44,513 nt of DNA from Gemmobacter nectariphilus. Lineage in GTDB: Bacteria > Pseudomonadota > Alphaproteobacteria > Rhodobacterales > Rhodobacteraceae. The stretch covers positions 1-44,513 of the forward strand of contig DYMU01000022.1 of NCBI GenBank assembly GCA_020721445.1, in the 5' to 3' direction. The notes under the pieces were generated by a model that had not been told where the DNA came from, did not search any database, and saw nothing but the letters and a program-made list of their open reading frames with translations. Positions 1-44,513 of the stretch are shown here, piece by piece; position 1 is the first letter of the stretch; the number at the start of each line of letters is the position of its first letter. The position numbers and the translations under genes were made by a program.

Positions 1-48
1 TGACTGTTAATCAATTGGTCGTAGGTTCGATCCCTACCGCCGGAGCCA
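1..48 (+). tRNA. tRNA-Asn (GTT), 5' end cut off by the window
   Basis: The window opens inside a tRNA. The anticodon-loop string CTGTTAATC is visible at 3-11, with GTT as anticodon (Asn). The T arm GTAGG-TTCGATC-CCTAC follows at 21-37, then the acceptor 3' strand and an encoded CCA at 46-48. The 5' half lies outside the window. An integrase remnant starts 150 bases downstream, so this tRNA 3' end is a plausible attachment site. Confidence 0.9.
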
Positions 49-196
49 TATATCTTGCCCGCCCTTAGCGCTCCAACCGCAAGATGATGGTTATCTCCTA
101 ATAAAATCAATGCGCTATCTCAGACATCCGGTTGTGTCATATACCGACAAGGCCCGACAACATCGCTGACCGCTCGGTCAAAAATCGGTCAAAGCG

Positions 197-757
197 ATGG
201 AGCCCACGATGCCACAGCAGAAGATCACGCAGGCGCTTGTTGACGGCCTGCGATACCGGGACAAGACCGTCTGGTATCACGACACAGCCTTGAAGGGCTT
301 CAACCTGTCGGTCGGCCAGCAAAGCAAGGCGCTCTATGCCTGCGGCGAGCACAAGCGGAAGTTCATCCGCGTGAAGATCGGCAGGTGCGACGTCACCAAG
401 ATCAACGCGGCGCGGGCTGTCGCGGAGAACGTCCTCCTGTCCGAGCTGCGGAGCGGCTTAGTCCTCCCTCCCTTCGCGAAAATGACGACGTATTCGGCCC
501 ATAGCTGCCTTCGCGGCAGTGCCACTCTGTCGCCCCTTGGCAAGTGCAGCACGATGCAAATGGCCGGAAACCGCGGATGCCATGCCAGCTTTTGCCAGCC
601 TTGGGACCAGCGCGCCGCAAGGCGCGGTCAGCCGAAGACCAAGCCACCGTCGACGACAAGGTTCTGCCCCGTCACCGCCCTTGCCCATGGCGAAGCGAAG
701 AAAAGCACGGCATCTGCAAGGTCTGCGGGCGTCGTGACTCGCCCCAGTGGTGTTTGA
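197..757 (+). pseudogene. Tyrosine integrase remnant (N-terminal arm-binding domain only)
   Basis: About the first 93 residues (to about position 475) read like the N-terminal arm-DNA-binding domain (DUF4102) of tRNA-targeting tyrosine integrases: 'KITQALVDGL', 'VWYHDTALKGFNLSV' and a lysine-rich strand 'KRKFIRVKIG'. Beyond that the frame turns into low-complexity Cys/Arg/Ser-rich sequence unlike any integrase, and there is no core-binding or catalytic domain with the Arg...His-x-x-Arg...Tyr residues. A normal integrase of this class has about 400 residues. The open frame also runs 130 bases into the convergent SDR gene. A second start lies at 209. I read it as a deleted, inactive integrase left beside the tRNA-Asn. 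The 480-627 stretch is probably junction debris; I recognise nothing in it. Confidence 0.6.
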
Positions 758-1392
758 GCGGCGACGATGTCGAAGACGGCCTCGGGTGTTGCACTGCTGG
801 CGTCAGTCATCCGCAGCAGCCCGCCAGAGATCATGTTGACGCTCACCCCCAGCGGTCCCAGTTCTTTGGCAGCCGTGCGGGTCAGGGCAAGCAGCGCCCC
901 CTTGGCGGCGGTGTAGTCGTGATAGGGCACGACGGGGTTTTGCAGCAGGTTGGTCCCGATGGTGATCATCCGCCCGAAGCTTTGCGCCTTCCAATGGTGG
1001 TGCAGGGCCTGCAGACAGTTCAACGCGCCACCCACGGCCGTTTCTGCCTGCGACGCGATCTCGCCCCAGGTCAGCTTGTCCAGATGGGACCGCGCCTCGC
1101 CGTTGAACGAGAAATCTGCCAGTGCATTGTGCACGAGCACATCCGGCGCGCCGAGGGTGCGGGTGATCTCGGCCGTCATCGCAGCGACCTGCTCGGGGTC
1201 GGTCACGTCGGCGCCAAAGGCCGCCGTCCGGGGACCAAGCGAGGCTGCCAGCGCTTCGGCCTCAGCCTTGCTGTGGCGGTAGTTGATGGCGACCCGCGCC
1301 CCCTCGCGGGCGAAGGCGCCCACGATCGCCGCGCCGAGGCCGCGGCCTCCGCCGGTAACAAGGACGGTCAGGTCAGACAGGGGGCGGGTCAT
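628..1392 (-). CDS. SDR-family NAD(P)-dependent oxidoreductase (FabG-like)
   Basis: A 254-residue classical short-chain dehydrogenase/reductase. The Rossmann dinucleotide motif TGGGRGLG is at residues 13-20, an NAL variant of the NAG structural motif at 89-91, the catalytic pair Tyr160-x-x-x-Lys164 (YTAAK) is intact, and the C-terminus carries the FabG-like signature 'TGQNLVVDGG'. The position 13 residues before the Tyr, normally the catalytic Ser, is Thr147, so activity may be altered. The start at 1392 overlaps the thiD stop by 4 bases (ATGA), so it is translated as the last gene of the thiamine operon; longer upstream starts would lie inside thiD. The substrate is unknown. Membership of a TPP-riboswitch operon suggests a thiamine-related or salvage substrate, but that is inference. 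Confidence 0.88.
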   Translation of the reverse strand: MTRPLSDLTVLVTGGGRGLGAAIVGAFAREGARVAINYRHSKAEAEALAASLGPRTAAFGADVTDPEQVAAMTAEITRTLGAPDVLVHNALADFSFNGEARSHLDKLTWGEIASQAETAVGGALNCLQALHHHWKAQSFGRMITIGTNLLQNPVVPYHDYTAAKGALLALTRTAAKELGPLGVSVNMISGGLLRMTDASSATPEAVFDIVAAQTPLGRVTTPADLADAVLFFASPWARAVTGQNLVVDGGLVFG

Positions 1393-2195
1393 CGGGTGGT
1401 TCCTTCGAAACAGGAGTGGAAATGATGTGTCGGGCCATGGCCGTGGCCGACGGACAGGGCATCCGCGGTGGCAATGGCGCGGGCGACATAGGCCTTGGCG
1501 GCGGTGGCGGCCTGGGCCAGCGGCATGCCATGGCCTAGGCGGGTCGCAAGGGCAGAGGACAGGGTGCATCCGGTGCCATGCGTGCGCTGCGTTGCATGGC
1601 GCGGGCCGGGCAGCCAAAGCAGACCATCCGCCGTGGCCAGAAGATCAGGACAGGCGCCGCCCGGCAGATGCCCGCCCTTCAGCAGCACCGCCCGTGGCCC
1701 AAGGGCCAGAAGTGCGCACGCCTGTTCCCCCATCCCTGTTTCGGAAGTGGCCTCGGGCCGCCCCAGAAGGTCCGCCGCTTCGGGCAGGTTCGGGGTGATG
1801 ACATCCGCCAGCGCCAATGCGTCGCGAAGGGCCGCGACGGCCTCTGTCCGAAGCAGGCGGTCACCGCCCTTGGCGACCATGACAGGGTCAAGCACCACAG
1901 GCACACCAAGGCCCGCCAGCGCCGCGAAGACGGTCGCGACCATGTCAGACGTTCCAAGCATGCCGATCTTGACGGCATCGATGCGGATGTCGGCGCGCAA
2001 GGCCGCGATCTGCTGCGCGACAAAGGCAGGTTCGATCACCTGCACCCCCGTCACGCCTTGGGTGTTCTGCGCGGTCAGGGCGGTGATCGCCGCCATGGCA
2101 TAGCCGCCATTGGCCGAGATCGCCTTGATGTCGGCCTGGATACCGGCGCCGCCGGATGGATCGGACCCGGCTATGGACAGGATGTTGGGGATCAT
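1389..2195 (-). CDS. thiD: Bifunctional hydroxymethylpyrimidine / phosphomethylpyrimidine kinase
   Basis: ThiD phosphorylates HMP and then HMP-P to give HMP-PP for thiamine synthesis in the cytoplasm. The 268-residue product has the ribokinase-fold N-terminal signature 'SIAGSDPSGGAGIQAD' near residues 7-22, 'DPVMVAKGG' in the middle, 'LLKGGH', and the catalytic anion-hole motif 'HGTGCTLSSA' near residue 210. The start at 2195 gives an ATGA overlap with thiE; an in-frame ATG 12 bases upstream (2207) is possible but less well placed. It is the third gene of thiM-thiE-thiD-SDR. The length is normal for the family. Confidence 0.96.
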   Translation of the reverse strand: MIPNILSIAGSDPSGGAGIQADIKAISANGGYAMAAITALTAQNTQGVTGVQVIEPAFVAQQIAALRADIRIDAVKIGMLGTSDMVATVFAALAGLGVPVVLDPVMVAKGGDRLLRTEAVAALRDALALADVITPNLPEAADLLGRPEATSETGMGEQACALLALGPRAVLLKGGHLPGGACPDLLATADGLLWLPGPRHATQRTHGTGCTLSSALATRLGHGMPLAQAATAAKAYVARAIATADALSVGHGHGPTHHFHSCFEGTTR

Positions 2196-2803
2196 GATGC
2201 GTTCCATTCCGCAAGAAGTGCCGCCGTCGCGGCCTGGGGGTCCGGCGCGCGCGTGACCGCCGAGACAACGGCCAGCCCGGCCGCCCCCGCCGCGCGCAGG
2301 GCGCGGGCATCCCCGGGACCGATGCCGCCAATGGCATAGGTCGGAAGCCCCGCTGCCGCGACGATGGCCGCCAGCCCGTCAAGGCCGATGGGTGCTGCGT
2401 GATCGGGCTTTGTCGCGGTGGCGCGGATCGGTCCCGCGCCGATGTAATCGACCACGGTCGGAATGCGCCGTGCCTGATCCACCGTTTCGATCGACAGACC
2501 CAGCAGCATTCCCTGCGGCAGGCGGCGGCGGATCTCTTCCACGCAGCCATCGCTCTGGCCCACATGCAGACCATGCGCCCGCGTGCGACGGGCGACCTCG
2601 ATCCGGTCATTCACGATCAGTCTTGCCCCGAGTTCCGTGATGCGCGGCAAAAGCTGCGCAACAAGGGATGCGATCTCGGCATCCGTCGCGCGCTTGTCGC
2701 GTATCTGGATCAGCCCCGCCCCGCCGCGCGCCGCCGCAAGCGCCTGTTCGGCCACGGGCAGGGGCGCGTCGGGATCGGTGATCACATAGACAGGGCCGGT
2801 CAT
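2192..2803 (-). CDS. thiE: Thiamine-phosphate synthase
   Basis: ThiE joins HMP-PP and THZ-P to make thiamine phosphate. The 203-residue TIM-barrel protein shows the pyrophosphate-binding 'QIRDK' near residue 33, 'LIVNDR' near 62, 'HGLHVGQSD' near 77, 'YIGAGPI' and the phosphate loop 'AIGGIGPGDA'. It overlaps the thiM stop by 4 bases (ATGA) and the thiD start by 4 bases, so the three genes are tightly translationally coupled. The family is usually 205-215 residues; this one is complete. Confidence 0.96.
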   Translation of the reverse strand: MTGPVYVITDPDAPLPVAEQALAAARGGAGLIQIRDKRATDAEIASLVAQLLPRITELGARLIVNDRIEVARRTRAHGLHVGQSDGCVEEIRRRLPQGMLLGLSIETVDQARRIPTVVDYIGAGPIRATATKPDHAAPIGLDGLAAIVAAAGLPTYAIGGIGPGDARALRAAGAAGLAVVSAVTRAPDPQAATAALLAEWNAS

Positions 2804-3588
2804 GCAGGCACCACCCTTGCGCCACGGCGCAGGTCTTCGGGCGTCAGCGCATGCAGCGCGTCAAGGAAGGCCGTCTGGAAACTTCCCGGCCCAGCCGCGC
2901 CCTGTGCCGCCCGCTCGCCCGCCAGACCGAAGTAGGCCAAAGCCGCTACAGTCGCCCCAAGCCTGTCCTGCCCGACAAGGAAGGCCGCGATCACCCCGTT
3001 CAGCGAACACCCCAGTGCCGTGACACGGGGCATCAGGGCATGTCCGTTCGACACCCGATAGGCCGATGTCCCGTCGGTCACGAAATCGACCGGGCCGGAC
3101 ACGGCCACCACCGCCCCCGTCCGGCGGGCAAGGTCGCGCGCGGCCGTCTCGGCGGCGGCGACCGGATCGGCGGCATCCGCGCCGCGCCCCTGTCCGCCAA
3201 GTCCGGCAAGGGCGAGGATCTCGGAGGCATTGCCGCGGATCACGGTGGGGCGCAGCGCCAGAAGGCGGGCGCAGACCTCTTGACGGAAGCGGGTCGCCCC
3301 GACGCCGACGGGATCTAGCACCCACGGCCGACCGGCCACGTCCATGGTGCAGGCGGCAATCTCCATTGCCTCGGCCCAGGCGGGGTCCAGTGTTCCGATA
3401 TTGAGGGTCAGCGCCTGCGCGAGCCCCGCGAACTCGGCCACTTCTTCGCGGGCATGCACCATTGCAGGGGATGCGCCGGCAGACAGCAGCACATTGGCCA
3501 TGATGTTCATGGCGACAAAATTCGTGATGTTATGGACAAGGGGCGCCGTGGCGCGCATCTGCCGAAGAAAGGGGCCGGTCTCTGTCAT
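2800..3588 (-). CDS. thiM: Hydroxyethylthiazole kinase
   Basis: ThiM phosphorylates the thiazole alcohol (THZ), so this is a salvage step. The 262-residue protein has the family N-terminus 'PLVHNITNFVAMNIMANVLL', 'LNIGTL', 'WVLDPVGVGAT' and 'IRGNASEILAL'. The catalytic-loop Cys lies in 'TALGCSLNGV', where many homologues have GTGC. The start at 3588 has a strong Shine-Dalgarno, GGGAGGA, 4 bases upstream of ATG. It is the first gene after the TPP riboswitch. With thiE and thiD but without thiC/thiG nearby, the operon can salvage HMP and thiazole; de novo genes may be elsewhere. Confidence 0.95.
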   Translation of the reverse strand: MTETGPFLRQMRATAPLVHNITNFVAMNIMANVLLSAGASPAMVHAREEVAEFAGLAQALTLNIGTLDPAWAEAMEIAACTMDVAGRPWVLDPVGVGATRFRQEVCARLLALRPTVIRGNASEILALAGLGGQGRGADAADPVAAAETAARDLARRTGAVVAVSGPVDFVTDGTSAYRVSNGHALMPRVTALGCSLNGVIAAFLVGQDRLGATVAALAYFGLAGERAAQGAAGPGSFQTAFLDALHALTPEDLRRGARVVPA

Positions 3589-3659
3589 CTCGTCCTCCCG
3601 CCTGCGCGGGGGACCGGACAGGATGCTCGGTCAAACATGGACCGAACGCACCCGTCGCG

Positions 3660-3738
3660 GACTCCCTACGCCAGCATGATCTGGTTCAGGTTCAAAGGGT
3701 GCTTCTCAGCCCGGATACCCGGACGCCCCTGTCGCGCT
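3660..3738 (-). promoter_or_regulatory. TPP riboswitch (THI element)
   Basis: On the minus strand the conserved THI-box strings occur in order: GGGGCGTCCGGG, GCTGAGAAG, then ACCCTTTGAACCTGA, AGATCATGCTGGCGTAGGGA. These are the pyrimidine-sensing CTGAGA bulge and the pyrophosphate-sensing arm of the thiamine pyrophosphate aptamer. It lies about 70 bases upstream of thiM and faces it. The expression platform is not obvious; no T-tract terminator is visible, so control of translation initiation at thiM is likely (inference). Confidence 0.95.
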
Positions 3739-3741
3739 TCC

Positions 3742-3770
3742 ATGTTCGGAGTTGCCTGAAAAAATGTCAA
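3742..3770 (-). promoter_or_regulatory. Sigma-70-type promoter of the thiamine operon
   Basis: On the minus strand a perfect -35 TTGACA (3770-3765) is followed by a 17-base spacer and a -10-like GAACAT (3747-3742, three of six matches). Transcription would begin a few bases before the TPP aptamer, giving a leader of about 150 bases ahead of thiM. Confidence 0.6.
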
Positions 3771-3919
3771 GACGAGTTGGTGAAATCCTCGCTCCGGGTT
3801 CCGAGGCCATCACTGACCGGGCCTTTCGGGACGCGTCGTTCAAAAACCGGTCTTTTCGACGGGTTGATTGGGCGACCGTTTCTGTTGCCACAGCGGGCAC
3901 GCCGAAGGCTCGCTTTATG

Positions 3920-3931
3920 CCCCCCCCCCCC
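3920..3931. repeat. 12-base C homopolymer
   Basis: An uninterrupted run of twelve C (plus strand) lies between the xre stop (3988) and the thiamine promoter. It is outside any supported gene. Long G/C runs are slippage-prone; here it could also reflect an assembly uncertainty in run length. Confidence 0.9.
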
Positions 3932-3987
3932 GCGTCCGGCGCGGCATCTTGAAACGCCGCGCTTAGAACAACGGCATTCGGCCCTGG

Positions 3988-4299
3988 TCAATGGTCGTCT
4001 TGCAGTTTCAGCAGTGCCGCATCGGTGTGCTTTTCGGCACCCGTCGTTTCCACCCTCGCATTCGAGGCCAAACGAACGCCAAGCCCCTTGGTGCCATCCG
4101 GCGCGATCAACCCGACGCCGCCGACTTCGAGGGCTGCCAGCAGTCGTTCAATCAATTCCAACCGGGAACGTCCGGGACCGAACTTTGGGTTTTCGATCCT
4201 TTGGATCGCAGGCAGCGAAATCCCCGGTTTTTCCGCGAGGTCCGCCTGCTCCCAGCCCAAGAAAAGACAAGCCGCATTGATCTGAGCAATTGAAATCAT
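3988..4299 (-). CDS. Small XRE-family helix-turn-helix regulator
   Basis: A 103-residue protein whose first half is a lambda-repressor-type HTH: 'LGWEQADLAEKPGISLPAIQRIE' spans helices 2-3 at residues 14-36, followed by a Leu-rich helix 'LIERLLAALE'. The second half looks poorly structured and ends 'LLKLQDDH'; there is no separate ligand domain. Genes of this type in alphaproteobacteria are common orphan regulators. It stands alone on the minus strand, between the thiamine operon and btaB. Two perfect palindromes in its own promoter suggest autoregulation. Its target outside itself is unknown. Confidence 0.85.
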   Translation of the reverse strand: MISIAQINAACLFLGWEQADLAEKPGISLPAIQRIENPKFGPGRSRLELIERLLAALEVGGVGLIAPDGTKGLGVRLASNARVETTGAEKHTDAALLKLQDDH

Positions 4300-4322
4300 G
4301 TTTCAGACATCTTTTTTACACA

Positions 4323-4339
4323 CCAGACTTTAAGTCTGG
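4323..4339. promoter_or_regulatory. Palindromic operator candidate upstream of xre
   Basis: CCAGACTT-T-AAGTCTGG is an inverted repeat with 8-base arms, 24 bases before the xre start. On the minus strand it overlaps a possible -10 (CAGACT) spaced 17 bases from a -35-like TTGAAA. It is a likely binding site of the XRE protein itself. Confidence 0.5.
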
Positions 4340-4352
4340 CACCGCATAAAAT

Positions 4353-4365
4353 GTGTTTCAAACAC
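4353..4365. promoter_or_regulatory. Second palindrome in the xre promoter
   Basis: GTGTTT-C-AAACAC is a 13-base perfect inverted repeat covering the -35-like TTGAAA of the xre promoter. It differs in sequence from the 4323-4339 palindrome, so it may bind another regulator. The remaining sequence up to 4524 shows nothing recognisable. Confidence 0.4.
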
Positions 4366-4524
4366 AACAATAGACAACCCAGACACAAAAAGCAGTCAAC
4401 AGCCATGCTTGCAAGCCCATGGCCGAAGTGGCACCCTAGCCTTGACCGACGTCGAGGTTCGGCATCTGGCTTACGCTTTCCATCCCTGCCAAGCTCGGCA
4501 GCAACAGTTGGGGCGGGCCTGCGT

Positions 4525-5172
4525 TCAGTTTGACCGGGTCAGGATGCCAAGCTGTGCGTAACTGCGGTAAAGATGCTCAAACCGCAGAGTGCCGTTCTGT
4601 TGATCGGCCAGTTCGCGCAACTGTGCTTCAAGGCCGGTCCTTGGCGTCACATGAAAGCGGGCCAGCCAAGTGTTCAGCAGGCTGCGGAACCAAGGCGGCA
4701 GGCCATCCTGTTGTCCGAAATCCACCACATGAAGTGCCCCACCCGGGCGCACCTGCGCTGCGGCCAGACGCAGTGCGCGCTGCCAATCCGGGATCATCGA
4801 CAGACTGTAGGACAGCACCACGCGATCAAACCCATCTGTGCCGAACAGCGCGTTTGCATCAAAGTCAGTGGCATCGGCCTGCACAAGCCTCGCTTGCGAT
4901 CCCAGCTTTGTGCGGGCCGACCGCAGCATTTCTTCGGAAATGTCGAGGCCGAACAGTTCGCAACCGGGATAAAGCGCTTTGACACGCGCCAGATTGCGCC
5001 CGGTTCCGCAGGCAATTTCAAGCACCCGTGCGCCCGGTGGCGGGGCAAGATCACGCAACAGCCGGTCACGGCCCAACAGGTAATAGCGCCGGGTGATGTC
5101 ATAGATCAGCCGCTGGTGGCGGTAGGTGCGGTCCATCAGGTCGGCATGCGACAGCGCGTTGGTCACGGTCAT
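4525..5172 (-). CDS. btaB: Betaine-lipid N-methyltransferase BtaB
   Basis: BtaB adds three methyl groups from S-adenosylmethionine to diacylglyceryl-homoserine, giving the betaine lipid DGTS. The 215-residue product is a class I methyltransferase: motif I 'VLEIACGTGRN' near residues 44-54, acidic loop 'LFGLDIS', 'LVQADATDFD', motif IV-like 'VLSYSLSMIPDW', and 'VRPGGALHVVDFGQQ'. The start at 5172 overlaps the btaA stop by 4 bases (ATGA); the longer open frame upstream lies inside btaA. Size and coupling to btaA match the btaAB pair known from Rhodobacter sphaeroides, where the lipid is made under phosphate limitation. Confidence 0.92.
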   Translation of the reverse strand: MTVTNALSHADLMDRTYRHQRLIYDITRRYYLLGRDRLLRDLAPPPGARVLEIACGTGRNLARVKALYPGCELFGLDISEEMLRSARTKLGSQARLVQADATDFDANALFGTDGFDRVVLSYSLSMIPDWQRALRLAAAQVRPGGALHVVDFGQQDGLPPWFRSLLNTWLARFHVTPRTGLEAQLRELADQQNGTLRFEHLYRSYAQLGILTRSN

Positions 5173-6395
5173 GCCCCCCCGAACCGATAGAGGTGAAACC
5201 CGCCATAGATCGCCGAGCGATCCCGGGCAAAGCAGGCGGCGGAAACGTCGGCGGCATAGGTCCAGCGGTCCAGCAAAGCCGGCGTCAGCCGCCCCGGCAA
5301 GATATCGGCCGCCCCGCCGGTGCGAAAGATCACCCGTGCCCCCGGACGCGCGCAGCGCGTGATCTGCACCCAAAGCGCATTAAGCTGGGCATCGGTCATC
5401 CAGTCCTGCGCATCCAGCAGAACAAAGGCATCAACCGATGCCGCCTCGCGTTCCGCCAGCAGGTCGGTCAGCGAGCGGTTGTGAACCGACACCCGGTCTG
5501 CATGGTCGCTGACGGTGGCAAAGTTGTGCGGTTGCAGGCAGGGCGGCAATGACCGGGTGGTGTCGGGCTCATAGCGGCGGGCAAAGGCCTGCCACGCGAA
5601 ATAGTTCTCGCTGACCGGAAAATCGCAGACCAGCTTGCGCACACGTTCCTTCAGCACCGGAAGGACATCGCCGCCGCCGTCAGCGGCCAGCTTGTCGTAT
5701 TGTGCCGGCGGAATGCCAAGGCCAAACAGCGAGGCCCGGCGCCGCGCCAGCCAGCGGACAGGACCGGCGTCCATCAAGGGCGCGATGCGGGTATCGAAGA
5801 ACTGCTTTTGCTCATCCAGGCTTTGTGCCTGCAACAATGGCTTGTAGTCCAGCCGTGCCACCCAGGACGTGGCATGGATGACCCCGATGAACCGCCCCAG
5901 CAGCCCGTGTTTGTAAAAGCCCCGGGCGAACATCGAAATCCGGCGGCGGCCGAACACCCGACCTTCCCAATAGGCCCGGGTTTGCGCATCAAGGTGCGGC
6001 GCCAGTTCCCGGTCATAGACGGCGACATTGTCCTTGCGGTCAGCATGGCCGAAGAAATCAAAGAACGCGTCCTGCGTCAGTCGCCGCGCCGCCACAAGCT
6101 TCAGCCGCCCCAGCGCCACATGCGCCGGCGACAGATCGACGGCGGTAATCGAGGCCGGTCGTGCCACCAGATAGGACAAGACGTTGCAACTGCCCGATGC
6201 GATGCAAAACAGGTGGTCGCCCGGCTGAATCGCCAAGGCTTCCATGTCCACCACCGGGTCTTCCCAAATCTGCGGATAAACCAGCCCTTCGAAAAGATAG
6301 GCGAAGACCCGTTCAAGCATGCCCGTCGGCTCATGTGTCGCGTTTTGCTGAACAGCGGACCGAAGCTGTTCGGAAAAGTTCGGCATTTGCGTCAT
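5169..6395 (-). CDS. btaA: Diacylglycerol 3-amino-3-carboxypropyltransferase BtaA
   Basis: BtaA (DUF3419 family) transfers the 3-amino-3-carboxypropyl group of SAM to diacylglycerol, the first step of DGTS synthesis at the membrane. The 408-residue protein shows the family string 'FAYLFEGLVYPQIWEDP' near residue 30, a SAM-binding-like 'LFCIASGSCNVLSYLV' followed by 'ITAVDLSPAHVALG', and a C-terminal half with 'VIFRTGGAADILPG'. The start at 6395 was chosen because upstream residues do not look conserved; a GAGGA lies 12 bases before it, and a start 9 bases upstream (TTG) is also possible. It is the first gene of btaA-btaB. Phosphorus-free lipid synthesis fits the nearby pst and phn operons. 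Confidence 0.93.
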   Translation of the reverse strand: MTQMPNFSEQLRSAVQQNATHEPTGMLERVFAYLFEGLVYPQIWEDPVVDMEALAIQPGDHLFCIASGSCNVLSYLVARPASITAVDLSPAHVALGRLKLVAARRLTQDAFFDFFGHADRKDNVAVYDRELAPHLDAQTRAYWEGRVFGRRRISMFARGFYKHGLLGRFIGVIHATSWVARLDYKPLLQAQSLDEQKQFFDTRIAPLMDAGPVRWLARRRASLFGLGIPPAQYDKLAADGGGDVLPVLKERVRKLVCDFPVSENYFAWQAFARRYEPDTTRSLPPCLQPHNFATVSDHADRVSVHNRSLTDLLAEREAASVDAFVLLDAQDWMTDAQLNALWVQITRCARPGARVIFRTGGAADILPGRLTPALLDRWTYAADVSAACFARDRSAIYGGFHLYRFGGA

Positions 6396-7047
6396 GTTGT
6401 TCAAGTGTCCTCTGTTTTCTTTGCACGGGTCTTGGCGCACCGCCGCCGTGACCGTTTACCTGTCCCGGGCGAACCGCAGGCCTGTGCCCTTGGACGCGCG
6501 TGCGCAAAGGCGTGTGACCTGTGGCACTGTGCCCCGCTGGCCAATCCCAACCCGACCGCAGCCGCCACGCGTCGCGCTTTCGCCAGTCGGGTGATTTTTG
6601 TCTGCAAGGCCGCGTTCAAGAACAGTCAACAAGATGCGCGCCCAGCGGCCCGGCTTGCCGGGACAGACATCGGAAAAGACAGGGGTCCGATGTCTCATCT
6701 TTCATTCCACGGTCGGCCAAGTTTGCAGTGCAGTATCCGGCATGTATGTCGCGCATGTGACAATCAGCCCTGTGCGTTTCGGGAAAAGCCCGCGCCGGAA
6801 CAGGGAAAGACTGCAGGCCGGTCCAAGCGGAAAGACCTGCCACTGCGGTCTTGTTCACCGATGCACCAGCGGGTTCCTTTCGTTCGGTGATCGGGCGGCA
6901 AGGCCGCGTGCTGGCCGCGATCTGATCGGCACCCCGGTTCATCGGGCCACACCGGCCATGACATGCACATGCCAGAGGCAGCCGAAGCTCGGCACACAAA
7001 GGCGACCGTCTGGTGATGATCGGGTGTTTTCAGTCCGCCAAGTGACC
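6396..7047. other. Intergenic region upstream of btaA, no gene seen
   Basis: This 650-base stretch separates opgC from btaA. Open frames inside it (for example 6616-6999 minus) have biased, Cys-rich translations that resemble no protein family and lack good ribosome sites. The only candidate signal is a weak Pho-box-like repeat at 6746-6763. Confidence 0.6.
6746..6763 (-). promoter_or_regulatory. Weak Pho-box-like repeat upstream of btaA
   Basis: On the minus strand TTGTCAC-ATGC-GCGACAT resembles two 7-base Pho half-sites (consensus CTGTCAT) 4 bases apart. The first half matches 5 of 7, the second about 4 of 7. It is some 350 bases from the btaA start, farther than usual, so this is tentative. 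Confidence 0.25.
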
Positions 7048-8217
7048 TCAGCGCGCAGACAGGGCAAGGTTCGGGGCCTTTGCCACAGTCAGCCTGACGC
7101 CGTGCAGTCTTTGCCGGTCGCGAACATGGGCCACGATGACCAGAATGCAGATGCCGGTGGCAATCAGCAAGGTATCGAACAGCACTGATACAGGCTCTAT
7201 CGCCTTGGTGACCTGCGCGACATAGGCCAGCACCGTTCCGGTGGCGAAGACCGGCAGGGAATGGCGGCCCAGCAGCACAAACACGCCAAGTCGCGGGCTG
7301 GCGGCCAGCGTCCTGAGCGATGGCAAGGCGCTGACGATATAGGCCAGCGCAAGAATGTGCAGCAGACGGGGCAAGGATACAAAACTCTTGTCGAAAGCGG
7401 TGAAAAGCGACGGCACCGAGGCGTATTCATAGAGCAGCCAAAGCCCGTGCCCGCCCCAAGCGGCGACCAGAGGCACCTGAATCCAGACCGCTGCGACAAC
7501 CACAAAGCCCACAGCCAGACGCAGCGGCCAGTGCCTGATGGGCAAGAACCGCTGCCCCCTGCGCATGGCAAGCCCGGTCAGAACCCCGGCGACAAACAGC
7601 ACCTGCCAGGCCAAGGGGTTGAAGAACCAGCCATAATCCGTAGGCCAGGTCGGCATCTTGATGGTCAGCACGCCCGCCACAAGCCACAGCAGCAGCGACG
7701 CCGCCATTGTCGACTTTGGCCAATGCACGGCGGAAAACAGAATGGCGGGGGCCGTGATCATCAAGACAATGTAAAGCGGCAAGATATCGGCATAGGCAAA
7801 GTGATGGCCCAGCAGGACCAGCGGTGCCATCATCGCTACCGGGTGTTCCACCGCGCGCAGGATGCTGCGATCCTGGGCCATCACCGCGACCCCGGAGTGG
7901 TCAATCGTCAGCGCAAACAGGGCCACGATGCAAAACAACGCCAGAACATGCACCCACCACAGCGTCAGTGCCCGGTGCCAGGGTCGCAGGGCCTGAGCAA
8001 GGCTGGGCCGGCCGCGCAGGAAGTCCGGGCCATAGGCCAACCCGGTGGCAATGCCGGACATCAGGACAAACGCCTCGGCGGCATCGGAAAAGCCGAAGTT
8101 GCGCGAAGTGAAGTTCTCCCAGATCGTGCCCGGCACGTGGTTGATGAAGATCATCACCAGCGCGATGCCGCGCAACAGATCAATCCGAAGATCGCGAAGA
8201 TGCGGTGTTTCAGGCAT
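7048..8217 (-). CDS. opgC: OpgC, succinyl-modifying membrane protein of periplasmic glucans
   Basis: OpgC-family proteins attach succinyl residues to osmoregulated periplasmic glucans from the inner membrane. This 389-residue polytopic protein begins with the family signature 'RDLRIDLLRGIALVMIFINH' (residues 7-26), followed by 'FVLMSGIATGLAYG' and about ten hydrophobic segments. Late in the protein 'LGRHSLPVFATGTVLAYV' is typical of the acyltransferase-3-like fold. The start overlaps the opgH end by 8 bases. The order opgG-small ORF-opgH-opgC matches the Rhodobacter sphaeroides opg operon as I recall it. Confidence 0.92.
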   Translation of the reverse strand: MPETPHLRDLRIDLLRGIALVMIFINHVPGTIWENFTSRNFGFSDAAEAFVLMSGIATGLAYGPDFLRGRPSLAQALRPWHRALTLWWVHVLALFCIVALFALTIDHSGVAVMAQDRSILRAVEHPVAMMAPLVLLGHHFAYADILPLYIVLMITAPAILFSAVHWPKSTMAASLLLWLVAGVLTIKMPTWPTDYGWFFNPLAWQVLFVAGVLTGLAMRRGQRFLPIRHWPLRLAVGFVVVAAVWIQVPLVAAWGGHGLWLLYEYASVPSLFTAFDKSFVSLPRLLHILALAYIVSALPSLRTLAASPRLGVFVLLGRHSLPVFATGTVLAYVAQVTKAIEPVSVLFDTLLIATGICILVIVAHVRDRQRLHGVRLTVAKAPNLALSAR

Positions 8218-9985
8218 ATTTCAAATCCGCTGTCGCCGTGTTCCATCGTGCAAGGATCGCGTCGTGCCAGGCCACGATGGGCGGGGTTGACTGGTCTGTC
8301 GGCACCTGAAACTGGCCGGGTGATGCGGTGCGCGAGGTCCACCAGATCACCAGTGGCGCCGCAATCATCGGCAAGGCCACCGGCAGCAACCACACGGTCA
8401 GGACCGGCGCATAAACCTGCGTGATCGCAATGCCTGCGCCGCCCCACAGGCTGATCCAGCGCCCGCCTGACCAGGCCTCGGCAAAGCTCAGGCCACCGTC
8501 ACCACGGTTGTTGGGTGGCCAGCCGCCATCCAGACCCAGCAAAACCTGAAAAACCGACCGGCTTTGAAAGGCCAGCAGCACCGGGGCATAAAGCGACGAC
8601 AGCGCAAGTTCCGAAAAGACCGCCCGCAAGCTTTTGCCCGCACCGCCAAAGCCCCTTGCGCGCCCCGTCACGATGGCGGTCAGCACAACCAGCAATTTGG
8701 GCATCACCAGCAAACCGAAAACCCCGATCGCAAGGCCAATGGCCTTGGGGGTTTCATCATTGGGAAACACCGGAAACGGCCAGTTTTCCTGCGGGAAATA
8801 GTCCAACTCACCGCCCCAATAGATCGCCGCGACGGATGCCGCGATAAAGCCCAGCCAGACCAGCGGCGCAAGATAGGCGAAAATCCCCTGAAACAGCGAA
8901 AACCGGCTCCAGGGCAGCAGCCCGGGGGCGGCTATCACCTTGCTGTGTTGCAGGTTGCCCTGACACCACCGCCGGTCGCGCTTGGCATGGTCGATGATGT
9001 TTTCGGGGCCTTCCTCATACGATCCTTGCAGATCGTCATCCAGCCGCACAATCCACCCGGCGCGGGCCAGGAGCGCCGCTTCGACATAGTCATGGCTCAG
9101 GATATGGCCGCCAAATGGCGGCCTGCCCGACAGCTCTGGCAGGCCACAGCTTTCGGCCCAGGCCTTGATGCGGACGATGGCGTTATGGCCCCAGAACGGC
9201 CCGACCCTGCCCTGCATCGCGGCAAGCCCCCGCGCGAAGGCCGGCGAATGGAACGCGGCCGCAAACTGCATCGCGCGCCCGAACAGCGACCGGGCCCGGA
9301 TCACCTTTGGCAAGGTTTGCAGCAGGCCCAACTCGGGCTCGGCCTCGATCCGGCGGATCATCTCAAGGATGGTCTCGCCCTCCATCAGACTGTCCGCGTC
9401 AAGGATCACGGCGTAATCCCAGGCCGCACCCGAGGTGGTGATGAAGTCTTCGATATTGCCCGCTTTGCGGCCGATGTTCTTTTCGCGACGGCGATAGAAC
9501 ATCCGTCCCGGCCCGTTTTGTTCCGCAAGCAGCCGCCCGAACCACTGCCGTTCAGCCGCAGCGATGGCGTCGTCGCGCGTGTCTGACAGCACCGCAAAAT
9601 CGACGTGCGCGGCCGTTCCCGTGGCACGCAAGGATTGGTCCATCGCCGCGATCCGGGCAAAGGTGGCCACCGGATCTTCGTTATAGACCGGAACGATCAC
9701 CACGGTCTTGCCCCGGATCGGCCCCTGTTCCCGCAGCACCGGGCGGGCGCGCGACGTCAGCCCCAAAAGCGCTGTTGCGGCCCCCCAGGCCAGCCACCAG
9801 GTGGACAGCAGGATCAGCAGCGTGCGCACCACGTCGATCCACGACATGCCATCGGCAGAGCCGTAGATGAAAAACACCATGGCCGCCACCGTCGCCGCCA
9901 GCACGCTGGACAACAGGGCAAGAACGCGTGCCCCGCCAGCGCGATAACTGACCGCACCCGGTTTCGTTGTGACCGTCCGTGTCAT
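8210..9985 (-). CDS. opgH: Glucans biosynthesis glucosyltransferase OpgH (MdoH)
   Basis: OpgH polymerises UDP-glucose into the beta-1,2-glucan backbone and moves it across the inner membrane. The 591-residue protein has two N-terminal membrane spans (about 21-42 and 52-75), a GT2 domain with 'VIVPVYNEDP', 'AVLSDT', the metal-binding 'ILDADSLMEG', 'ILSHDYVEAALLARAGW' and the acceptor-site motif 'RDRRWCQGN', then several C-terminal spans. It is far shorter than the 847-residue E. coli protein: the long N-terminal cytoplasmic region and part of the C-terminus are missing. A separate 66-residue protein is encoded 3 bases upstream, where that N-terminal region would be. Confidence 0.95.
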   Translation of the reverse strand: MTRTVTTKPGAVSYRAGGARVLALLSSVLAATVAAMVFFIYGSADGMSWIDVVRTLLILLSTWWLAWGAATALLGLTSRARPVLREQGPIRGKTVVIVPVYNEDPVATFARIAAMDQSLRATGTAAHVDFAVLSDTRDDAIAAAERQWFGRLLAEQNGPGRMFYRRREKNIGRKAGNIEDFITTSGAAWDYAVILDADSLMEGETILEMIRRIEAEPELGLLQTLPKVIRARSLFGRAMQFAAAFHSPAFARGLAAMQGRVGPFWGHNAIVRIKAWAESCGLPELSGRPPFGGHILSHDYVEAALLARAGWIVRLDDDLQGSYEEGPENIIDHAKRDRRWCQGNLQHSKVIAAPGLLPWSRFSLFQGIFAYLAPLVWLGFIAASVAAIYWGGELDYFPQENWPFPVFPNDETPKAIGLAIGVFGLLVMPKLLVVLTAIVTGRARGFGGAGKSLRAVFSELALSSLYAPVLLAFQSRSVFQVLLGLDGGWPPNNRGDGGLSFAEAWSGGRWISLWGGAGIAITQVYAPVLTVWLLPVALPMIAAPLVIWWTSRTASPGQFQVPTDQSTPPIVAWHDAILARWNTATADLKYA

Positions 9986-9988
9986 GGA

Positions 9989-10189
9989 TCAGCCGATGCG
10001 GCGAGAGCCGGGCTTCAGCATCGCAACCGGGGTCAGAAGCCAGCCGATCAGGCGCGGCAGCAGCGGGCGGCCGGATTGCAGCATCTGCTTGGGCATCATC
10101 AGCGGCGCAGACGGCGGGGCCAGAACATCGGCGGGCATGTCCGCGCCGAGGGACAGTCGCTTGGTGTCAATCGAAGTCTGATTGGTCAT
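9989..10189 (-). CDS. Small protein between opgG and opgH (OpgI position)
   Basis: A 66-residue protein whose ATG at 10189 overlaps the opgG stop (ATGA) and whose stop is 3 bases before opgH, so it is certainly co-translated. It is soluble-looking with an amphipathic C-terminal stretch 'LLPRLIGWLLTPVAMLKPG'; there is no signal peptide or catalytic motif. A gene called opgI is reported at this operon position in R. sphaeroides; I believe this is its counterpart but cannot compare sequences. Because OpgH here lacks the long cytoplasmic N-terminus of the E. coli enzyme, this protein could supply part of that function (inference). Confidence 0.75.
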   Translation of the reverse strand: MTNQTSIDTKRLSLGADMPADVLAPPSAPLMMPKQMLQSGRPLLPRLIGWLLTPVAMLKPGSRRIG

Positions 10190-11799
10190 TCGGTCACCCA
10201 TTGATACAACCAGTTCTCTGAAAGTTTGCGGCCATAGCCTGCGATATGCGCGACAAGCTCGACGGTTTCACCCGCTTCGGGCAACACATCCAGCACCAGA
10301 CGCCAGACAGCCGGGCCTTCGATCTTGGACAGGGTCTGAACGGCAATCGTGCCGCCCGCGACGGTCACCACCGGGTCCAGCTTGGCATCGGGCGGCAGCG
10401 CCGCCAGCATGCCACCGGCGAAATCCACCACGAACTTGCGGGTTCCGGCAGTGTTTTCAACACCCGAAACACCGCCGGCGCCGGCGCGGGTCTCTTTGAC
10501 GAAGGCTAGCTCGTCTGCGGGGTCAAGCGGCAGAATCCCCCAGTTCAAGCGATAGGAAACCTCCAGCAACTCGCCGGGAACGGGCATGGTCTGCGGCACC
10601 CAGAACGCAACGATATTGTCGTTCACCTCAAGATCGCTGGGAATCTCGACCAGACGCACCGCACCCTTGCCCCAGTCGCCGATCGGTTCAACCAGCAGCG
10701 ACGGACGGTGTTCGTAGTGCGATACCGCATCCTGATAGCTTTCAAAATCGCGGTCACGCTGCATCAGGCCAAAGGCTTTCGGGCTGTCTTCGACAAACCA
10801 TGATTCAGACAGCCGCCCGGGGTTGTTCAGCGGGCGCCAGATGCGATCGCCATCCCGCCGATGAATGACAAGCCCGTCACTGTCATGCACGTTAGGCCGG
10901 AAATCATCAAAGGCGCTGCGGTTCTTTTCCGAGAACAGGAACATCGAGGTCAGCGGCGCAATTCCGATCTGCTCGACCTCGGTCCGGAAGAACAGGCGCG
11001 CCGTCACATCCATTGTGGTGGTCGCGCCGGGGCGGATGACAAAACGGTAGGCCCCGGTGCAGCTTTGACTTTCCAGCGCCGCATAGACCGTGACTTCGCG
11101 CGCCAGCGGTGCGGGCTTTTCCACCCAGAACCGGGTGAAGCGTGGAAATTCTTCCGGGCGGCCCAGACCCGTGTTGATGGCAAGACCGCGCGCGGACAGG
11201 CCATAGCCGTTGCCACGCCCGACGGCGCGGAAGTAGCTGGCACCAAGAAAGGCCACGACCTCGTCAAACAGATCGCCGCGGTTCAGCGGAGCATTCAACC
11301 TGAAGCCGGCCACACCGGGCAACGGTGCATGCAGCGGAACCCGGTCCTTGATCCGGTCATAGTAAAGGAAATCATCCGTCGAAAACACCAACGGTTGCGC
11401 CAGGCCAGCATCGACCTCAAACAGCGTTACCGGCTCGGCAAACAGCCAGCCAAGGTGAAAGGCGTGCAGATGGAACCCGGCCTCTGGCCCGGCCCAGCGG
11501 GCCTGCTGTGGGTTGAACTGCACCGCCTGATAGTCGTCGTAGTTCAGCTTGGTGAAAAAGCCCTCGGCGGGCTGGACCGGCCGTGACGGCTGTGCTGCAA
11601 GGCCGCGGACCTCCTCGGTCAGGCTGTCAAAGCTGAACGGCACGCCCGGCGTTGCCATCGGCTCTGTCGTGGCAGGTGGGCTGTCGGCCCAAGCCCGGCC
11701 TGACATCATGGTGCCGCATTGCAGCGAAGCAAGACAGCCTAGGCCAGCCAGAACGGAACGGCGCGGAAACACGGCGATTGCATCCGGTTGCACCGGCAT
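10186..11799 (-). CDS. opgG: Periplasmic glucan biosynthesis protein OpgG/OpgD family
   Basis: OpgG/OpgD proteins act in the periplasm on nascent beta-1,2-glucans; E. coli OpgD has been shown to be a beta-1,2-glucanase. The 537-residue product has an N-terminal twin-arginine-like signal 'FPRRSVLAGLGCLASL' (residues 11-26), then the family strings 'PFSFDSLTEEVRGLA', 'LNYDDYQAVQF', 'FFTKL', 'GASYFRAVGRGNGYGLSARG' and 'SESWFVEDSPKAFGLMQRDR', ending in an Ig-like beta domain. Which of the OpgG or OpgD subtypes it is cannot be settled by eye; the Tat-like signal leans to OpgD. An AGAGGT ribosome site lies 6 bases before the ATG. It is the first gene of the opg operon. Confidence 0.9.
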   Translation of the reverse strand: MPVQPDAIAVFPRRSVLAGLGCLASLQCGTMMSGRAWADSPPATTEPMATPGVPFSFDSLTEEVRGLAAQPSRPVQPAEGFFTKLNYDDYQAVQFNPQQARWAGPEAGFHLHAFHLGWLFAEPVTLFEVDAGLAQPLVFSTDDFLYYDRIKDRVPLHAPLPGVAGFRLNAPLNRGDLFDEVVAFLGASYFRAVGRGNGYGLSARGLAINTGLGRPEEFPRFTRFWVEKPAPLAREVTVYAALESQSCTGAYRFVIRPGATTTMDVTARLFFRTEVEQIGIAPLTSMFLFSEKNRSAFDDFRPNVHDSDGLVIHRRDGDRIWRPLNNPGRLSESWFVEDSPKAFGLMQRDRDFESYQDAVSHYEHRPSLLVEPIGDWGKGAVRLVEIPSDLEVNDNIVAFWVPQTMPVPGELLEVSYRLNWGILPLDPADELAFVKETRAGAGGVSGVENTAGTRKFVVDFAGGMLAALPPDAKLDPVVTVAGGTIAVQTLSKIEGPAVWRLVLDVLPEAGETVELVAHIAGYGRKLSENWLYQWVTE

Positions 11800-12406
11800 T
11801 TTGACCTCTGACCTTCGATTCGCGGAAAACTTAACAAAAGTCGCAGGTTATCCGCCATCGCGCCAGATCTCATGCTATGCACGCAACGCATTCCTGCCAT
11901 GCTGCACTTGCAAACCACTCTGACCCGACGCGCGATTCCCCAACGACTGCGCTCTATATGGAAATGCTGCAACCGCAGTCAATTGCCCACAATGACGCAA
12001 ATCCCGGCACGTCCTTGAAATGCGCGATTTTCCGCCCTGCGACTGGCGCTTAGTGCCACGCTGCCTTGTGCCCCATGACAGATGCGCGCCACACATGAGG
12101 AAGCGGGCGTGGCCGGTATCGCACGTTCAAAAGCGCCAAACAGATCGGATGACGTTTGATCGGCACCGCGTCTGCCCGGTGCGCGGGCTGGCCGCGCGGT
12201 TGGCAGTCAGCCCCCTGTTGATCTGCACATGGCAAAAGCTGCTTTCGCGGCGGGCGAAGGTGATTTGAAATGCCGATGCTCAGGCTGGCGAGGTCCGTTG
12301 CCTCAAGAGGCACTCCACCCCGCACATCTGCACAAGGTGCGCTTTCCCTGCTTCAAAGCGGTCGCACCACGGGACGCCAGACAGATCCGTGAACGAGTGC
12401 CGGTCC
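11800..12406. other. Intergenic region between pstB and opgG, no gene seen
   Basis: About 600 bases. Nearest opgG is an AT-richer stretch (11810-11850) that should hold the opg promoter; a TTAAGT on the minus strand is a possible -10. No convincing open frame, RNA or strong terminator was seen. A phoU gene, which often follows pstB, is absent. Confidence 0.55.
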
Positions 12407-13204
12407 TTAACCTATCCGACCGCTGATATAGCTTTCAGTCCGGGGATCACTGGGATTTGTAAAAACCTGACTGGTGTCGCCGTATTCGACCAGATTTCCA
12501 AGATGGAAGAACGCGGTCTTCTGGCTGACGCGGGCGGCTTGCTGCATCGAGTGGGTGACGATCACCACCGAAAACTGGCTGCGAAGCTCGTCAATCAGCT
12601 CTTCCACCTGCGCTGTGGCGATCGGGTCCAGCGCAGAACAGGGTTCGTCCATCAGCAAGACCTGCGGGTTGGTCGCGATGGCACGCGCGATGCACAATCG
12701 CTGCTGCTGGCCACCGGAAAGACCGGTTCCCGGGGCCGACAGGCGATCTTTGGCCTCGTTCCACAGGGCGGCCTTTCGCAACGAGGTCTCGACTATCTCA
12801 TCCAGTTCGGCCTTTGACGATGTCCGGCCGTGGATGCGGGGCCCATAGGCAACATTGTCATAGATTGATTTCGGAAACGGATTTGGTTTCTGGAACACCA
12901 TGCCCACAACCGCGCGCAACTGCACGGCGTCCACCTTGGGATCATGGATGTCCTGACCGTCCAGCGTGATCTTGCCTTCAACCCTGGCCGACGCCACCGT
13001 GTCGTTCATCCGGTTGAGACAGCGCAAGAAGGTGGATTTGCCACAGCCCGAAGGGCCGATGAACGCGGTGACGACCTTGTCCAGGATATTGACGTTTACG
13101 TCCTTGAGGGCCTGGGTCGTGCCATAGTAGACCTGCACACCCTCGGCCCGCATCTTGATCTTGGCGGTCGAAACGTCGAGGTCGGACTTTGTCATATCGT
13201 TCAT
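12407..13204 (-). CDS. pstB: Phosphate ABC transporter ATP-binding protein
   Basis: PstB hydrolyses ATP to drive phosphate import through PstCA. The 265-residue protein has Walker A 'GPSGCGKST', Q-loop '[17 protein letters not shown]' (a PstB hallmark), ABC signature 'LSGGQQQRL', Walker B '[13 protein letters not shown]' and H-loop 'IVTHSMQQA'. I chose the start at 13204, 14 bases after the pstA stop; an in-frame ATG at 13195 is equally possible, and one at 13225 would overlap pstA. It is the last gene of pstSCAB. No phoU follows. Confidence 0.96.
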
Positions 13205-13218
13205 TTCAGGATCCCGAT

Positions 13219-14571
13219 TTACCAACGACGCTCAAACTTGCGGCGCAGGATGATGGCGGTCACGTTCATGATGACCAGAAACACCAAAAGCACGATGATC
13301 GCGCCGGAAGACCGTTCCAGAAACGCCGGGTCGGACCGCGACGCCCAAGAATACACCTGCACCGGAAGCGCGGTTGCCGGATCAAAGAAACCAGAAATCG
13401 GGGCACCCGGATAGTTGTCGACGAACGCCACCATGCCGATCAGCAGCAGCGGTGCGGTTTCCCCCAAAGCCGAGGCCAGACCCAGGATGGTGCCGGTCAG
13501 GATACCGGGGGCCGCCAAAGGCAGGACGTGGTGGAACACCGTCTGCATCTTCGACGCGCCCACACCAAGCGCTGCATCGCGGATCGACGGCGGAACGGCG
13601 CGGATGGCGGACCGGCTGGCAATGATGATCGTCGGCAGGGTCATCAGACTGATCACCAGCGCTCCGACCATGGCCGAAGATTGCGGCAGACCGGCAAAGT
13701 TGATGAACAGCGCAAGGCCAAGAATACCGAAGACAATCGACGGAACCGCCGCAAGGTTGGAAATATTGACCTCGATGATGTCGGTCCAGCGGTTCTTCGG
13801 CGCAAATTCCTCAAGATAGATGCTGGCGGCGACACCGATCGGAACACAGATGATCAGCACAAGAAACATCAGGTAAAGCGATCCAAGGATCGCCACGCCA
13901 AGGCCCGCCGTTTCCGGGCGAAGATCGGACGAATCCGAATTGGTCAGGAAGCGGCTGTTCCAGCCCAAAGACAGGATGCCGGCGTCTCGCAGGGTGTCGG
14001 CCAGATCAAGCTGGGCCGGCGATACGTTGCTGTCACGCGATGCGGTATCGCGGGTCACACGGCCTTTGAAGTAGCCATCAATTCGCCCGTTGGCGAAGAC
14101 CGATATGGTGATCGTTTGCCCCACAAGCGACGGGTCGGCCAGAACCATGTTGCGCACCTGCGCCGGTGCCGACTTGGACACCATTTCCCCCAGTTCCTTG
14201 TCCGACACCTTTTCCTGCGGAATACCCTTGTCAAGCAAGGCCGCGACGATGCTGTTGTTCAGCACCTTCGTGTAGCTGAAGGTGGTCACCTTGGCCATCG
14301 TGTTGCGATCCCGTGTCCCTGTCGGATCCACAACGGCCGCGTCGATCGTCACCGGAAAGGTCAACTGCGCCTGACGAAACGCGCTGATGCCGTCATTAAA
14401 GATCGTGAACAGCATGAAGGCAAGAACGCCGAGGCTGAAGACGATTGCGACGATGCCATAGGCCTTGAAACGGGCCTCTGCGGCGTGGCGCTTCTTCATC
14501 CCTTTGCTGCCGACCATGATCGAGGCCGCGGCGCTTTGCGAAGGCATGGGTTGGGCAGAGATATCGGTCAT
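13219..14571 (-). CDS. pstA: Phosphate ABC transporter permease PstA
   Basis: PstA is one of the two membrane subunits of the phosphate importer. This 450-residue form has a cytoplasmic N-terminus, one span near 40-60, a periplasmic domain of about 160 residues ('[19 protein letters not shown]...'), and then the five-span core with the EAA-loop '[19 protein letters not shown]' followed by '[18 protein letters not shown]'. It is much longer than E. coli PstA (296 residues) because of the periplasmic insert, a feature of the long alphaproteobacterial PstA class. It overlaps the pstC stop by 4 bases. Confidence 0.95.
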
Positions 14572-16028
14572 TCGTATTGCTCACGGTATTTGCGGACGAT
14601 GAACAGGGCCAGAATGTTCAGGCCCAGCGTGATGACAAACAGCGTGATCCCAAGGGCAAACGCCACCAAGGTTTCAGGTGCTGCGAAATCGGTGTCTCCG
14701 GTCAACTGGCCAACGATCTTCACGGTCATCGTGGTCATGGCTTCGAACGGGTTGAGGCTCAGCTTTGCCGCAGCACCGGCACCCATGGTCACGATCATGG
14801 TTTCACCAATGGCGCGGCTGGCGGCCAAAATCACCGCCCCCATGATCCCTGGCAGCGCGGCAGGAAGGATGACCTGCTTGACCGTCTCGGACTTGGTCGC
14901 CCCCAGACCGTAAGACCCATCCCGCATTGATTGCGGCACCGCGTTGATGATGTCATCCGCCAGTGACGAAATGAACGGGATGTTCAGGATGCCGATCACC
15001 AGACCCGCCGTCATCACCGACGACCCCGAGTTTCCAAGGCCAAGCGGTTGGGCAAAGTAATCACGCAACAGCGGTCCCACCGTCACCAGCGCAAACAGCC
15101 CGAACACCACCGTCGGAATACCGGCGATCACCTCGATCAGTGGCTTGACCCAGGCACGCACCGTGGGCGAGGCATATTCGGCCAGATAGATCGCGGTGAA
15201 CAGACCCAGCGGAACCGCAACGATCATCGAGACGAACGAGATATACAGCGTGCCCCACAGCAGCGGCAGGAACCCAAGCTCGGACCCCCCACGGAATTGC
15301 GGGTTCCATGTCAGGCCAAAAAAGAAGTCCGCAGCCGGATATTGCCGGAAGAAGTTCAGGCTTTCGGCAACCATCGACCAGACAATGCCCACGGTCGTCA
15401 GCACGGCGATAGAGGCAGATGCGATCAGCAACGCCTTCACAAACGCTTCCACCCGATTGCGGGCCCGGAATGCGGGTTTCGTTGCCCAAATCGCATAGCC
15501 AAGCCCGCCAACGGCCACGACCAGCGTCAGGATGTTGCGCAAGGTCGAACCGCTCAGCGCCGCTGCACGATAGACCTGCGCAGCGCGCAGGGTTTCGCTG
15601 GACACAGCCGAACCAAGCGCCACACCCACATCGGCCAAGCGCGCGCGGATATCGGTCAACTCGGCGCGGATCATCGACGCTTGCTCTTCGCTCAGCGCGC
15701 CGGCGCGCACCGCAACATCCAGACCACTCGCCACACGGCGCACATCGGCCATGGTCAACTTACGCGCTACTGGGTCGCTGGTCACGGATTCGGGCAGAAA
15801 GGCCAGCGTGCGGTTTTCCAGAACGAAAGGCTGCACAACCAGCCAGCCGACAAGAAGGATCAAGGCCGGCATCGAGGCCATCAGGGCGGCATGCCAGCCA
15901 TAATAATTGGGAAGGGAATGCAATTTACGGACATTGCCGGACACCATCGACAGCGCGCGCTGTCTTCCCATAACGTACGCTGCAACAGCTATGGCCACAA
16001 TGATTGCGACAAGCAGGAGGACTGTCAT
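14568..16028 (-). CDS. pstC: Phosphate ABC transporter permease PstC
   Basis: PstC pairs with PstA to form the phosphate channel. The 486-residue protein has membrane spans near 3-20 and 49-67, a periplasmic insert with a helical 'RAELTDIRARLADVG' region (about 75-155), and the permease core with 'PLLWGTLYISFVSMIVAVPL' and the EAA loop 'NAVPQSMRDGSYGLGATKSE'. Like its partner PstA it is the extended form; E. coli PstC has 319 residues. It starts 78 bases after pstS with only a weak ribosome site, and a stem-loop lies in that gap. It overlaps pstA by 4 bases. Confidence 0.95.
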   Translation of the reverse strand: MTVLLLVAIIVAIAVAAYVMGRQRALSMVSGNVRKLHSLPNYYGWHAALMASMPALILLVGWLVVQPFVLENRTLAFLPESVTSDPVARKLTMADVRRVASGLDVAVRAGALSEEQASMIRAELTDIRARLADVGVALGSAVSSETLRAAQVYRAAALSGSTLRNILTLVVAVGGLGYAIWATKPAFRARNRVEAFVKALLIASASIAVLTTVGIVWSMVAESLNFFRQYPAADFFFGLTWNPQFRGGSELGFLPLLWGTLYISFVSMIVAVPLGLFTAIYLAEYASPTVRAWVKPLIEVIAGIPTVVFGLFALVTVGPLLRDYFAQPLGLGNSGSSVMTAGLVIGILNIPFISSLADDIINAVPQSMRDGSYGLGATKSETVKQVILPAALPGIMGAVILAASRAIGETMIVTMGAGAAAKLSLNPFEAMTTMTVKIVGQLTGDTDFAAPETLVAFALGITLFVITLGLNILALFIVRKYREQYE

Positions 16029-16072
16029 GTGGAGCGCCTGTGATGATAAATAAGGATCGGCTTCTGAAGGCA

Positions 16073-16096
16073 GACGGGGGCCAACAGGCCCCCGTC
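16073..16096 (-). terminator. Stem-loop between pstS and pstC (partial terminator or mRNA stabiliser)
   Basis: GACGGGGGCC and GGCCCCCGTC form a perfect 10-base-pair stem with a 4-base loop, 11 bases past the pstS stop. No T tract follows, so it is not a full intrinsic terminator. In ABC operons such hairpins protect the upstream mRNA and let the binding protein be made in excess. Confidence 0.75.
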
Positions 16097-16106
16097 CAGG
16101 GTCAGA

Positions 16107-17162
16107 TCATTCCAGCGGTGCCATCGGGGTTTCGGCGGCAACGGCGGCCTGGGTCGCGGCCAGTTCCGGGTCGGAAACCAGACCGTAGGCAGCCAGCGGG
16201 CCGTTCGGGCCAGCCATATCATCCGACACGAAGAACTCGACATACTCTTTCAGGCCGGGGATCACACCGATGTGAGCCTTCTTGACGTAGAAGTACAGCG
16301 GACGCGACACCGGGTACTCGCCCTTGGCAATCGACTCGGTCGACGGAACGATACCGTTCATGGTGGCGACGCGCAGCTTGTCGGTGTTGTTCTGATAGAA
16401 CGACAGACCGAACACGCCGATGGCGCTCTTGTCGGCGTCGATGCGCGACAGGGTTTCGGTATAGTCGCCGTCGATGTCGACCGACTTGCCGTCGGTGCGC
16501 AGCTTCATGCACTCTTTGTTGGCGGCAGATGCCTTGGCCTTGTCGTCAGCGCCTTCGGCAACGGCAGCAAACAGGGCGTGTGCGCCGGTTTCCTTGCAGC
16601 CTTCGATCAGCACTTTTTCGTCGAACACTTCACGGGTGCCGTGCTTGGTGCCGGGGATGTACATCAGAATGTTCTGATCCGGGAAAGCCGGGTTCACTTC
16701 GTTCCACTTGGCAGCGGTGTTGGCAACCAGAGCGCCATCCTTGGCAACGTTCAGGCCGATCGCACCATAGATGTCAGCCGGGGTGAACGCAAATTCCGGG
16801 CCGTTCACGTCCGATGCGAACACGATGCCATCATAGCCGATGCGGACTTCCATGACTTCGGCAACGCCGTTGGCAGCGCACAGCTCGATGTCGGATTTGG
16901 AAATGCGCGACGACGAGTTGGCGATGTCAACGGTGTTTTCGCCCACGCCTTCGCACAGCTTCTTGCGGCCAGCGCCCGAACCGCCACCTTCAACGACAGG
17001 CGACGGGAAGTCGGTGTTTTCGCCGAACGCTTCCGAAACGATGGTCGCGTAGGGCAGAACGGTCGAGGAACCGGTGATCTGAACCTGATCGCGGGCAGCG
17101 GCTGCGGTGGCCGAAACGGCGATGATCGCCAGGGCCGATGCCGTGATGTGCATGGATTTCAT
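16107..17162 (-). CDS. pstS: Periplasmic phosphate-binding protein
   Basis: PstS captures phosphate in the periplasm for PstCAB. The 351-residue precursor has a Sec signal peptide (residues 1-23, cleavage after 'ATAAAA'), the N-terminal phosphate loop 'ITGSSTVLPYA', 'VVEGGGSGAG', and the binding strings 'DIANSSSRI' and 'GTKHGTREVFDE'. It belongs to the long PstS class with a Cys-containing middle. A good ribosome site, TAGGAG, sits 7 bases before ATG. The promoter carries a Pho box, so PhoB control under low phosphate is expected. Confidence 0.95.
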   Translation of the reverse strand: MKSMHITASALAIIAVSATAAAARDQVQITGSSTVLPYATIVSEAFGENTDFPSPVVEGGGSGAGRKKLCEGVGENTVDIANSSSRISKSDIELCAANGVAEVMEVRIGYDGIVFASDVNGPEFAFTPADIYGAIGLNVAKDGALVANTAAKWNEVNPAFPDQNILMYIPGTKHGTREVFDEKVLIEGCKETGAHALFAAVAEGADDKAKASAANKECMKLRTDGKSVDIDGDYTETLSRIDADKSAIGVFGLSFYQNNTDKLRVATMNGIVPSTESIAKGEYPVSRPLYFYVKKAHIGVIPGLKEYVEFFVSDDMAGPNGPLAAYGLVSDPELAATQAAVAAETPMAPLE

Positions 17163-17230
17163 GTGACTCTCCTAAGTGTCTCGCGGTCAATCGCGTTGAC
17201 CTCCCCACCGGCTACAGTGGGTGATTAAAC

Positions 17231-17264
17231 GTTCTATTGCGTTTGTGTGAAACTATCGTGACAG
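17231..17264 (-). promoter_or_regulatory. Pho box and -10 of the pst operon
   Basis: On the minus strand CTGTCAC-GATA-GTTTCAC (17264-17247) is a pair of 7-base half-sites 4 bases apart; the PhoB consensus half is CTGTCAT. Ten bases downstream lies TAGAAC (17236-17231), a -10 with 4 of 6 matches, at the spacing expected when PhoB replaces the -35. Confidence 0.75.
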
Positions 17265-17419
17265 AGTATCCGCACGGCAGGTGCCCCGCCGCCCGGGGGG
17301 AAGACTGACCTGATCCTTGCACCATATTGCTTTTCCTAAATAAATATCAGGCCCGGATGGCACAACCTTGCCGGCTGGTTGGGCGCGGCTTTCGGTTCCC
17401 GCGGACCTTCGCCGTCGCG

Positions 17420-17656
17420 TCACAAGGCAAACAGCGACTGGCGCGGCCAGACCTGCTTGTCTTCCCAACGGGCGGCAAAACGATTATCAAGACGAAACAA
17501 GGCGCCTGCCTTGGCCGCAGCCCGGCGCGCGGAATCACCGATTCTGGTTCGGACGATGGCCCCGCCGACGCGCCTGAACAGGCGCTGGACGGGGCCGAAG
17601 CGGCCTGCTTTTAGCAAGGGCGCGGATCGGGAACCAGCCTGTTCTTCGCAGTTCAC
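17420..17656 (-). CDS. Doubtful small basic protein between pstS and phnD
   Basis: An open frame of up to 78 codons from a GTG at 17656. The middle has codon use like real genes here (runs of third-position G/C) and a basic, amphipathic translation containing 'RLFRRVGGAIVRTRIGDSA'. There is no convincing ribosome site and no family I recognise. It could be a short host-specific gene or the relic of a longer one. I would not rely on it without homologues. Confidence 0.25.
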   Translation of the reverse strand: MNCEEQAGSRSAPLLKAGRFGPVQRLFRRVGGAIVRTRIGDSARRAAAKAGALFRLDNRFAARWEDKQVWPRQSLFAL

Positions 17657-17688
17657 TCATGTCTTCGCACGTCAATCACGTTATGATA

Positions 17689-17706
17689 TTGTCACATTAG
17701 TGTCGT
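17689..17706 (+). promoter_or_regulatory. Pho box of the phn operon
   Basis: TTGTCAC-ATTA-GTGTCGT on the plus strand gives two half-sites 4 bases apart, each 5 of 7 to CTGTCAT. Ten bases downstream TTTTAG (17717-17722) could be a weak -10. The site lies 55 bases before the phnD start and mirrors the pst box. Confidence 0.6.
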
Positions 17707-17761
17707 GTCTTCGTGATTTTAGCGACCTACGTCCTATGGCTTCAAATAGGAGGATCACCCC

Positions 17762-18706
17762 ATGAAATCTCTGCTTCTCTCTGCGGCGGTGCTGGTTCTG
17801 GCGACGGCTGCTCAGGCCGAGTTCAAGCTTGATGCCCGTTACACCGATGCCGACGGCGACCTGATCGCGGATATCCCCAGCGATCCGGCACAACTCGTCG
17901 ATCCCGAGACGCTGATTTTCGCCTATACTCCGGTCGAAGATCCTGCTGTCTATGCCGAAGCCTGGGCCGACTTCATCACCCATATGGAAACCGTCACCGG
18001 CAAGAAGGTGCAGTTCTTCCCGATCGACAGCAACGCCGCCCAGATCGAGGCGATGCGTGCGGGCCGTCTGCACATTTCGGGCTTCAACACCGGGTCGAAC
18101 CCGCTGGCCGTGGCCTGCGCCGGCTTCCGCCCGTTTGCGATGATGGCCGCCAAGGATGGCAGCTTCGGCTATGAGATGGAAATCATCACCCATCCGGGTT
18201 CAGGCATCGAAAAGCCCGAAGACCTGAAGGGCAACAAGCTGGCCTTCACGTCCGAAACCTCGAACTCGGGCTTCAAGGCGCCGTCGGCGCTGCTGGACTC
18301 GGTCTATGGCCTGAAGGCCGGCACGGATTTCGAGCCGGTGTTCTCGGGCAAGCATGACAACTCGATCCTCGGCGTTGCCAACAAGGATTACCCGGCAGCC
18401 GCCATCGCCAACTCGGTGATGACCCGGATGATCGAGCGTGACGTGATCAAGGCCGATCAGGTGATCTCGATCTACAAGTCCGAAACCTTCCCGACCACCG
18501 GCTACGGCGTCGCGCACAACCTGACGCCCGCGTTGCAGGACAAGATCAAGGAAGGCTTCTTCAGCTTCAACTGGGAAGGGTCGTCGCTGGCCGAAGAGTT
18601 CTCGAAGTCGGGCGAAGAGCAGTTCATCCCGATTTCCTTCAAGGACAACTGGTCGGTGATCCGCCAGATCGACGAAGCCACCGGCGTGTCCTACGCCTGC
18701 CAGTGA
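17762..18706 (+). CDS. phnD: Phosphate/phosphonate ABC transporter substrate-binding protein
   Basis: The periplasmic receptor of a PhnCDE-type importer. The 314-residue precursor has a Sec signal (residues 1-19, 'VLATAAQA'), then the PhnD-fold strings '[20 protein letters not shown]', '[21 protein letters not shown]', '[15 protein letters not shown]', '[21 protein letters not shown]' and '[15 protein letters not shown]'. The ribosome site AGGAGG is 8 bases before ATG. The exact ligand (phosphonate, phosphite or phosphate) cannot be told by eye; no C-P lyase or phosphite dehydrogenase gene is in the window. A Pho box upstream argues for phosphorus-starvation control. Confidence 0.9.
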
Positions 18707-18721
18707 TCGTCTGACATTTGC

Positions 18722-18751
18722 AAATGCGGGCGGGACCTCCCGCCCGCATTT
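18722..18751 (+). terminator. Stem-loop between phnD and phnC
   Basis: AAATGCGGGCGGGA and TCCCGCCCGCATTT form a 14-base perfect inverted repeat separated by CC, ending in TTT. It lies 15 bases after the phnD stop and 25 before phnC. As in the pst operon, it would favour phnD over the membrane genes by partial termination or mRNA protection. Confidence 0.8.
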
Positions 18752-18776
18752 CGCTTGGCGCCCGAAGGATTTCCGC

Positions 18777-19598
18777 ATGCTGACGCTGACCAACCTGACG
18801 AAAACCTACCGCACCGGGGACAAGGCGCTGGCCGATGTCAGCCTGACCTTTCCCAAGGGGCAGGTTGTCGGCCTGATCGGGCCATCGGGGGCCGGAAAAT
18901 CCACGCTGATCCGCTGTATCAACCGATTGGTTGAACCGACAAGCGGCAAGATCACCCTTTCGGGCACCGAACTGACCGGGCTGCCGCCGCGCGCCTTGCG
19001 CCAGCAGCGCCGCCGGATCGGCATGATCTTTCAGGAATATGCCTTGGTCGAACGGCTGACCGTGATGGAAAACGTGCTGTCGGGGCGCTTGGGCTATGTG
19101 TCGTTCTTGCAAAGCTTCACCCGCCGCTTTCCGCCTGCGGACATCGAACGCGCCTACCGCCTGCTGGATCGTGTGGGTCTGATGGAACAGGCCGACAAGC
19201 GCGCCGATGCACTGTCGGGCGGGCAGCGGCAAAGGGTGGGCATTGCCCGCGCCCTCAGCCAGGAACCGGAACTGCTGCTGGTCGATGAACCCACCGCCAG
19301 CCTTGACCCCAAGACCAGCCGCCAGATCATGCGGCTGTTGATCGAGATTTGTGCCGAACGCAGTCTGCCCGCCATCGTCAACATCCATGACGTGCCCTTG
19401 GCGCAGCAATTCATGCAACGCATCATCGGCCTGCGCGCCGGGCGCGTGGTGTTTGACGGCCCGCCCGAGGCCCTGACCGAAAGCGTGCTGACCACGATCT
19501 ACGGTGCCGAAGACTGGACCGCGATGCGCAAGGACGGTGAAGCCGACCGCGCCGCCGAGGCCGAGGCGGTGGCCCGTCTGGCCGCCCTGACCGCATGA
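18777..19598 (+). CDS. phnC: Phosphonate-type ABC transporter ATP-binding protein
   Basis: PhnC energises the importer. The 273-residue protein has Walker A 'GPSGAGKST' near residue 36, Q-loop '[21 protein letters not shown]' typical of PhnC, signature '[15 protein letters not shown]', Walker B '[16 protein letters not shown]' and H-loop 'VNIHDV'. The C-terminus has a short Ala/Glu-rich tail. It overlaps phnE by 4 bases (ATGA). Confidence 0.94.
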
Positions 19599-20395
19599 CC
19601 AGCTATCCCACCACATGGCGGCGTCCGCCGCAGATCGTGACCGACCGCCGCTGGCGCATCGCGTTGCTCGTGGCGGTGCTGGCCTATCTGGTGATCGGCC
19701 TTGGCAGCGTCGAGGTGAACTGGGCGCGCATCGTCGAGGGCGGCGAGCGTGGCATGCGCTTTGTCCAAGGCTTCCTGCAACCCGATTTCACCTCGCGCTG
19801 GAAGGATATCTCGAACGGGCTGAACGAAAGCCTTACCATCACGCTGACCTCGACCGTCGTCGGCGTGGCAATCTCCATTCCCATCGGCATCGGCGCGGCC
19901 CGCAACCTTGCACCCGCGTGGGTTTACTACATCTGCCGCAGCATCATCGCGCTCAGCCGCGCGCTGCAAGAGGTGATCATCGCGATTTTCCTTGTCGCCA
20001 TGTTCGGCTTTGGCCCGTTCGCCGGCTTTTTGACACTGTCCTTTGCCACCATCGGCTTCATCTCGAAACTGCTGGCCGAGGATATCGAGGATATCGACGA
20101 GGCGCAGGCCGAGGCGATCCGCGCCACCGGGGCAAGCTGGCTGCAACTGGTGCATTACGCCATTCAGCCGCAGGTGATGCCCCGGCTGATCGGCCTGTCG
20201 CTGTATCGGCTGGACATCAACTTTCGCGAAAGCGCGGTGATCGGCATCGTCGGTGCGGGCGGCATTGGCGGCACGCTGAACACGGCGATCGACCGCTATG
20301 AATATGACAGCGCAGGCGCGATCTTGCTGATCATCATCGCCATCGTGATGGTGGCGGAATATTCGTCGTCTTACCTGCGGAAGTTCCTGCAATGA
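19595..20395 (+). CDS. phnE: Phosphonate-type ABC transporter permease PhnE (first copy)
   Basis: A 266-residue membrane subunit. One span near 24-40, a periplasmic stretch, then the permease core '[20 protein letters not shown]', '[23 protein letters not shown]' and the EAA-type loop '[20 protein letters not shown]', followed by '[18 protein letters not shown]'. It overlaps both phnC and the next permease gene by 4 bases. Two different PhnE subunits probably form a heterodimer. Confidence 0.92.
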
Positions 20396-21195
20396 CCCGC
20401 TTTCCCGATACCTGGGCTTTCCGCAGCCCGCGCGCCCGGCTGGCCATCTGGTTTGGCTGGCTGTGCCTTGTGGCGCTGTTCGTCTATTGCTGGCAGGTGA
20501 TGACGGCCAATACGATCTGGATGTTCATCTGGGATGCCCCCCGTCAGGCCGCCGACATTGGCGAGCGCATGTTTCCGCCCCGCCTGTCCTATCTGCCCGA
20601 ACTGCTGATCCCGCTGTGGGATACGCTGAACATGGCCACGCTGGGCACGCTTCTGGGGGTTATCCTTGCGGTTCCCATCGCCTTTCTGGCGGCGCGCAAC
20701 ACATCGCCTTCGGTGCTGATCCTGCGGCCGATTGCGCTGTTCATCATCGTGGCCTCGCGCTCGATCAATTCGCTGATCTGGGCACTGCTGCTGGTGGCGA
20801 TCCTCGGGCCGGGGCTGTTGGCGGGGATCATCGCCATCGGCCTGCGGTCCATCGGCTTTATCGGCAAGCTGCTGTATGAGGCGATCGAGGAAACAGACAT
20901 CCGCCAGATCGAGGCCGTCACAGCGACAGGGGCCTGCCCGGCGCAGGTGCTGAACTATGGCATCATCCCGCAAATCCTGCCCGCGTTCTGGGGGATCACC
21001 GTGTTCCGCTGGGACATCAACATCCGCGAAAGTGCCATCCTTGGCCTTGTCGGCGCGGGCGGGCTGGGGTTGAAACTGCAAGCCTCGCTGAACGTGCTGG
21101 CCTGGCCGCAGGTGACGATGATCCTTGTCGTCATTCTGGCCACCGTTGTCTTGTCCGAGTGGATATCGGCCAAGGTGCGCCAAGCGATCATCTGA
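20392..21195 (+). CDS. phnE: Phosphonate-type ABC transporter permease PhnE (second copy)
   Basis: A 267-residue paralogue of the previous gene: 'WDTLNMATLGTLLGVILAVP', 'IVASRSINSLIWALLLVAILGPG', EAA loop 'IEAVTATGACPAQVLNYGII' and 'RESAILGLVGAGGLGLKL'. It is the last gene of phnDCEE and faces the convergent CDF gene 97 bases away. Complete and of normal length. Confidence 0.92.
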   Translation: MTRFPDTWAFRSPRARLAIWFGWLCLVALFVYCWQVMTANTIWMFIWDAPRQAADIGERMFPPRLSYLPELLIPLWDTLNMATLGTLLGVILAVPIAFLAARNTSPSVLILRPIALFIIVASRSINSLIWALLLVAILGPGLLAGIIAIGLRSIGFIGKLLYEAIEETDIRQIEAVTATGACPAQVLNYGIIPQILPAFWGITVFRWDINIRESAILGLVGAGGLGLKLQASLNVLAWPQVTMILVVILATVVLSEWISAKVRQAII

Positions 21196-21197
21196 CC

Positions 21198-21213
21198 TTG
21201 CAGGCCCCTGCAA
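21198..21213. terminator. Small stem-loop after the phn operon
   Basis: TTGCAGG-CC-CCTGCAA begins 2 bases after the phnE stop codon. The 7-base-pair stem has no T tract. It is a possible weak terminator between the convergent phn and ars-linked operons. Confidence 0.35.
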
Positions 21214-21292
21214 TCCGACATTTCCTGGACCCAAGGAAGCTCTGTTCCCTGACCGCCTGCCAGGGCGCGCGGCCTTCAGCTCGCCCTGCCCG

Positions 21293-22198
21293 TCACATCG
21301 CCATGCACGCATCAGCCCGTTCGCAGGGCGTACGCTCCAGTTGCACGGTGACATGGCCAATCCCGAAGTCATGGTCCAACTCGTCTGTCACATGGTCGAT
21401 GAAGGCATCCGGGTCGGCGCCGTCCCAGACAATATGCACAGCCAGCGCGGTGCGGGTGGTGGACAGCGCCCAGATGTGCAGATCGTGCACGTTGCTCACG
21501 CCGTCTTGCGCGCCCAGCCAGTCAGCCACCGCCTGTCGGTCAATCGCGTCTGGTACCCCGTCCAGTTCCAGCCGCAGCGCATCGCGCAACAGGCCCCAGG
21601 CCGTCCAGGCGATCAGCACGCTGACCGCGATAGCCACGGCTGGGTCAAGCCATTGCCAGCCGGTCAGCATGATGCCCGCCGCCGCCAGCACGACCGCGCC
21701 AGACACCGCCGCATCTGCCGCCATGTGCAGATAGGCGCCCTTGGCGTTCAGGTCGTCCTTTTTGGATGCCATGAACAACAGCGCCGATCCGGTGTTCACC
21801 CCGATGCCGACCAGCGCCACCAGAAGGATCGTCAGCCCCGGCACTTCGACCACGGATTGAAACCGCTGCGCTGCCTCCCAGACCACCACCACGACACCGA
21901 TCAGGATCGCCATTGCGTTCAGCATGGCGGCCAGAATGGTGGCGCGGCCATAGCCAAAGGTAAAGGCGGCCGTGCCCGCCCGCTTGGCAAGAACCGCCGC
22001 CCCCCAAGCGATCAGCAGCCCTGCGACATCGGTCAGGTTATGCCCGGCATCGGCCAAAAGCGCCAGCGAGCCGGTCAGGAACCCGGCCGTTGCCTCGACA
22101 ATGACGTAAGAGGTGTTCAACCCCACCGCCCAGCGAAAGGCCGGGCCAAGATCGGCGGGTGGTTTGTGGGCGTGGGCGTGGGCGTGATCATGGGCCAT
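21293..22198 (-). CDS. Cation diffusion facilitator metal exporter (ZitB/CzcD type)
   Basis: A 301-residue inner-membrane exporter that swaps cytoplasmic Zn2+ or a similar divalent cation for protons. The His-rich start 'MAHDHAHAHAH' is a metal-capture tail. There are six spans, with the transport-site residues in 'LLADAGHNLTD' (His53, Asp57) and 'HMAADAAVSG', and a C-terminal ferredoxin-like domain with 'VHDLHIWALSTTRTALAVHI'. The start at 22198 was chosen for this His-rich start; the frame upstream lies in the OsmC gene. It is the last gene of the ArsR-headed series, 4 bases after the OsmC stop. Confidence 0.92.
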   Translation of the reverse strand: MAHDHAHAHAHKPPADLGPAFRWAVGLNTSYVIVEATAGFLTGSLALLADAGHNLTDVAGLLIAWGAAVLAKRAGTAAFTFGYGRATILAAMLNAMAILIGVVVVVWEAAQRFQSVVEVPGLTILLVALVGIGVNTGSALLFMASKKDDLNAKGAYLHMAADAAVSGAVVLAAAGIMLTGWQWLDPAVAIAVSVLIAWTAWGLLRDALRLELDGVPDAIDRQAVADWLGAQDGVSNVHDLHIWALSTTRTALAVHIVWDGADPDAFIDHVTDELDHDFGIGHVTVQLERTPCERADACMAM

Positions 22199-22202
22199 GG
22201 GG

Positions 22203-22607
22203 TCAATCTTTCCGCCGGATGGTGCCGACCAATTCGGTGGCACCCGCCAAGGTGTTGTAGATGGTGCCATATTTTTGCAGGTTCTTATGTAGCAGCGCCA
22301 GGCGCGCATCAGACTCGTCAGTCTCCACCACGATGTCATAGGCGATGCGGATCATCTTCGGCGGGCTGTCCTGCCGCACCCCGTGCAGGGAAACCTCGAT
22401 GCCGCGCAGATCGAATTGCAGCATCGGGATTACCCGCTCGGTCCCCTTCAGGATGCAGGCGGCCAGACTGGCCAGCAGCATCTCGGCCGGGTTGAAGGCA
22501 TCCGCCCGCCCGGCCATGTCGGTGTCCAGCACGATCCGCGCATCCTTGGTCATCGCCGCCGACCCGTGGCTGTCGATGCGGCGGGCCGAGACGTGGTATT
22601 CCAGCAT
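22203..22607 (-). CDS. OsmC-family protein
   Basis: OsmC/YhfA proteins are dimeric thiol enzymes that reduce organic hydroperoxides or act on persulfides. This 134-residue member has the redox Cys in 'LLASLAACILKGTERVIPM' (Cys51); the second Cys of the classical OsmC/Ohr pair is not present, which is closer to the YhfA type. The start at 22607 has a good ribosome site (AAAGGAG). It lies between the TSUP permease and CDF genes and is probably co-transcribed with both. Confidence 0.85.
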   Translation of the reverse strand: MLEYHVSARRIDSHGSAAMTKDARIVLDTDMAGRADAFNPAEMLLASLAACILKGTERVIPMLQFDLRGIEVSLHGVRQDSPPKMIRIAYDIVVETDESDARLALLHKNLQKYGTIYNTLAGATELVGTIRRKD

Positions 22608-22618
22608 GGTCGCTCCTT

Positions 22619-23362
22619 TCAGGCCCAAAGGCCCCAGATCATCTTTGCCGCCAACATCAGCAGAAATGCGGCGATCAGTTTCTTGACATGGGCGGCACTC
22701 AGGCCGCGATGCAGGATCGTGGCCCCGAGAACCCCGCCAAGGGTGGCGGCAACCCCGACAACCGCCAGCAGCGGCCAATCCATCGGTGTGAACGACAGAT
22801 AGGTCAGAAACGCCCCCGCCGTGGAAAACGGAATGACAAAGCCGATGGCGCGGGCCGCCTTCTTGGCATCGTAGCCCAAAAGGATCAGCGCCGGCATCAG
22901 CAAGGCGCCGCCGCCCACGCCCAACATCCCCGACAGCGCGCCGACACCGCCGCCGATGGCCAGCAGGGGCCATGCGCTGTCATTGTGCAGCAGCGTCGGG
23001 CGGCGTGGGATCAAAAGCAGTGTAGCGGCCACAATCAGGAAAACCGTCAAGATCGCTTCCAGCACCCCGTGGGGCACGAACTGGCTGAACCAGGCCCCGA
23101 CCGGCGTTGCGACAAGCACGGCCAGCACCAGCGGCACGGCAAACCGCACCTCCAGCACCCCATGCCGGAAATGCGTGACCGAAGCGGCGGCGGTTGCAGC
23201 GGTGTTGACAAACAGCCCCAGCGCACGGGCCAGATCAAAAGGCAGCCCCGCCATCGACAGGCTGGGCACCAGCGCAATGGCCGATCCGACACCCCCCATC
23301 GAAAACAGCGTGGACAGCGCCAGCGTCAGGGCGAAATACAGGCTGTAATCGGCAAGGGTCAT
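22619..23362 (-). CDS. TSUP-family membrane permease (TauE/SafE type)
   Basis: A 247-residue polytopic protein with the duplicated TSUP signature: 'GGVGSAIALVPSLSMAGLP' near residue 25 and 'GGGVGALSGMLGVGGGALLMPAL' near 138. TauE/SafE proteins move sulfite, sulfoacetate, thiosulfate or other small sulfur anions. The ATG at 23362 shares a base with the stop of the small upstream gene (TGATG), so translation is coupled; an overlapping GTG at 23365 is possible. In this operon a sulfur-compound role fits the rhodanese and thioredoxin-like neighbours. Confidence 0.88.
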   Translation of the reverse strand: MTLADYSLYFALTLALSTLFSMGGVGSAIALVPSLSMAGLPFDLARALGLFVNTAATAAASVTHFRHGVLEVRFAVPLVLAVLVATPVGAWFSQFVPHGVLEAILTVFLIVAATLLLIPRRPTLLHNDSAWPLLAIGGGVGALSGMLGVGGGALLMPALILLGYDAKKAARAIGFVIPFSTAGAFLTYLSFTPMDWPLLAVVGVAATLGGVLGATILHRGLSAAHVKKLIAAFLLMLAAKMIWGLWA

Positions 23363-23538
23363 CACTGATTGGCCCTGTCATCGCGCGCGCTGTCACTGCG
23401 CCGCCCGTCAACCAGCATCAGCATCCCGGCAGTGAAATGGCGCGAGCGATATCCGTTCAGCGTCAGATAAAGCCGCACGATCTGGGCCCGCGCATCATGA
23501 TCAAAGGCCCGCGGGTCGTTGTCGAAATCATGGCGCAT
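23362..23538 (-). CDS. 58-residue protein coupled to the TSUP gene
   Basis: ATG at 23538 preceded 6 bases upstream by a perfect AGGAGG ribosome site; the stop overlaps the TSUP start as TGATG. The translation begins MRHDFDNDPRAFDHDARAQI and continues with a conserved-looking 'VRLYLTLNGYRSRHFTAGM' before a hydrophilic tail. It has no signal peptide or metal-site motif beyond three His. I do not recognise the family. Its ribosome site and tight coupling make it a real gene even though it is short. Confidence 0.7.
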   Translation of the reverse strand: MRHDFDNDPRAFDHDARAQIVRLYLTLNGYRSRHFTAGMLMLVDGRRSDSARDDRANQ

Positions 23539-23577
23539 CAGCGCCTCCTGTTCTGGCCGTGCTGCTGCGCCCGGCGC

Positions 23578-24486
23578 TTATTCGAACTCCATCTGCACGA
23601 AGGCCACTTCGGCATTCTTGCGCGACAGGCTGTCGAACTGTTCAAGCCCGGCAAAGGCCGACTGGTCCACGCCGGCCGCCCCGGACAAATCGCCGCCGGT
23701 TTCGATCAGGGCCGCGATCTGCGCCAGCAGGTTCATCAGATAGTCATAGGTGTCGGCGCGGGCGCGGTCCATCGTGGTGGCGTGGCCGTGGCCGGGCACG
23801 ACATGGCTGGCCCCGGTGGCCGCCATCGCCTCGAACGCCGCGGGCCAGTCGGTGATCGACGATTGCTCGCCCACCCCCAGAATCCGTTCGACATAGACGA
23901 TGTCACCGGTGAACACCGTGTCCTTTTGCGGCACGAACACGAAGCTGTCGCCCGGCGTATGCGCCGGCCCCGGATGGGTGATCTGAAAGCTGATCGCGCC
24001 CAGATCAAAGGCATGGTTGTCCGTAAAGGTCACGTCGGCATAGGCTGGTTCGGTTCCCGCCAACCCCTCGCCCAGAAACTGCGCAAGGCCCATCATCTGC
24101 ATATCGGCACGGGCGTGGTGGTCCTGAACCGCCGCCGCGGACGCGATCACCGTCGCCCCCTGCCCCTGCCAATAGCCGTTGCCCAGCCAACGGTGATCCT
24201 GACCGCCGGTGTTGATGACATATTTCACCGGCTGGTCGGTCAGACTGCGGATCGTGTCATGCAGCATCTCGGCCCCCTTCCACGACCCGCCGGGGTCCAT
24301 CAGCACCGCGCCCGCGTCTGTCACCACCAGCCCGAAGGTGGCGTTGTTGGCAAGGTTGGCGGCATCGCGCTGTTCCTTGGGGCCAACGATGGCCCAGACG
24401 CCGTCGGTGACAGGTTGCACTTCAAGCACTTCGGCAAGGGCCGCAAGTGGCGACAGGGTCAGCAAGGCGGCAAGGACAAAACGCAT
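23578..24486 (-). CDS. Secreted metallo-beta-lactamase-fold protein with an altered metal site
   Basis: A 302-residue protein with a Sec signal peptide (1-18, 'FVLAALLTLSPLAALA') and a metallo-beta-lactamase fold related to the SoxH-type hydrolases. The usual H-x-H-x-D-H metal motif reads 'NTGGQDHRWLGN' at residues 92-103: the first two His are Gly94 and Gln96, while Asp97 and His98 remain. Later ligands are present: 'PAHTPGD' (His176), 'FTGD' (Asp195) and 'VPGHGH' (His233). So one of the two metal positions is probably lost. It may be a mononuclear enzyme or a binding protein. The start at 24486 was chosen for the signal peptide. The substrate is unknown; the operon suggests sulfur or arsenic chemistry. 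Confidence 0.8.
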   Translation of the reverse strand: MRFVLAALLTLSPLAALAEVLEVQPVTDGVWAIVGPKEQRDAANLANNATFGLVVTDAGAVLMDPGGSWKGAEMLHDTIRSLTDQPVKYVINTGGQDHRWLGNGYWQGQGATVIASAAAVQDHHARADMQMMGLAQFLGEGLAGTEPAYADVTFTDNHAFDLGAISFQITHPGPAHTPGDSFVFVPQKDTVFTGDIVYVERILGVGEQSSITDWPAAFEAMAATGASHVVPGHGHATTMDRARADTYDYLMNLLAQIAALIETGGDLSGAAGVDQSAFAGLEQFDSLSRKNAEVAFVQMEFE

Positions 24487-24508
24487 GGGATGCCTTTCAA
24501 GGACGGGT

Positions 24509-24961
24509 TCAGCAGCAGGAAGACGCGGGCGCGCCGCCACAACAGGCGCTGGCCTTGGGTTCGGACGCCCCACCACAGCAGGAAGATGCAGCTTCGGATG
24601 CCGCGACAGCCTCGGCCGAACCGCTGATCGGGAACCCGCGCTGCACCCATCGGGCGATGCCGGGGTTCATGTTCATCACGCGGTCATAGCCCTGATACAT
24701 CAGGAAATACGTGGCCTTCAGGCTGCGCTCGCCCACCGCACAGGCCAGGATCACGTCACGGTCGCGCGGCACGTCCTGCCAGCGGTCCTCAAACTGCGAC
24801 AGCGGGATGGTCACCACATCACAGCCGGCAAAGCCGACCGCCGCCACCTCGGTCGCTTCGCGCACATCGACCAGCAGCGCGCCGCCCGAAAGCAGGCGCT
24901 GCGCGGTGGTGGGGCAGACCTCGCGCGCCTCGGCGAGGTCTTTTCTGACCGCTTCGCTCAT
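24509..24961 (-). CDS. Rhodanese-like sulfurtransferase with a Cys-pair tail
   Basis: A 150-residue cytoplasmic protein. Residues 15-112 form one rhodanese domain: 'LLVDVREATE' and the active-site loop 'ACAVGERS' with Cys74, which would carry a persulfide. The last 25 residues are an add-on with three vicinal Cys pairs at 128-129, 140-141 and 149-150, two followed by Gly-Gly. Such pairs can bind arsenite or soft metals. Start at 24961, 11 bases past the thioredoxin-like gene stop. Only the domain call is certain; metal binding is inference. Confidence 0.88.
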   Translation of the reverse strand: MSEAVRKDLAEAREVCPTTAQRLLSGGALLVDVREATEVAAVGFAGCDVVTIPLSQFEDRWQDVPRDRDVILACAVGERSLKATYFLMYQGYDRVMNMNPGIARWVQRGFPISGSAEAVAASEAASSCCGGASEPKASACCGGAPASSCC

Positions 24962-24972
24962 TGTTGCCTCCT

Positions 24973-25203
24973 CTATGCCAGCCAGCCCAACACCTGATCC
25001 GGCGACGGGACAGACCCCTTGTGCACGACCTTGCCGCCCACCACCACGGCGGGGGTGGTCATCACGCCGAAGGAAACGATCTGGCGCATGTCCTCGATCT
25101 TTTCGATGGTGACAGCCTTGCCCGCCTGATCCGCCACGCGGCTGATCAGATCGGCGGTGGCCTTGCATTTGGCGCAGCCGGGGCCCAGAACCTTGATGTC
25201 CAT
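24973..25203 (-). CDS. Small thioredoxin-like redox protein
   Basis: A 76-residue thioredoxin-fold protein of the 'redox-active disulfide protein 2' type: 'MDIKVLGPGCAKCKAT' holds the CxxC pair Cys10/Cys13, and 'GVMTTPAVVVGGKVVHKG' gives the cis-Pro loop. These proteins regularly accompany DUF318 permeases, as here (gap of 11 bases). It probably passes electrons or thiols to the permease or its cargo. The start at 25203 was chosen by family length. Confidence 0.9.
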   Translation of the reverse strand: MDIKVLGPGCAKCKATADLISRVADQAGKAVTIEKIEDMRQIVSFGVMTTPAVVVGGKVVHKGSVPSPDQVLGWLA

Positions 25204-25214
25204 GGTTTGTCCTT

Positions 25215-26273
25215 TCAGAACAGAAAGTTGAACAGATAGCCGACGGCGAGGATGCCAGAACCCACCACAGCGATGAACACGGCGATCAGGCGCAGGGTCA
25301 GCACCTGTTTCAGGATGATCATCTCGGGCAGGCTCAGCGCGATCACGCTCATCATGAAGGCCAGCACGGTGCCCAGCGCCGCGCCCTTGCCCAACAGCGC
25401 CTCGACAATCGGGATAACCCCGGCAGCATTGGTGTACATAGGGATTCCGATCACCACGGCGGCGGGCACGCTCCACCACGCATCCGCCCCCATGATGCGC
25501 GCCATCAGGTCTTGCGGCACATAGCCGTGGATCAGCGCGCCGATGCCGATGCCAAGGATGATCCACATCCAGACCCGACCAAAGATCTCGCGCACCACCT
25601 CGATCCCCAGATGATAGCGATCGACCAGCCGCAGCGGCGCATCATCGGCAGCGTCGGGGGCCGTGGCCCCGGAATGGATGTCGCGCACCCAGTCCTGCAA
25701 CCAGCCCTCCAGCTTCAGCTTGCCGATGACCCAGCCCGCGACCACGGCGATGGTCAGGCCAAAGGCGGCATAAGTTACAGCCACTTTCCAGCCGACCAGC
25801 CCGAACAACAGCACCAGCGCCACCTCGTTCACCATCGGGGCCGAGATCAGAAAGGAAAACGTCACCCCCAAAGGCACCCCCGCCGACACCAGCCCGATGA
25901 ACAAGGGCACAGCCGAGCAGGAACAGAACGGCGTCATCACGCCAAGCCCCGCCGCCATCACGTTGCCCACCCCTTCGCGCTTGCCCGCCAACAGCGCCCG
26001 CGTGCGTTCGGGCGAAAAGTAGCTGCGCAAAACCCCCATCGCAAAGACGATCAGCGTCAGCAGCATCATGACCTTGGGCACGTCGTAGAAGAAAAACGCA
26101 ATCGCCTCACCGGTGTGGCTGTGGCGGTCAACCGGGAACAGCGCAGTGATCCACTCCGACAGCGGGATCAACTGGCGATAGACCAGCCACCAGACGGCGA
26201 CAAAGCCGATCAGGCCCGCATGCCAGACCCAGTCGGGCCGTGCCGAAGGATGGGATGTGGTTTGCACGCTCAT
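25215..26273 (-). CDS. DUF318/ArsP-type membrane permease
   Basis: A 352-residue polytopic permease of PF03773. The diagnostic 'VMTPFCSCSAVPLF' puts Cys117 and Cys119 in a membrane segment, and a repeat-related 'GIPMYTNAAGVIPI' follows in the second half. A cytoplasmic loop near residues 200-225 links the halves. Family members include ArsP, which exports trivalent organoarsenicals, and others of unknown substrate. It overlaps the ArsR stop by 4 bases, so an arsenic or soft-metal efflux role is likely. The exact cargo is open, so I give no gene symbol. Confidence 0.88.
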   Translation of the reverse strand: MSVQTTSHPSARPDWVWHAGLIGFVAVWWLVYRQLIPLSEWITALFPVDRHSHTGEAIAFFFYDVPKVMMLLTLIVFAMGVLRSYFSPERTRALLAGKREGVGNVMAAGLGVMTPFCSCSAVPLFIGLVSAGVPLGVTFSFLISAPMVNEVALVLLFGLVGWKVAVTYAAFGLTIAVVAGWVIGKLKLEGWLQDWVRDIHSGATAPDAADDAPLRLVDRYHLGIEVVREIFGRVWMWIILGIGIGALIHGYVPQDLMARIMGADAWWSVPAAVVIGIPMYTNAAGVIPIVEALLGKGAALGTVLAFMMSVIALSLPEMIILKQVLTLRLIAVFIAVVGSGILAVGYLFNFLF

Positions 26274-26560
26274 GCCGCAACCCTTTCCTCGGCATCGGCA
26301 GCGGCCAGAACCGCCTCGACAATGGCCCGCACCTCGGGGGCAAGATCAGGGCGCAGCCGATAGCGCACCCATTGGGCATCGCGCCGGTCCACCACCAGAC
26401 CTGCCTGCTTCAGGGTTTGCATGTGCCGCGACATCCGGCTTTGCGTCGCATCAAGCCGGCGCATCAGATCGCAGACACAATGTTCGCGGCCATCGGCCAA
26501 GATGCGCACCGCGCCAAGGCGGGTCGGTTCGGACAGGGCAGAAAGGATGGCAATGGGCAT
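26270..26560 (-). CDS. arsR: ArsR-family repressor with CVC arsenite-sensor motif
   Basis: A 96-residue winged-helix repressor. 'HCVCDLM' at residues 27-33 carries Cys28 and Cys30 in the recognition-region helix, matching the ELCVCDL arsenite/antimonite site of plasmid R773 and E. coli ArsR. The DNA helix is 'ATQSRMSRHMQTLKQAGLV'. It heads the operon permease-trx-rhodanese-MBL-58 aa-TSUP-OsmC-CDF and overlaps the permease by 4 bases. A 24-base palindrome 55 bases upstream is its probable operator. Arsenite should therefore induce the whole series (inference from the sensor motif). Confidence 0.92.
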   Translation of the reverse strand: MPIAILSALSEPTRLGAVRILADGREHCVCDLMRRLDATQSRMSRHMQTLKQAGLVVDRRDAQWVRYRLRPDLAPEVRAIVEAVLAAADAEERVAA

Positions 26561-26614
26561 GATGTGCCTCTGCGCTTATGCGCCAAACCGCAAATACTCC
26601 TGGCGGCGACCTGC

Positions 26615-26638
26615 GTCAATCGGAATATGCCGATTGAC
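26615..26638. promoter_or_regulatory. ArsR operator candidate (palindrome)
   Basis: GTCAATCGG-AATATG-CCGATTGAC is a perfect inverted repeat with 9-base arms, 55 bases before the arsR start at 26560. Its core, ATCG-N8-CGAT, recurs in the promoter of the other arsR (28193-28208). Confidence 0.75.
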
Positions 26639-26819
26639 CAGCACAACTCAGGCGCTGGTCCCACATCCGAAGAAACGGCTGTTGGGGCCAAGCAGTCACG
26701 CCCCTGCAATCGCGTGACACATCACCCGAACCGAAAGCTGCTGGGCACCTTTGACAGGACAGGGATGCCCCGGATCGGGTGACCGGGTTGGGGGCGGTGC
26801 CGATTCTGCGGCGGCAAGG

Positions 26820-27839
26820 TCAGGCCGGAAACCTGCCCCGCGTGCGGTTGGCGAAAGCCACCAGCGACAGCATCACCGGCACCTCGACCAGCACGCCGAC
26901 CACCGTGGCCAGGGCGGCACCCGAGTTCAGGCCGAAAAGACCGATGGCCACCGCCACCGCCAGTTCAAAGAAGTTCGACGTGCCGATCAGCGCGCAAGGG
27001 GCGGCCACCTTGTGCGGCAGTTTCCAGGCAAAGGCCCAGGCATAGCCAAGCGCAAAGATGCCATAGGATTGCAGGATGATCGGCACGGCGATCAGCGCGA
27101 TCAGCAGCGGTTGCGCGATGATGACTTGCCCCTGAAAGCCGAACAGCAGCACCACGGTCAGCAACAGACCAAGGACCGATGCGGGCTTGATCCGCGCGGT
27201 AAAGTCCGACACCGCCGCTTCGCCCCCGCGCGCCATCAAGGCCCGCCGTGTCAGCGCCCCCGCAATCAGCGGAATGACAATGTAAAGGACGACCGACAGG
27301 ATCAGCGTCTGCCACGGCACTGCAATATTGGTCACGCCCAGCAAAAACGCCACGATGGGTGCAAAAGCCACGGCCATGATCAGATCGTTCACGCTGACCT
27401 GCACCAGCGTGTAATTCGGATCCCCCTTGGTCAGCTGCGACCAGACAAACACCATCGCCGTGCAGGGTGCGGCCCCAAGAAGGATCAGCCCCGCGATGTA
27501 TTCCGGTGCCTTTGCCGGGTCGATCAGCCCGGCAAACAGGTGGTTGAAGAACAGCACCGCCAGTGCTGCCATGGTAAAGGGCTTGATCAGCCAGTTGATC
27601 ACCAGCGTGATGATCAACCCTTTTGGCCGCCGCCCCACATCCCTGAGCGACCCAAAGTCGATGGCGATCATCATCGGATAGACCATCGCCCAGATCAGCA
27701 CAGCCACGACAAGGTTGACCGAGGCGTATTCAAAGCCAGCCAAGGCCCCGAACAGGCCGGGCATCAGATTGCCCAGCAGCAACCCCGCCAGAATGCACAG
27801 GGCCACCCAAAGGGTCAGCCAGCGTTCAAACAGGCTCAT
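26820..27839 (-). CDS. acr3: Arsenite efflux permease ACR3
   Basis: Acr3 expels arsenite from the cytoplasm using the proton gradient. The 339-residue protein has ten spans; '[22 protein letters not shown]' holds the essential Cys126 of the family, and '[14 protein letters not shown]' the conserved Glu of the second repeat. The ATG at 27839 overlaps the arsR stop by 4 bases; the frame upstream of it is arsR in another frame. It gets rid of arsenite that escapes periplasmic oxidation by AioBA. Confidence 0.95.
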
Positions 27840-28159
27840 GCGGTTTCCCTTTCCGCTGGGGTGCAACAGGCCCCATCGGGGGGCGGGGTCAGGCCAAGGA
27901 TAAACGTGACAAGCGGGGCAAGGGCCGCCGGGTTCAGCGCATAGCACACCCGTGGTCCGTCGATTTCGCCGGTGATCACGCCCGCCACCTTCAGGATGCG
28001 AAGATGCTCTGACACGGTGGATTGCGCCAGACCAACCGCGCCCACGATGTCACCACCGATGCAGCCCGGCGTCGCCTGAAGCACCCGCAGGATTCGAATA
28101 CGCGCCGGATGCGCCAGCGCCTTTGCCAAGGCCGCGGTCGTCGTTTCATCTGTTGCCAT
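27836..28159 (-). CDS. arsR: ArsR-family repressor, C-terminal Cys-pair type
   Basis: A 107-residue winged-helix repressor: HTH '[20 protein letters not shown]' at residues 42-61. It lacks the CVC motif in that region; instead it has Cys33, Cys72 and a vicinal pair Cys98-Cys99 near the C-terminus ('DGACCTPAE'), like the ArsR of Acidithiobacillus ferrooxidans, whose site is built from C-terminal Cys. It precedes acr3 with an ATGA overlap and is divergent from aioX. A palindrome (28193-28208) overlaps its -10 region. Confidence 0.92.
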
Positions 28160-28192
28160 GAGGGCGCTTCCCAAGCCTGTCCGATTCCGTAT

Positions 28193-28208
28193 ATCGTCGA
28201 TGTACGAT
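28193..28208. promoter_or_regulatory. ArsR operator candidate between arsR and aioX
   Basis: ATCGT-CGATGT-ACGAT is a perfect inverted repeat with 5-base arms, 34 bases upstream of the arsR start and 85 upstream of aioX. On the minus strand TATACG, a possible -10, partly overlaps it. It shares ATCG-N8-CGAT with the operator at 26615-26638. Confidence 0.6.
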
Positions 28209-28292
28209 TTCAGACCGCGATGGACAAGCAGGTTCAAGGGCCGTCTTGCCATCGGGTTTGGCGCGACGAAAGATGCGCCCGGGGGGATAAGG

Positions 28293-29153
28293 ATGAAAAG
28301 CACGCGCCGCGCGGTGCTGTTTGGGGCGGCCGTCCTGGCCGCGCCGCGGGTCGGGACGCGGGCCTTCGCCCAAGGTCCGGGGCCGTTCAGATTTGCGCTG
28401 ACGCCGGTGTTTCTTGACAATGATGCCGCGGTGATCGCGGCTTTGCGCTTGGCCTTGGCGCATGGCATGGGGCAAGACATCGAACTGGTCCAACGCCGCA
28501 CCTATCAAGAGATTTCCGGCGCCCTGCTTGACGGATCAGTCGATGCCGCGTGGACCTGCGGCTATCCCTATTTGCAGCACAGGTCCGAACTTTCGCTGCT
28601 TGGCGTGCCGGTCTGGCGCGGGCGGCCGCTGTATCAGTCCTATCTTCTGGTGGGCAAGGACGACCCGGCGCTCGCGCTGTCCGACCTGCGCGGCGCGGCG
28701 CACGCCTTTTCAGACCCGGACAGCAATTCGGGCTTTCTGGTCACCGCGTCCGACCTTGCCCGCGACGGCCAGACACCAGAGCAGTTCTTTTCGAGGGTGA
28801 TTTTCACCTATGGCCACCGCAATGTGGTGCGCTCGGTCGCCGGGGGGCTGACGCGATCGGGCAGCGTCGATGGCTATGTCTGGGAGGCGCTGAGTGTCGC
28901 CGAACCCGCCCTGACCGCACAAACCCGGGTCATTGCCCGATCAGAATGGTTGGGCTTTCCGCCGATGGTCGCGCGCACCGATCGCAGGAACCTGCCTTCG
29001 GTAAAGGCGTGCCAGACCGCACTGCTGGGAATGTCGGGCAACGCGCCGGGCAAGGCGGCGCTGCGGCTGCTAAGCCTTGACCGGATAGACCCGGGCGAAG
29101 ATGCGCTTTTTGCCGGTATCGCGGCCCGCATGGCCGTTCTGGCCAAGGGATGA
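28293..29153 (+). CDS. aioX: Periplasmic arsenite-binding protein AioX (PhnD-like)
   Basis: AioX binds arsenite in the periplasm and signals to the kinase AioS. The 286-residue precursor has a twin-arginine-like signal '[16 protein letters not shown]' (3-18) and a PhnD-fold body: '[20 protein letters not shown]', '[15 protein letters not shown]' with Cys89, which corresponds in context to the arsenite-binding Cys known in Agrobacterium AioX, then '[20 protein letters not shown]'. The start at 28293 has a purine-rich ribosome site and gives the signal peptide; a longer frame from 28158 overlaps arsR. It overlaps aioS by 4 bases. By fold alone it could be called a phosphonate-binding protein; the neighbours decide for AioX. 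Confidence 0.92.
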
Positions 29154-30577
29154 GGTCGGTGCCCCGGTTCCGCGATCTGCCGGTAACCTTGCGCGTGCCG
29201 CTTGTGACCGCCGGCCTGATGGTGCTGCTTGGGTTCTTGGCCAGCCAGAGCGTTCTTGTCACCCTTGGCCGGGTGCAGGACGCCCGCCTGTCCGAAACCG
29301 CGCGGCTTCATGTCGAAGGCTTGTCCGTGGCCCTTGGCCCTTCGGTGCTGCGGCAGGATGTGTGGGAGGTTTACGACATTCTGGACCGGGCGCATTCCGC
29401 CTTTGACGGGCAGCGCTTGCTGCTGTCGATCGTGGCGGATGAGCGGGGGCGTATCCTTGCCGCCACCGACCCGCGCCGCGCGCCCATCGGGCAAGAGGTT
29501 GCAACCTTAAAGGCCGAAGCGGTCTCCCCCGACAGGGTCCGCATGACCGGCGATCCCACGCTGCGGGTGGTGTCACCGCTGCTTTTTCAAGGGCGTGAGA
29601 TTGGTCAGATCGTGACAGAGCTTGACGTGACCGACCTTCTGGCCGAACGGCGCAATGTCTCGATGTGGCTGCTGCTGGGCAACGCGGTTGCAACCGCGCT
29701 TCTGGCCTTTGGCGGCTGGCTGGCGGTTGCGCGGATTTTGCGCCCGCTGGGCACCTTGGTGCTGGCGATGGACGATTCCAAAGGTGCCCCCCGGCCGATT
29801 GCCAAAGCTGACATTCCCAGCGCAGACCCCGGGTTGTCGCGCCTGATCCACACCTACAACCGGATGACCACGGCGGTGGAAAGCCGGGCCGAGGCCGAGC
29901 GTCGGCTGGCAGAGCGGGAACGCTTTGTCAGCCTTGGGCGGCTTTCGTCCTCGCTGGCGCATGAGGTGAACAATCCCCTCGGCGGCCTTCTCAACGCCGC
30001 CGACACCATCCTGTGCTATGCCGACCGGCCCGATGTGGTGCGCCAGTCTGCCAGGCTGATGCAGCGCGGGCTGTCGCATTTGCGCGACGTGACCCGCGCC
30101 ATTCTTGACCAGAACCGGCTTGACCGCGTCGGCCAGACCCTGCGCCCGGAAGACCTTGAAGACCTGAAGCTTTTGTTCGAACCCGAGGTCGCCCGCCGCC
30201 ACCAGACCTTGATCTGGCAGGTCGACGCCGGCCTGGCAGAGCTGGCAAGACTTCCCGCTGGCCCGGTGCGGCAGGTGGTGTTGAACCTGCTCTTGAACGC
30301 CGGCGCAGCCGCGGGTCCGGCTGGCCGCGTCGGTCTGGGCGTTGTGGCCGCGCACGACAGGCTGACCTTTGACATCACCGACAGCGGCCCCGGCCTTGGT
30401 CAGGCGGATCTTGATCGGCTTCTGGCATCCGGTCCCTTGCCGCCCGGCGGCGGCGTCGGCCTTCGCCTTGTCCGCGACCTGGTGTCCGGGCTTGGCGGCG
30501 AAATCCGACACCACCGGCAGGGCGGCACCACCTGCGTGCGCGTCACGCTGCCGATGCAGGGGGCGACCGATGCTTGA
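29150..30577 (+). CDS. aioS: Arsenite-responsive sensor histidine kinase AioS
   Basis: A 475-residue membrane kinase. Spans near 14-36 and 172-194 enclose a periplasmic sensor of about 135 residues that should meet AioX. A HAMP-like linker follows. The H-box is 'LSSSLAHEVNNPLGG' with phospho-acceptor His271; the N-box is 'VVLNLLLNAGAAAG' (Asn383); the G-boxes are 'DSGPGL' (411) and 'GGGVGLRLV' (433). The HEVNNPLGG form is that of NtrB-like kinases that pair with NtrC-type regulators. The start at 29150 overlaps aioX (ATGA). It overlaps aioR by 8 bases. Confidence 0.93.
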   Translation: MRSVPRFRDLPVTLRVPLVTAGLMVLLGFLASQSVLVTLGRVQDARLSETARLHVEGLSVALGPSVLRQDVWEVYDILDRAHSAFDGQRLLLSIVADERGRILAATDPRRAPIGQEVATLKAEAVSPDRVRMTGDPTLRVVSPLLFQGREIGQIVTELDVTDLLAERRNVSMWLLLGNAVATALLAFGGWLAVARILRPLGTLVLAMDDSKGAPRPIAKADIPSADPGLSRLIHTYNRMTTAVESRAEAERRLAERERFVSLGRLSSSLAHEVNNPLGGLLNAADTILCYADRPDVVRQSARLMQRGLSHLRDVTRAILDQNRLDRVGQTLRPEDLEDLKLLFEPEVARRHQTLIWQVDAGLAELARLPAGPVRQVVLNLLLNAGAAAGPAGRVGLGVVAAHDRLTFDITDSGPGLGQADLDRLLASGPLPPGGGVGLRLVRDLVSGLGGEIRHHRQGGTTCVRVTLPMQGATDA

Positions 30578-31775
30578 GGGGCGACGCATCGTGCTGGTCG
30601 AAGATGACGAGATCATGGGGGCGTCGCTGATGCAGCGGCTGACGCTGGAAGGGGCCGAGGTGCAATGGCACCGCGGCATCGCCCGCGCCCTGCCCGCGAT
30701 CCGCACCCCCCGCAAAGTGCTGGATGCCGTGATCTGCGACATTCGCCTGCCAGACGGCACCGGCGAAGACCTCTATGATACCCTGACGCGCACCGGCCAC
30801 CCGCCGCCGTTCCTGTTCATCACCGGACAGGGCGGCATTGATCAGGCGGTGCGGCTGATCCGGTCTGGTGCGGCGGACTACATCACCAAACCGTTCGAGA
30901 TTGCCGCGTTCCTGCGGCGCCTCGTCACCGTCATGCGGCCAAGGGCCGACCACGAGATGCCACCAGAAACCGGGATCAGCGCCGCCGCACGGTCGGTGGA
31001 CCGGCAGGTGGTTGACGCCGCCACCCGCGAAACGGCGCTGCTGATCCGCGGCGCATCGGGTCTTGGCAAGCTGCGGCTGGCACGGCGGGTGCATGATCTG
31101 TCCGACCGCAAGCTTGCACCGATGGTCCTGTGCAATGCCCTGCGCGACACCGTCGGTGCCGACGACATGCGCCGCGCGATCCGCGAGGTGGGCGAAGGGT
31201 CGCTGGTCATTGTCGGCATCGGGCGGCTGGACGGCGCGGCACAGGACGCGCTGTTTCACGCCTTGGGTGCCCCCCGGTTTCGGCTGATCGCCACGCTTGG
31301 GCCGCAGGCTGCCGAAGACTGGCATGCGCTGCGGGCTGACCTGATGTCCGTGCTTCGGTCGCATGAAATTGTGGTGCCGCCGCTGGCCGACCGCCCCGAC
31401 GATGCGGTCTGGCTGGCCGCGCGGCTGTTTCCCGGCTTCAACGCCCGTCGCAAACAGGCGCTTTCGGGCATTGCCGCCACGGCGGAAGAGGCGATCCGCG
31501 CGCATGACTGGCCGGGAAATGGCCGCGAGCTGCGCGCCCGCCTTCTGCGCGCGGTCGAAGCGGCCGAGGGTGATATGGTGCTGACCTCCGATCTCTTTCC
31601 CGAACGTGCCGCCGATGCAGCGTTGCGCTCGCTGGCCGAGGTGCGGGATACGGCCGAGCGGGCGCAGATCGTGGCGGCGCTGGATCGGACCGGCGGACAG
31701 GTGGGCGAAGCGGCAAAGCTGTTGCGCGTGTCGCGCACCACGCTGTGGGAAAAGATGCAAAAGCTGGGGCTTTAG
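30570..31775 (+). CDS. aioR: NtrC-like response regulator AioR with degenerate AAA+ domain
   Basis: A 401-residue response regulator that should activate aioBA. The receiver domain (1-122) has Glu11/Asp12, phosphorylation site Asp57 ('CDIRLPDG'), Thr85 and Lys107. The central domain keeps a Walker A 'GASGLGK' (161-167) but has no GAFTGA loop; the distance to the Walker B position is about 17 residues short, and the Walker B Asp-Glu is replaced ('SLVIVGIG', 211-218). A Fis-type HTH 'GEAAKLLRVSRTTLWEKMQK' closes the protein. The start at 30570 was set by the first receiver strand. It probably does not remodel sigma-54 polymerase in the standard way; it resembles the R. capsulatus NtrC situation (sigma-70, no GAFTGA). 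Confidence 0.9.
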   Translation: MLEGRRIVLVEDDEIMGASLMQRLTLEGAEVQWHRGIARALPAIRTPRKVLDAVICDIRLPDGTGEDLYDTLTRTGHPPPFLFITGQGGIDQAVRLIRSGAADYITKPFEIAAFLRRLVTVMRPRADHEMPPETGISAAARSVDRQVVDAATRETALLIRGASGLGKLRLARRVHDLSDRKLAPMVLCNALRDTVGADDMRRAIREVGEGSLVIVGIGRLDGAAQDALFHALGAPRFRLIATLGPQAAEDWHALRADLMSVLRSHEIVVPPLADRPDDAVWLAARLFPGFNARRKQALSGIAATAEEAIRAHDWPGNGRELRARLLRAVEAAEGDMVLTSDLFPERAADAALRSLAEVRDTAERAQIVAALDRTGGQVGEAAKLLRVSRTTLWEKMQKLGL

Positions 31776-31787
31776 GCGAAATCCCAT

Positions 31788-31803
31788 GTTCGGAAATCCG
31801 AAC
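31788..31803. promoter_or_regulatory. Palindrome upstream of aioB, AioR site candidate
   Basis: GTTCGG-AAAT-CCGAAC is a perfect inverted repeat with 6-base arms, 121 bases before the aioB start and 12 after the aioR stop. The place and symmetry suit an activator dimer. No sigma-54 -24/-12 pair with the right spacing is visible between it and aioB. Confidence 0.45.
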
Positions 31804-31924
31804 GCCCGAAAATTGTGCATGGTTAGAACGTCTTGCCGCGTCGCGGCGACCTGTGGCGCATGGTCGCAGGACCGGCCGGTTATGCGCTAGCCTTGGTTCA
31901 GGCAGCCAAGGGAGGGTAGCTACC

Positions 31925-32452
31925 ATGAAATGCAATCGGTTGGTCGATGTCGGCCGCCGTCAGTTCCTGCGCGGCGGTGTTCTCGGCGTGGCGGGGGCTG
32001 CGGCGGCAACGGTCATGCCCGCAGGGCAGGCACAGGCGCAGCAGGCGCGGGCGATGTTGGATTATCCATCAAACAAACTGGCCAATCTGGCCGATCTGAA
32101 GGTGAACGAGCCGATGGATATCGGCTATCCCGATGCCGACAGCCCCGGCATCTTGCTGAAACTGGGCGCAGCGGTCGAAGGCGGTGCCGGACCCGATGGC
32201 GATATCGTCGCCTATTCGGTGCTGTGCCCGCACAAGGGCTATTCCCTGTCCTACCACGCTGCCGACAAGACCCTGAACTGCCCCGGCCATTTCAGCCGCT
32301 TTGATTGCGAAAAAGGCGGCCAGCAGGTCTGGGGCCATGCCACGCAGAACCTGCCGCAATTTTCGCTGCGGGTGGATGACGCGGGCGACATTTACGCCGA
32401 AGGTGCGGACGAGCTGATTTACGGCCGTCTGTCCAACGTGCTGCAAGGGTAA
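31925..32452 (+). CDS. aioB: Arsenite oxidase small subunit, Rieske protein
   Basis: AioB passes electrons from AioA to a cytochrome c or other acceptor in the periplasm. The 175-residue precursor has a perfect twin-arginine signal 'GRRQFLRGGVLGVAGAA' (10-26), which exports the folded AioA partner too. The [2Fe-2S] ligands are Cys101-x-His103 ('CPHKGY') and Cys119-x-x-His122 ('CPGH'). The two loop positions that form a disulfide in beta-proteobacterial AioB are Tyr106 and Gly121, so there is none, as in the Rhizobium NT-26 enzyme. The ribosome site GGGAGG is about 8 bases before ATG. Twelve bases separate it from aioA. Confidence 0.97.
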   Translation: MKCNRLVDVGRRQFLRGGVLGVAGAAAATVMPAGQAQAQQARAMLDYPSNKLANLADLKVNEPMDIGYPDADSPGILLKLGAAVEGGAGPDGDIVAYSVLCPHKGYSLSYHAADKTLNCPGHFSRFDCEKGGQQVWGHATQNLPQFSLRVDDAGDIYAEGADELIYGRLSNVLQG

Positions 32453-32464
32453 GGGGGCGAGATC

Positions 32465-34924
32465 ATGGCTTTCAAACGCAACATCGACCGTCTGCCGATC
32501 ATTCCCGCAGGCGCCAAGGAACACAATGTCACCTGCCACTACTGCATCGTCGGCTGTGGCTACAAAGCCTACACCTGGCCGCTGAAAAAGCAGGGCACCA
32601 CCGACAGCAACTGGATCGGTGAAGACCTGTCCCGGCAGCAGGGCGTGGAAACCGAGGCGTGGTATGCGCCCTCGATGTACAACGTCGTCAAGCAGAACGG
32701 GCAGGATGTGCATCTGGTCATCAAGCCGGATGTGAATTGCGAGGTGAACGCGGGCCTTGGGTCCGTGCGCGGCGCGCGCATGGCCGAAAACCGCCGCTCT
32801 GAAATCACCGGCACACAGGCGCAGCGCCTGACCGAACCAATGGTCTGGCGCTATGGCACATGGCAGCCGACAAGCTGGGACGAAGCGCTGGATCTGGTGG
32901 CCCGCGTCACCGCCCGCGTGATCGACAAGGACGACGAGGATGATCTTTACGTCTCGATGTTCGACCATGGCGGCAGTGCTGGCGGCTATGAAAACACCTG
33001 GGGCACTGGCAAGCTGTATTTCGGGTCGATGAAGGTCAAGCATTGCCGCATCCACAACCGCCCCGCCTATAACTCCGAGGTGCACAGCACCCGCGACATG
33101 GGCGTGGACGAGCTGAACTATTCCTACACCGACTATCAGAACACTGACACGATCCTGCTGGTCGGCACCAACCCGATCGAATGCCAGACCAACCTGTTCC
33201 TGAACCACATGGTCAAGGGCATGCAGAACGGCGCCAAGGTGATCGTGGTCGATCCGCGCCGCACCGTGACGGTGGACGCCTGCGAGCAGGTGGCGGGGGC
33301 CGAAAACGTGCTGCATCTGGCAATTGCCAGCGGCAGCGATCTGGCGCTGTTCAACACCCTCTTCACCTACATTGCCGACCAGCGCTGGGTGGATGCCGAT
33401 TTCATCGCGAAATCCACATTCCAGGGCGATGTGGCGGTGGCCGAAGATGCCGCCCACCCGGCAGCACTCGGGTCGTTCGAGGCGGCGCGGGCGGCGGTGA
33501 AGATGACCCTTGCCGAAGGTGCGGCCATCACCGGCCTGACCGAGGCGCAGATCATGCAAGCCGCCGAGTGGATCGCCAAGCCCAAGGACGACGGCAGCCG
33601 CCGCAAATGCGTGACCGGCTATGAAAAGGGCATCATCTGGGGCAACGACAACTATCGCGTCATCGGGGCATTGGTGAACATCGGCCTTGCCACCGGCAAT
33701 ATCGGTCGGATCGGCGGCGGCACCTGCCGTCTGGGTGGCCATCAGGAAGGCTACTTCCGCCCGTCGGACGCCCATGTTGGCCGCCCTGCCCCCTACATCG
33801 ACCAGTTGCTGATCGCGGGCGGCGGAAAGGTTCACCACATCTGGGCCAACGACCACTACAAGACCACGCTCAACGCCGCCGAGTTCAAGCGCGTCTACAA
33901 CAAACGCTCGAACATGGTGAAAGAAGCGATGGACGCCCGCGCCGGGGCCACGCGCGAGGAGTTGATCGACGCCATCGTCGGCGCGATCGAGGCGGGTGGC
34001 ATTTTCAGCGTCTGCGTCGACATCATCCACAGCCAGATCGGACAGGCGGCCCATGTCATCCTGCCGGCGGTGGAATCGGGCGAAATGAACCTGACCTCGA
34101 TGAACGGCGAACGCCGCCTGCGGCTGGTCGAGAAATACATGGACGCGCCTGGTTCGGCCCAGCCTGACTGCATCATTGCCGCCCGCTTGGCCAACCACAT
34201 GGAACGCGTGCTGCGTGAGGAAGGCCGTGCGGAGTATGCCGACCAGTTCAAGGGCTATGACTGGAAGACCGAAGAAGATGCCTTCATCGACGGCTACAAT
34301 TCGGGCAATCCGGAAGTGACCTACGAACGTCTGCGGGCCGCTGGCAACAACGGCGTGCAGGAACCGGTCAAGGGGTTTGAAAACGGCGCGCTGGTCGGCA
34401 CGCCGCGGCTTTACGAAGACGGCGTCTTTACCCGGCATGGCCGTGAAGACGGCAAGGCGCTGTTCTGCATGGGTGCATGGCGGGGCTTGCAAGCCCCCGG
34501 CAAGGCACAGCAAAAAGCCAGCTTCCGCTTTCTGATCAACGCCGGACGCGCCAACCTGAACTGGCAGAACTGGTTCCTTGACCAGAAGAATGAGTTCGTC
34601 ATGGACCGCTTCCCGGTGCCCTTCATCCAGATCAACCCCGACGACATGGCAGATCTGGGTCTGAAACCCGGCGATATGGTCGAGGTCTATAACGATGTCG
34701 GCGCGACACAAGGGCTGGTCTATCCCGAACCGACCGCGCGCCGGAACGAGACCTTCATGATCTTCGGCGCTCCGAACGGCACCCAAGGCAACGTCATCAA
34801 CGCCGGCACCAACGAGTTGATCTTGCCAAACTACAAGCAGACCTGGGCCAACATCCGCAAGATCTCGGATGCCACCCCGGCTGCGGCGCGGGTGTCCTAC
34901 AAGTCGTGGGAAGTGGAACTCTGA
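32465..34924 (+). CDS. aioA: Arsenite oxidase large subunit, molybdopterin enzyme
   Basis: AioA oxidises arsenite to arsenate at a Mo-bis-MGD centre in the periplasm. The 819-residue protein is of normal length for Aio. 'CHYCIVGCGYKAY' gives Cys24, Cys27 and Cys31, the CxxCxxxC motif of the [3Fe-4S] cluster; the fourth Cys of related enzymes is absent, as expected. Further family strings are 'DHGGSAGGYENTWGTGKLYF', 'HNRPAYNSEVHSTRDMG', 'LLVGTNPIECQTNLFLNH' and 'RFLINAGRANLNWQNWF'. It has no signal of its own and relies on AioB for Tat export. No cytochrome c gene follows, unlike many aio operons. Confidence 0.98.
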   Translation: MAFKRNIDRLPIIPAGAKEHNVTCHYCIVGCGYKAYTWPLKKQGTTDSNWIGEDLSRQQGVETEAWYAPSMYNVVKQNGQDVHLVIKPDVNCEVNAGLGSVRGARMAENRRSEITGTQAQRLTEPMVWRYGTWQPTSWDEALDLVARVTARVIDKDDEDDLYVSMFDHGGSAGGYENTWGTGKLYFGSMKVKHCRIHNRPAYNSEVHSTRDMGVDELNYSYTDYQNTDTILLVGTNPIECQTNLFLNHMVKGMQNGAKVIVVDPRRTVTVDACEQVAGAENVLHLAIASGSDLALFNTLFTYIADQRWVDADFIAKSTFQGDVAVAEDAAHPAALGSFEAARAAVKMTLAEGAAITGLTEAQIMQAAEWIAKPKDDGSRRKCVTGYEKGIIWGNDNYRVIGALVNIGLATGNIGRIGGGTCRLGGHQEGYFRPSDAHVGRPAPYIDQLLIAGGGKVHHIWANDHYKTTLNAAEFKRVYNKRSNMVKEAMDARAGATREELIDAIVGAIEAGGIFSVCVDIIHSQIGQAAHVILPAVESGEMNLTSMNGERRLRLVEKYMDAPGSAQPDCIIAARLANHMERVLREEGRAEYADQFKGYDWKTEEDAFIDGYNSGNPEVTYERLRAAGNNGVQEPVKGFENGALVGTPRLYEDGVFTRHGREDGKALFCMGAWRGLQAPGKAQQKASFRFLINAGRANLNWQNWFLDQKNEFVMDRFPVPFIQINPDDMADLGLKPGDMVEVYNDVGATQGLVYPEPTARRNETFMIFGAPNGTQGNVINAGTNELILPNYKQTWANIRKISDATPAAARVSYKSWEVEL

Positions 34925-34936
34925 CAGCACTCTCAC

Positions 34937-34963
34937 GCGCCGCCGGCAAAGTGTCGGCGGCGC
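34937..34963 (+). terminator. Stem-loop between aioA and the DUF2478 gene
   Basis: GCGCCGCCG and CGGCGGCGC form a perfect 9-base-pair stem with a 9-base loop, starting 12 bases after the aioA stop and followed by ATCTTTCC. It could reduce read-through into, or stabilise the mRNA before, the next gene. Confidence 0.6.
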
Positions 34964-34991
34964 ATCTTTCCATGGCAAAGGGGACGCCGCC

Positions 34992-35504
34992 ATGAAGCTT
35001 GCCTACGTCACACTTCAGGGCCGCGGCCGGACAGATGCGCTGATCGCAGCCGTGGCTGACCGGCTGCAAGCCGACGGATTGCGCCTTGCCGGAACGGTAC
35101 AGTCGAACATCGAACGCCCCGACCGCCGCAAATGCGACATGGATCTGATCCTGCTTCCGCACGGCCCTGTGATCCGCATCAGCGAAGATCGCGGCGACCT
35201 TGCACGGGGCTGCATGCTCGATTCCGGTGCGCTGGAACAGTCGGTGATGACGGTTCAACAGCGCCTGTCGGGTGCTGATATCCTGATCGTCAACAAGTTC
35301 GGCAAACGAGAGGCCGAGGGCAAGGGTCTGGTCCCGGTCATTGGCGATGCCGTCGATCTGGGGCTTCCCGTTCTTGTCGGGGTCAACGGCCTGAACCTTG
35401 CAGCGTTTCTGGCCTTTGCCGGCGAGGAGGCCACGGCCCTGCCCACCGATGTCGCCAGTGTTGTCCAGTGGTGCCGACACTCTGTTGTCGCGCTGACAGC
35501 GTGA
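34992..35504 (+). CDS. DUF2478 family protein downstream of arsenite oxidase
   Basis: A 170-residue cytoplasmic protein of the DUF2478 type, a P-loop-NTPase-like family seen near molybdenum genes. Visible strings are 'MKLAYVTLQGRGRTDALIAA', 'DRRKCDMDLILLPHG', 'ISEDRGDLARGCMLDSGALE' and 'ADILIVNKFGKREAEGKG', the last resembling a Walker-B-like strand plus an Asn-Lys motif. The N-terminal GRGRTD loop is not a standard Walker A. ATG at 34992, 67 bases after aioA, same strand. A role in Mo-cofactor supply or insertion for AioA is the natural guess but is inference. Confidence 0.8.
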   Translation: MKLAYVTLQGRGRTDALIAAVADRLQADGLRLAGTVQSNIERPDRRKCDMDLILLPHGPVIRISEDRGDLARGCMLDSGALEQSVMTVQQRLSGADILIVNKFGKREAEGKGLVPVIGDAVDLGLPVLVGVNGLNLAAFLAFAGEEATALPTDVASVVQWCRHSVVALTA

Positions 35505-36145
35505 CCCTGCGGGTTTGACACCACATCCAAAATCTCCCCTGCCCAAGTCCCCGCACGGATCCGGCCCGGCGCTTTCCAGCCAGTGTTGCGCTGAACGGCA
35601 GCGCGGTCCGCACCGCTCAGGGCCTCGGCCATCGGGGCGAAAAACCAAAGGCCACCCCATAAAAAAGGCGTGCAGGGCCGGTGGTATCTTCTCCCAAAGC
35701 GGACGCATCCCGGCGCTTGCCCGCGCGGTCAAAACCTCGATGTCATCCATGTGCCGCATCACGGCAAGGCAGGCAGTCCCTGTCGCATCAAGCCAGCGCG
35801 CCCGGCGCGCGTGTGCTGGGCCACCGGCGCGCCGCCCCCTGCCCCGCCGATCGCCAAAGGCGCAAAAAAGCCCCCTTGCCCTCGCTGGCCGCAATGCGCG
35901 CCGCCGTGACCGCAGCTTCCATGCGGTCATCCTGCCGCCCGAACCGAAGGAGTGTCGGCGGGATGTGCCATGGGGGCGTGTGCACTTTGCCCGCCAAACA
36001 TCCCACTTTACTGATATATTGGCGGAGGAAAGGGGACTGCGGTCGAACCTTGTCTGGTTCGGTCTTCCGACAGATTGCACGCCTTACCACTGCGCCCTGA
36101 TCGACGACGTTTCGCCACTGTCGGGCCGTCCGTTTACGGGACAGA
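35505..36145. other. Gene-poor region with possible decayed coding sequence
   Basis: About 640 bases between the DUF2478 gene and the CPBP protease gene. On the minus strand two neighbouring frames look coding-like in part: one reads 'MEAAVTAARIAASEGKGAFL' (around 35920), the other 'MRHMDDIEVLTARASAGMRP' followed by 'PALHAFFMGWPLVF' (around 35650-35750). They may be one gene split by a frameshift. I recognise no family and saw no RNA gene. Confidence 0.4.
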
Positions 36146-37015
36146 TCAGCCGCGATTGCTCCACATCGGTGGACAGACCCGGCCAGCACGGAGCGCCCGC
36201 CAGAGCAAGATCACCCCGGTTGCGGTGCACAGCAGAAAGGCGACGATCGAAGCTTCGACGCCGAACTTGCCGCCGGTCAACAGCTCTGGCCCCTCAATCA
36301 CCGCCTTGACCAGTCCCGGGGGCATTTCAATGCCGGAAACCGTGCCGGAAAAGATCGCGGCCTGCGTGAAGTTCCACGACATGTGAAAACCGATCGACAA
36401 CCAGAGGCGGCGGGTCAGCATGTAGGCGGCGGCAAGCAGCACGCCGGCCTCGATCGCGATGAAGACGGCCCCGGTCACGGTGGCATCCGGGTTGCCAAGG
36501 TGCCGGGCGCCGAAGAAAGCCGAAGTGGCGATCAGCGCGATCCAGCTGCCGAGGTATTCCTCGGTGACGCGAAAGAGGACGCCGCGATGGATCAGTTCTT
36601 CCAGGAAGGCAGAACTGATGGCCATCGGCACCATCGGCAGCATCAGCGTCCATGGGTTCAGCCCCTCGATCCGGCAGTAGCCCAGCAGAACAAGAATAAG
36701 GATACAGGCTGAATAAAGGCCAAAGCCAAGCAGAAGGCCCGGTCCGAACTCGTCGCCCAGTCCGGACAGGGACAATTCAGACACTGGGCGATTTTCAACG
36801 AAGCGGACGAAGGCCCAGTAGATCGCCAAGGCCATGGCCACGACCAGCAGCACCAGCCCCAGCGCGGTCGGGGTAGAGTCCTTGTAGGTTTCCATGAAGC
36901 CGTTGCTGATCCCCATGCCCACAAACAGGATGCCGCCCAGAAGTGGAATGCGGATCAACGGGAACTTGAGAATCGCGCGGATGGTCGAAAGGGCGGACGT
37001 GGTTTGGGTGTTCAT
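36146..37015 (-). CDS. CPBP-family intramembrane metalloprotease
   Basis: A 289-residue membrane protein with about eight spans and the CPBP (Abi/Rce1) motifs: 'FLEELIHRGVLF' with Glu139, Glu140 and Arg144, 'FFGARHLGNP' with His172, and 'HMSWNFTQA' with His211 and Asn215. These residues form the catalytic site inside the membrane. Bacterial members process peptides, bacteriocins or membrane proteins; the substrate here is unknown. It is the last gene of the minus-strand hydrolase cluster, 69 bases after the amidase stop, and may be co-transcribed. Confidence 0.9.
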   Translation of the reverse strand: MNTQTTSALSTIRAILKFPLIRIPLLGGILFVGMGISNGFMETYKDSTPTALGLVLLVVAMALAIYWAFVRFVENRPVSELSLSGLGDEFGPGLLLGFGLYSACILILVLLGYCRIEGLNPWTLMLPMVPMAISSAFLEELIHRGVLFRVTEEYLGSWIALIATSAFFGARHLGNPDATVTGAVFIAIEAGVLLAAAYMLTRRLWLSIGFHMSWNFTQAAIFSGTVSGIEMPPGLVKAVIEGPELLTGGKFGVEASIVAFLLCTATGVILLWRALRAGRVCPPMWSNRG

Positions 37016-37084
37016 CTGGCGGCTTCCCGTTGGTCGCTTACAGGCCCGAAGCGCGACCTGACAGAGTTGGATGCGTTGGCTTGT

Positions 37085-38629
37085 TCAGGGCAGGTTCGCC
37101 GGAATATGGGCGCGGGTCGCCTGCTCAAATGCGTACGCGTAGGACAGAAGCTGTGCGTCCTGCCCCTTCTTGCCGATCAGTGTCACGCCAACCGGTTCCC
37201 CTGACTCTTTGCGCCCGATCGGGACCGTGATCGCCGGATAGCCCGCCGTCGCGTAGAAGATCGAATGCAGGTTTGCCATGCTGACCAACACCTCTACCCC
37301 ATCCTGCGCGGCAAAGGCAGCGTCCATCGCCTCGGTCATGACCGTGTGCATGTCGGTGGTCAGCTTCGCATAGTCTGCGGCAGAAAGGTCAGCGCTCAAT
37401 GGCGCGAACTTTTCCAGCATATCCTGGCCAAAGGGCATGCGGCGCTTCGGATCTTCCTTGTTGTAGGCGATCAGGTCCTCCAGCGTCACGACGCCTTGGT
37501 TGTGCGCGGATACGACCGGCATCATGTCATAGCGCATGCCCGCGCTGAGGTAGGCGAAGAACTGCTGGACGACATCCAGCGGAACGTCCAATGTGACCGG
37601 AGCCGTCTCAGCGCCAAGCATCATCAGGGCTGCGGCGGTGCGCGTCATGGCTTCGGTCCCCATGCCAGCATCGGCGATGTCCGCCAGCAAGACCCCCACC
37701 TTGACCCCCGTCAGCGCATCAGCCGAAAGCCCCTCGGCATAGTCCACCTCTGCCGTATCGGCGGCAGCAAGAAGCAGCGCTGCGTCCTGCACCGTGCGCG
37801 CGATCGGGCCGGGGCCGTCATTGCTGGCGATCAACTGTATGACGCCTTCGGTGCTGACCAACCCGGCCGAGGGTTTCATGCCGATCAGGCTCATCACCCC
37901 GGCAGGCGAGACAAGTGAACCTGCCGTCTCGGTGCCGATGCTGACGACGGCGAACTGTGCGGCGACGCTGATCGCCGATCCGGAACTGGAGCCATAGGTC
38001 GGGAACGGTCCCAGCGGGTTGACGCCCTGTCCGCCGACCGCGCCGTTGCCGCCCGAGGGGAAGCCAGAAGCCAGGGATCCGGCAAACTCCGACAGGCTGG
38101 CCTTGCCGATGATGACCGCCCCCGCCGCGCGCAGGCTGGCGACAAGGGTGGCGTCTTCGGCGGCCATGTGGTCGAACAGGATTTCCGCATTCGCTGTGGT
38201 GTGCATCGGTCCAGCGGTGCCGATGTTGTCCTTCAGGCTGACCGTGATGCCGTCCAGCGGCCCCAGCGACTGACCTGCCGCGCGGCGGGCGTCGGCTGCA
38301 CGGGCCTCGTCCAGTGCTGCGGGGTTGAGTTCCAGCATCCCGCGCAGGCGGTCATCCAGCCGCTGAATGCGCGCAAGGTGCCAAAGGGTCAGCGTCTCTG
38401 ATGTCAACTCACCGGCTGCCATGGCGGCCTGGATGTCGGCGATACCGGCGACCAGAAGGAAGCCGTCCACCTCGGCTGACGGCCCGAAGGCGGCCAACGC
38501 TCCAGAGAATGGCTCGAAATCCAGCGGGCGCAGGCGTTCGGTCTGCACAGCCTTCAGCCGTGCGGCCACATCTTCCGCCTGCACGCCGAAGGGCATCAGG
38601 ACGGCAAAGGCGACGATCAGCGGACGCAT
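37085..38629 (-). CDS. Secreted amidase-signature family hydrolase
   Basis: A 514-residue protein with a Sec signal (1-18, 'IVAFAVLMPFGVQA'). The amidase-signature Ser-cisSer-Lys triad is present: Lys133 in 'VSLKDNIGT', the cis-Ser in 'YGSSSGSA' (213-219), and the nucleophile Ser238 in 'GTETAGSLVSPA'. The family cleaves amide bonds of varied small molecules or peptides; an export signal is less common and suggests periplasmic use. Its ATG shares one base with the S10 gene stop (TGATG), so the two are coupled. The substrate is not predictable from sequence alone. Confidence 0.92.
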   Translation of the reverse strand: MRPLIVAFAVLMPFGVQAEDVAARLKAVQTERLRPLDFEPFSGALAAFGPSAEVDGFLLVAGIADIQAAMAAGELTSETLTLWHLARIQRLDDRLRGMLELNPAALDEARAADARRAAGQSLGPLDGITVSLKDNIGTAGPMHTTANAEILFDHMAAEDATLVASLRAAGAVIIGKASLSEFAGSLASGFPSGGNGAVGGQGVNPLGPFPTYGSSSGSAISVAAQFAVVSIGTETAGSLVSPAGVMSLIGMKPSAGLVSTEGVIQLIASNDGPGPIARTVQDAALLLAAADTAEVDYAEGLSADALTGVKVGVLLADIADAGMGTEAMTRTAAALMMLGAETAPVTLDVPLDVVQQFFAYLSAGMRYDMMPVVSAHNQGVVTLEDLIAYNKEDPKRRMPFGQDMLEKFAPLSADLSAADYAKLTTDMHTVMTEAMDAAFAAQDGVEVLVSMANLHSIFYATAGYPAITVPIGRKESGEPVGVTLIGKKGQDAQLLSYAYAFEQATRAHIPANLP

Positions 38630-40062
38630 CAGTTCGCTCCTGCATAAAAGGCGCGGACATCGGCGGCAAACTCGGCGCGGCTGGCCTTTTGCAAATAGAA
38701 CATGTGTCCGCCGGGGTAGACGCCGAACAACAGCCGCTTGCGCGCCTCGGGGTTGACCATCGACTGTTCCAGCACGAATTTCGTGCGGAAATAGGGCGTC
38801 GCCAGATCGTGCATTCCATGGACGACGAGCGCCCGCAGGTCCGGGTTCTGCGCCAGCGCCAGTGCAAGGTCGTCAGGGCCCCCGGTCGCCGAGGCGCGGT
38901 CCCAAGCAATATTAACCTCCAGGCTGAGCGGAATGTAGTTGCGGTCGGTCCGGTAGCCAAGCTCGCCGCGCAGATAGCCCATGAAAGGCGGCAGCAGAAC
39001 GCCCGTCAGAACGGCAAGCGACCGGTCCATAACGTTCAGGCCGAAAAGTTCCGGTATCGGATTCTCGGTTGCCACTGTCCCGTCATAGCGGTCGACCATC
39101 TGGCCCTTGTCCTGCAACAGCGCGGTGGCAAAGTCCTGGTCGCCGATCCGGGCGCGCTTGCGGGCGACATAGGCGGTGTTCAGCCCGATCATGCCGGCCA
39201 CCTGGTCGAAGAAGGCGGTCCGCGTGGCCTCGTCGGCGCGGCCAAGGCGAACCAGCCCGCCGGCGAACTCGTTCAGGGCAAAACGCTCGAATTCCTCAAG
39301 CGCTTCGGGGCCCGGGGGTTCGCCGTTCAGGCCCCAGTGGGCGGCAATCGCGGCCTGCGTCGGAAACATGGTGATCGGGCCAAGGATGGAATAGCGCGTA
39401 TCCGGGATCTCGGTATGCAAGGACGGCGAGATCAGGATCGCCATGTTCAGGTTGATCCCGTAGTCCCGCGCCAGGATCTGCGACAGGCCCGACACCCGCT
39501 GCCCGCCATAGCTTTCCCCCGCCAGTGCCTTGGGCGAGCCCCAGCGGTCATTCGCAGTCAGCCATTGCCGGATGAACCAGGCGATAGAGTGCATGTCGCT
39601 TTCCACCGCATAGTATTTCTTCGGATCGCCCGGCTGCCCGTCCGGCCCCGGCAGCATCCGACTGTAACCGGTGCCCACGGGATCGATAAAGACAAGGTCG
39701 GTAAAGTCGATCCAACTGTCAGGGTTCGGCTCCAGCCGTGCCGGAACGGCCGGAAAGGTCCCGTCGCCGGGGGTGGCGATGGTCAGCGGGCCAATTGCGG
39801 CGATGTGCAGGAAGATGCTCGCCCCGCCCGGCCCCCCGTTCACCAGAAAGGTCACGGGGCGGGTCGCCGGATCGGCTCCGTCCTTGATGTAGTCGACGTG
39901 GAAGATTTCGGCATCCGGACGCTCGGGGTATTCGCCGATTGGGATCATTCCGGCGCTGGCGGTCCAGCCTCTTGCGTCCTGGGCGATTGCGGTTCCGGAC
40001 ATCCACACAAGCGCAGCCAACAGGGCGCACATCAGACGGACGATGGGGCGTTGCAGCATCAA
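38629..40062 (-). CDS. Secreted serine carboxypeptidase-like protein (peptidase S10)
   Basis: A 477-residue alpha/beta hydrolase with a signal peptide (about 1-27, 'MSGTAIAQ'). Oxyanion motif 'FLVNGGPGGASI' at residues 72-83, nucleophile Ser184 in 'LAGESYGGQRV', Asp in 'VHGMHDLATPYF' and His in 'VYPGGHMFYLQ' make the S10 triad. S10 enzymes remove C-terminal residues from peptides, usually at acidic pH. It lies between the SH3-protein gene and the amidase and is coupled to the latter. Together they look like a periplasmic peptide-degrading set. Confidence 0.92.
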   Translation of the reverse strand: MMLQRPIVRLMCALLAALVWMSGTAIAQDARGWTASAGMIPIGEYPERPDAEIFHVDYIKDGADPATRPVTFLVNGGPGGASIFLHIAAIGPLTIATPGDGTFPAVPARLEPNPDSWIDFTDLVFIDPVGTGYSRMLPGPDGQPGDPKKYYAVESDMHSIAWFIRQWLTANDRWGSPKALAGESYGGQRVSGLSQILARDYGINLNMAILISPSLHTEIPDTRYSILGPITMFPTQAAIAAHWGLNGEPPGPEALEEFERFALNEFAGGLVRLGRADEATRTAFFDQVAGMIGLNTAYVARKRARIGDQDFATALLQDKGQMVDRYDGTVATENPIPELFGLNVMDRSLAVLTGVLLPPFMGYLRGELGYRTDRNYIPLSLEVNIAWDRASATGGPDDLALALAQNPDLRALVVHGMHDLATPYFRTKFVLEQSMVNPEARKRLLFGVYPGGHMFYLQKASRAEFAADVRAFYAGAN

Positions 40063-40113
40063 AATGGTCCTTTTTTCAATGGGTATAAGCTGGCGATGTC
40101 AGGGGTCGCGCGA

Positions 40114-41094
40114 TCACCCGCCGAACACGACAGCCTCCACGATCTCATAGCTCTCCGCGCCGATGCGGACAGTGAAGCGGTCATCCACCTTCTCGAAGCT
40201 CAGGGACTCGGATGAATCCGCCGAGACGGGAACACCGCCCTCGAACAGGATGGCGCGTTCCTTTCCGTCGCCAAGCGCGATCCAGACGCCCGCGTTGCCG
40301 GGGCCGTCGCGGACAACGCCGAAGGGACAAGACCGCATCGGCTGGCCGGTGGCGGTGGCGCAGGGCACCTCGCCGGTGGCGTCAAACGGCACACCGTTGC
40401 CGACCGGGCCACCCGCTGGCACCGCAGGCGCGGCGGGGGCTGCGGCCTCGGTCATGAAACGGCCGACGACCCAGCCCTGCTGGCCCGATCCGTCGAACCG
40501 CACGCTGCACCAGCGGTCAGGCCCGGTCATCCGGCAGCCCCGGTTCTGCGCCAACTCGCCGTTGGCCGCGCGGCTTTGCACCGGATAGCGGGCGTGCGGG
40601 CCGCTGTGGATGTTGAGGCTGCTGCCCGGTTCCACGCTCACCTGCCACCAGTCCGGCCCCCCCGCCAGCCCGTCGGCAAAGTCACCTCCGGCAAGGCCGA
40701 TGCCCAGCGTGTATGCCGCCGCCTCATCCCGCCGCGCGGCCGAGCGCATCAGGAAGACCTGAACCACATAGTCGCCCGCTGCGCGCAGCGTCACATCTGC
40801 CACCGTGCCCGATGTGGCCCCGATGAACAGCGCCTCGGCCGCGCCCTTTGGCGTGATGTTGAAGTTCAGCCCGCCGTTGTCGGACAACAGATCAACCGAA
40901 AGGATCTGCCCCGCCGCGCCGCTGACGGTGTATTCGGCGGTGTCATCGCCCCTGATCTCACCGGGAAGGACGACGCCGGTTCCGGCAGCGGCGGCCCCCA
41001 CCATTTTGGTGCGGACCTCTTGCGCCGCTGCGGGCTGCGCAATGGCAAGCAGGCTTGTGGTCAGAACTGGGATCAGCAGGCGGCGTAGGGGCAT
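40114..41094 (-). CDS. Secreted SH3-domain protein of unknown function
   Basis: A 326-residue protein with a Sec signal (1-24, 'AIAQPAAAQ'). Residues 25-135 form a beta-rich domain; a bacterial SH3 domain follows at about 150-215 ('SLNIHSGPHARYPVQSRAAN', 'GCRMTGPDRWCSVRF', 'GWVVGRFM'); a Pro/Ala linker leads to a C-terminal domain with paired Cys. The layout is that of an envelope-bound accessory protein rather than an enzyme. It lies between the frameshifted hydrolase and the S10 peptidase, 51 bases upstream of the S10 start. Confidence 0.82.
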   Translation of the reverse strand: MPLRRLLIPVLTTSLLAIAQPAAAQEVRTKMVGAAAAGTGVVLPGEIRGDDTAEYTVSGAAGQILSVDLLSDNGGLNFNITPKGAAEALFIGATSGTVADVTLRAAGDYVVQVFLMRSAARRDEAAAYTLGIGLAGGDFADGLAGGPDWWQVSVEPGSSLNIHSGPHARYPVQSRAANGELAQNRGCRMTGPDRWCSVRFDGSGQQGWVVGRFMTEAAAPAAPAVPAGGPVGNGVPFDATGEVPCATATGQPMRSCPFGVVRDGPGNAGVWIALGDGKERAILFEGGVPVSADSSESLSFEKVDDRFTVRIGAESYEIVEAVVFGG

Positions 41095-41144
41095 TGTTGT
41101 CTCCGTTCAAGGGCGTCCCCGGATTGCGCGGGACAGCCGACTGT

Positions 41145-43089
41145 TCAGTTCGACGGCAGGATGAATGTCGGCTTCAGCGTCTGGATGCAGCCTGTGGCCA
41201 AAGGCGCATCCGGGCGTTCGACAAAGGCCATGCCGATGTCCTTGGCGCATTGCGAAAACACGATTGCCGCATGTCCGGCCTCGGGAAAGCCGAGTGCTGT
41301 GGCCCGGCTCAGGCCCTCGGCCGCCAGCAGCGCCTCTTCGGTTGAGGTCTGGGTATCGTTGAACCCGTACATCACCAACGTCGGGATGTCGCTTTTCACC
41401 GCATCGTGGAAACCGGGGAAAGGCAGCGCTGCGGGAATGAAAGGGCAAAGCTGATAAAGGCTGCCGTCGACGTTGTCGCATTTTCGCAAGGAATTTGAAC
41501 TTCAGCCCATCCACAACGGCCTGCATCTGCTCCGGCGTGTTGAACGGAATATCCTCGGTGCAGGCGACGACCATCAGGTCCAGCATGTCGACAATCGGCT
41601 TGTAGATCGTTCGCGCCTCTTTCGACACTGCGGCAAAGACCTCGGCCACGTCGCCATCGGTAAGCTGGTCGAGGAGTGCGAGTGTAGGGGCAATGTCTGC
41701 GGCGGGCAGATGCGCCTCGATCAGCGCCTTCAGCGTAACGCGCTCGGGTTTCTGGCGGGCCAGCGCGGCATAGGCCGAGGCAAAGCGCAGCATGTCCTCT
41801 TTCGAGCGGGTGGCGACGATGGCGTCGGTCATCGCCTTGTCCAGCCTTTGGGCAAGGCTGGATACACCCTGCGCCGACTTTGCAACTGAATCCGACAGCG
41901 ACCGCAGCGCGTAGCCCGTAAACGTCTCGTCACGCTTGGCGCCAATCGCCCCTTCCAACAAGAGCCGCGCGATCACGGTCTGGTCGGGCGTAAGCTTGTC
42001 GGCAAAGGGCTTCAGCAGCTCGCCCCCATCTGGTGCGCGGGCGGTGGCCCCCGAGGCCAGAGCGTCATAGGTGCCGGTCTCGCCCCGGTCCCATTCGGTC
42101 ACGATCAGGGGGATGTGGCCGGTGGTGTTTGGCCAGTGGCCAAAGGCATTGCGGTCTTCGAACAGCTTGATCAGCGTCACTACATTGATCTCGGGCCGTC
42201 CACGCGCGGCGGGGATCGGGTTCTTCTCCAGCTTCACCGCGACGCGCTGGATCGTGGCCTCAAGGTCAGGAAAGGCCGCCGTGCAGTTGGCATCCGCCGC
42301 GCATTGGGTGATGACCTGCTGCACACCTTCCTGCACTGGCAGGATGTTGGTGTCATAGGCACGGGCATTGGGAGGAAAGACGCTGTCGATCACCACGGAA
42401 CGCACGCCTTCGGGGGCCGAGCGCATCACCTCCAGCGCCAGCTTGGTGCCGTAAGAGATACCATAGATGTTGTAGTCGCCATAGCCGAGGGCCTGCATGA
42501 CGGCCCGCACATCCTTGGCGTTCTGCACCGTGTTGTAGGCCGACAGGTTACGCCCGCCCTGCTTAAGCTCACCCGTGCACTTGGCAAAGATATCTTCGAG
42601 CTTGCTGCCCAGAGTGTCGCGCTGAAAAAGGTCTACAAGGCTGTTCTCGAAGGTCGAAAAGCAGGTGACCATGTCGGATGAAATGCCTGCCGCGCGCTGG
42701 TCGAAGGTCACGACATCGCGGCGCGCCCGGTGGCCCTCGAAGATCGGCACAACGATGCCCGCCAGATCACGGACCGCCCCGCCCCCCGGCCCACCGTGCA
42801 AATAGATCAGCGGGTCGGGTGCCGGACTTTGCGTGTGCGCTTTCAGCACCGCAAAGCTGAGCGCAATTCGCGGACCCTCTGGATTTTCATGGCTTTCCGG
42901 CACATCGACACGGCCGCAGATCACGGTCTTGCCCTCGATCTCGGTGGCGGGCAGCGGGCGCGGGCAGGCCTCAAGGCTCACCGGATACTCGGCCTTCGCC
43001 CCGCCCGACGCGATGACGGGAAAGGACGTGGCCGCAGGCTCGGCGGACAAAAGTGCCATCACAGTTGCAATGATCTGGTCGGGTGTCAT
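41145..43089 (-). pseudogene. S33-type alpha/beta hydrolase broken by a frameshift
   Basis: The frame from 43089 encodes an alpha/beta hydrolase of the tripeptidyl/prolyl aminopeptidase kind: 'LIYLHGGPGGGAV' (oxyanion), 'VVTFDQRAAG', and the nucleophile Ser in 'IYGISYGTKLALEV'. Near 41490 it leaves the family and turns into Arg-rich sequence ending at 41107. The adjacent frame (41489-41145) supplies the missing C-terminus with the catalytic Asp in 'VMYGFNDTQTS' and His in 'PEAGHAAIVF'. The full span is one base more than a multiple of three, so a single inserted base, probably in the TTCC near 41490, explains it. Without it the protein would have 647 residues. A sequencing error is possible. 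Confidence 0.85.
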
Positions 43090-43158
43090 GCCCTGCACCT
43101 CGGTTGGCAAGCTTTGGGAACGGGCCGCGCGACAGGTGCCGCACAGCCGACGGGCATC

Positions 43159-43659
43159 TCAGTTCATCTCGACCCAGTCTTCGATCACCGATCCGTCGGC
43201 AGGCACGGTGCAGGCGACCTTGCGGGAATTCGCCTTGGATTGCAGGATGATCTCGTAGAACCCGTTGCCAAAGTCGCTGACGGTGTCCACCTTGGCCGGC
43301 AAGCCAAAGATTTGCAGGCATTTGTTCATCGCCGCCTTCGGGGCACCTGATTGTGCATGCGTGCCGTGTTCATGGTCCCCTTCGATGTCGATGCCAAGAA
43401 AGGCGCGCTTGCCGTCGAAGGTGCAGTTGAACAGCGTGGGAGACGGCTCATCGGTCTGACCGTAGACATAGAACTGGCCATGCGTCTTTTCGACCGGCAA
43501 CTAAATCAGGCTTGTGGCAGCGACGCCCAGACGCGACGCGGCCTCTTCGCCGCAATACTGCGCAAGCTTTGCCTCGGCAACGATCTTTGCCGAGACCGGC
43601 ATGGCGAAGGCGGCAGCCGCGGCGGTCAGGGCAAGAATACAGTAGGGATTCTTCGACAC
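43159..43659 (-). pseudogene. Small secreted protein interrupted by an in-frame amber codon
   Basis: A GTG at 43659 with a GGGAGAG ribosome site opens a frame with a clear signal peptide ('ILALTAAAAAFAMPVSA'), then 'AEAKLAQYCGEEAASRLGV'. A TAG at 43503-43501 stops it after 52 residues. The same frame continues at once with 'LPVEKTHGQFYVYGQTDE' and 113 more residues to 43159, containing Cys residues that could pair with the N-terminal ones. Read through, it would be a 166-residue secreted domain of unknown function. One base change would restore it, so this is a young pseudogene, a sequencing error or, less likely, a read-through gene. Confidence 0.7.
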
Positions 43660-43742
43660 GTTTGCTCTCCCGGATCAACGATGACAGGAACCCGCTTCTG
43701 CGCGGTCCTCTGGTCAGGCTAGCCACGGACGCCGATCAAAAA

Positions 43743-44513
43743 CTATCCGGAATGCGAAACGGTCAGATCGGACGGAGGCCTCCGCCGGGCCTTCGTCCCG
43801 CTTGGCAACTCGCCAAAGGCGCGGCGGTAGCTTTGCGAAAACCGGCCCAAATGCAGGAACCCGCAGTCCAGCGCCGCAGATGTGACCGACCCTTCGTCGC
43901 CCTGCGACAAAAGCCTTGTCCGCACACTGTCCAGCCGCACCCGCTGCAGATACTGCCGGGGCGACATGCCATGAATGGCACGAAAGGACAGTTGCAGACA
44001 CCGCGGCGTGACCCCAAGTTCGGCGGCAAGATCGGCCATCGACAGCGCCTCCTCGCCGCGCGCCTGCATGATGTCGCAAACCTGGCCGACCCGCTGGAAT
44101 TCGCGCAAACCACTGTATTTCCGCGTTTCGACACTACCCAATCCGCTGGCATCGACCAGAAGATCGTCGATCAGGCTGACAAACTCGGCCATCGCCCTTG
44201 GCGTCAGAAACCGATCCGGCTGGCGAAAGATGTCTTCGGCCACCTCAGGCAGCAACCGTCCGATCTGCCGTCCAAACGCGGTCTCAAACGTCCGGATGGC
44301 GCGGTCACCCAGACCTTTGACCGGTCCCGGCCCCCCAGCCCCGAGCGCCATCAGCCGGGTGCGGGGAATTTGCAAGGTTGTCGCCCGGAACATGCCGCCT
44401 TTGGGTGCGGTGACCCGCGTTCGGCGCTTCTCTGCCTGCACAAGGATTTGCGATCCGCTGGGCTCTGTTGCACAAATCGGCTGACGGCCGGACTTCCCCT
44501 TCTCCCGGACAGA
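43743..44513 (-). CDS. AraC-family transcriptional regulator, N-terminus cut by window end
   Basis: The C-terminal third is an AraC DNA-binding domain with two HTH units: 'MADLAAELGVTPRCLQLSFR' and 'SVTSAALDCGFLHLGRFSQS', ending in the typical 'RRAFGELPSGT'. Upstream is an all-alpha linker and the end of a sensor domain. The frame stays open to the last base of the window, and a start at the internal GTG (44441) would remove most of the sensor domain, so the gene is partial. It is the most upstream gene of the minus-strand hydrolase cluster and may control it. Confidence 0.85.
   Translation of the reverse strand, partial: SVREKGKSGRQPICATEPSGSQILVQAEKRRTRVTAPKGGMFRATTLQIPRTRLMALGAGGPGPVKGLGDRAIRTFETAFGRQIGRLLPEVAEDIFRQPDRFLTPRAMAEFVSLIDDLLVDASGLGSVETRKYSGLREFQRVGQVCDIMQARGEEALSMADLAAELGVTPRCLQLSFRAIHGMSPRQYLQRVRLDSVRTRLLSQGDEGSVTSAALDCGFLHLGRFSQSYRRAFGELPSGTKARRRPPSDLTVSHSG

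Follow-up and report, generated by a model that had tools for sequence, protein, structure and literature searches.

An arsR-arsP-thioredoxin operon with thiol, sulfur and metal accessory genes beside acr3 and aioBA in Gemmobacter nectariphilus

In the ArsEFG organoarsenical system a permease acts together with small redox proteins. BigR operons combine an ArsR-family repressor with a rhodanese, an MBL-fold protein and a TSUP permease. Mechanisms of resistance to thioarsenate should exist and are yet to be verified, according to a passage of a 2018 review (PMC6205960). Here we describe a locus in a 44,513-nucleotide stretch of contig DYMU01000022.1 (hereafter the window), for which an earlier note had proposed an operon handling arsenic jointly with sulfur. 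The reading that we prefer, and to which we give about an even chance, is that of an arsenite-induced arsenic-efflux operon in which an arsR-arsP-trx core carries swappable thiol, sulfane-sulfur and metal accessories.

Gene content and upstream sequences

Nine minus-strand reading frames run from 26560 down to 21293 (Table 1), packed as closely as the earlier note had stated, with junctions between a 4-nt overlap and a 39-nt gap. The acr3 and aioBA genes that it placed beside the operon were also recovered (TIGR00832, TIGR02694 and TIGR02693). Its gene identities held for eight of the nine frames, each with a Pfam/NCBIfam match of the type named. The ninth, p58, had no Pfam/NCBIfam match. Its last ~44 residues share 66% identity with the C-terminus of the rhodanese (133 aa) encoded at a related locus, L069, and the p58 region is 80% identical to L069 at the DNA level, collinear onward into TSUP. 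We reject p58 as a new small protein and regard it as the C-terminal remnant of a second, decayed rhodanese.

Table 1. Features of the operon, its context genes and its upstream DNA (window positions).
Feature	Position	Strand	Basis or remark
arsR1, ArsR/SmtB repressor	26270..26560	-	NF033788, 84.6 bits (cut-off 55)
arsP, DUF318/ArsP_1 permease, FCSCS motif	25215..26273	-	PF03773, 239 bits (cut-off 32.3)
trx, small CxxC thioredoxin-like, MTH895/ArsE family	24973..25203	-	TIGR00412, 95.2 bits (cut-off 62)
Single-domain rhodanese, Cys-rich tail	24509..24961	-	PF00581, 35.6 bits (cut-off 22.2)
MBL-fold protein, signal-like N-terminus, SoxH-like paralogue	23578..24486	-	PF00753; TIGR04559 best, under cut-off
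p58, 58-aa ORF, rhodanese C-terminal remnant	23362..23538	-	similarity to L069 rhodanese
TSUP/TauE-SafE permease	22619..23362, or GTG start at 23365	-	PF01925, 130 bits (cut-off 32.6)
OsmC-like protein	22203..22607	-	PF02566
CDF cation exporter, His-rich N-terminus	21293..22198	-	TIGR01297, 239 bits (cut-off 82)
acr3 arsenite exporter, context gene upstream of operon	26820..27839	-	TIGR00832, 407 bits
aioB-aioA arsenite oxidase, context genes	31925..34924	+	TIGR02694 and TIGR02693, above cut-off
Imperfect 24-base palindrome, candidate operator	26615..26638	-	54 nt upstream of arsR; 11/12 pairs
Degenerate copy of the clade's operator-like motif, TGGCGCATAAGCGCA	26571..26585	-	best window copy, 2 mismatches to ATGCGCATAA

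The residues expected of the core are well preserved. ArsR1 has two cysteines, both within the CVC arsenite motif that had been claimed for it (EHCVCDL), and the orthologues extracted at 55% identity or more all have CxC (72 of 72), with CVC in 66. The CSCS motif of ArsP is kept in 93 of 94 extracted relatives, and the thioredoxin CxxC in all 93 extracted proteins longer than 60 aa. For these motif counts, arsR and arsP were extracted only from matches with 55% identity or more, and arsP proteins of up to 250 aa and trx proteins of up to 60 aa were excluded. Matches of arsP to the NCBIfam SaoE and SO_0444 Cu/Zn exporter models fell far under the cut-offs. No ArsM or ArsH scored above the curated cut-off in the host genome, so methylarsenite would need an outside source; host-made methylarsenite was rejected for want of ArsM.

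The palindrome upstream of arsR, described as perfect in the earlier note, pairs at only 11 of 12 positions. The window holds two 24-base palindromes of such quality, this one at 26615 and one at 18725, where 20 letter shuffles averaged 0.1, and a consensus search of the window returned the 26615-26638 site alone, with none in 100 shuffles. At the same place in relatives, L071 retains a perfect 20-base core, L070 a copy with 4 mismatches and L069 one with 5; genome-wide there was one further match, on contig C44, with 3 mismatches. In consensus searches of window and genome, the palindrome was not common to acr3 or aio. Its role as a clade-wide operator is not supported, as most relatives have ATGCGCATAA instead, nearer arsR. 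Allowing up to one mismatch, 56 of 82 loci carry this motif in the DNA preceding arsR, against 0 of 82 letter shuffles (one shuffle per sequence; 82 of 83 loci, L069 being omitted for its N runs).

A SoxH-like paralogue and other accessory proteins

The product described in the earlier note as a secreted MBL-fold protein does have that fold (predicted structure, model pLDDT 90.6) and a signal-like N-terminus, and is here corrected to a SoxH-like protein without HxHxDH. It is 36-40% identical to a SoxH-like group that has also lost this motif; GGQDH replaces it in the window protein and in 27 of 29 extracted homologues. Residues H98, H176, D180, D195 and H233 are invariant in the protein and the SoxH-like group (31-row and 28-row alignments). 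This altered metal motif and common ligand set place it in the SoxH-like clan and not with ETHE1 persulfide dioxygenase or canonical MBL proteins, which carry HxHxDH. Membership in SoxH itself (TIGR04559, quinoprotein relay metallohydrolase 2) was not reached, at 154.7 bits for a cut-off of 280, and in a tree the operon MBL proteins formed a clade separate from SoxH with support 100/100. That tree included six SoxH-like rows and omitted two divergent matches (L103, and L144, which adjoins arsP); its "not linked" row L046 sits at a contig end. The host genome contains an apparent sox cluster, its genes named by eye, and together with the SoxH-like nature of the operon protein this gives more weight to a sulfur link.

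The same protein, together with the regulator, bears on whether the locus could be a BigR/SqrR-type sulfide or persulfide operon with a borrowed ArsR-family regulator, unrelated to arsenic. The protein classes of BigR operons would fit, and at locus L151 OsmC and trx adjoin a pyridine nucleotide-disulfide oxidoreductase, judged by eye to resemble SQR. However, ArsR1 scored 39.4 bits against the BigR model, whose cut-off is 155, both of its cysteines lie within CVC, the MBL protein is SoxH-like and lacks HxHxDH, and the neighbors are acr3, aio, arsC and arsJ. We rejected this explanation on the families of the regulator and the MBL protein and consider it highly improbable.

The rhodanese has its domain and an active-site cysteine loop (CAVGERS in the window). 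The loop is kept in 14 of 19 extracted relatives; the other five lack it or are cut short, which counts against our preferred reading. Its tail carries cysteines in the pattern CCGG...CCGG...CC, aligned with 19 relatives, some of them duplicates. OsmC retains one of two peroxidase cysteines, the second position being Gly in aligned homologues; of 32 extracted homologues, 29 have just one Cys, 2 truncated ones have none and 1 has an additional early Cys. A two-Cys OsmC/Ohr peroxidase was rejected because the second Cys is absent. TSUP is rare, occurring in 2 of 198 and 2 of 292 genomes (each time the window's own and G169) and also at L069. Linked just this once more, it was rejected as a member of the conserved core.

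These proteins could serve a thioarsenate pathway, in which the rhodanese and the SoxH-like hydrolase would desulfurate monothioarsenate or methylated thioarsenicals, the arsenical passing to ArsP, Acr3 or AioBA and the sulfur to TSUP. The SoxH-like paralogue and the sox-like cluster of the host are consistent with it, as is the expectation, in part of the review cited above (PMC6205960), of a thioarsenate resistance yet to be verified. Passages of a Thioalkalivibrio study (PMC6620896) cite a proposal that Sox cleaves monothioarsenate and report, for one strain, a rhodanese operon that adjoins arx/ars and is raised by arsenite. The same passages also point the other way: in the other strain the rhodanese operon is neither raised nor adjoins ars, and sox is up in one strain but stable or lower in the strongest arsenite oxidizer. 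TSUP, moreover, is almost absent in relatives, and among the literature matches listed no title concerned SoxH chemistry. On balance we find this pathway distinctly unlikely.

Linkage in related genomes and on plasmids

Conserved linkage was assessed in the best 80 loci of 229 relatives, some cut by contig ends; certain genomes supply two loci (L083/L097, L112/L117, L116/L125). Gene calling used an in-house codon score for which this operon supplied part of the training data, and homologues beyond E 1e-4 are missed in the counts. Named and unnamed sets overlap, and the extracted proteins include duplicates (L056/L072, L058/L135 and L060/L061 look alike). The arsR-arsP-trx core is near universal, with arsR called in 72 of the 80 loci and trx in 78. 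In 29 of the 80 an accessory gene follows on the same strand no more than 6 kb downstream (rhodanese 13, MBL 12, OsmC 15, CDF 9, TSUP 1); when only loci with 5 kb or more of downstream sequence are considered, the figure is 22 of 67 (rhodanese 9, MBL 12, OsmC 10, CDF 7). In the control flanks, only 1 of 65 loci had a match 6-11 kb downstream (MBL) and 1 of 66 within 5 kb upstream (OsmC), the upstream control counting both strands and the remaining linkage counts one.

Thus the neighborhood check proposed in the earlier note was borne out insofar as rhodanese, MBL, OsmC and CDF genes follow arsR-arsP-trx in relatives. No locus among the 80 named ones, which include some truncated by contig ends, has exactly the nine-gene order. 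Rhodanese and MBL genes occur together in 0 of 80 loci and the window has both, which makes its order a hybrid. In the other 51 of the 80, the core, whole or partial, has no recognized accessory; this counts against our preferred reading and indicates that the core stands alone.

In a set of 198 family genomes that includes the window's own, close OsmC genes lie at arsP in 9 of 15 places and close CDF genes in 6 of 7, and rhodanese is at arsP in 5 of the 6 genomes with a close rhodanese. Against our preferred reading, 6 of the 15 OsmC places lie away from operon-type arsP (one beside another arsR/ArsP pair), and of 15 close MBL places 5 are at arsP, 9 elsewhere (for one of these, the upstream sequence extends just 1 kb) and 1 at a contig end. 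A Pannonibacter plasmid copy of MBL is also away from arsP.

Plasmids of NT-26, Comamonas and Citrobacter also carry parts of the operon, and strains with parts of the set include Rhodobacter capsulatus SB1003, NT-26 and Agrobacterium albertimagni AOL15. Of 12 plasmid rhodanese records, 11 adjoin a trx/permease pair (judged by annotation for 6 and by feature names and coordinates for the remaining 6). In the betaproteobacterium Comamonas the order is arsA-arsC-acr3-sigma70-permease-trx-rhodanese-OsmC-DUF2789-CDF, and in NT-26 it is permease-trx-rhodanese-OsmC-P-type ATPase, near arsR and arsC. Plasmid OsmC was examined in 14 of 28 records, 6 at permease-trx and 8 elsewhere within the stretch seen. 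These eight speak against our preferred reading: four lie by a VIT protein, one near another permease and one by aio/pst only, the others being in Sulfuricella (with TauE/CcdA) and Methylocella. Absence of conserved linkage, which the earlier note had named as its refutation, is not what we observed, as linkage exceeds the flank controls and recurs on plasmids of other orders and classes.

Such variability raises the alternative of a passive resistance island, whose genes gain only from joint induction in arsenic- and metal-rich, sulfidic water and share no pathway, CDF dealing with zinc or cadmium, TSUP with a sulfur anion and OsmC with thiol stress. The 80 loci gave 14 called gene strings, some distinct merely by an uncalled arsR; a P-type ATPase occupies the CDF position in Hoeflea and NT-26, and single parts are also found elsewhere, all as such an island would have it. 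Yet the order trx, rhodanese or MBL, OsmC, exporter recurs beyond what free assembly would lead one to expect, OsmC keeping its place across two ArsP subclades and a longer run being found across classes. We regard a passive island as somewhat unlikely.

Proposed function and relation to known systems

In the arsenic-efflux operon that we prefer, as read from its sequence, trivalent arsenic on the CVC cysteines would release ArsR from its candidate operator, and ArsP would export an organic or thiol-bound trivalent arsenical. Reduction or release of this arsenical, or of its thiol partner, may fall to the ArsE-like thioredoxin. Sulfane sulfur liberated from persulfides or thio-conjugates would be transferred by the rhodanese, whose Cys-rich tail may bind As(III). 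The one-Cys OsmC and the exported SoxH-like metallohydrolase could act on the resulting thiol or thio products inside and outside the membrane; TSUP would probably export a sulfur anion, and CDF might export metal cations displaced from thiols by arsenite or co-occurring with arsenic. It seems to us unlikely that thio-arsenic or arsenic-persulfide adducts have a pathway of their own here, built on the SoxH offshoot, an As(III)-binding Cys-tailed rhodanese, a one-Cys OsmC and an arsenite-switched ArsP-thioredoxin pair.

Of the joint arsenic and sulfur operon first proposed, the conserved accessories and the SoxH kinship stand; the single further linkage of TSUP, the p58 remnant and the missing second Cys of OsmC tell against it. 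The accessories are a swappable set on a known core rather than one fixed nine-gene system. Overlapping gene sets linked to the exporter in many bacteria suggest a recurring add-on to arsenic resistance, one that is often plasmid-borne and brings sulfur-transfer proteins and a SoxH-like paralogue together with an arsenite-type regulator and exporter.

Word searches of the open-access literature returned nothing on point for ArsP with rhodanese and OsmC, for OsmC with arsenite operons or for OsmC with aioA, and 0 matches for OsmC with sulfane sulfur and persulfide; to call the gene set undescribed is based solely on these searches. An earlier paper on ars operons recorded arsP and, separately from it, small redox proteins, which accompany arsC in 7 of 8 instances; its main text mentions neither rhodanese nor OsmC by name. 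With the ArsP methylarsenite/roxarsone permease the locus shares the Pfam family ArsP_1 (PF03773) and an adjoining arsR, but here a CxxC thioredoxin accompanies arsP in 78 of 80 loci. The likeness to ArsEFG lies in the NCBIfam family name of the thioredoxin, MTH895/ArsE. BigR operons have similar protein classes, whereas the regulator and the MBL protein here come from other families. Finally, the operon MBL protein is akin to SoxH of the Sox system, but belongs to a separate clade and is placed in an arsenic operon.

Operon layout and regulation

The nine-gene operon proposed in the earlier note was recovered as nine minus-strand open reading frames, whose junctions overlap by up to 4 nt or leave gaps of up to 39 nt. 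The same genes were found by a codon-usage gene caller, itself trained partly on these genes. Eight of the nine gene names assigned earlier are backed by Pfam or NCBIfam, while the ninth is without such backing. The window makes up one complete contig of the 3.07 Mb host genome, and the operon surroundings are an arsenic island. The convergent permease gene stops 97 nt from the operon end; acr3 is separated from the operon by 259 nt on the same strand, so read-through from acr3 is possible.

Features of the window and of compared loci, with positions in nucleotides
Feature	Sequence	Position	Remark
Nine-gene operon	window	26560-21293	minus strand
p58	window	23362-23538	58-aa ORF
Phosphonate-type permease gene	window	21195 (stop)	convergent with operon
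acr3	window		upstream, same strand as operon
Substrate-binding protein, sensor kinase, response regulator	window		arranged like aioX-S-R of NT-26
aioB-aioA	window		arsenic-island neighbour of operon
pst-like and phn-like transporter genes	window		arsenic-island neighbours of operon
Second 24-base site	window	18725-18748	11/12 pairing, GC-rich, between phnD-like and phnC-like genes
Sulfur-type cluster	L151, relative	6523-9134	OsmC away from arsP
arsP in two separate pieces	L044, relative	5816-6514	permease looks broken
CDF gene	L157, relative (G034)	7082-9248	split by two transposase-like genes
Apparent whole sox cluster (by eye)	host, G000:C7 (L176)	62312-72713	two MBL genes at end, then YeeE-like gene

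Upstream of arsR, ATGCGCATAA was detected with at most one mismatch in 56/82 loci, at a distance of 16-63 nt from the arsR start, whereas letter shuffles gave 0/82; the loci being related, 56/82 is no independent count. The window carries a degenerate copy at this place together with the reported 24-base palindrome, which had been called perfect and pairs at 11/12 positions. The palindrome core is perfect in one relative (L071) and weaker in two others (L069 and L070). Since neither exact 8-9-base pieces of ATGCGCATAA nor a second copy of the palindrome recur elsewhere in the window, the operon probably has a control of its own. The second 24-base site, perhaps a stem-loop, is unrelated to this operon.

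Linkage of the accessory genes to the core

An ArsP-clade search was run against the named genome collection and the best 80 of 229 relatives were kept, among which arsR was called in 72/80 and trx in 78/80. Directly downstream on the same strand, we found rhodanese in 13, MBL in 12, OsmC in 15, CDF in 9 and TSUP in 1 of these loci, the last together with a second rhodanese. At least one accessory was present in 29/80 and none was recognised in 51/80; rhodanese and MBL occurred together in 0 of the 80. Restricting the count to the 67 loci whose downstream sequence extends 5 kb or more gave 9, 12, 10, 7 and 0, respectively. Control stretches yielded 1 MBL match (6-11 kb downstream, 65 loci) and 1 OsmC match (5 kb upstream, 66 loci).

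Across 198 family genomes, close CDF genes were at arsP in 6/7 places, close rhodanese in 5/6 genomes and close OsmC in 9 of 15 places, window included. Of 15 places with a close-group MBL gene, 5 were at arsP and 9 were elsewhere, the last one lying at the end of its contig. TSUP was restricted to the window's genome and one other, unlinked, in the 198 genomes and again in an overlapping set of 292. Among the six OsmC places away from arsP, L152 adjoins another arsR/ArsP pair and L151 combines OsmC with trx and a pyridine nucleotide-disulfide oxidoreductase; the remaining four have no such context among the genes called. The oxidoreductase of the L151 cluster resembles SQR by eye; also present are trx, DUF2798, OsmC and one small protein that, again by eye, resembles DsrE and has no Pfam match. 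No arsR was seen there. Despite the broken-looking arsP of L044, its downstream trx, MBL, OsmC and CDF were matched nearly full-length.

Conserved residues and the origins of p58 and MBL

CxC is kept in 72/72 ArsR1 orthologues (CVC in 66) and CSCS in 93/94 extracted ArsP relatives. The rhodanese active-site loop is present in 14/19 relatives and absent in 5/19 (three with a changed loop, two cut short), and 2 to 8 Cys follow residue 112 in all except the two cut-short ones. Permease and trx are kept at the loci with loop-less or cut-short rhodanese (L058/L135, L139, L060/L061), which include Cereibacter sphaeroides plasmids. OsmC homologues, as aligned, keep the first Cys and have Gly at the second Cys position.

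Judged by sequence comparison, p58 is a remnant of a rhodanese, because it aligns with the C-terminal part of the 133-aa L069 rhodanese (66% over 44 aa, beginning directly past the active-site loop, CPHYD in L069) and the DNA of the region matches at 547/686 bases, gapless into the TSUP gene. The L069 order, arsR-arsP-trx-rhodanese-rhodanese2-TSUP with no MBL in between, suggests that MBL was inserted at the second rhodanese.

GGQDH occurs in 27/29 extracted MBL homologues, and H98, H176, D180, D195 and H233 are invariant in a 28-row alignment including the SoxH-like group. The predicted model (mean pLDDT 90.6) best matches 8d2z, an MBL-superfamily protein. In the tree, the window MBL and five other arsenic-linked MBLs group together (99/97). 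The arsenic label requires 4 changes, versus 11.6 in shuffles. A separate clade (100/100) holds the SoxH-like rows. One SoxH-like member is the final gene of a Paracoccus ferrooxidans sox cluster and, judging by gene order, is probably SoxH; the host's own copy closes a sox-like cluster, with genes named by eye.

Proposed working and comparison with other lineages

The core would combine an arsenite-type switch, an exporter and the exporter's redox partner, and the operon tail would add thiol and sulfane-sulfur handling plus a cation pump. No ArsM or ArsH exceeded the cut-off in the host genome; methylarsenite would therefore have an outside origin. Thioarsenate is an attractive candidate for the handled compound, given the sox-like cluster and SoxH-like paralogue. 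Because of this apparently whole sox cluster, the host may be both a sulfur and an arsenite oxidiser. This gene set was not described in the parts of PMC2963123, PMC6620896, PMC6205960, PMC9144182 and PMC10190100 reached by word search of the open-access literature.

Several observations count against linkage, among them the bare core of Martelella and the cut-down rhodanese of Cereibacter. The Meiothermus rhodanese match lies in a rhodanese cluster where ars genes are absent, and arsP is not a neighbour of the Pannonibacter MBL. OsmC is at permease-trx in 6/14 plasmid records examined, of 28; it adjoins a VIT protein on four Rhizobiaceae plasmids, and Sulfuricella and Methylocella records show contexts other than permease-trx. 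Plasmid TauE genes did not match the window TSUP at 1e-25, and so are not close.

In Comamonas (Betaproteobacteria), the order is arsA-arsC-acr3-sigma70-permease-trx-rhodanese-OsmC-DUF2789-CDF, and in Citrobacter Y19 (Gammaproteobacteria) sigma70-TauE-CDF, two opposite-strand genes, then permease-trx-rhodanese-DUF2703. A sigma-70-family factor gene, instead of arsR, heads the permease set or the TauE-CDF part in these two loci (L167, L178). Hoeflea carries arsR-permease-trx-MBL-OsmC-P-type ATPase, Paracoccus seriniphilus arsR-permease-trx-OsmC, and Pseudosulfitobacter arsR-permease-trx-MBL-OsmC-CDF followed by TauE on the opposite strand and, a few genes beyond, an arsenite oxidase large subunit. 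In the arsenite oxidisers NT-26 and NT-25 (L163, L164), a lone 83%-identical OsmC lies between aioX and the pst operon. The plasmid of NT-26 (Rhizobiaceae) harbors permease-trx-rhodanese-OsmC-P-type ATPase near phoB, pstS, arsR and arsC, the lone OsmC beside aioX being the second one of this strain, and R. capsulatus SB1003 has arsR-permease-trx-rhodanese flanked by arsJ and acr3.
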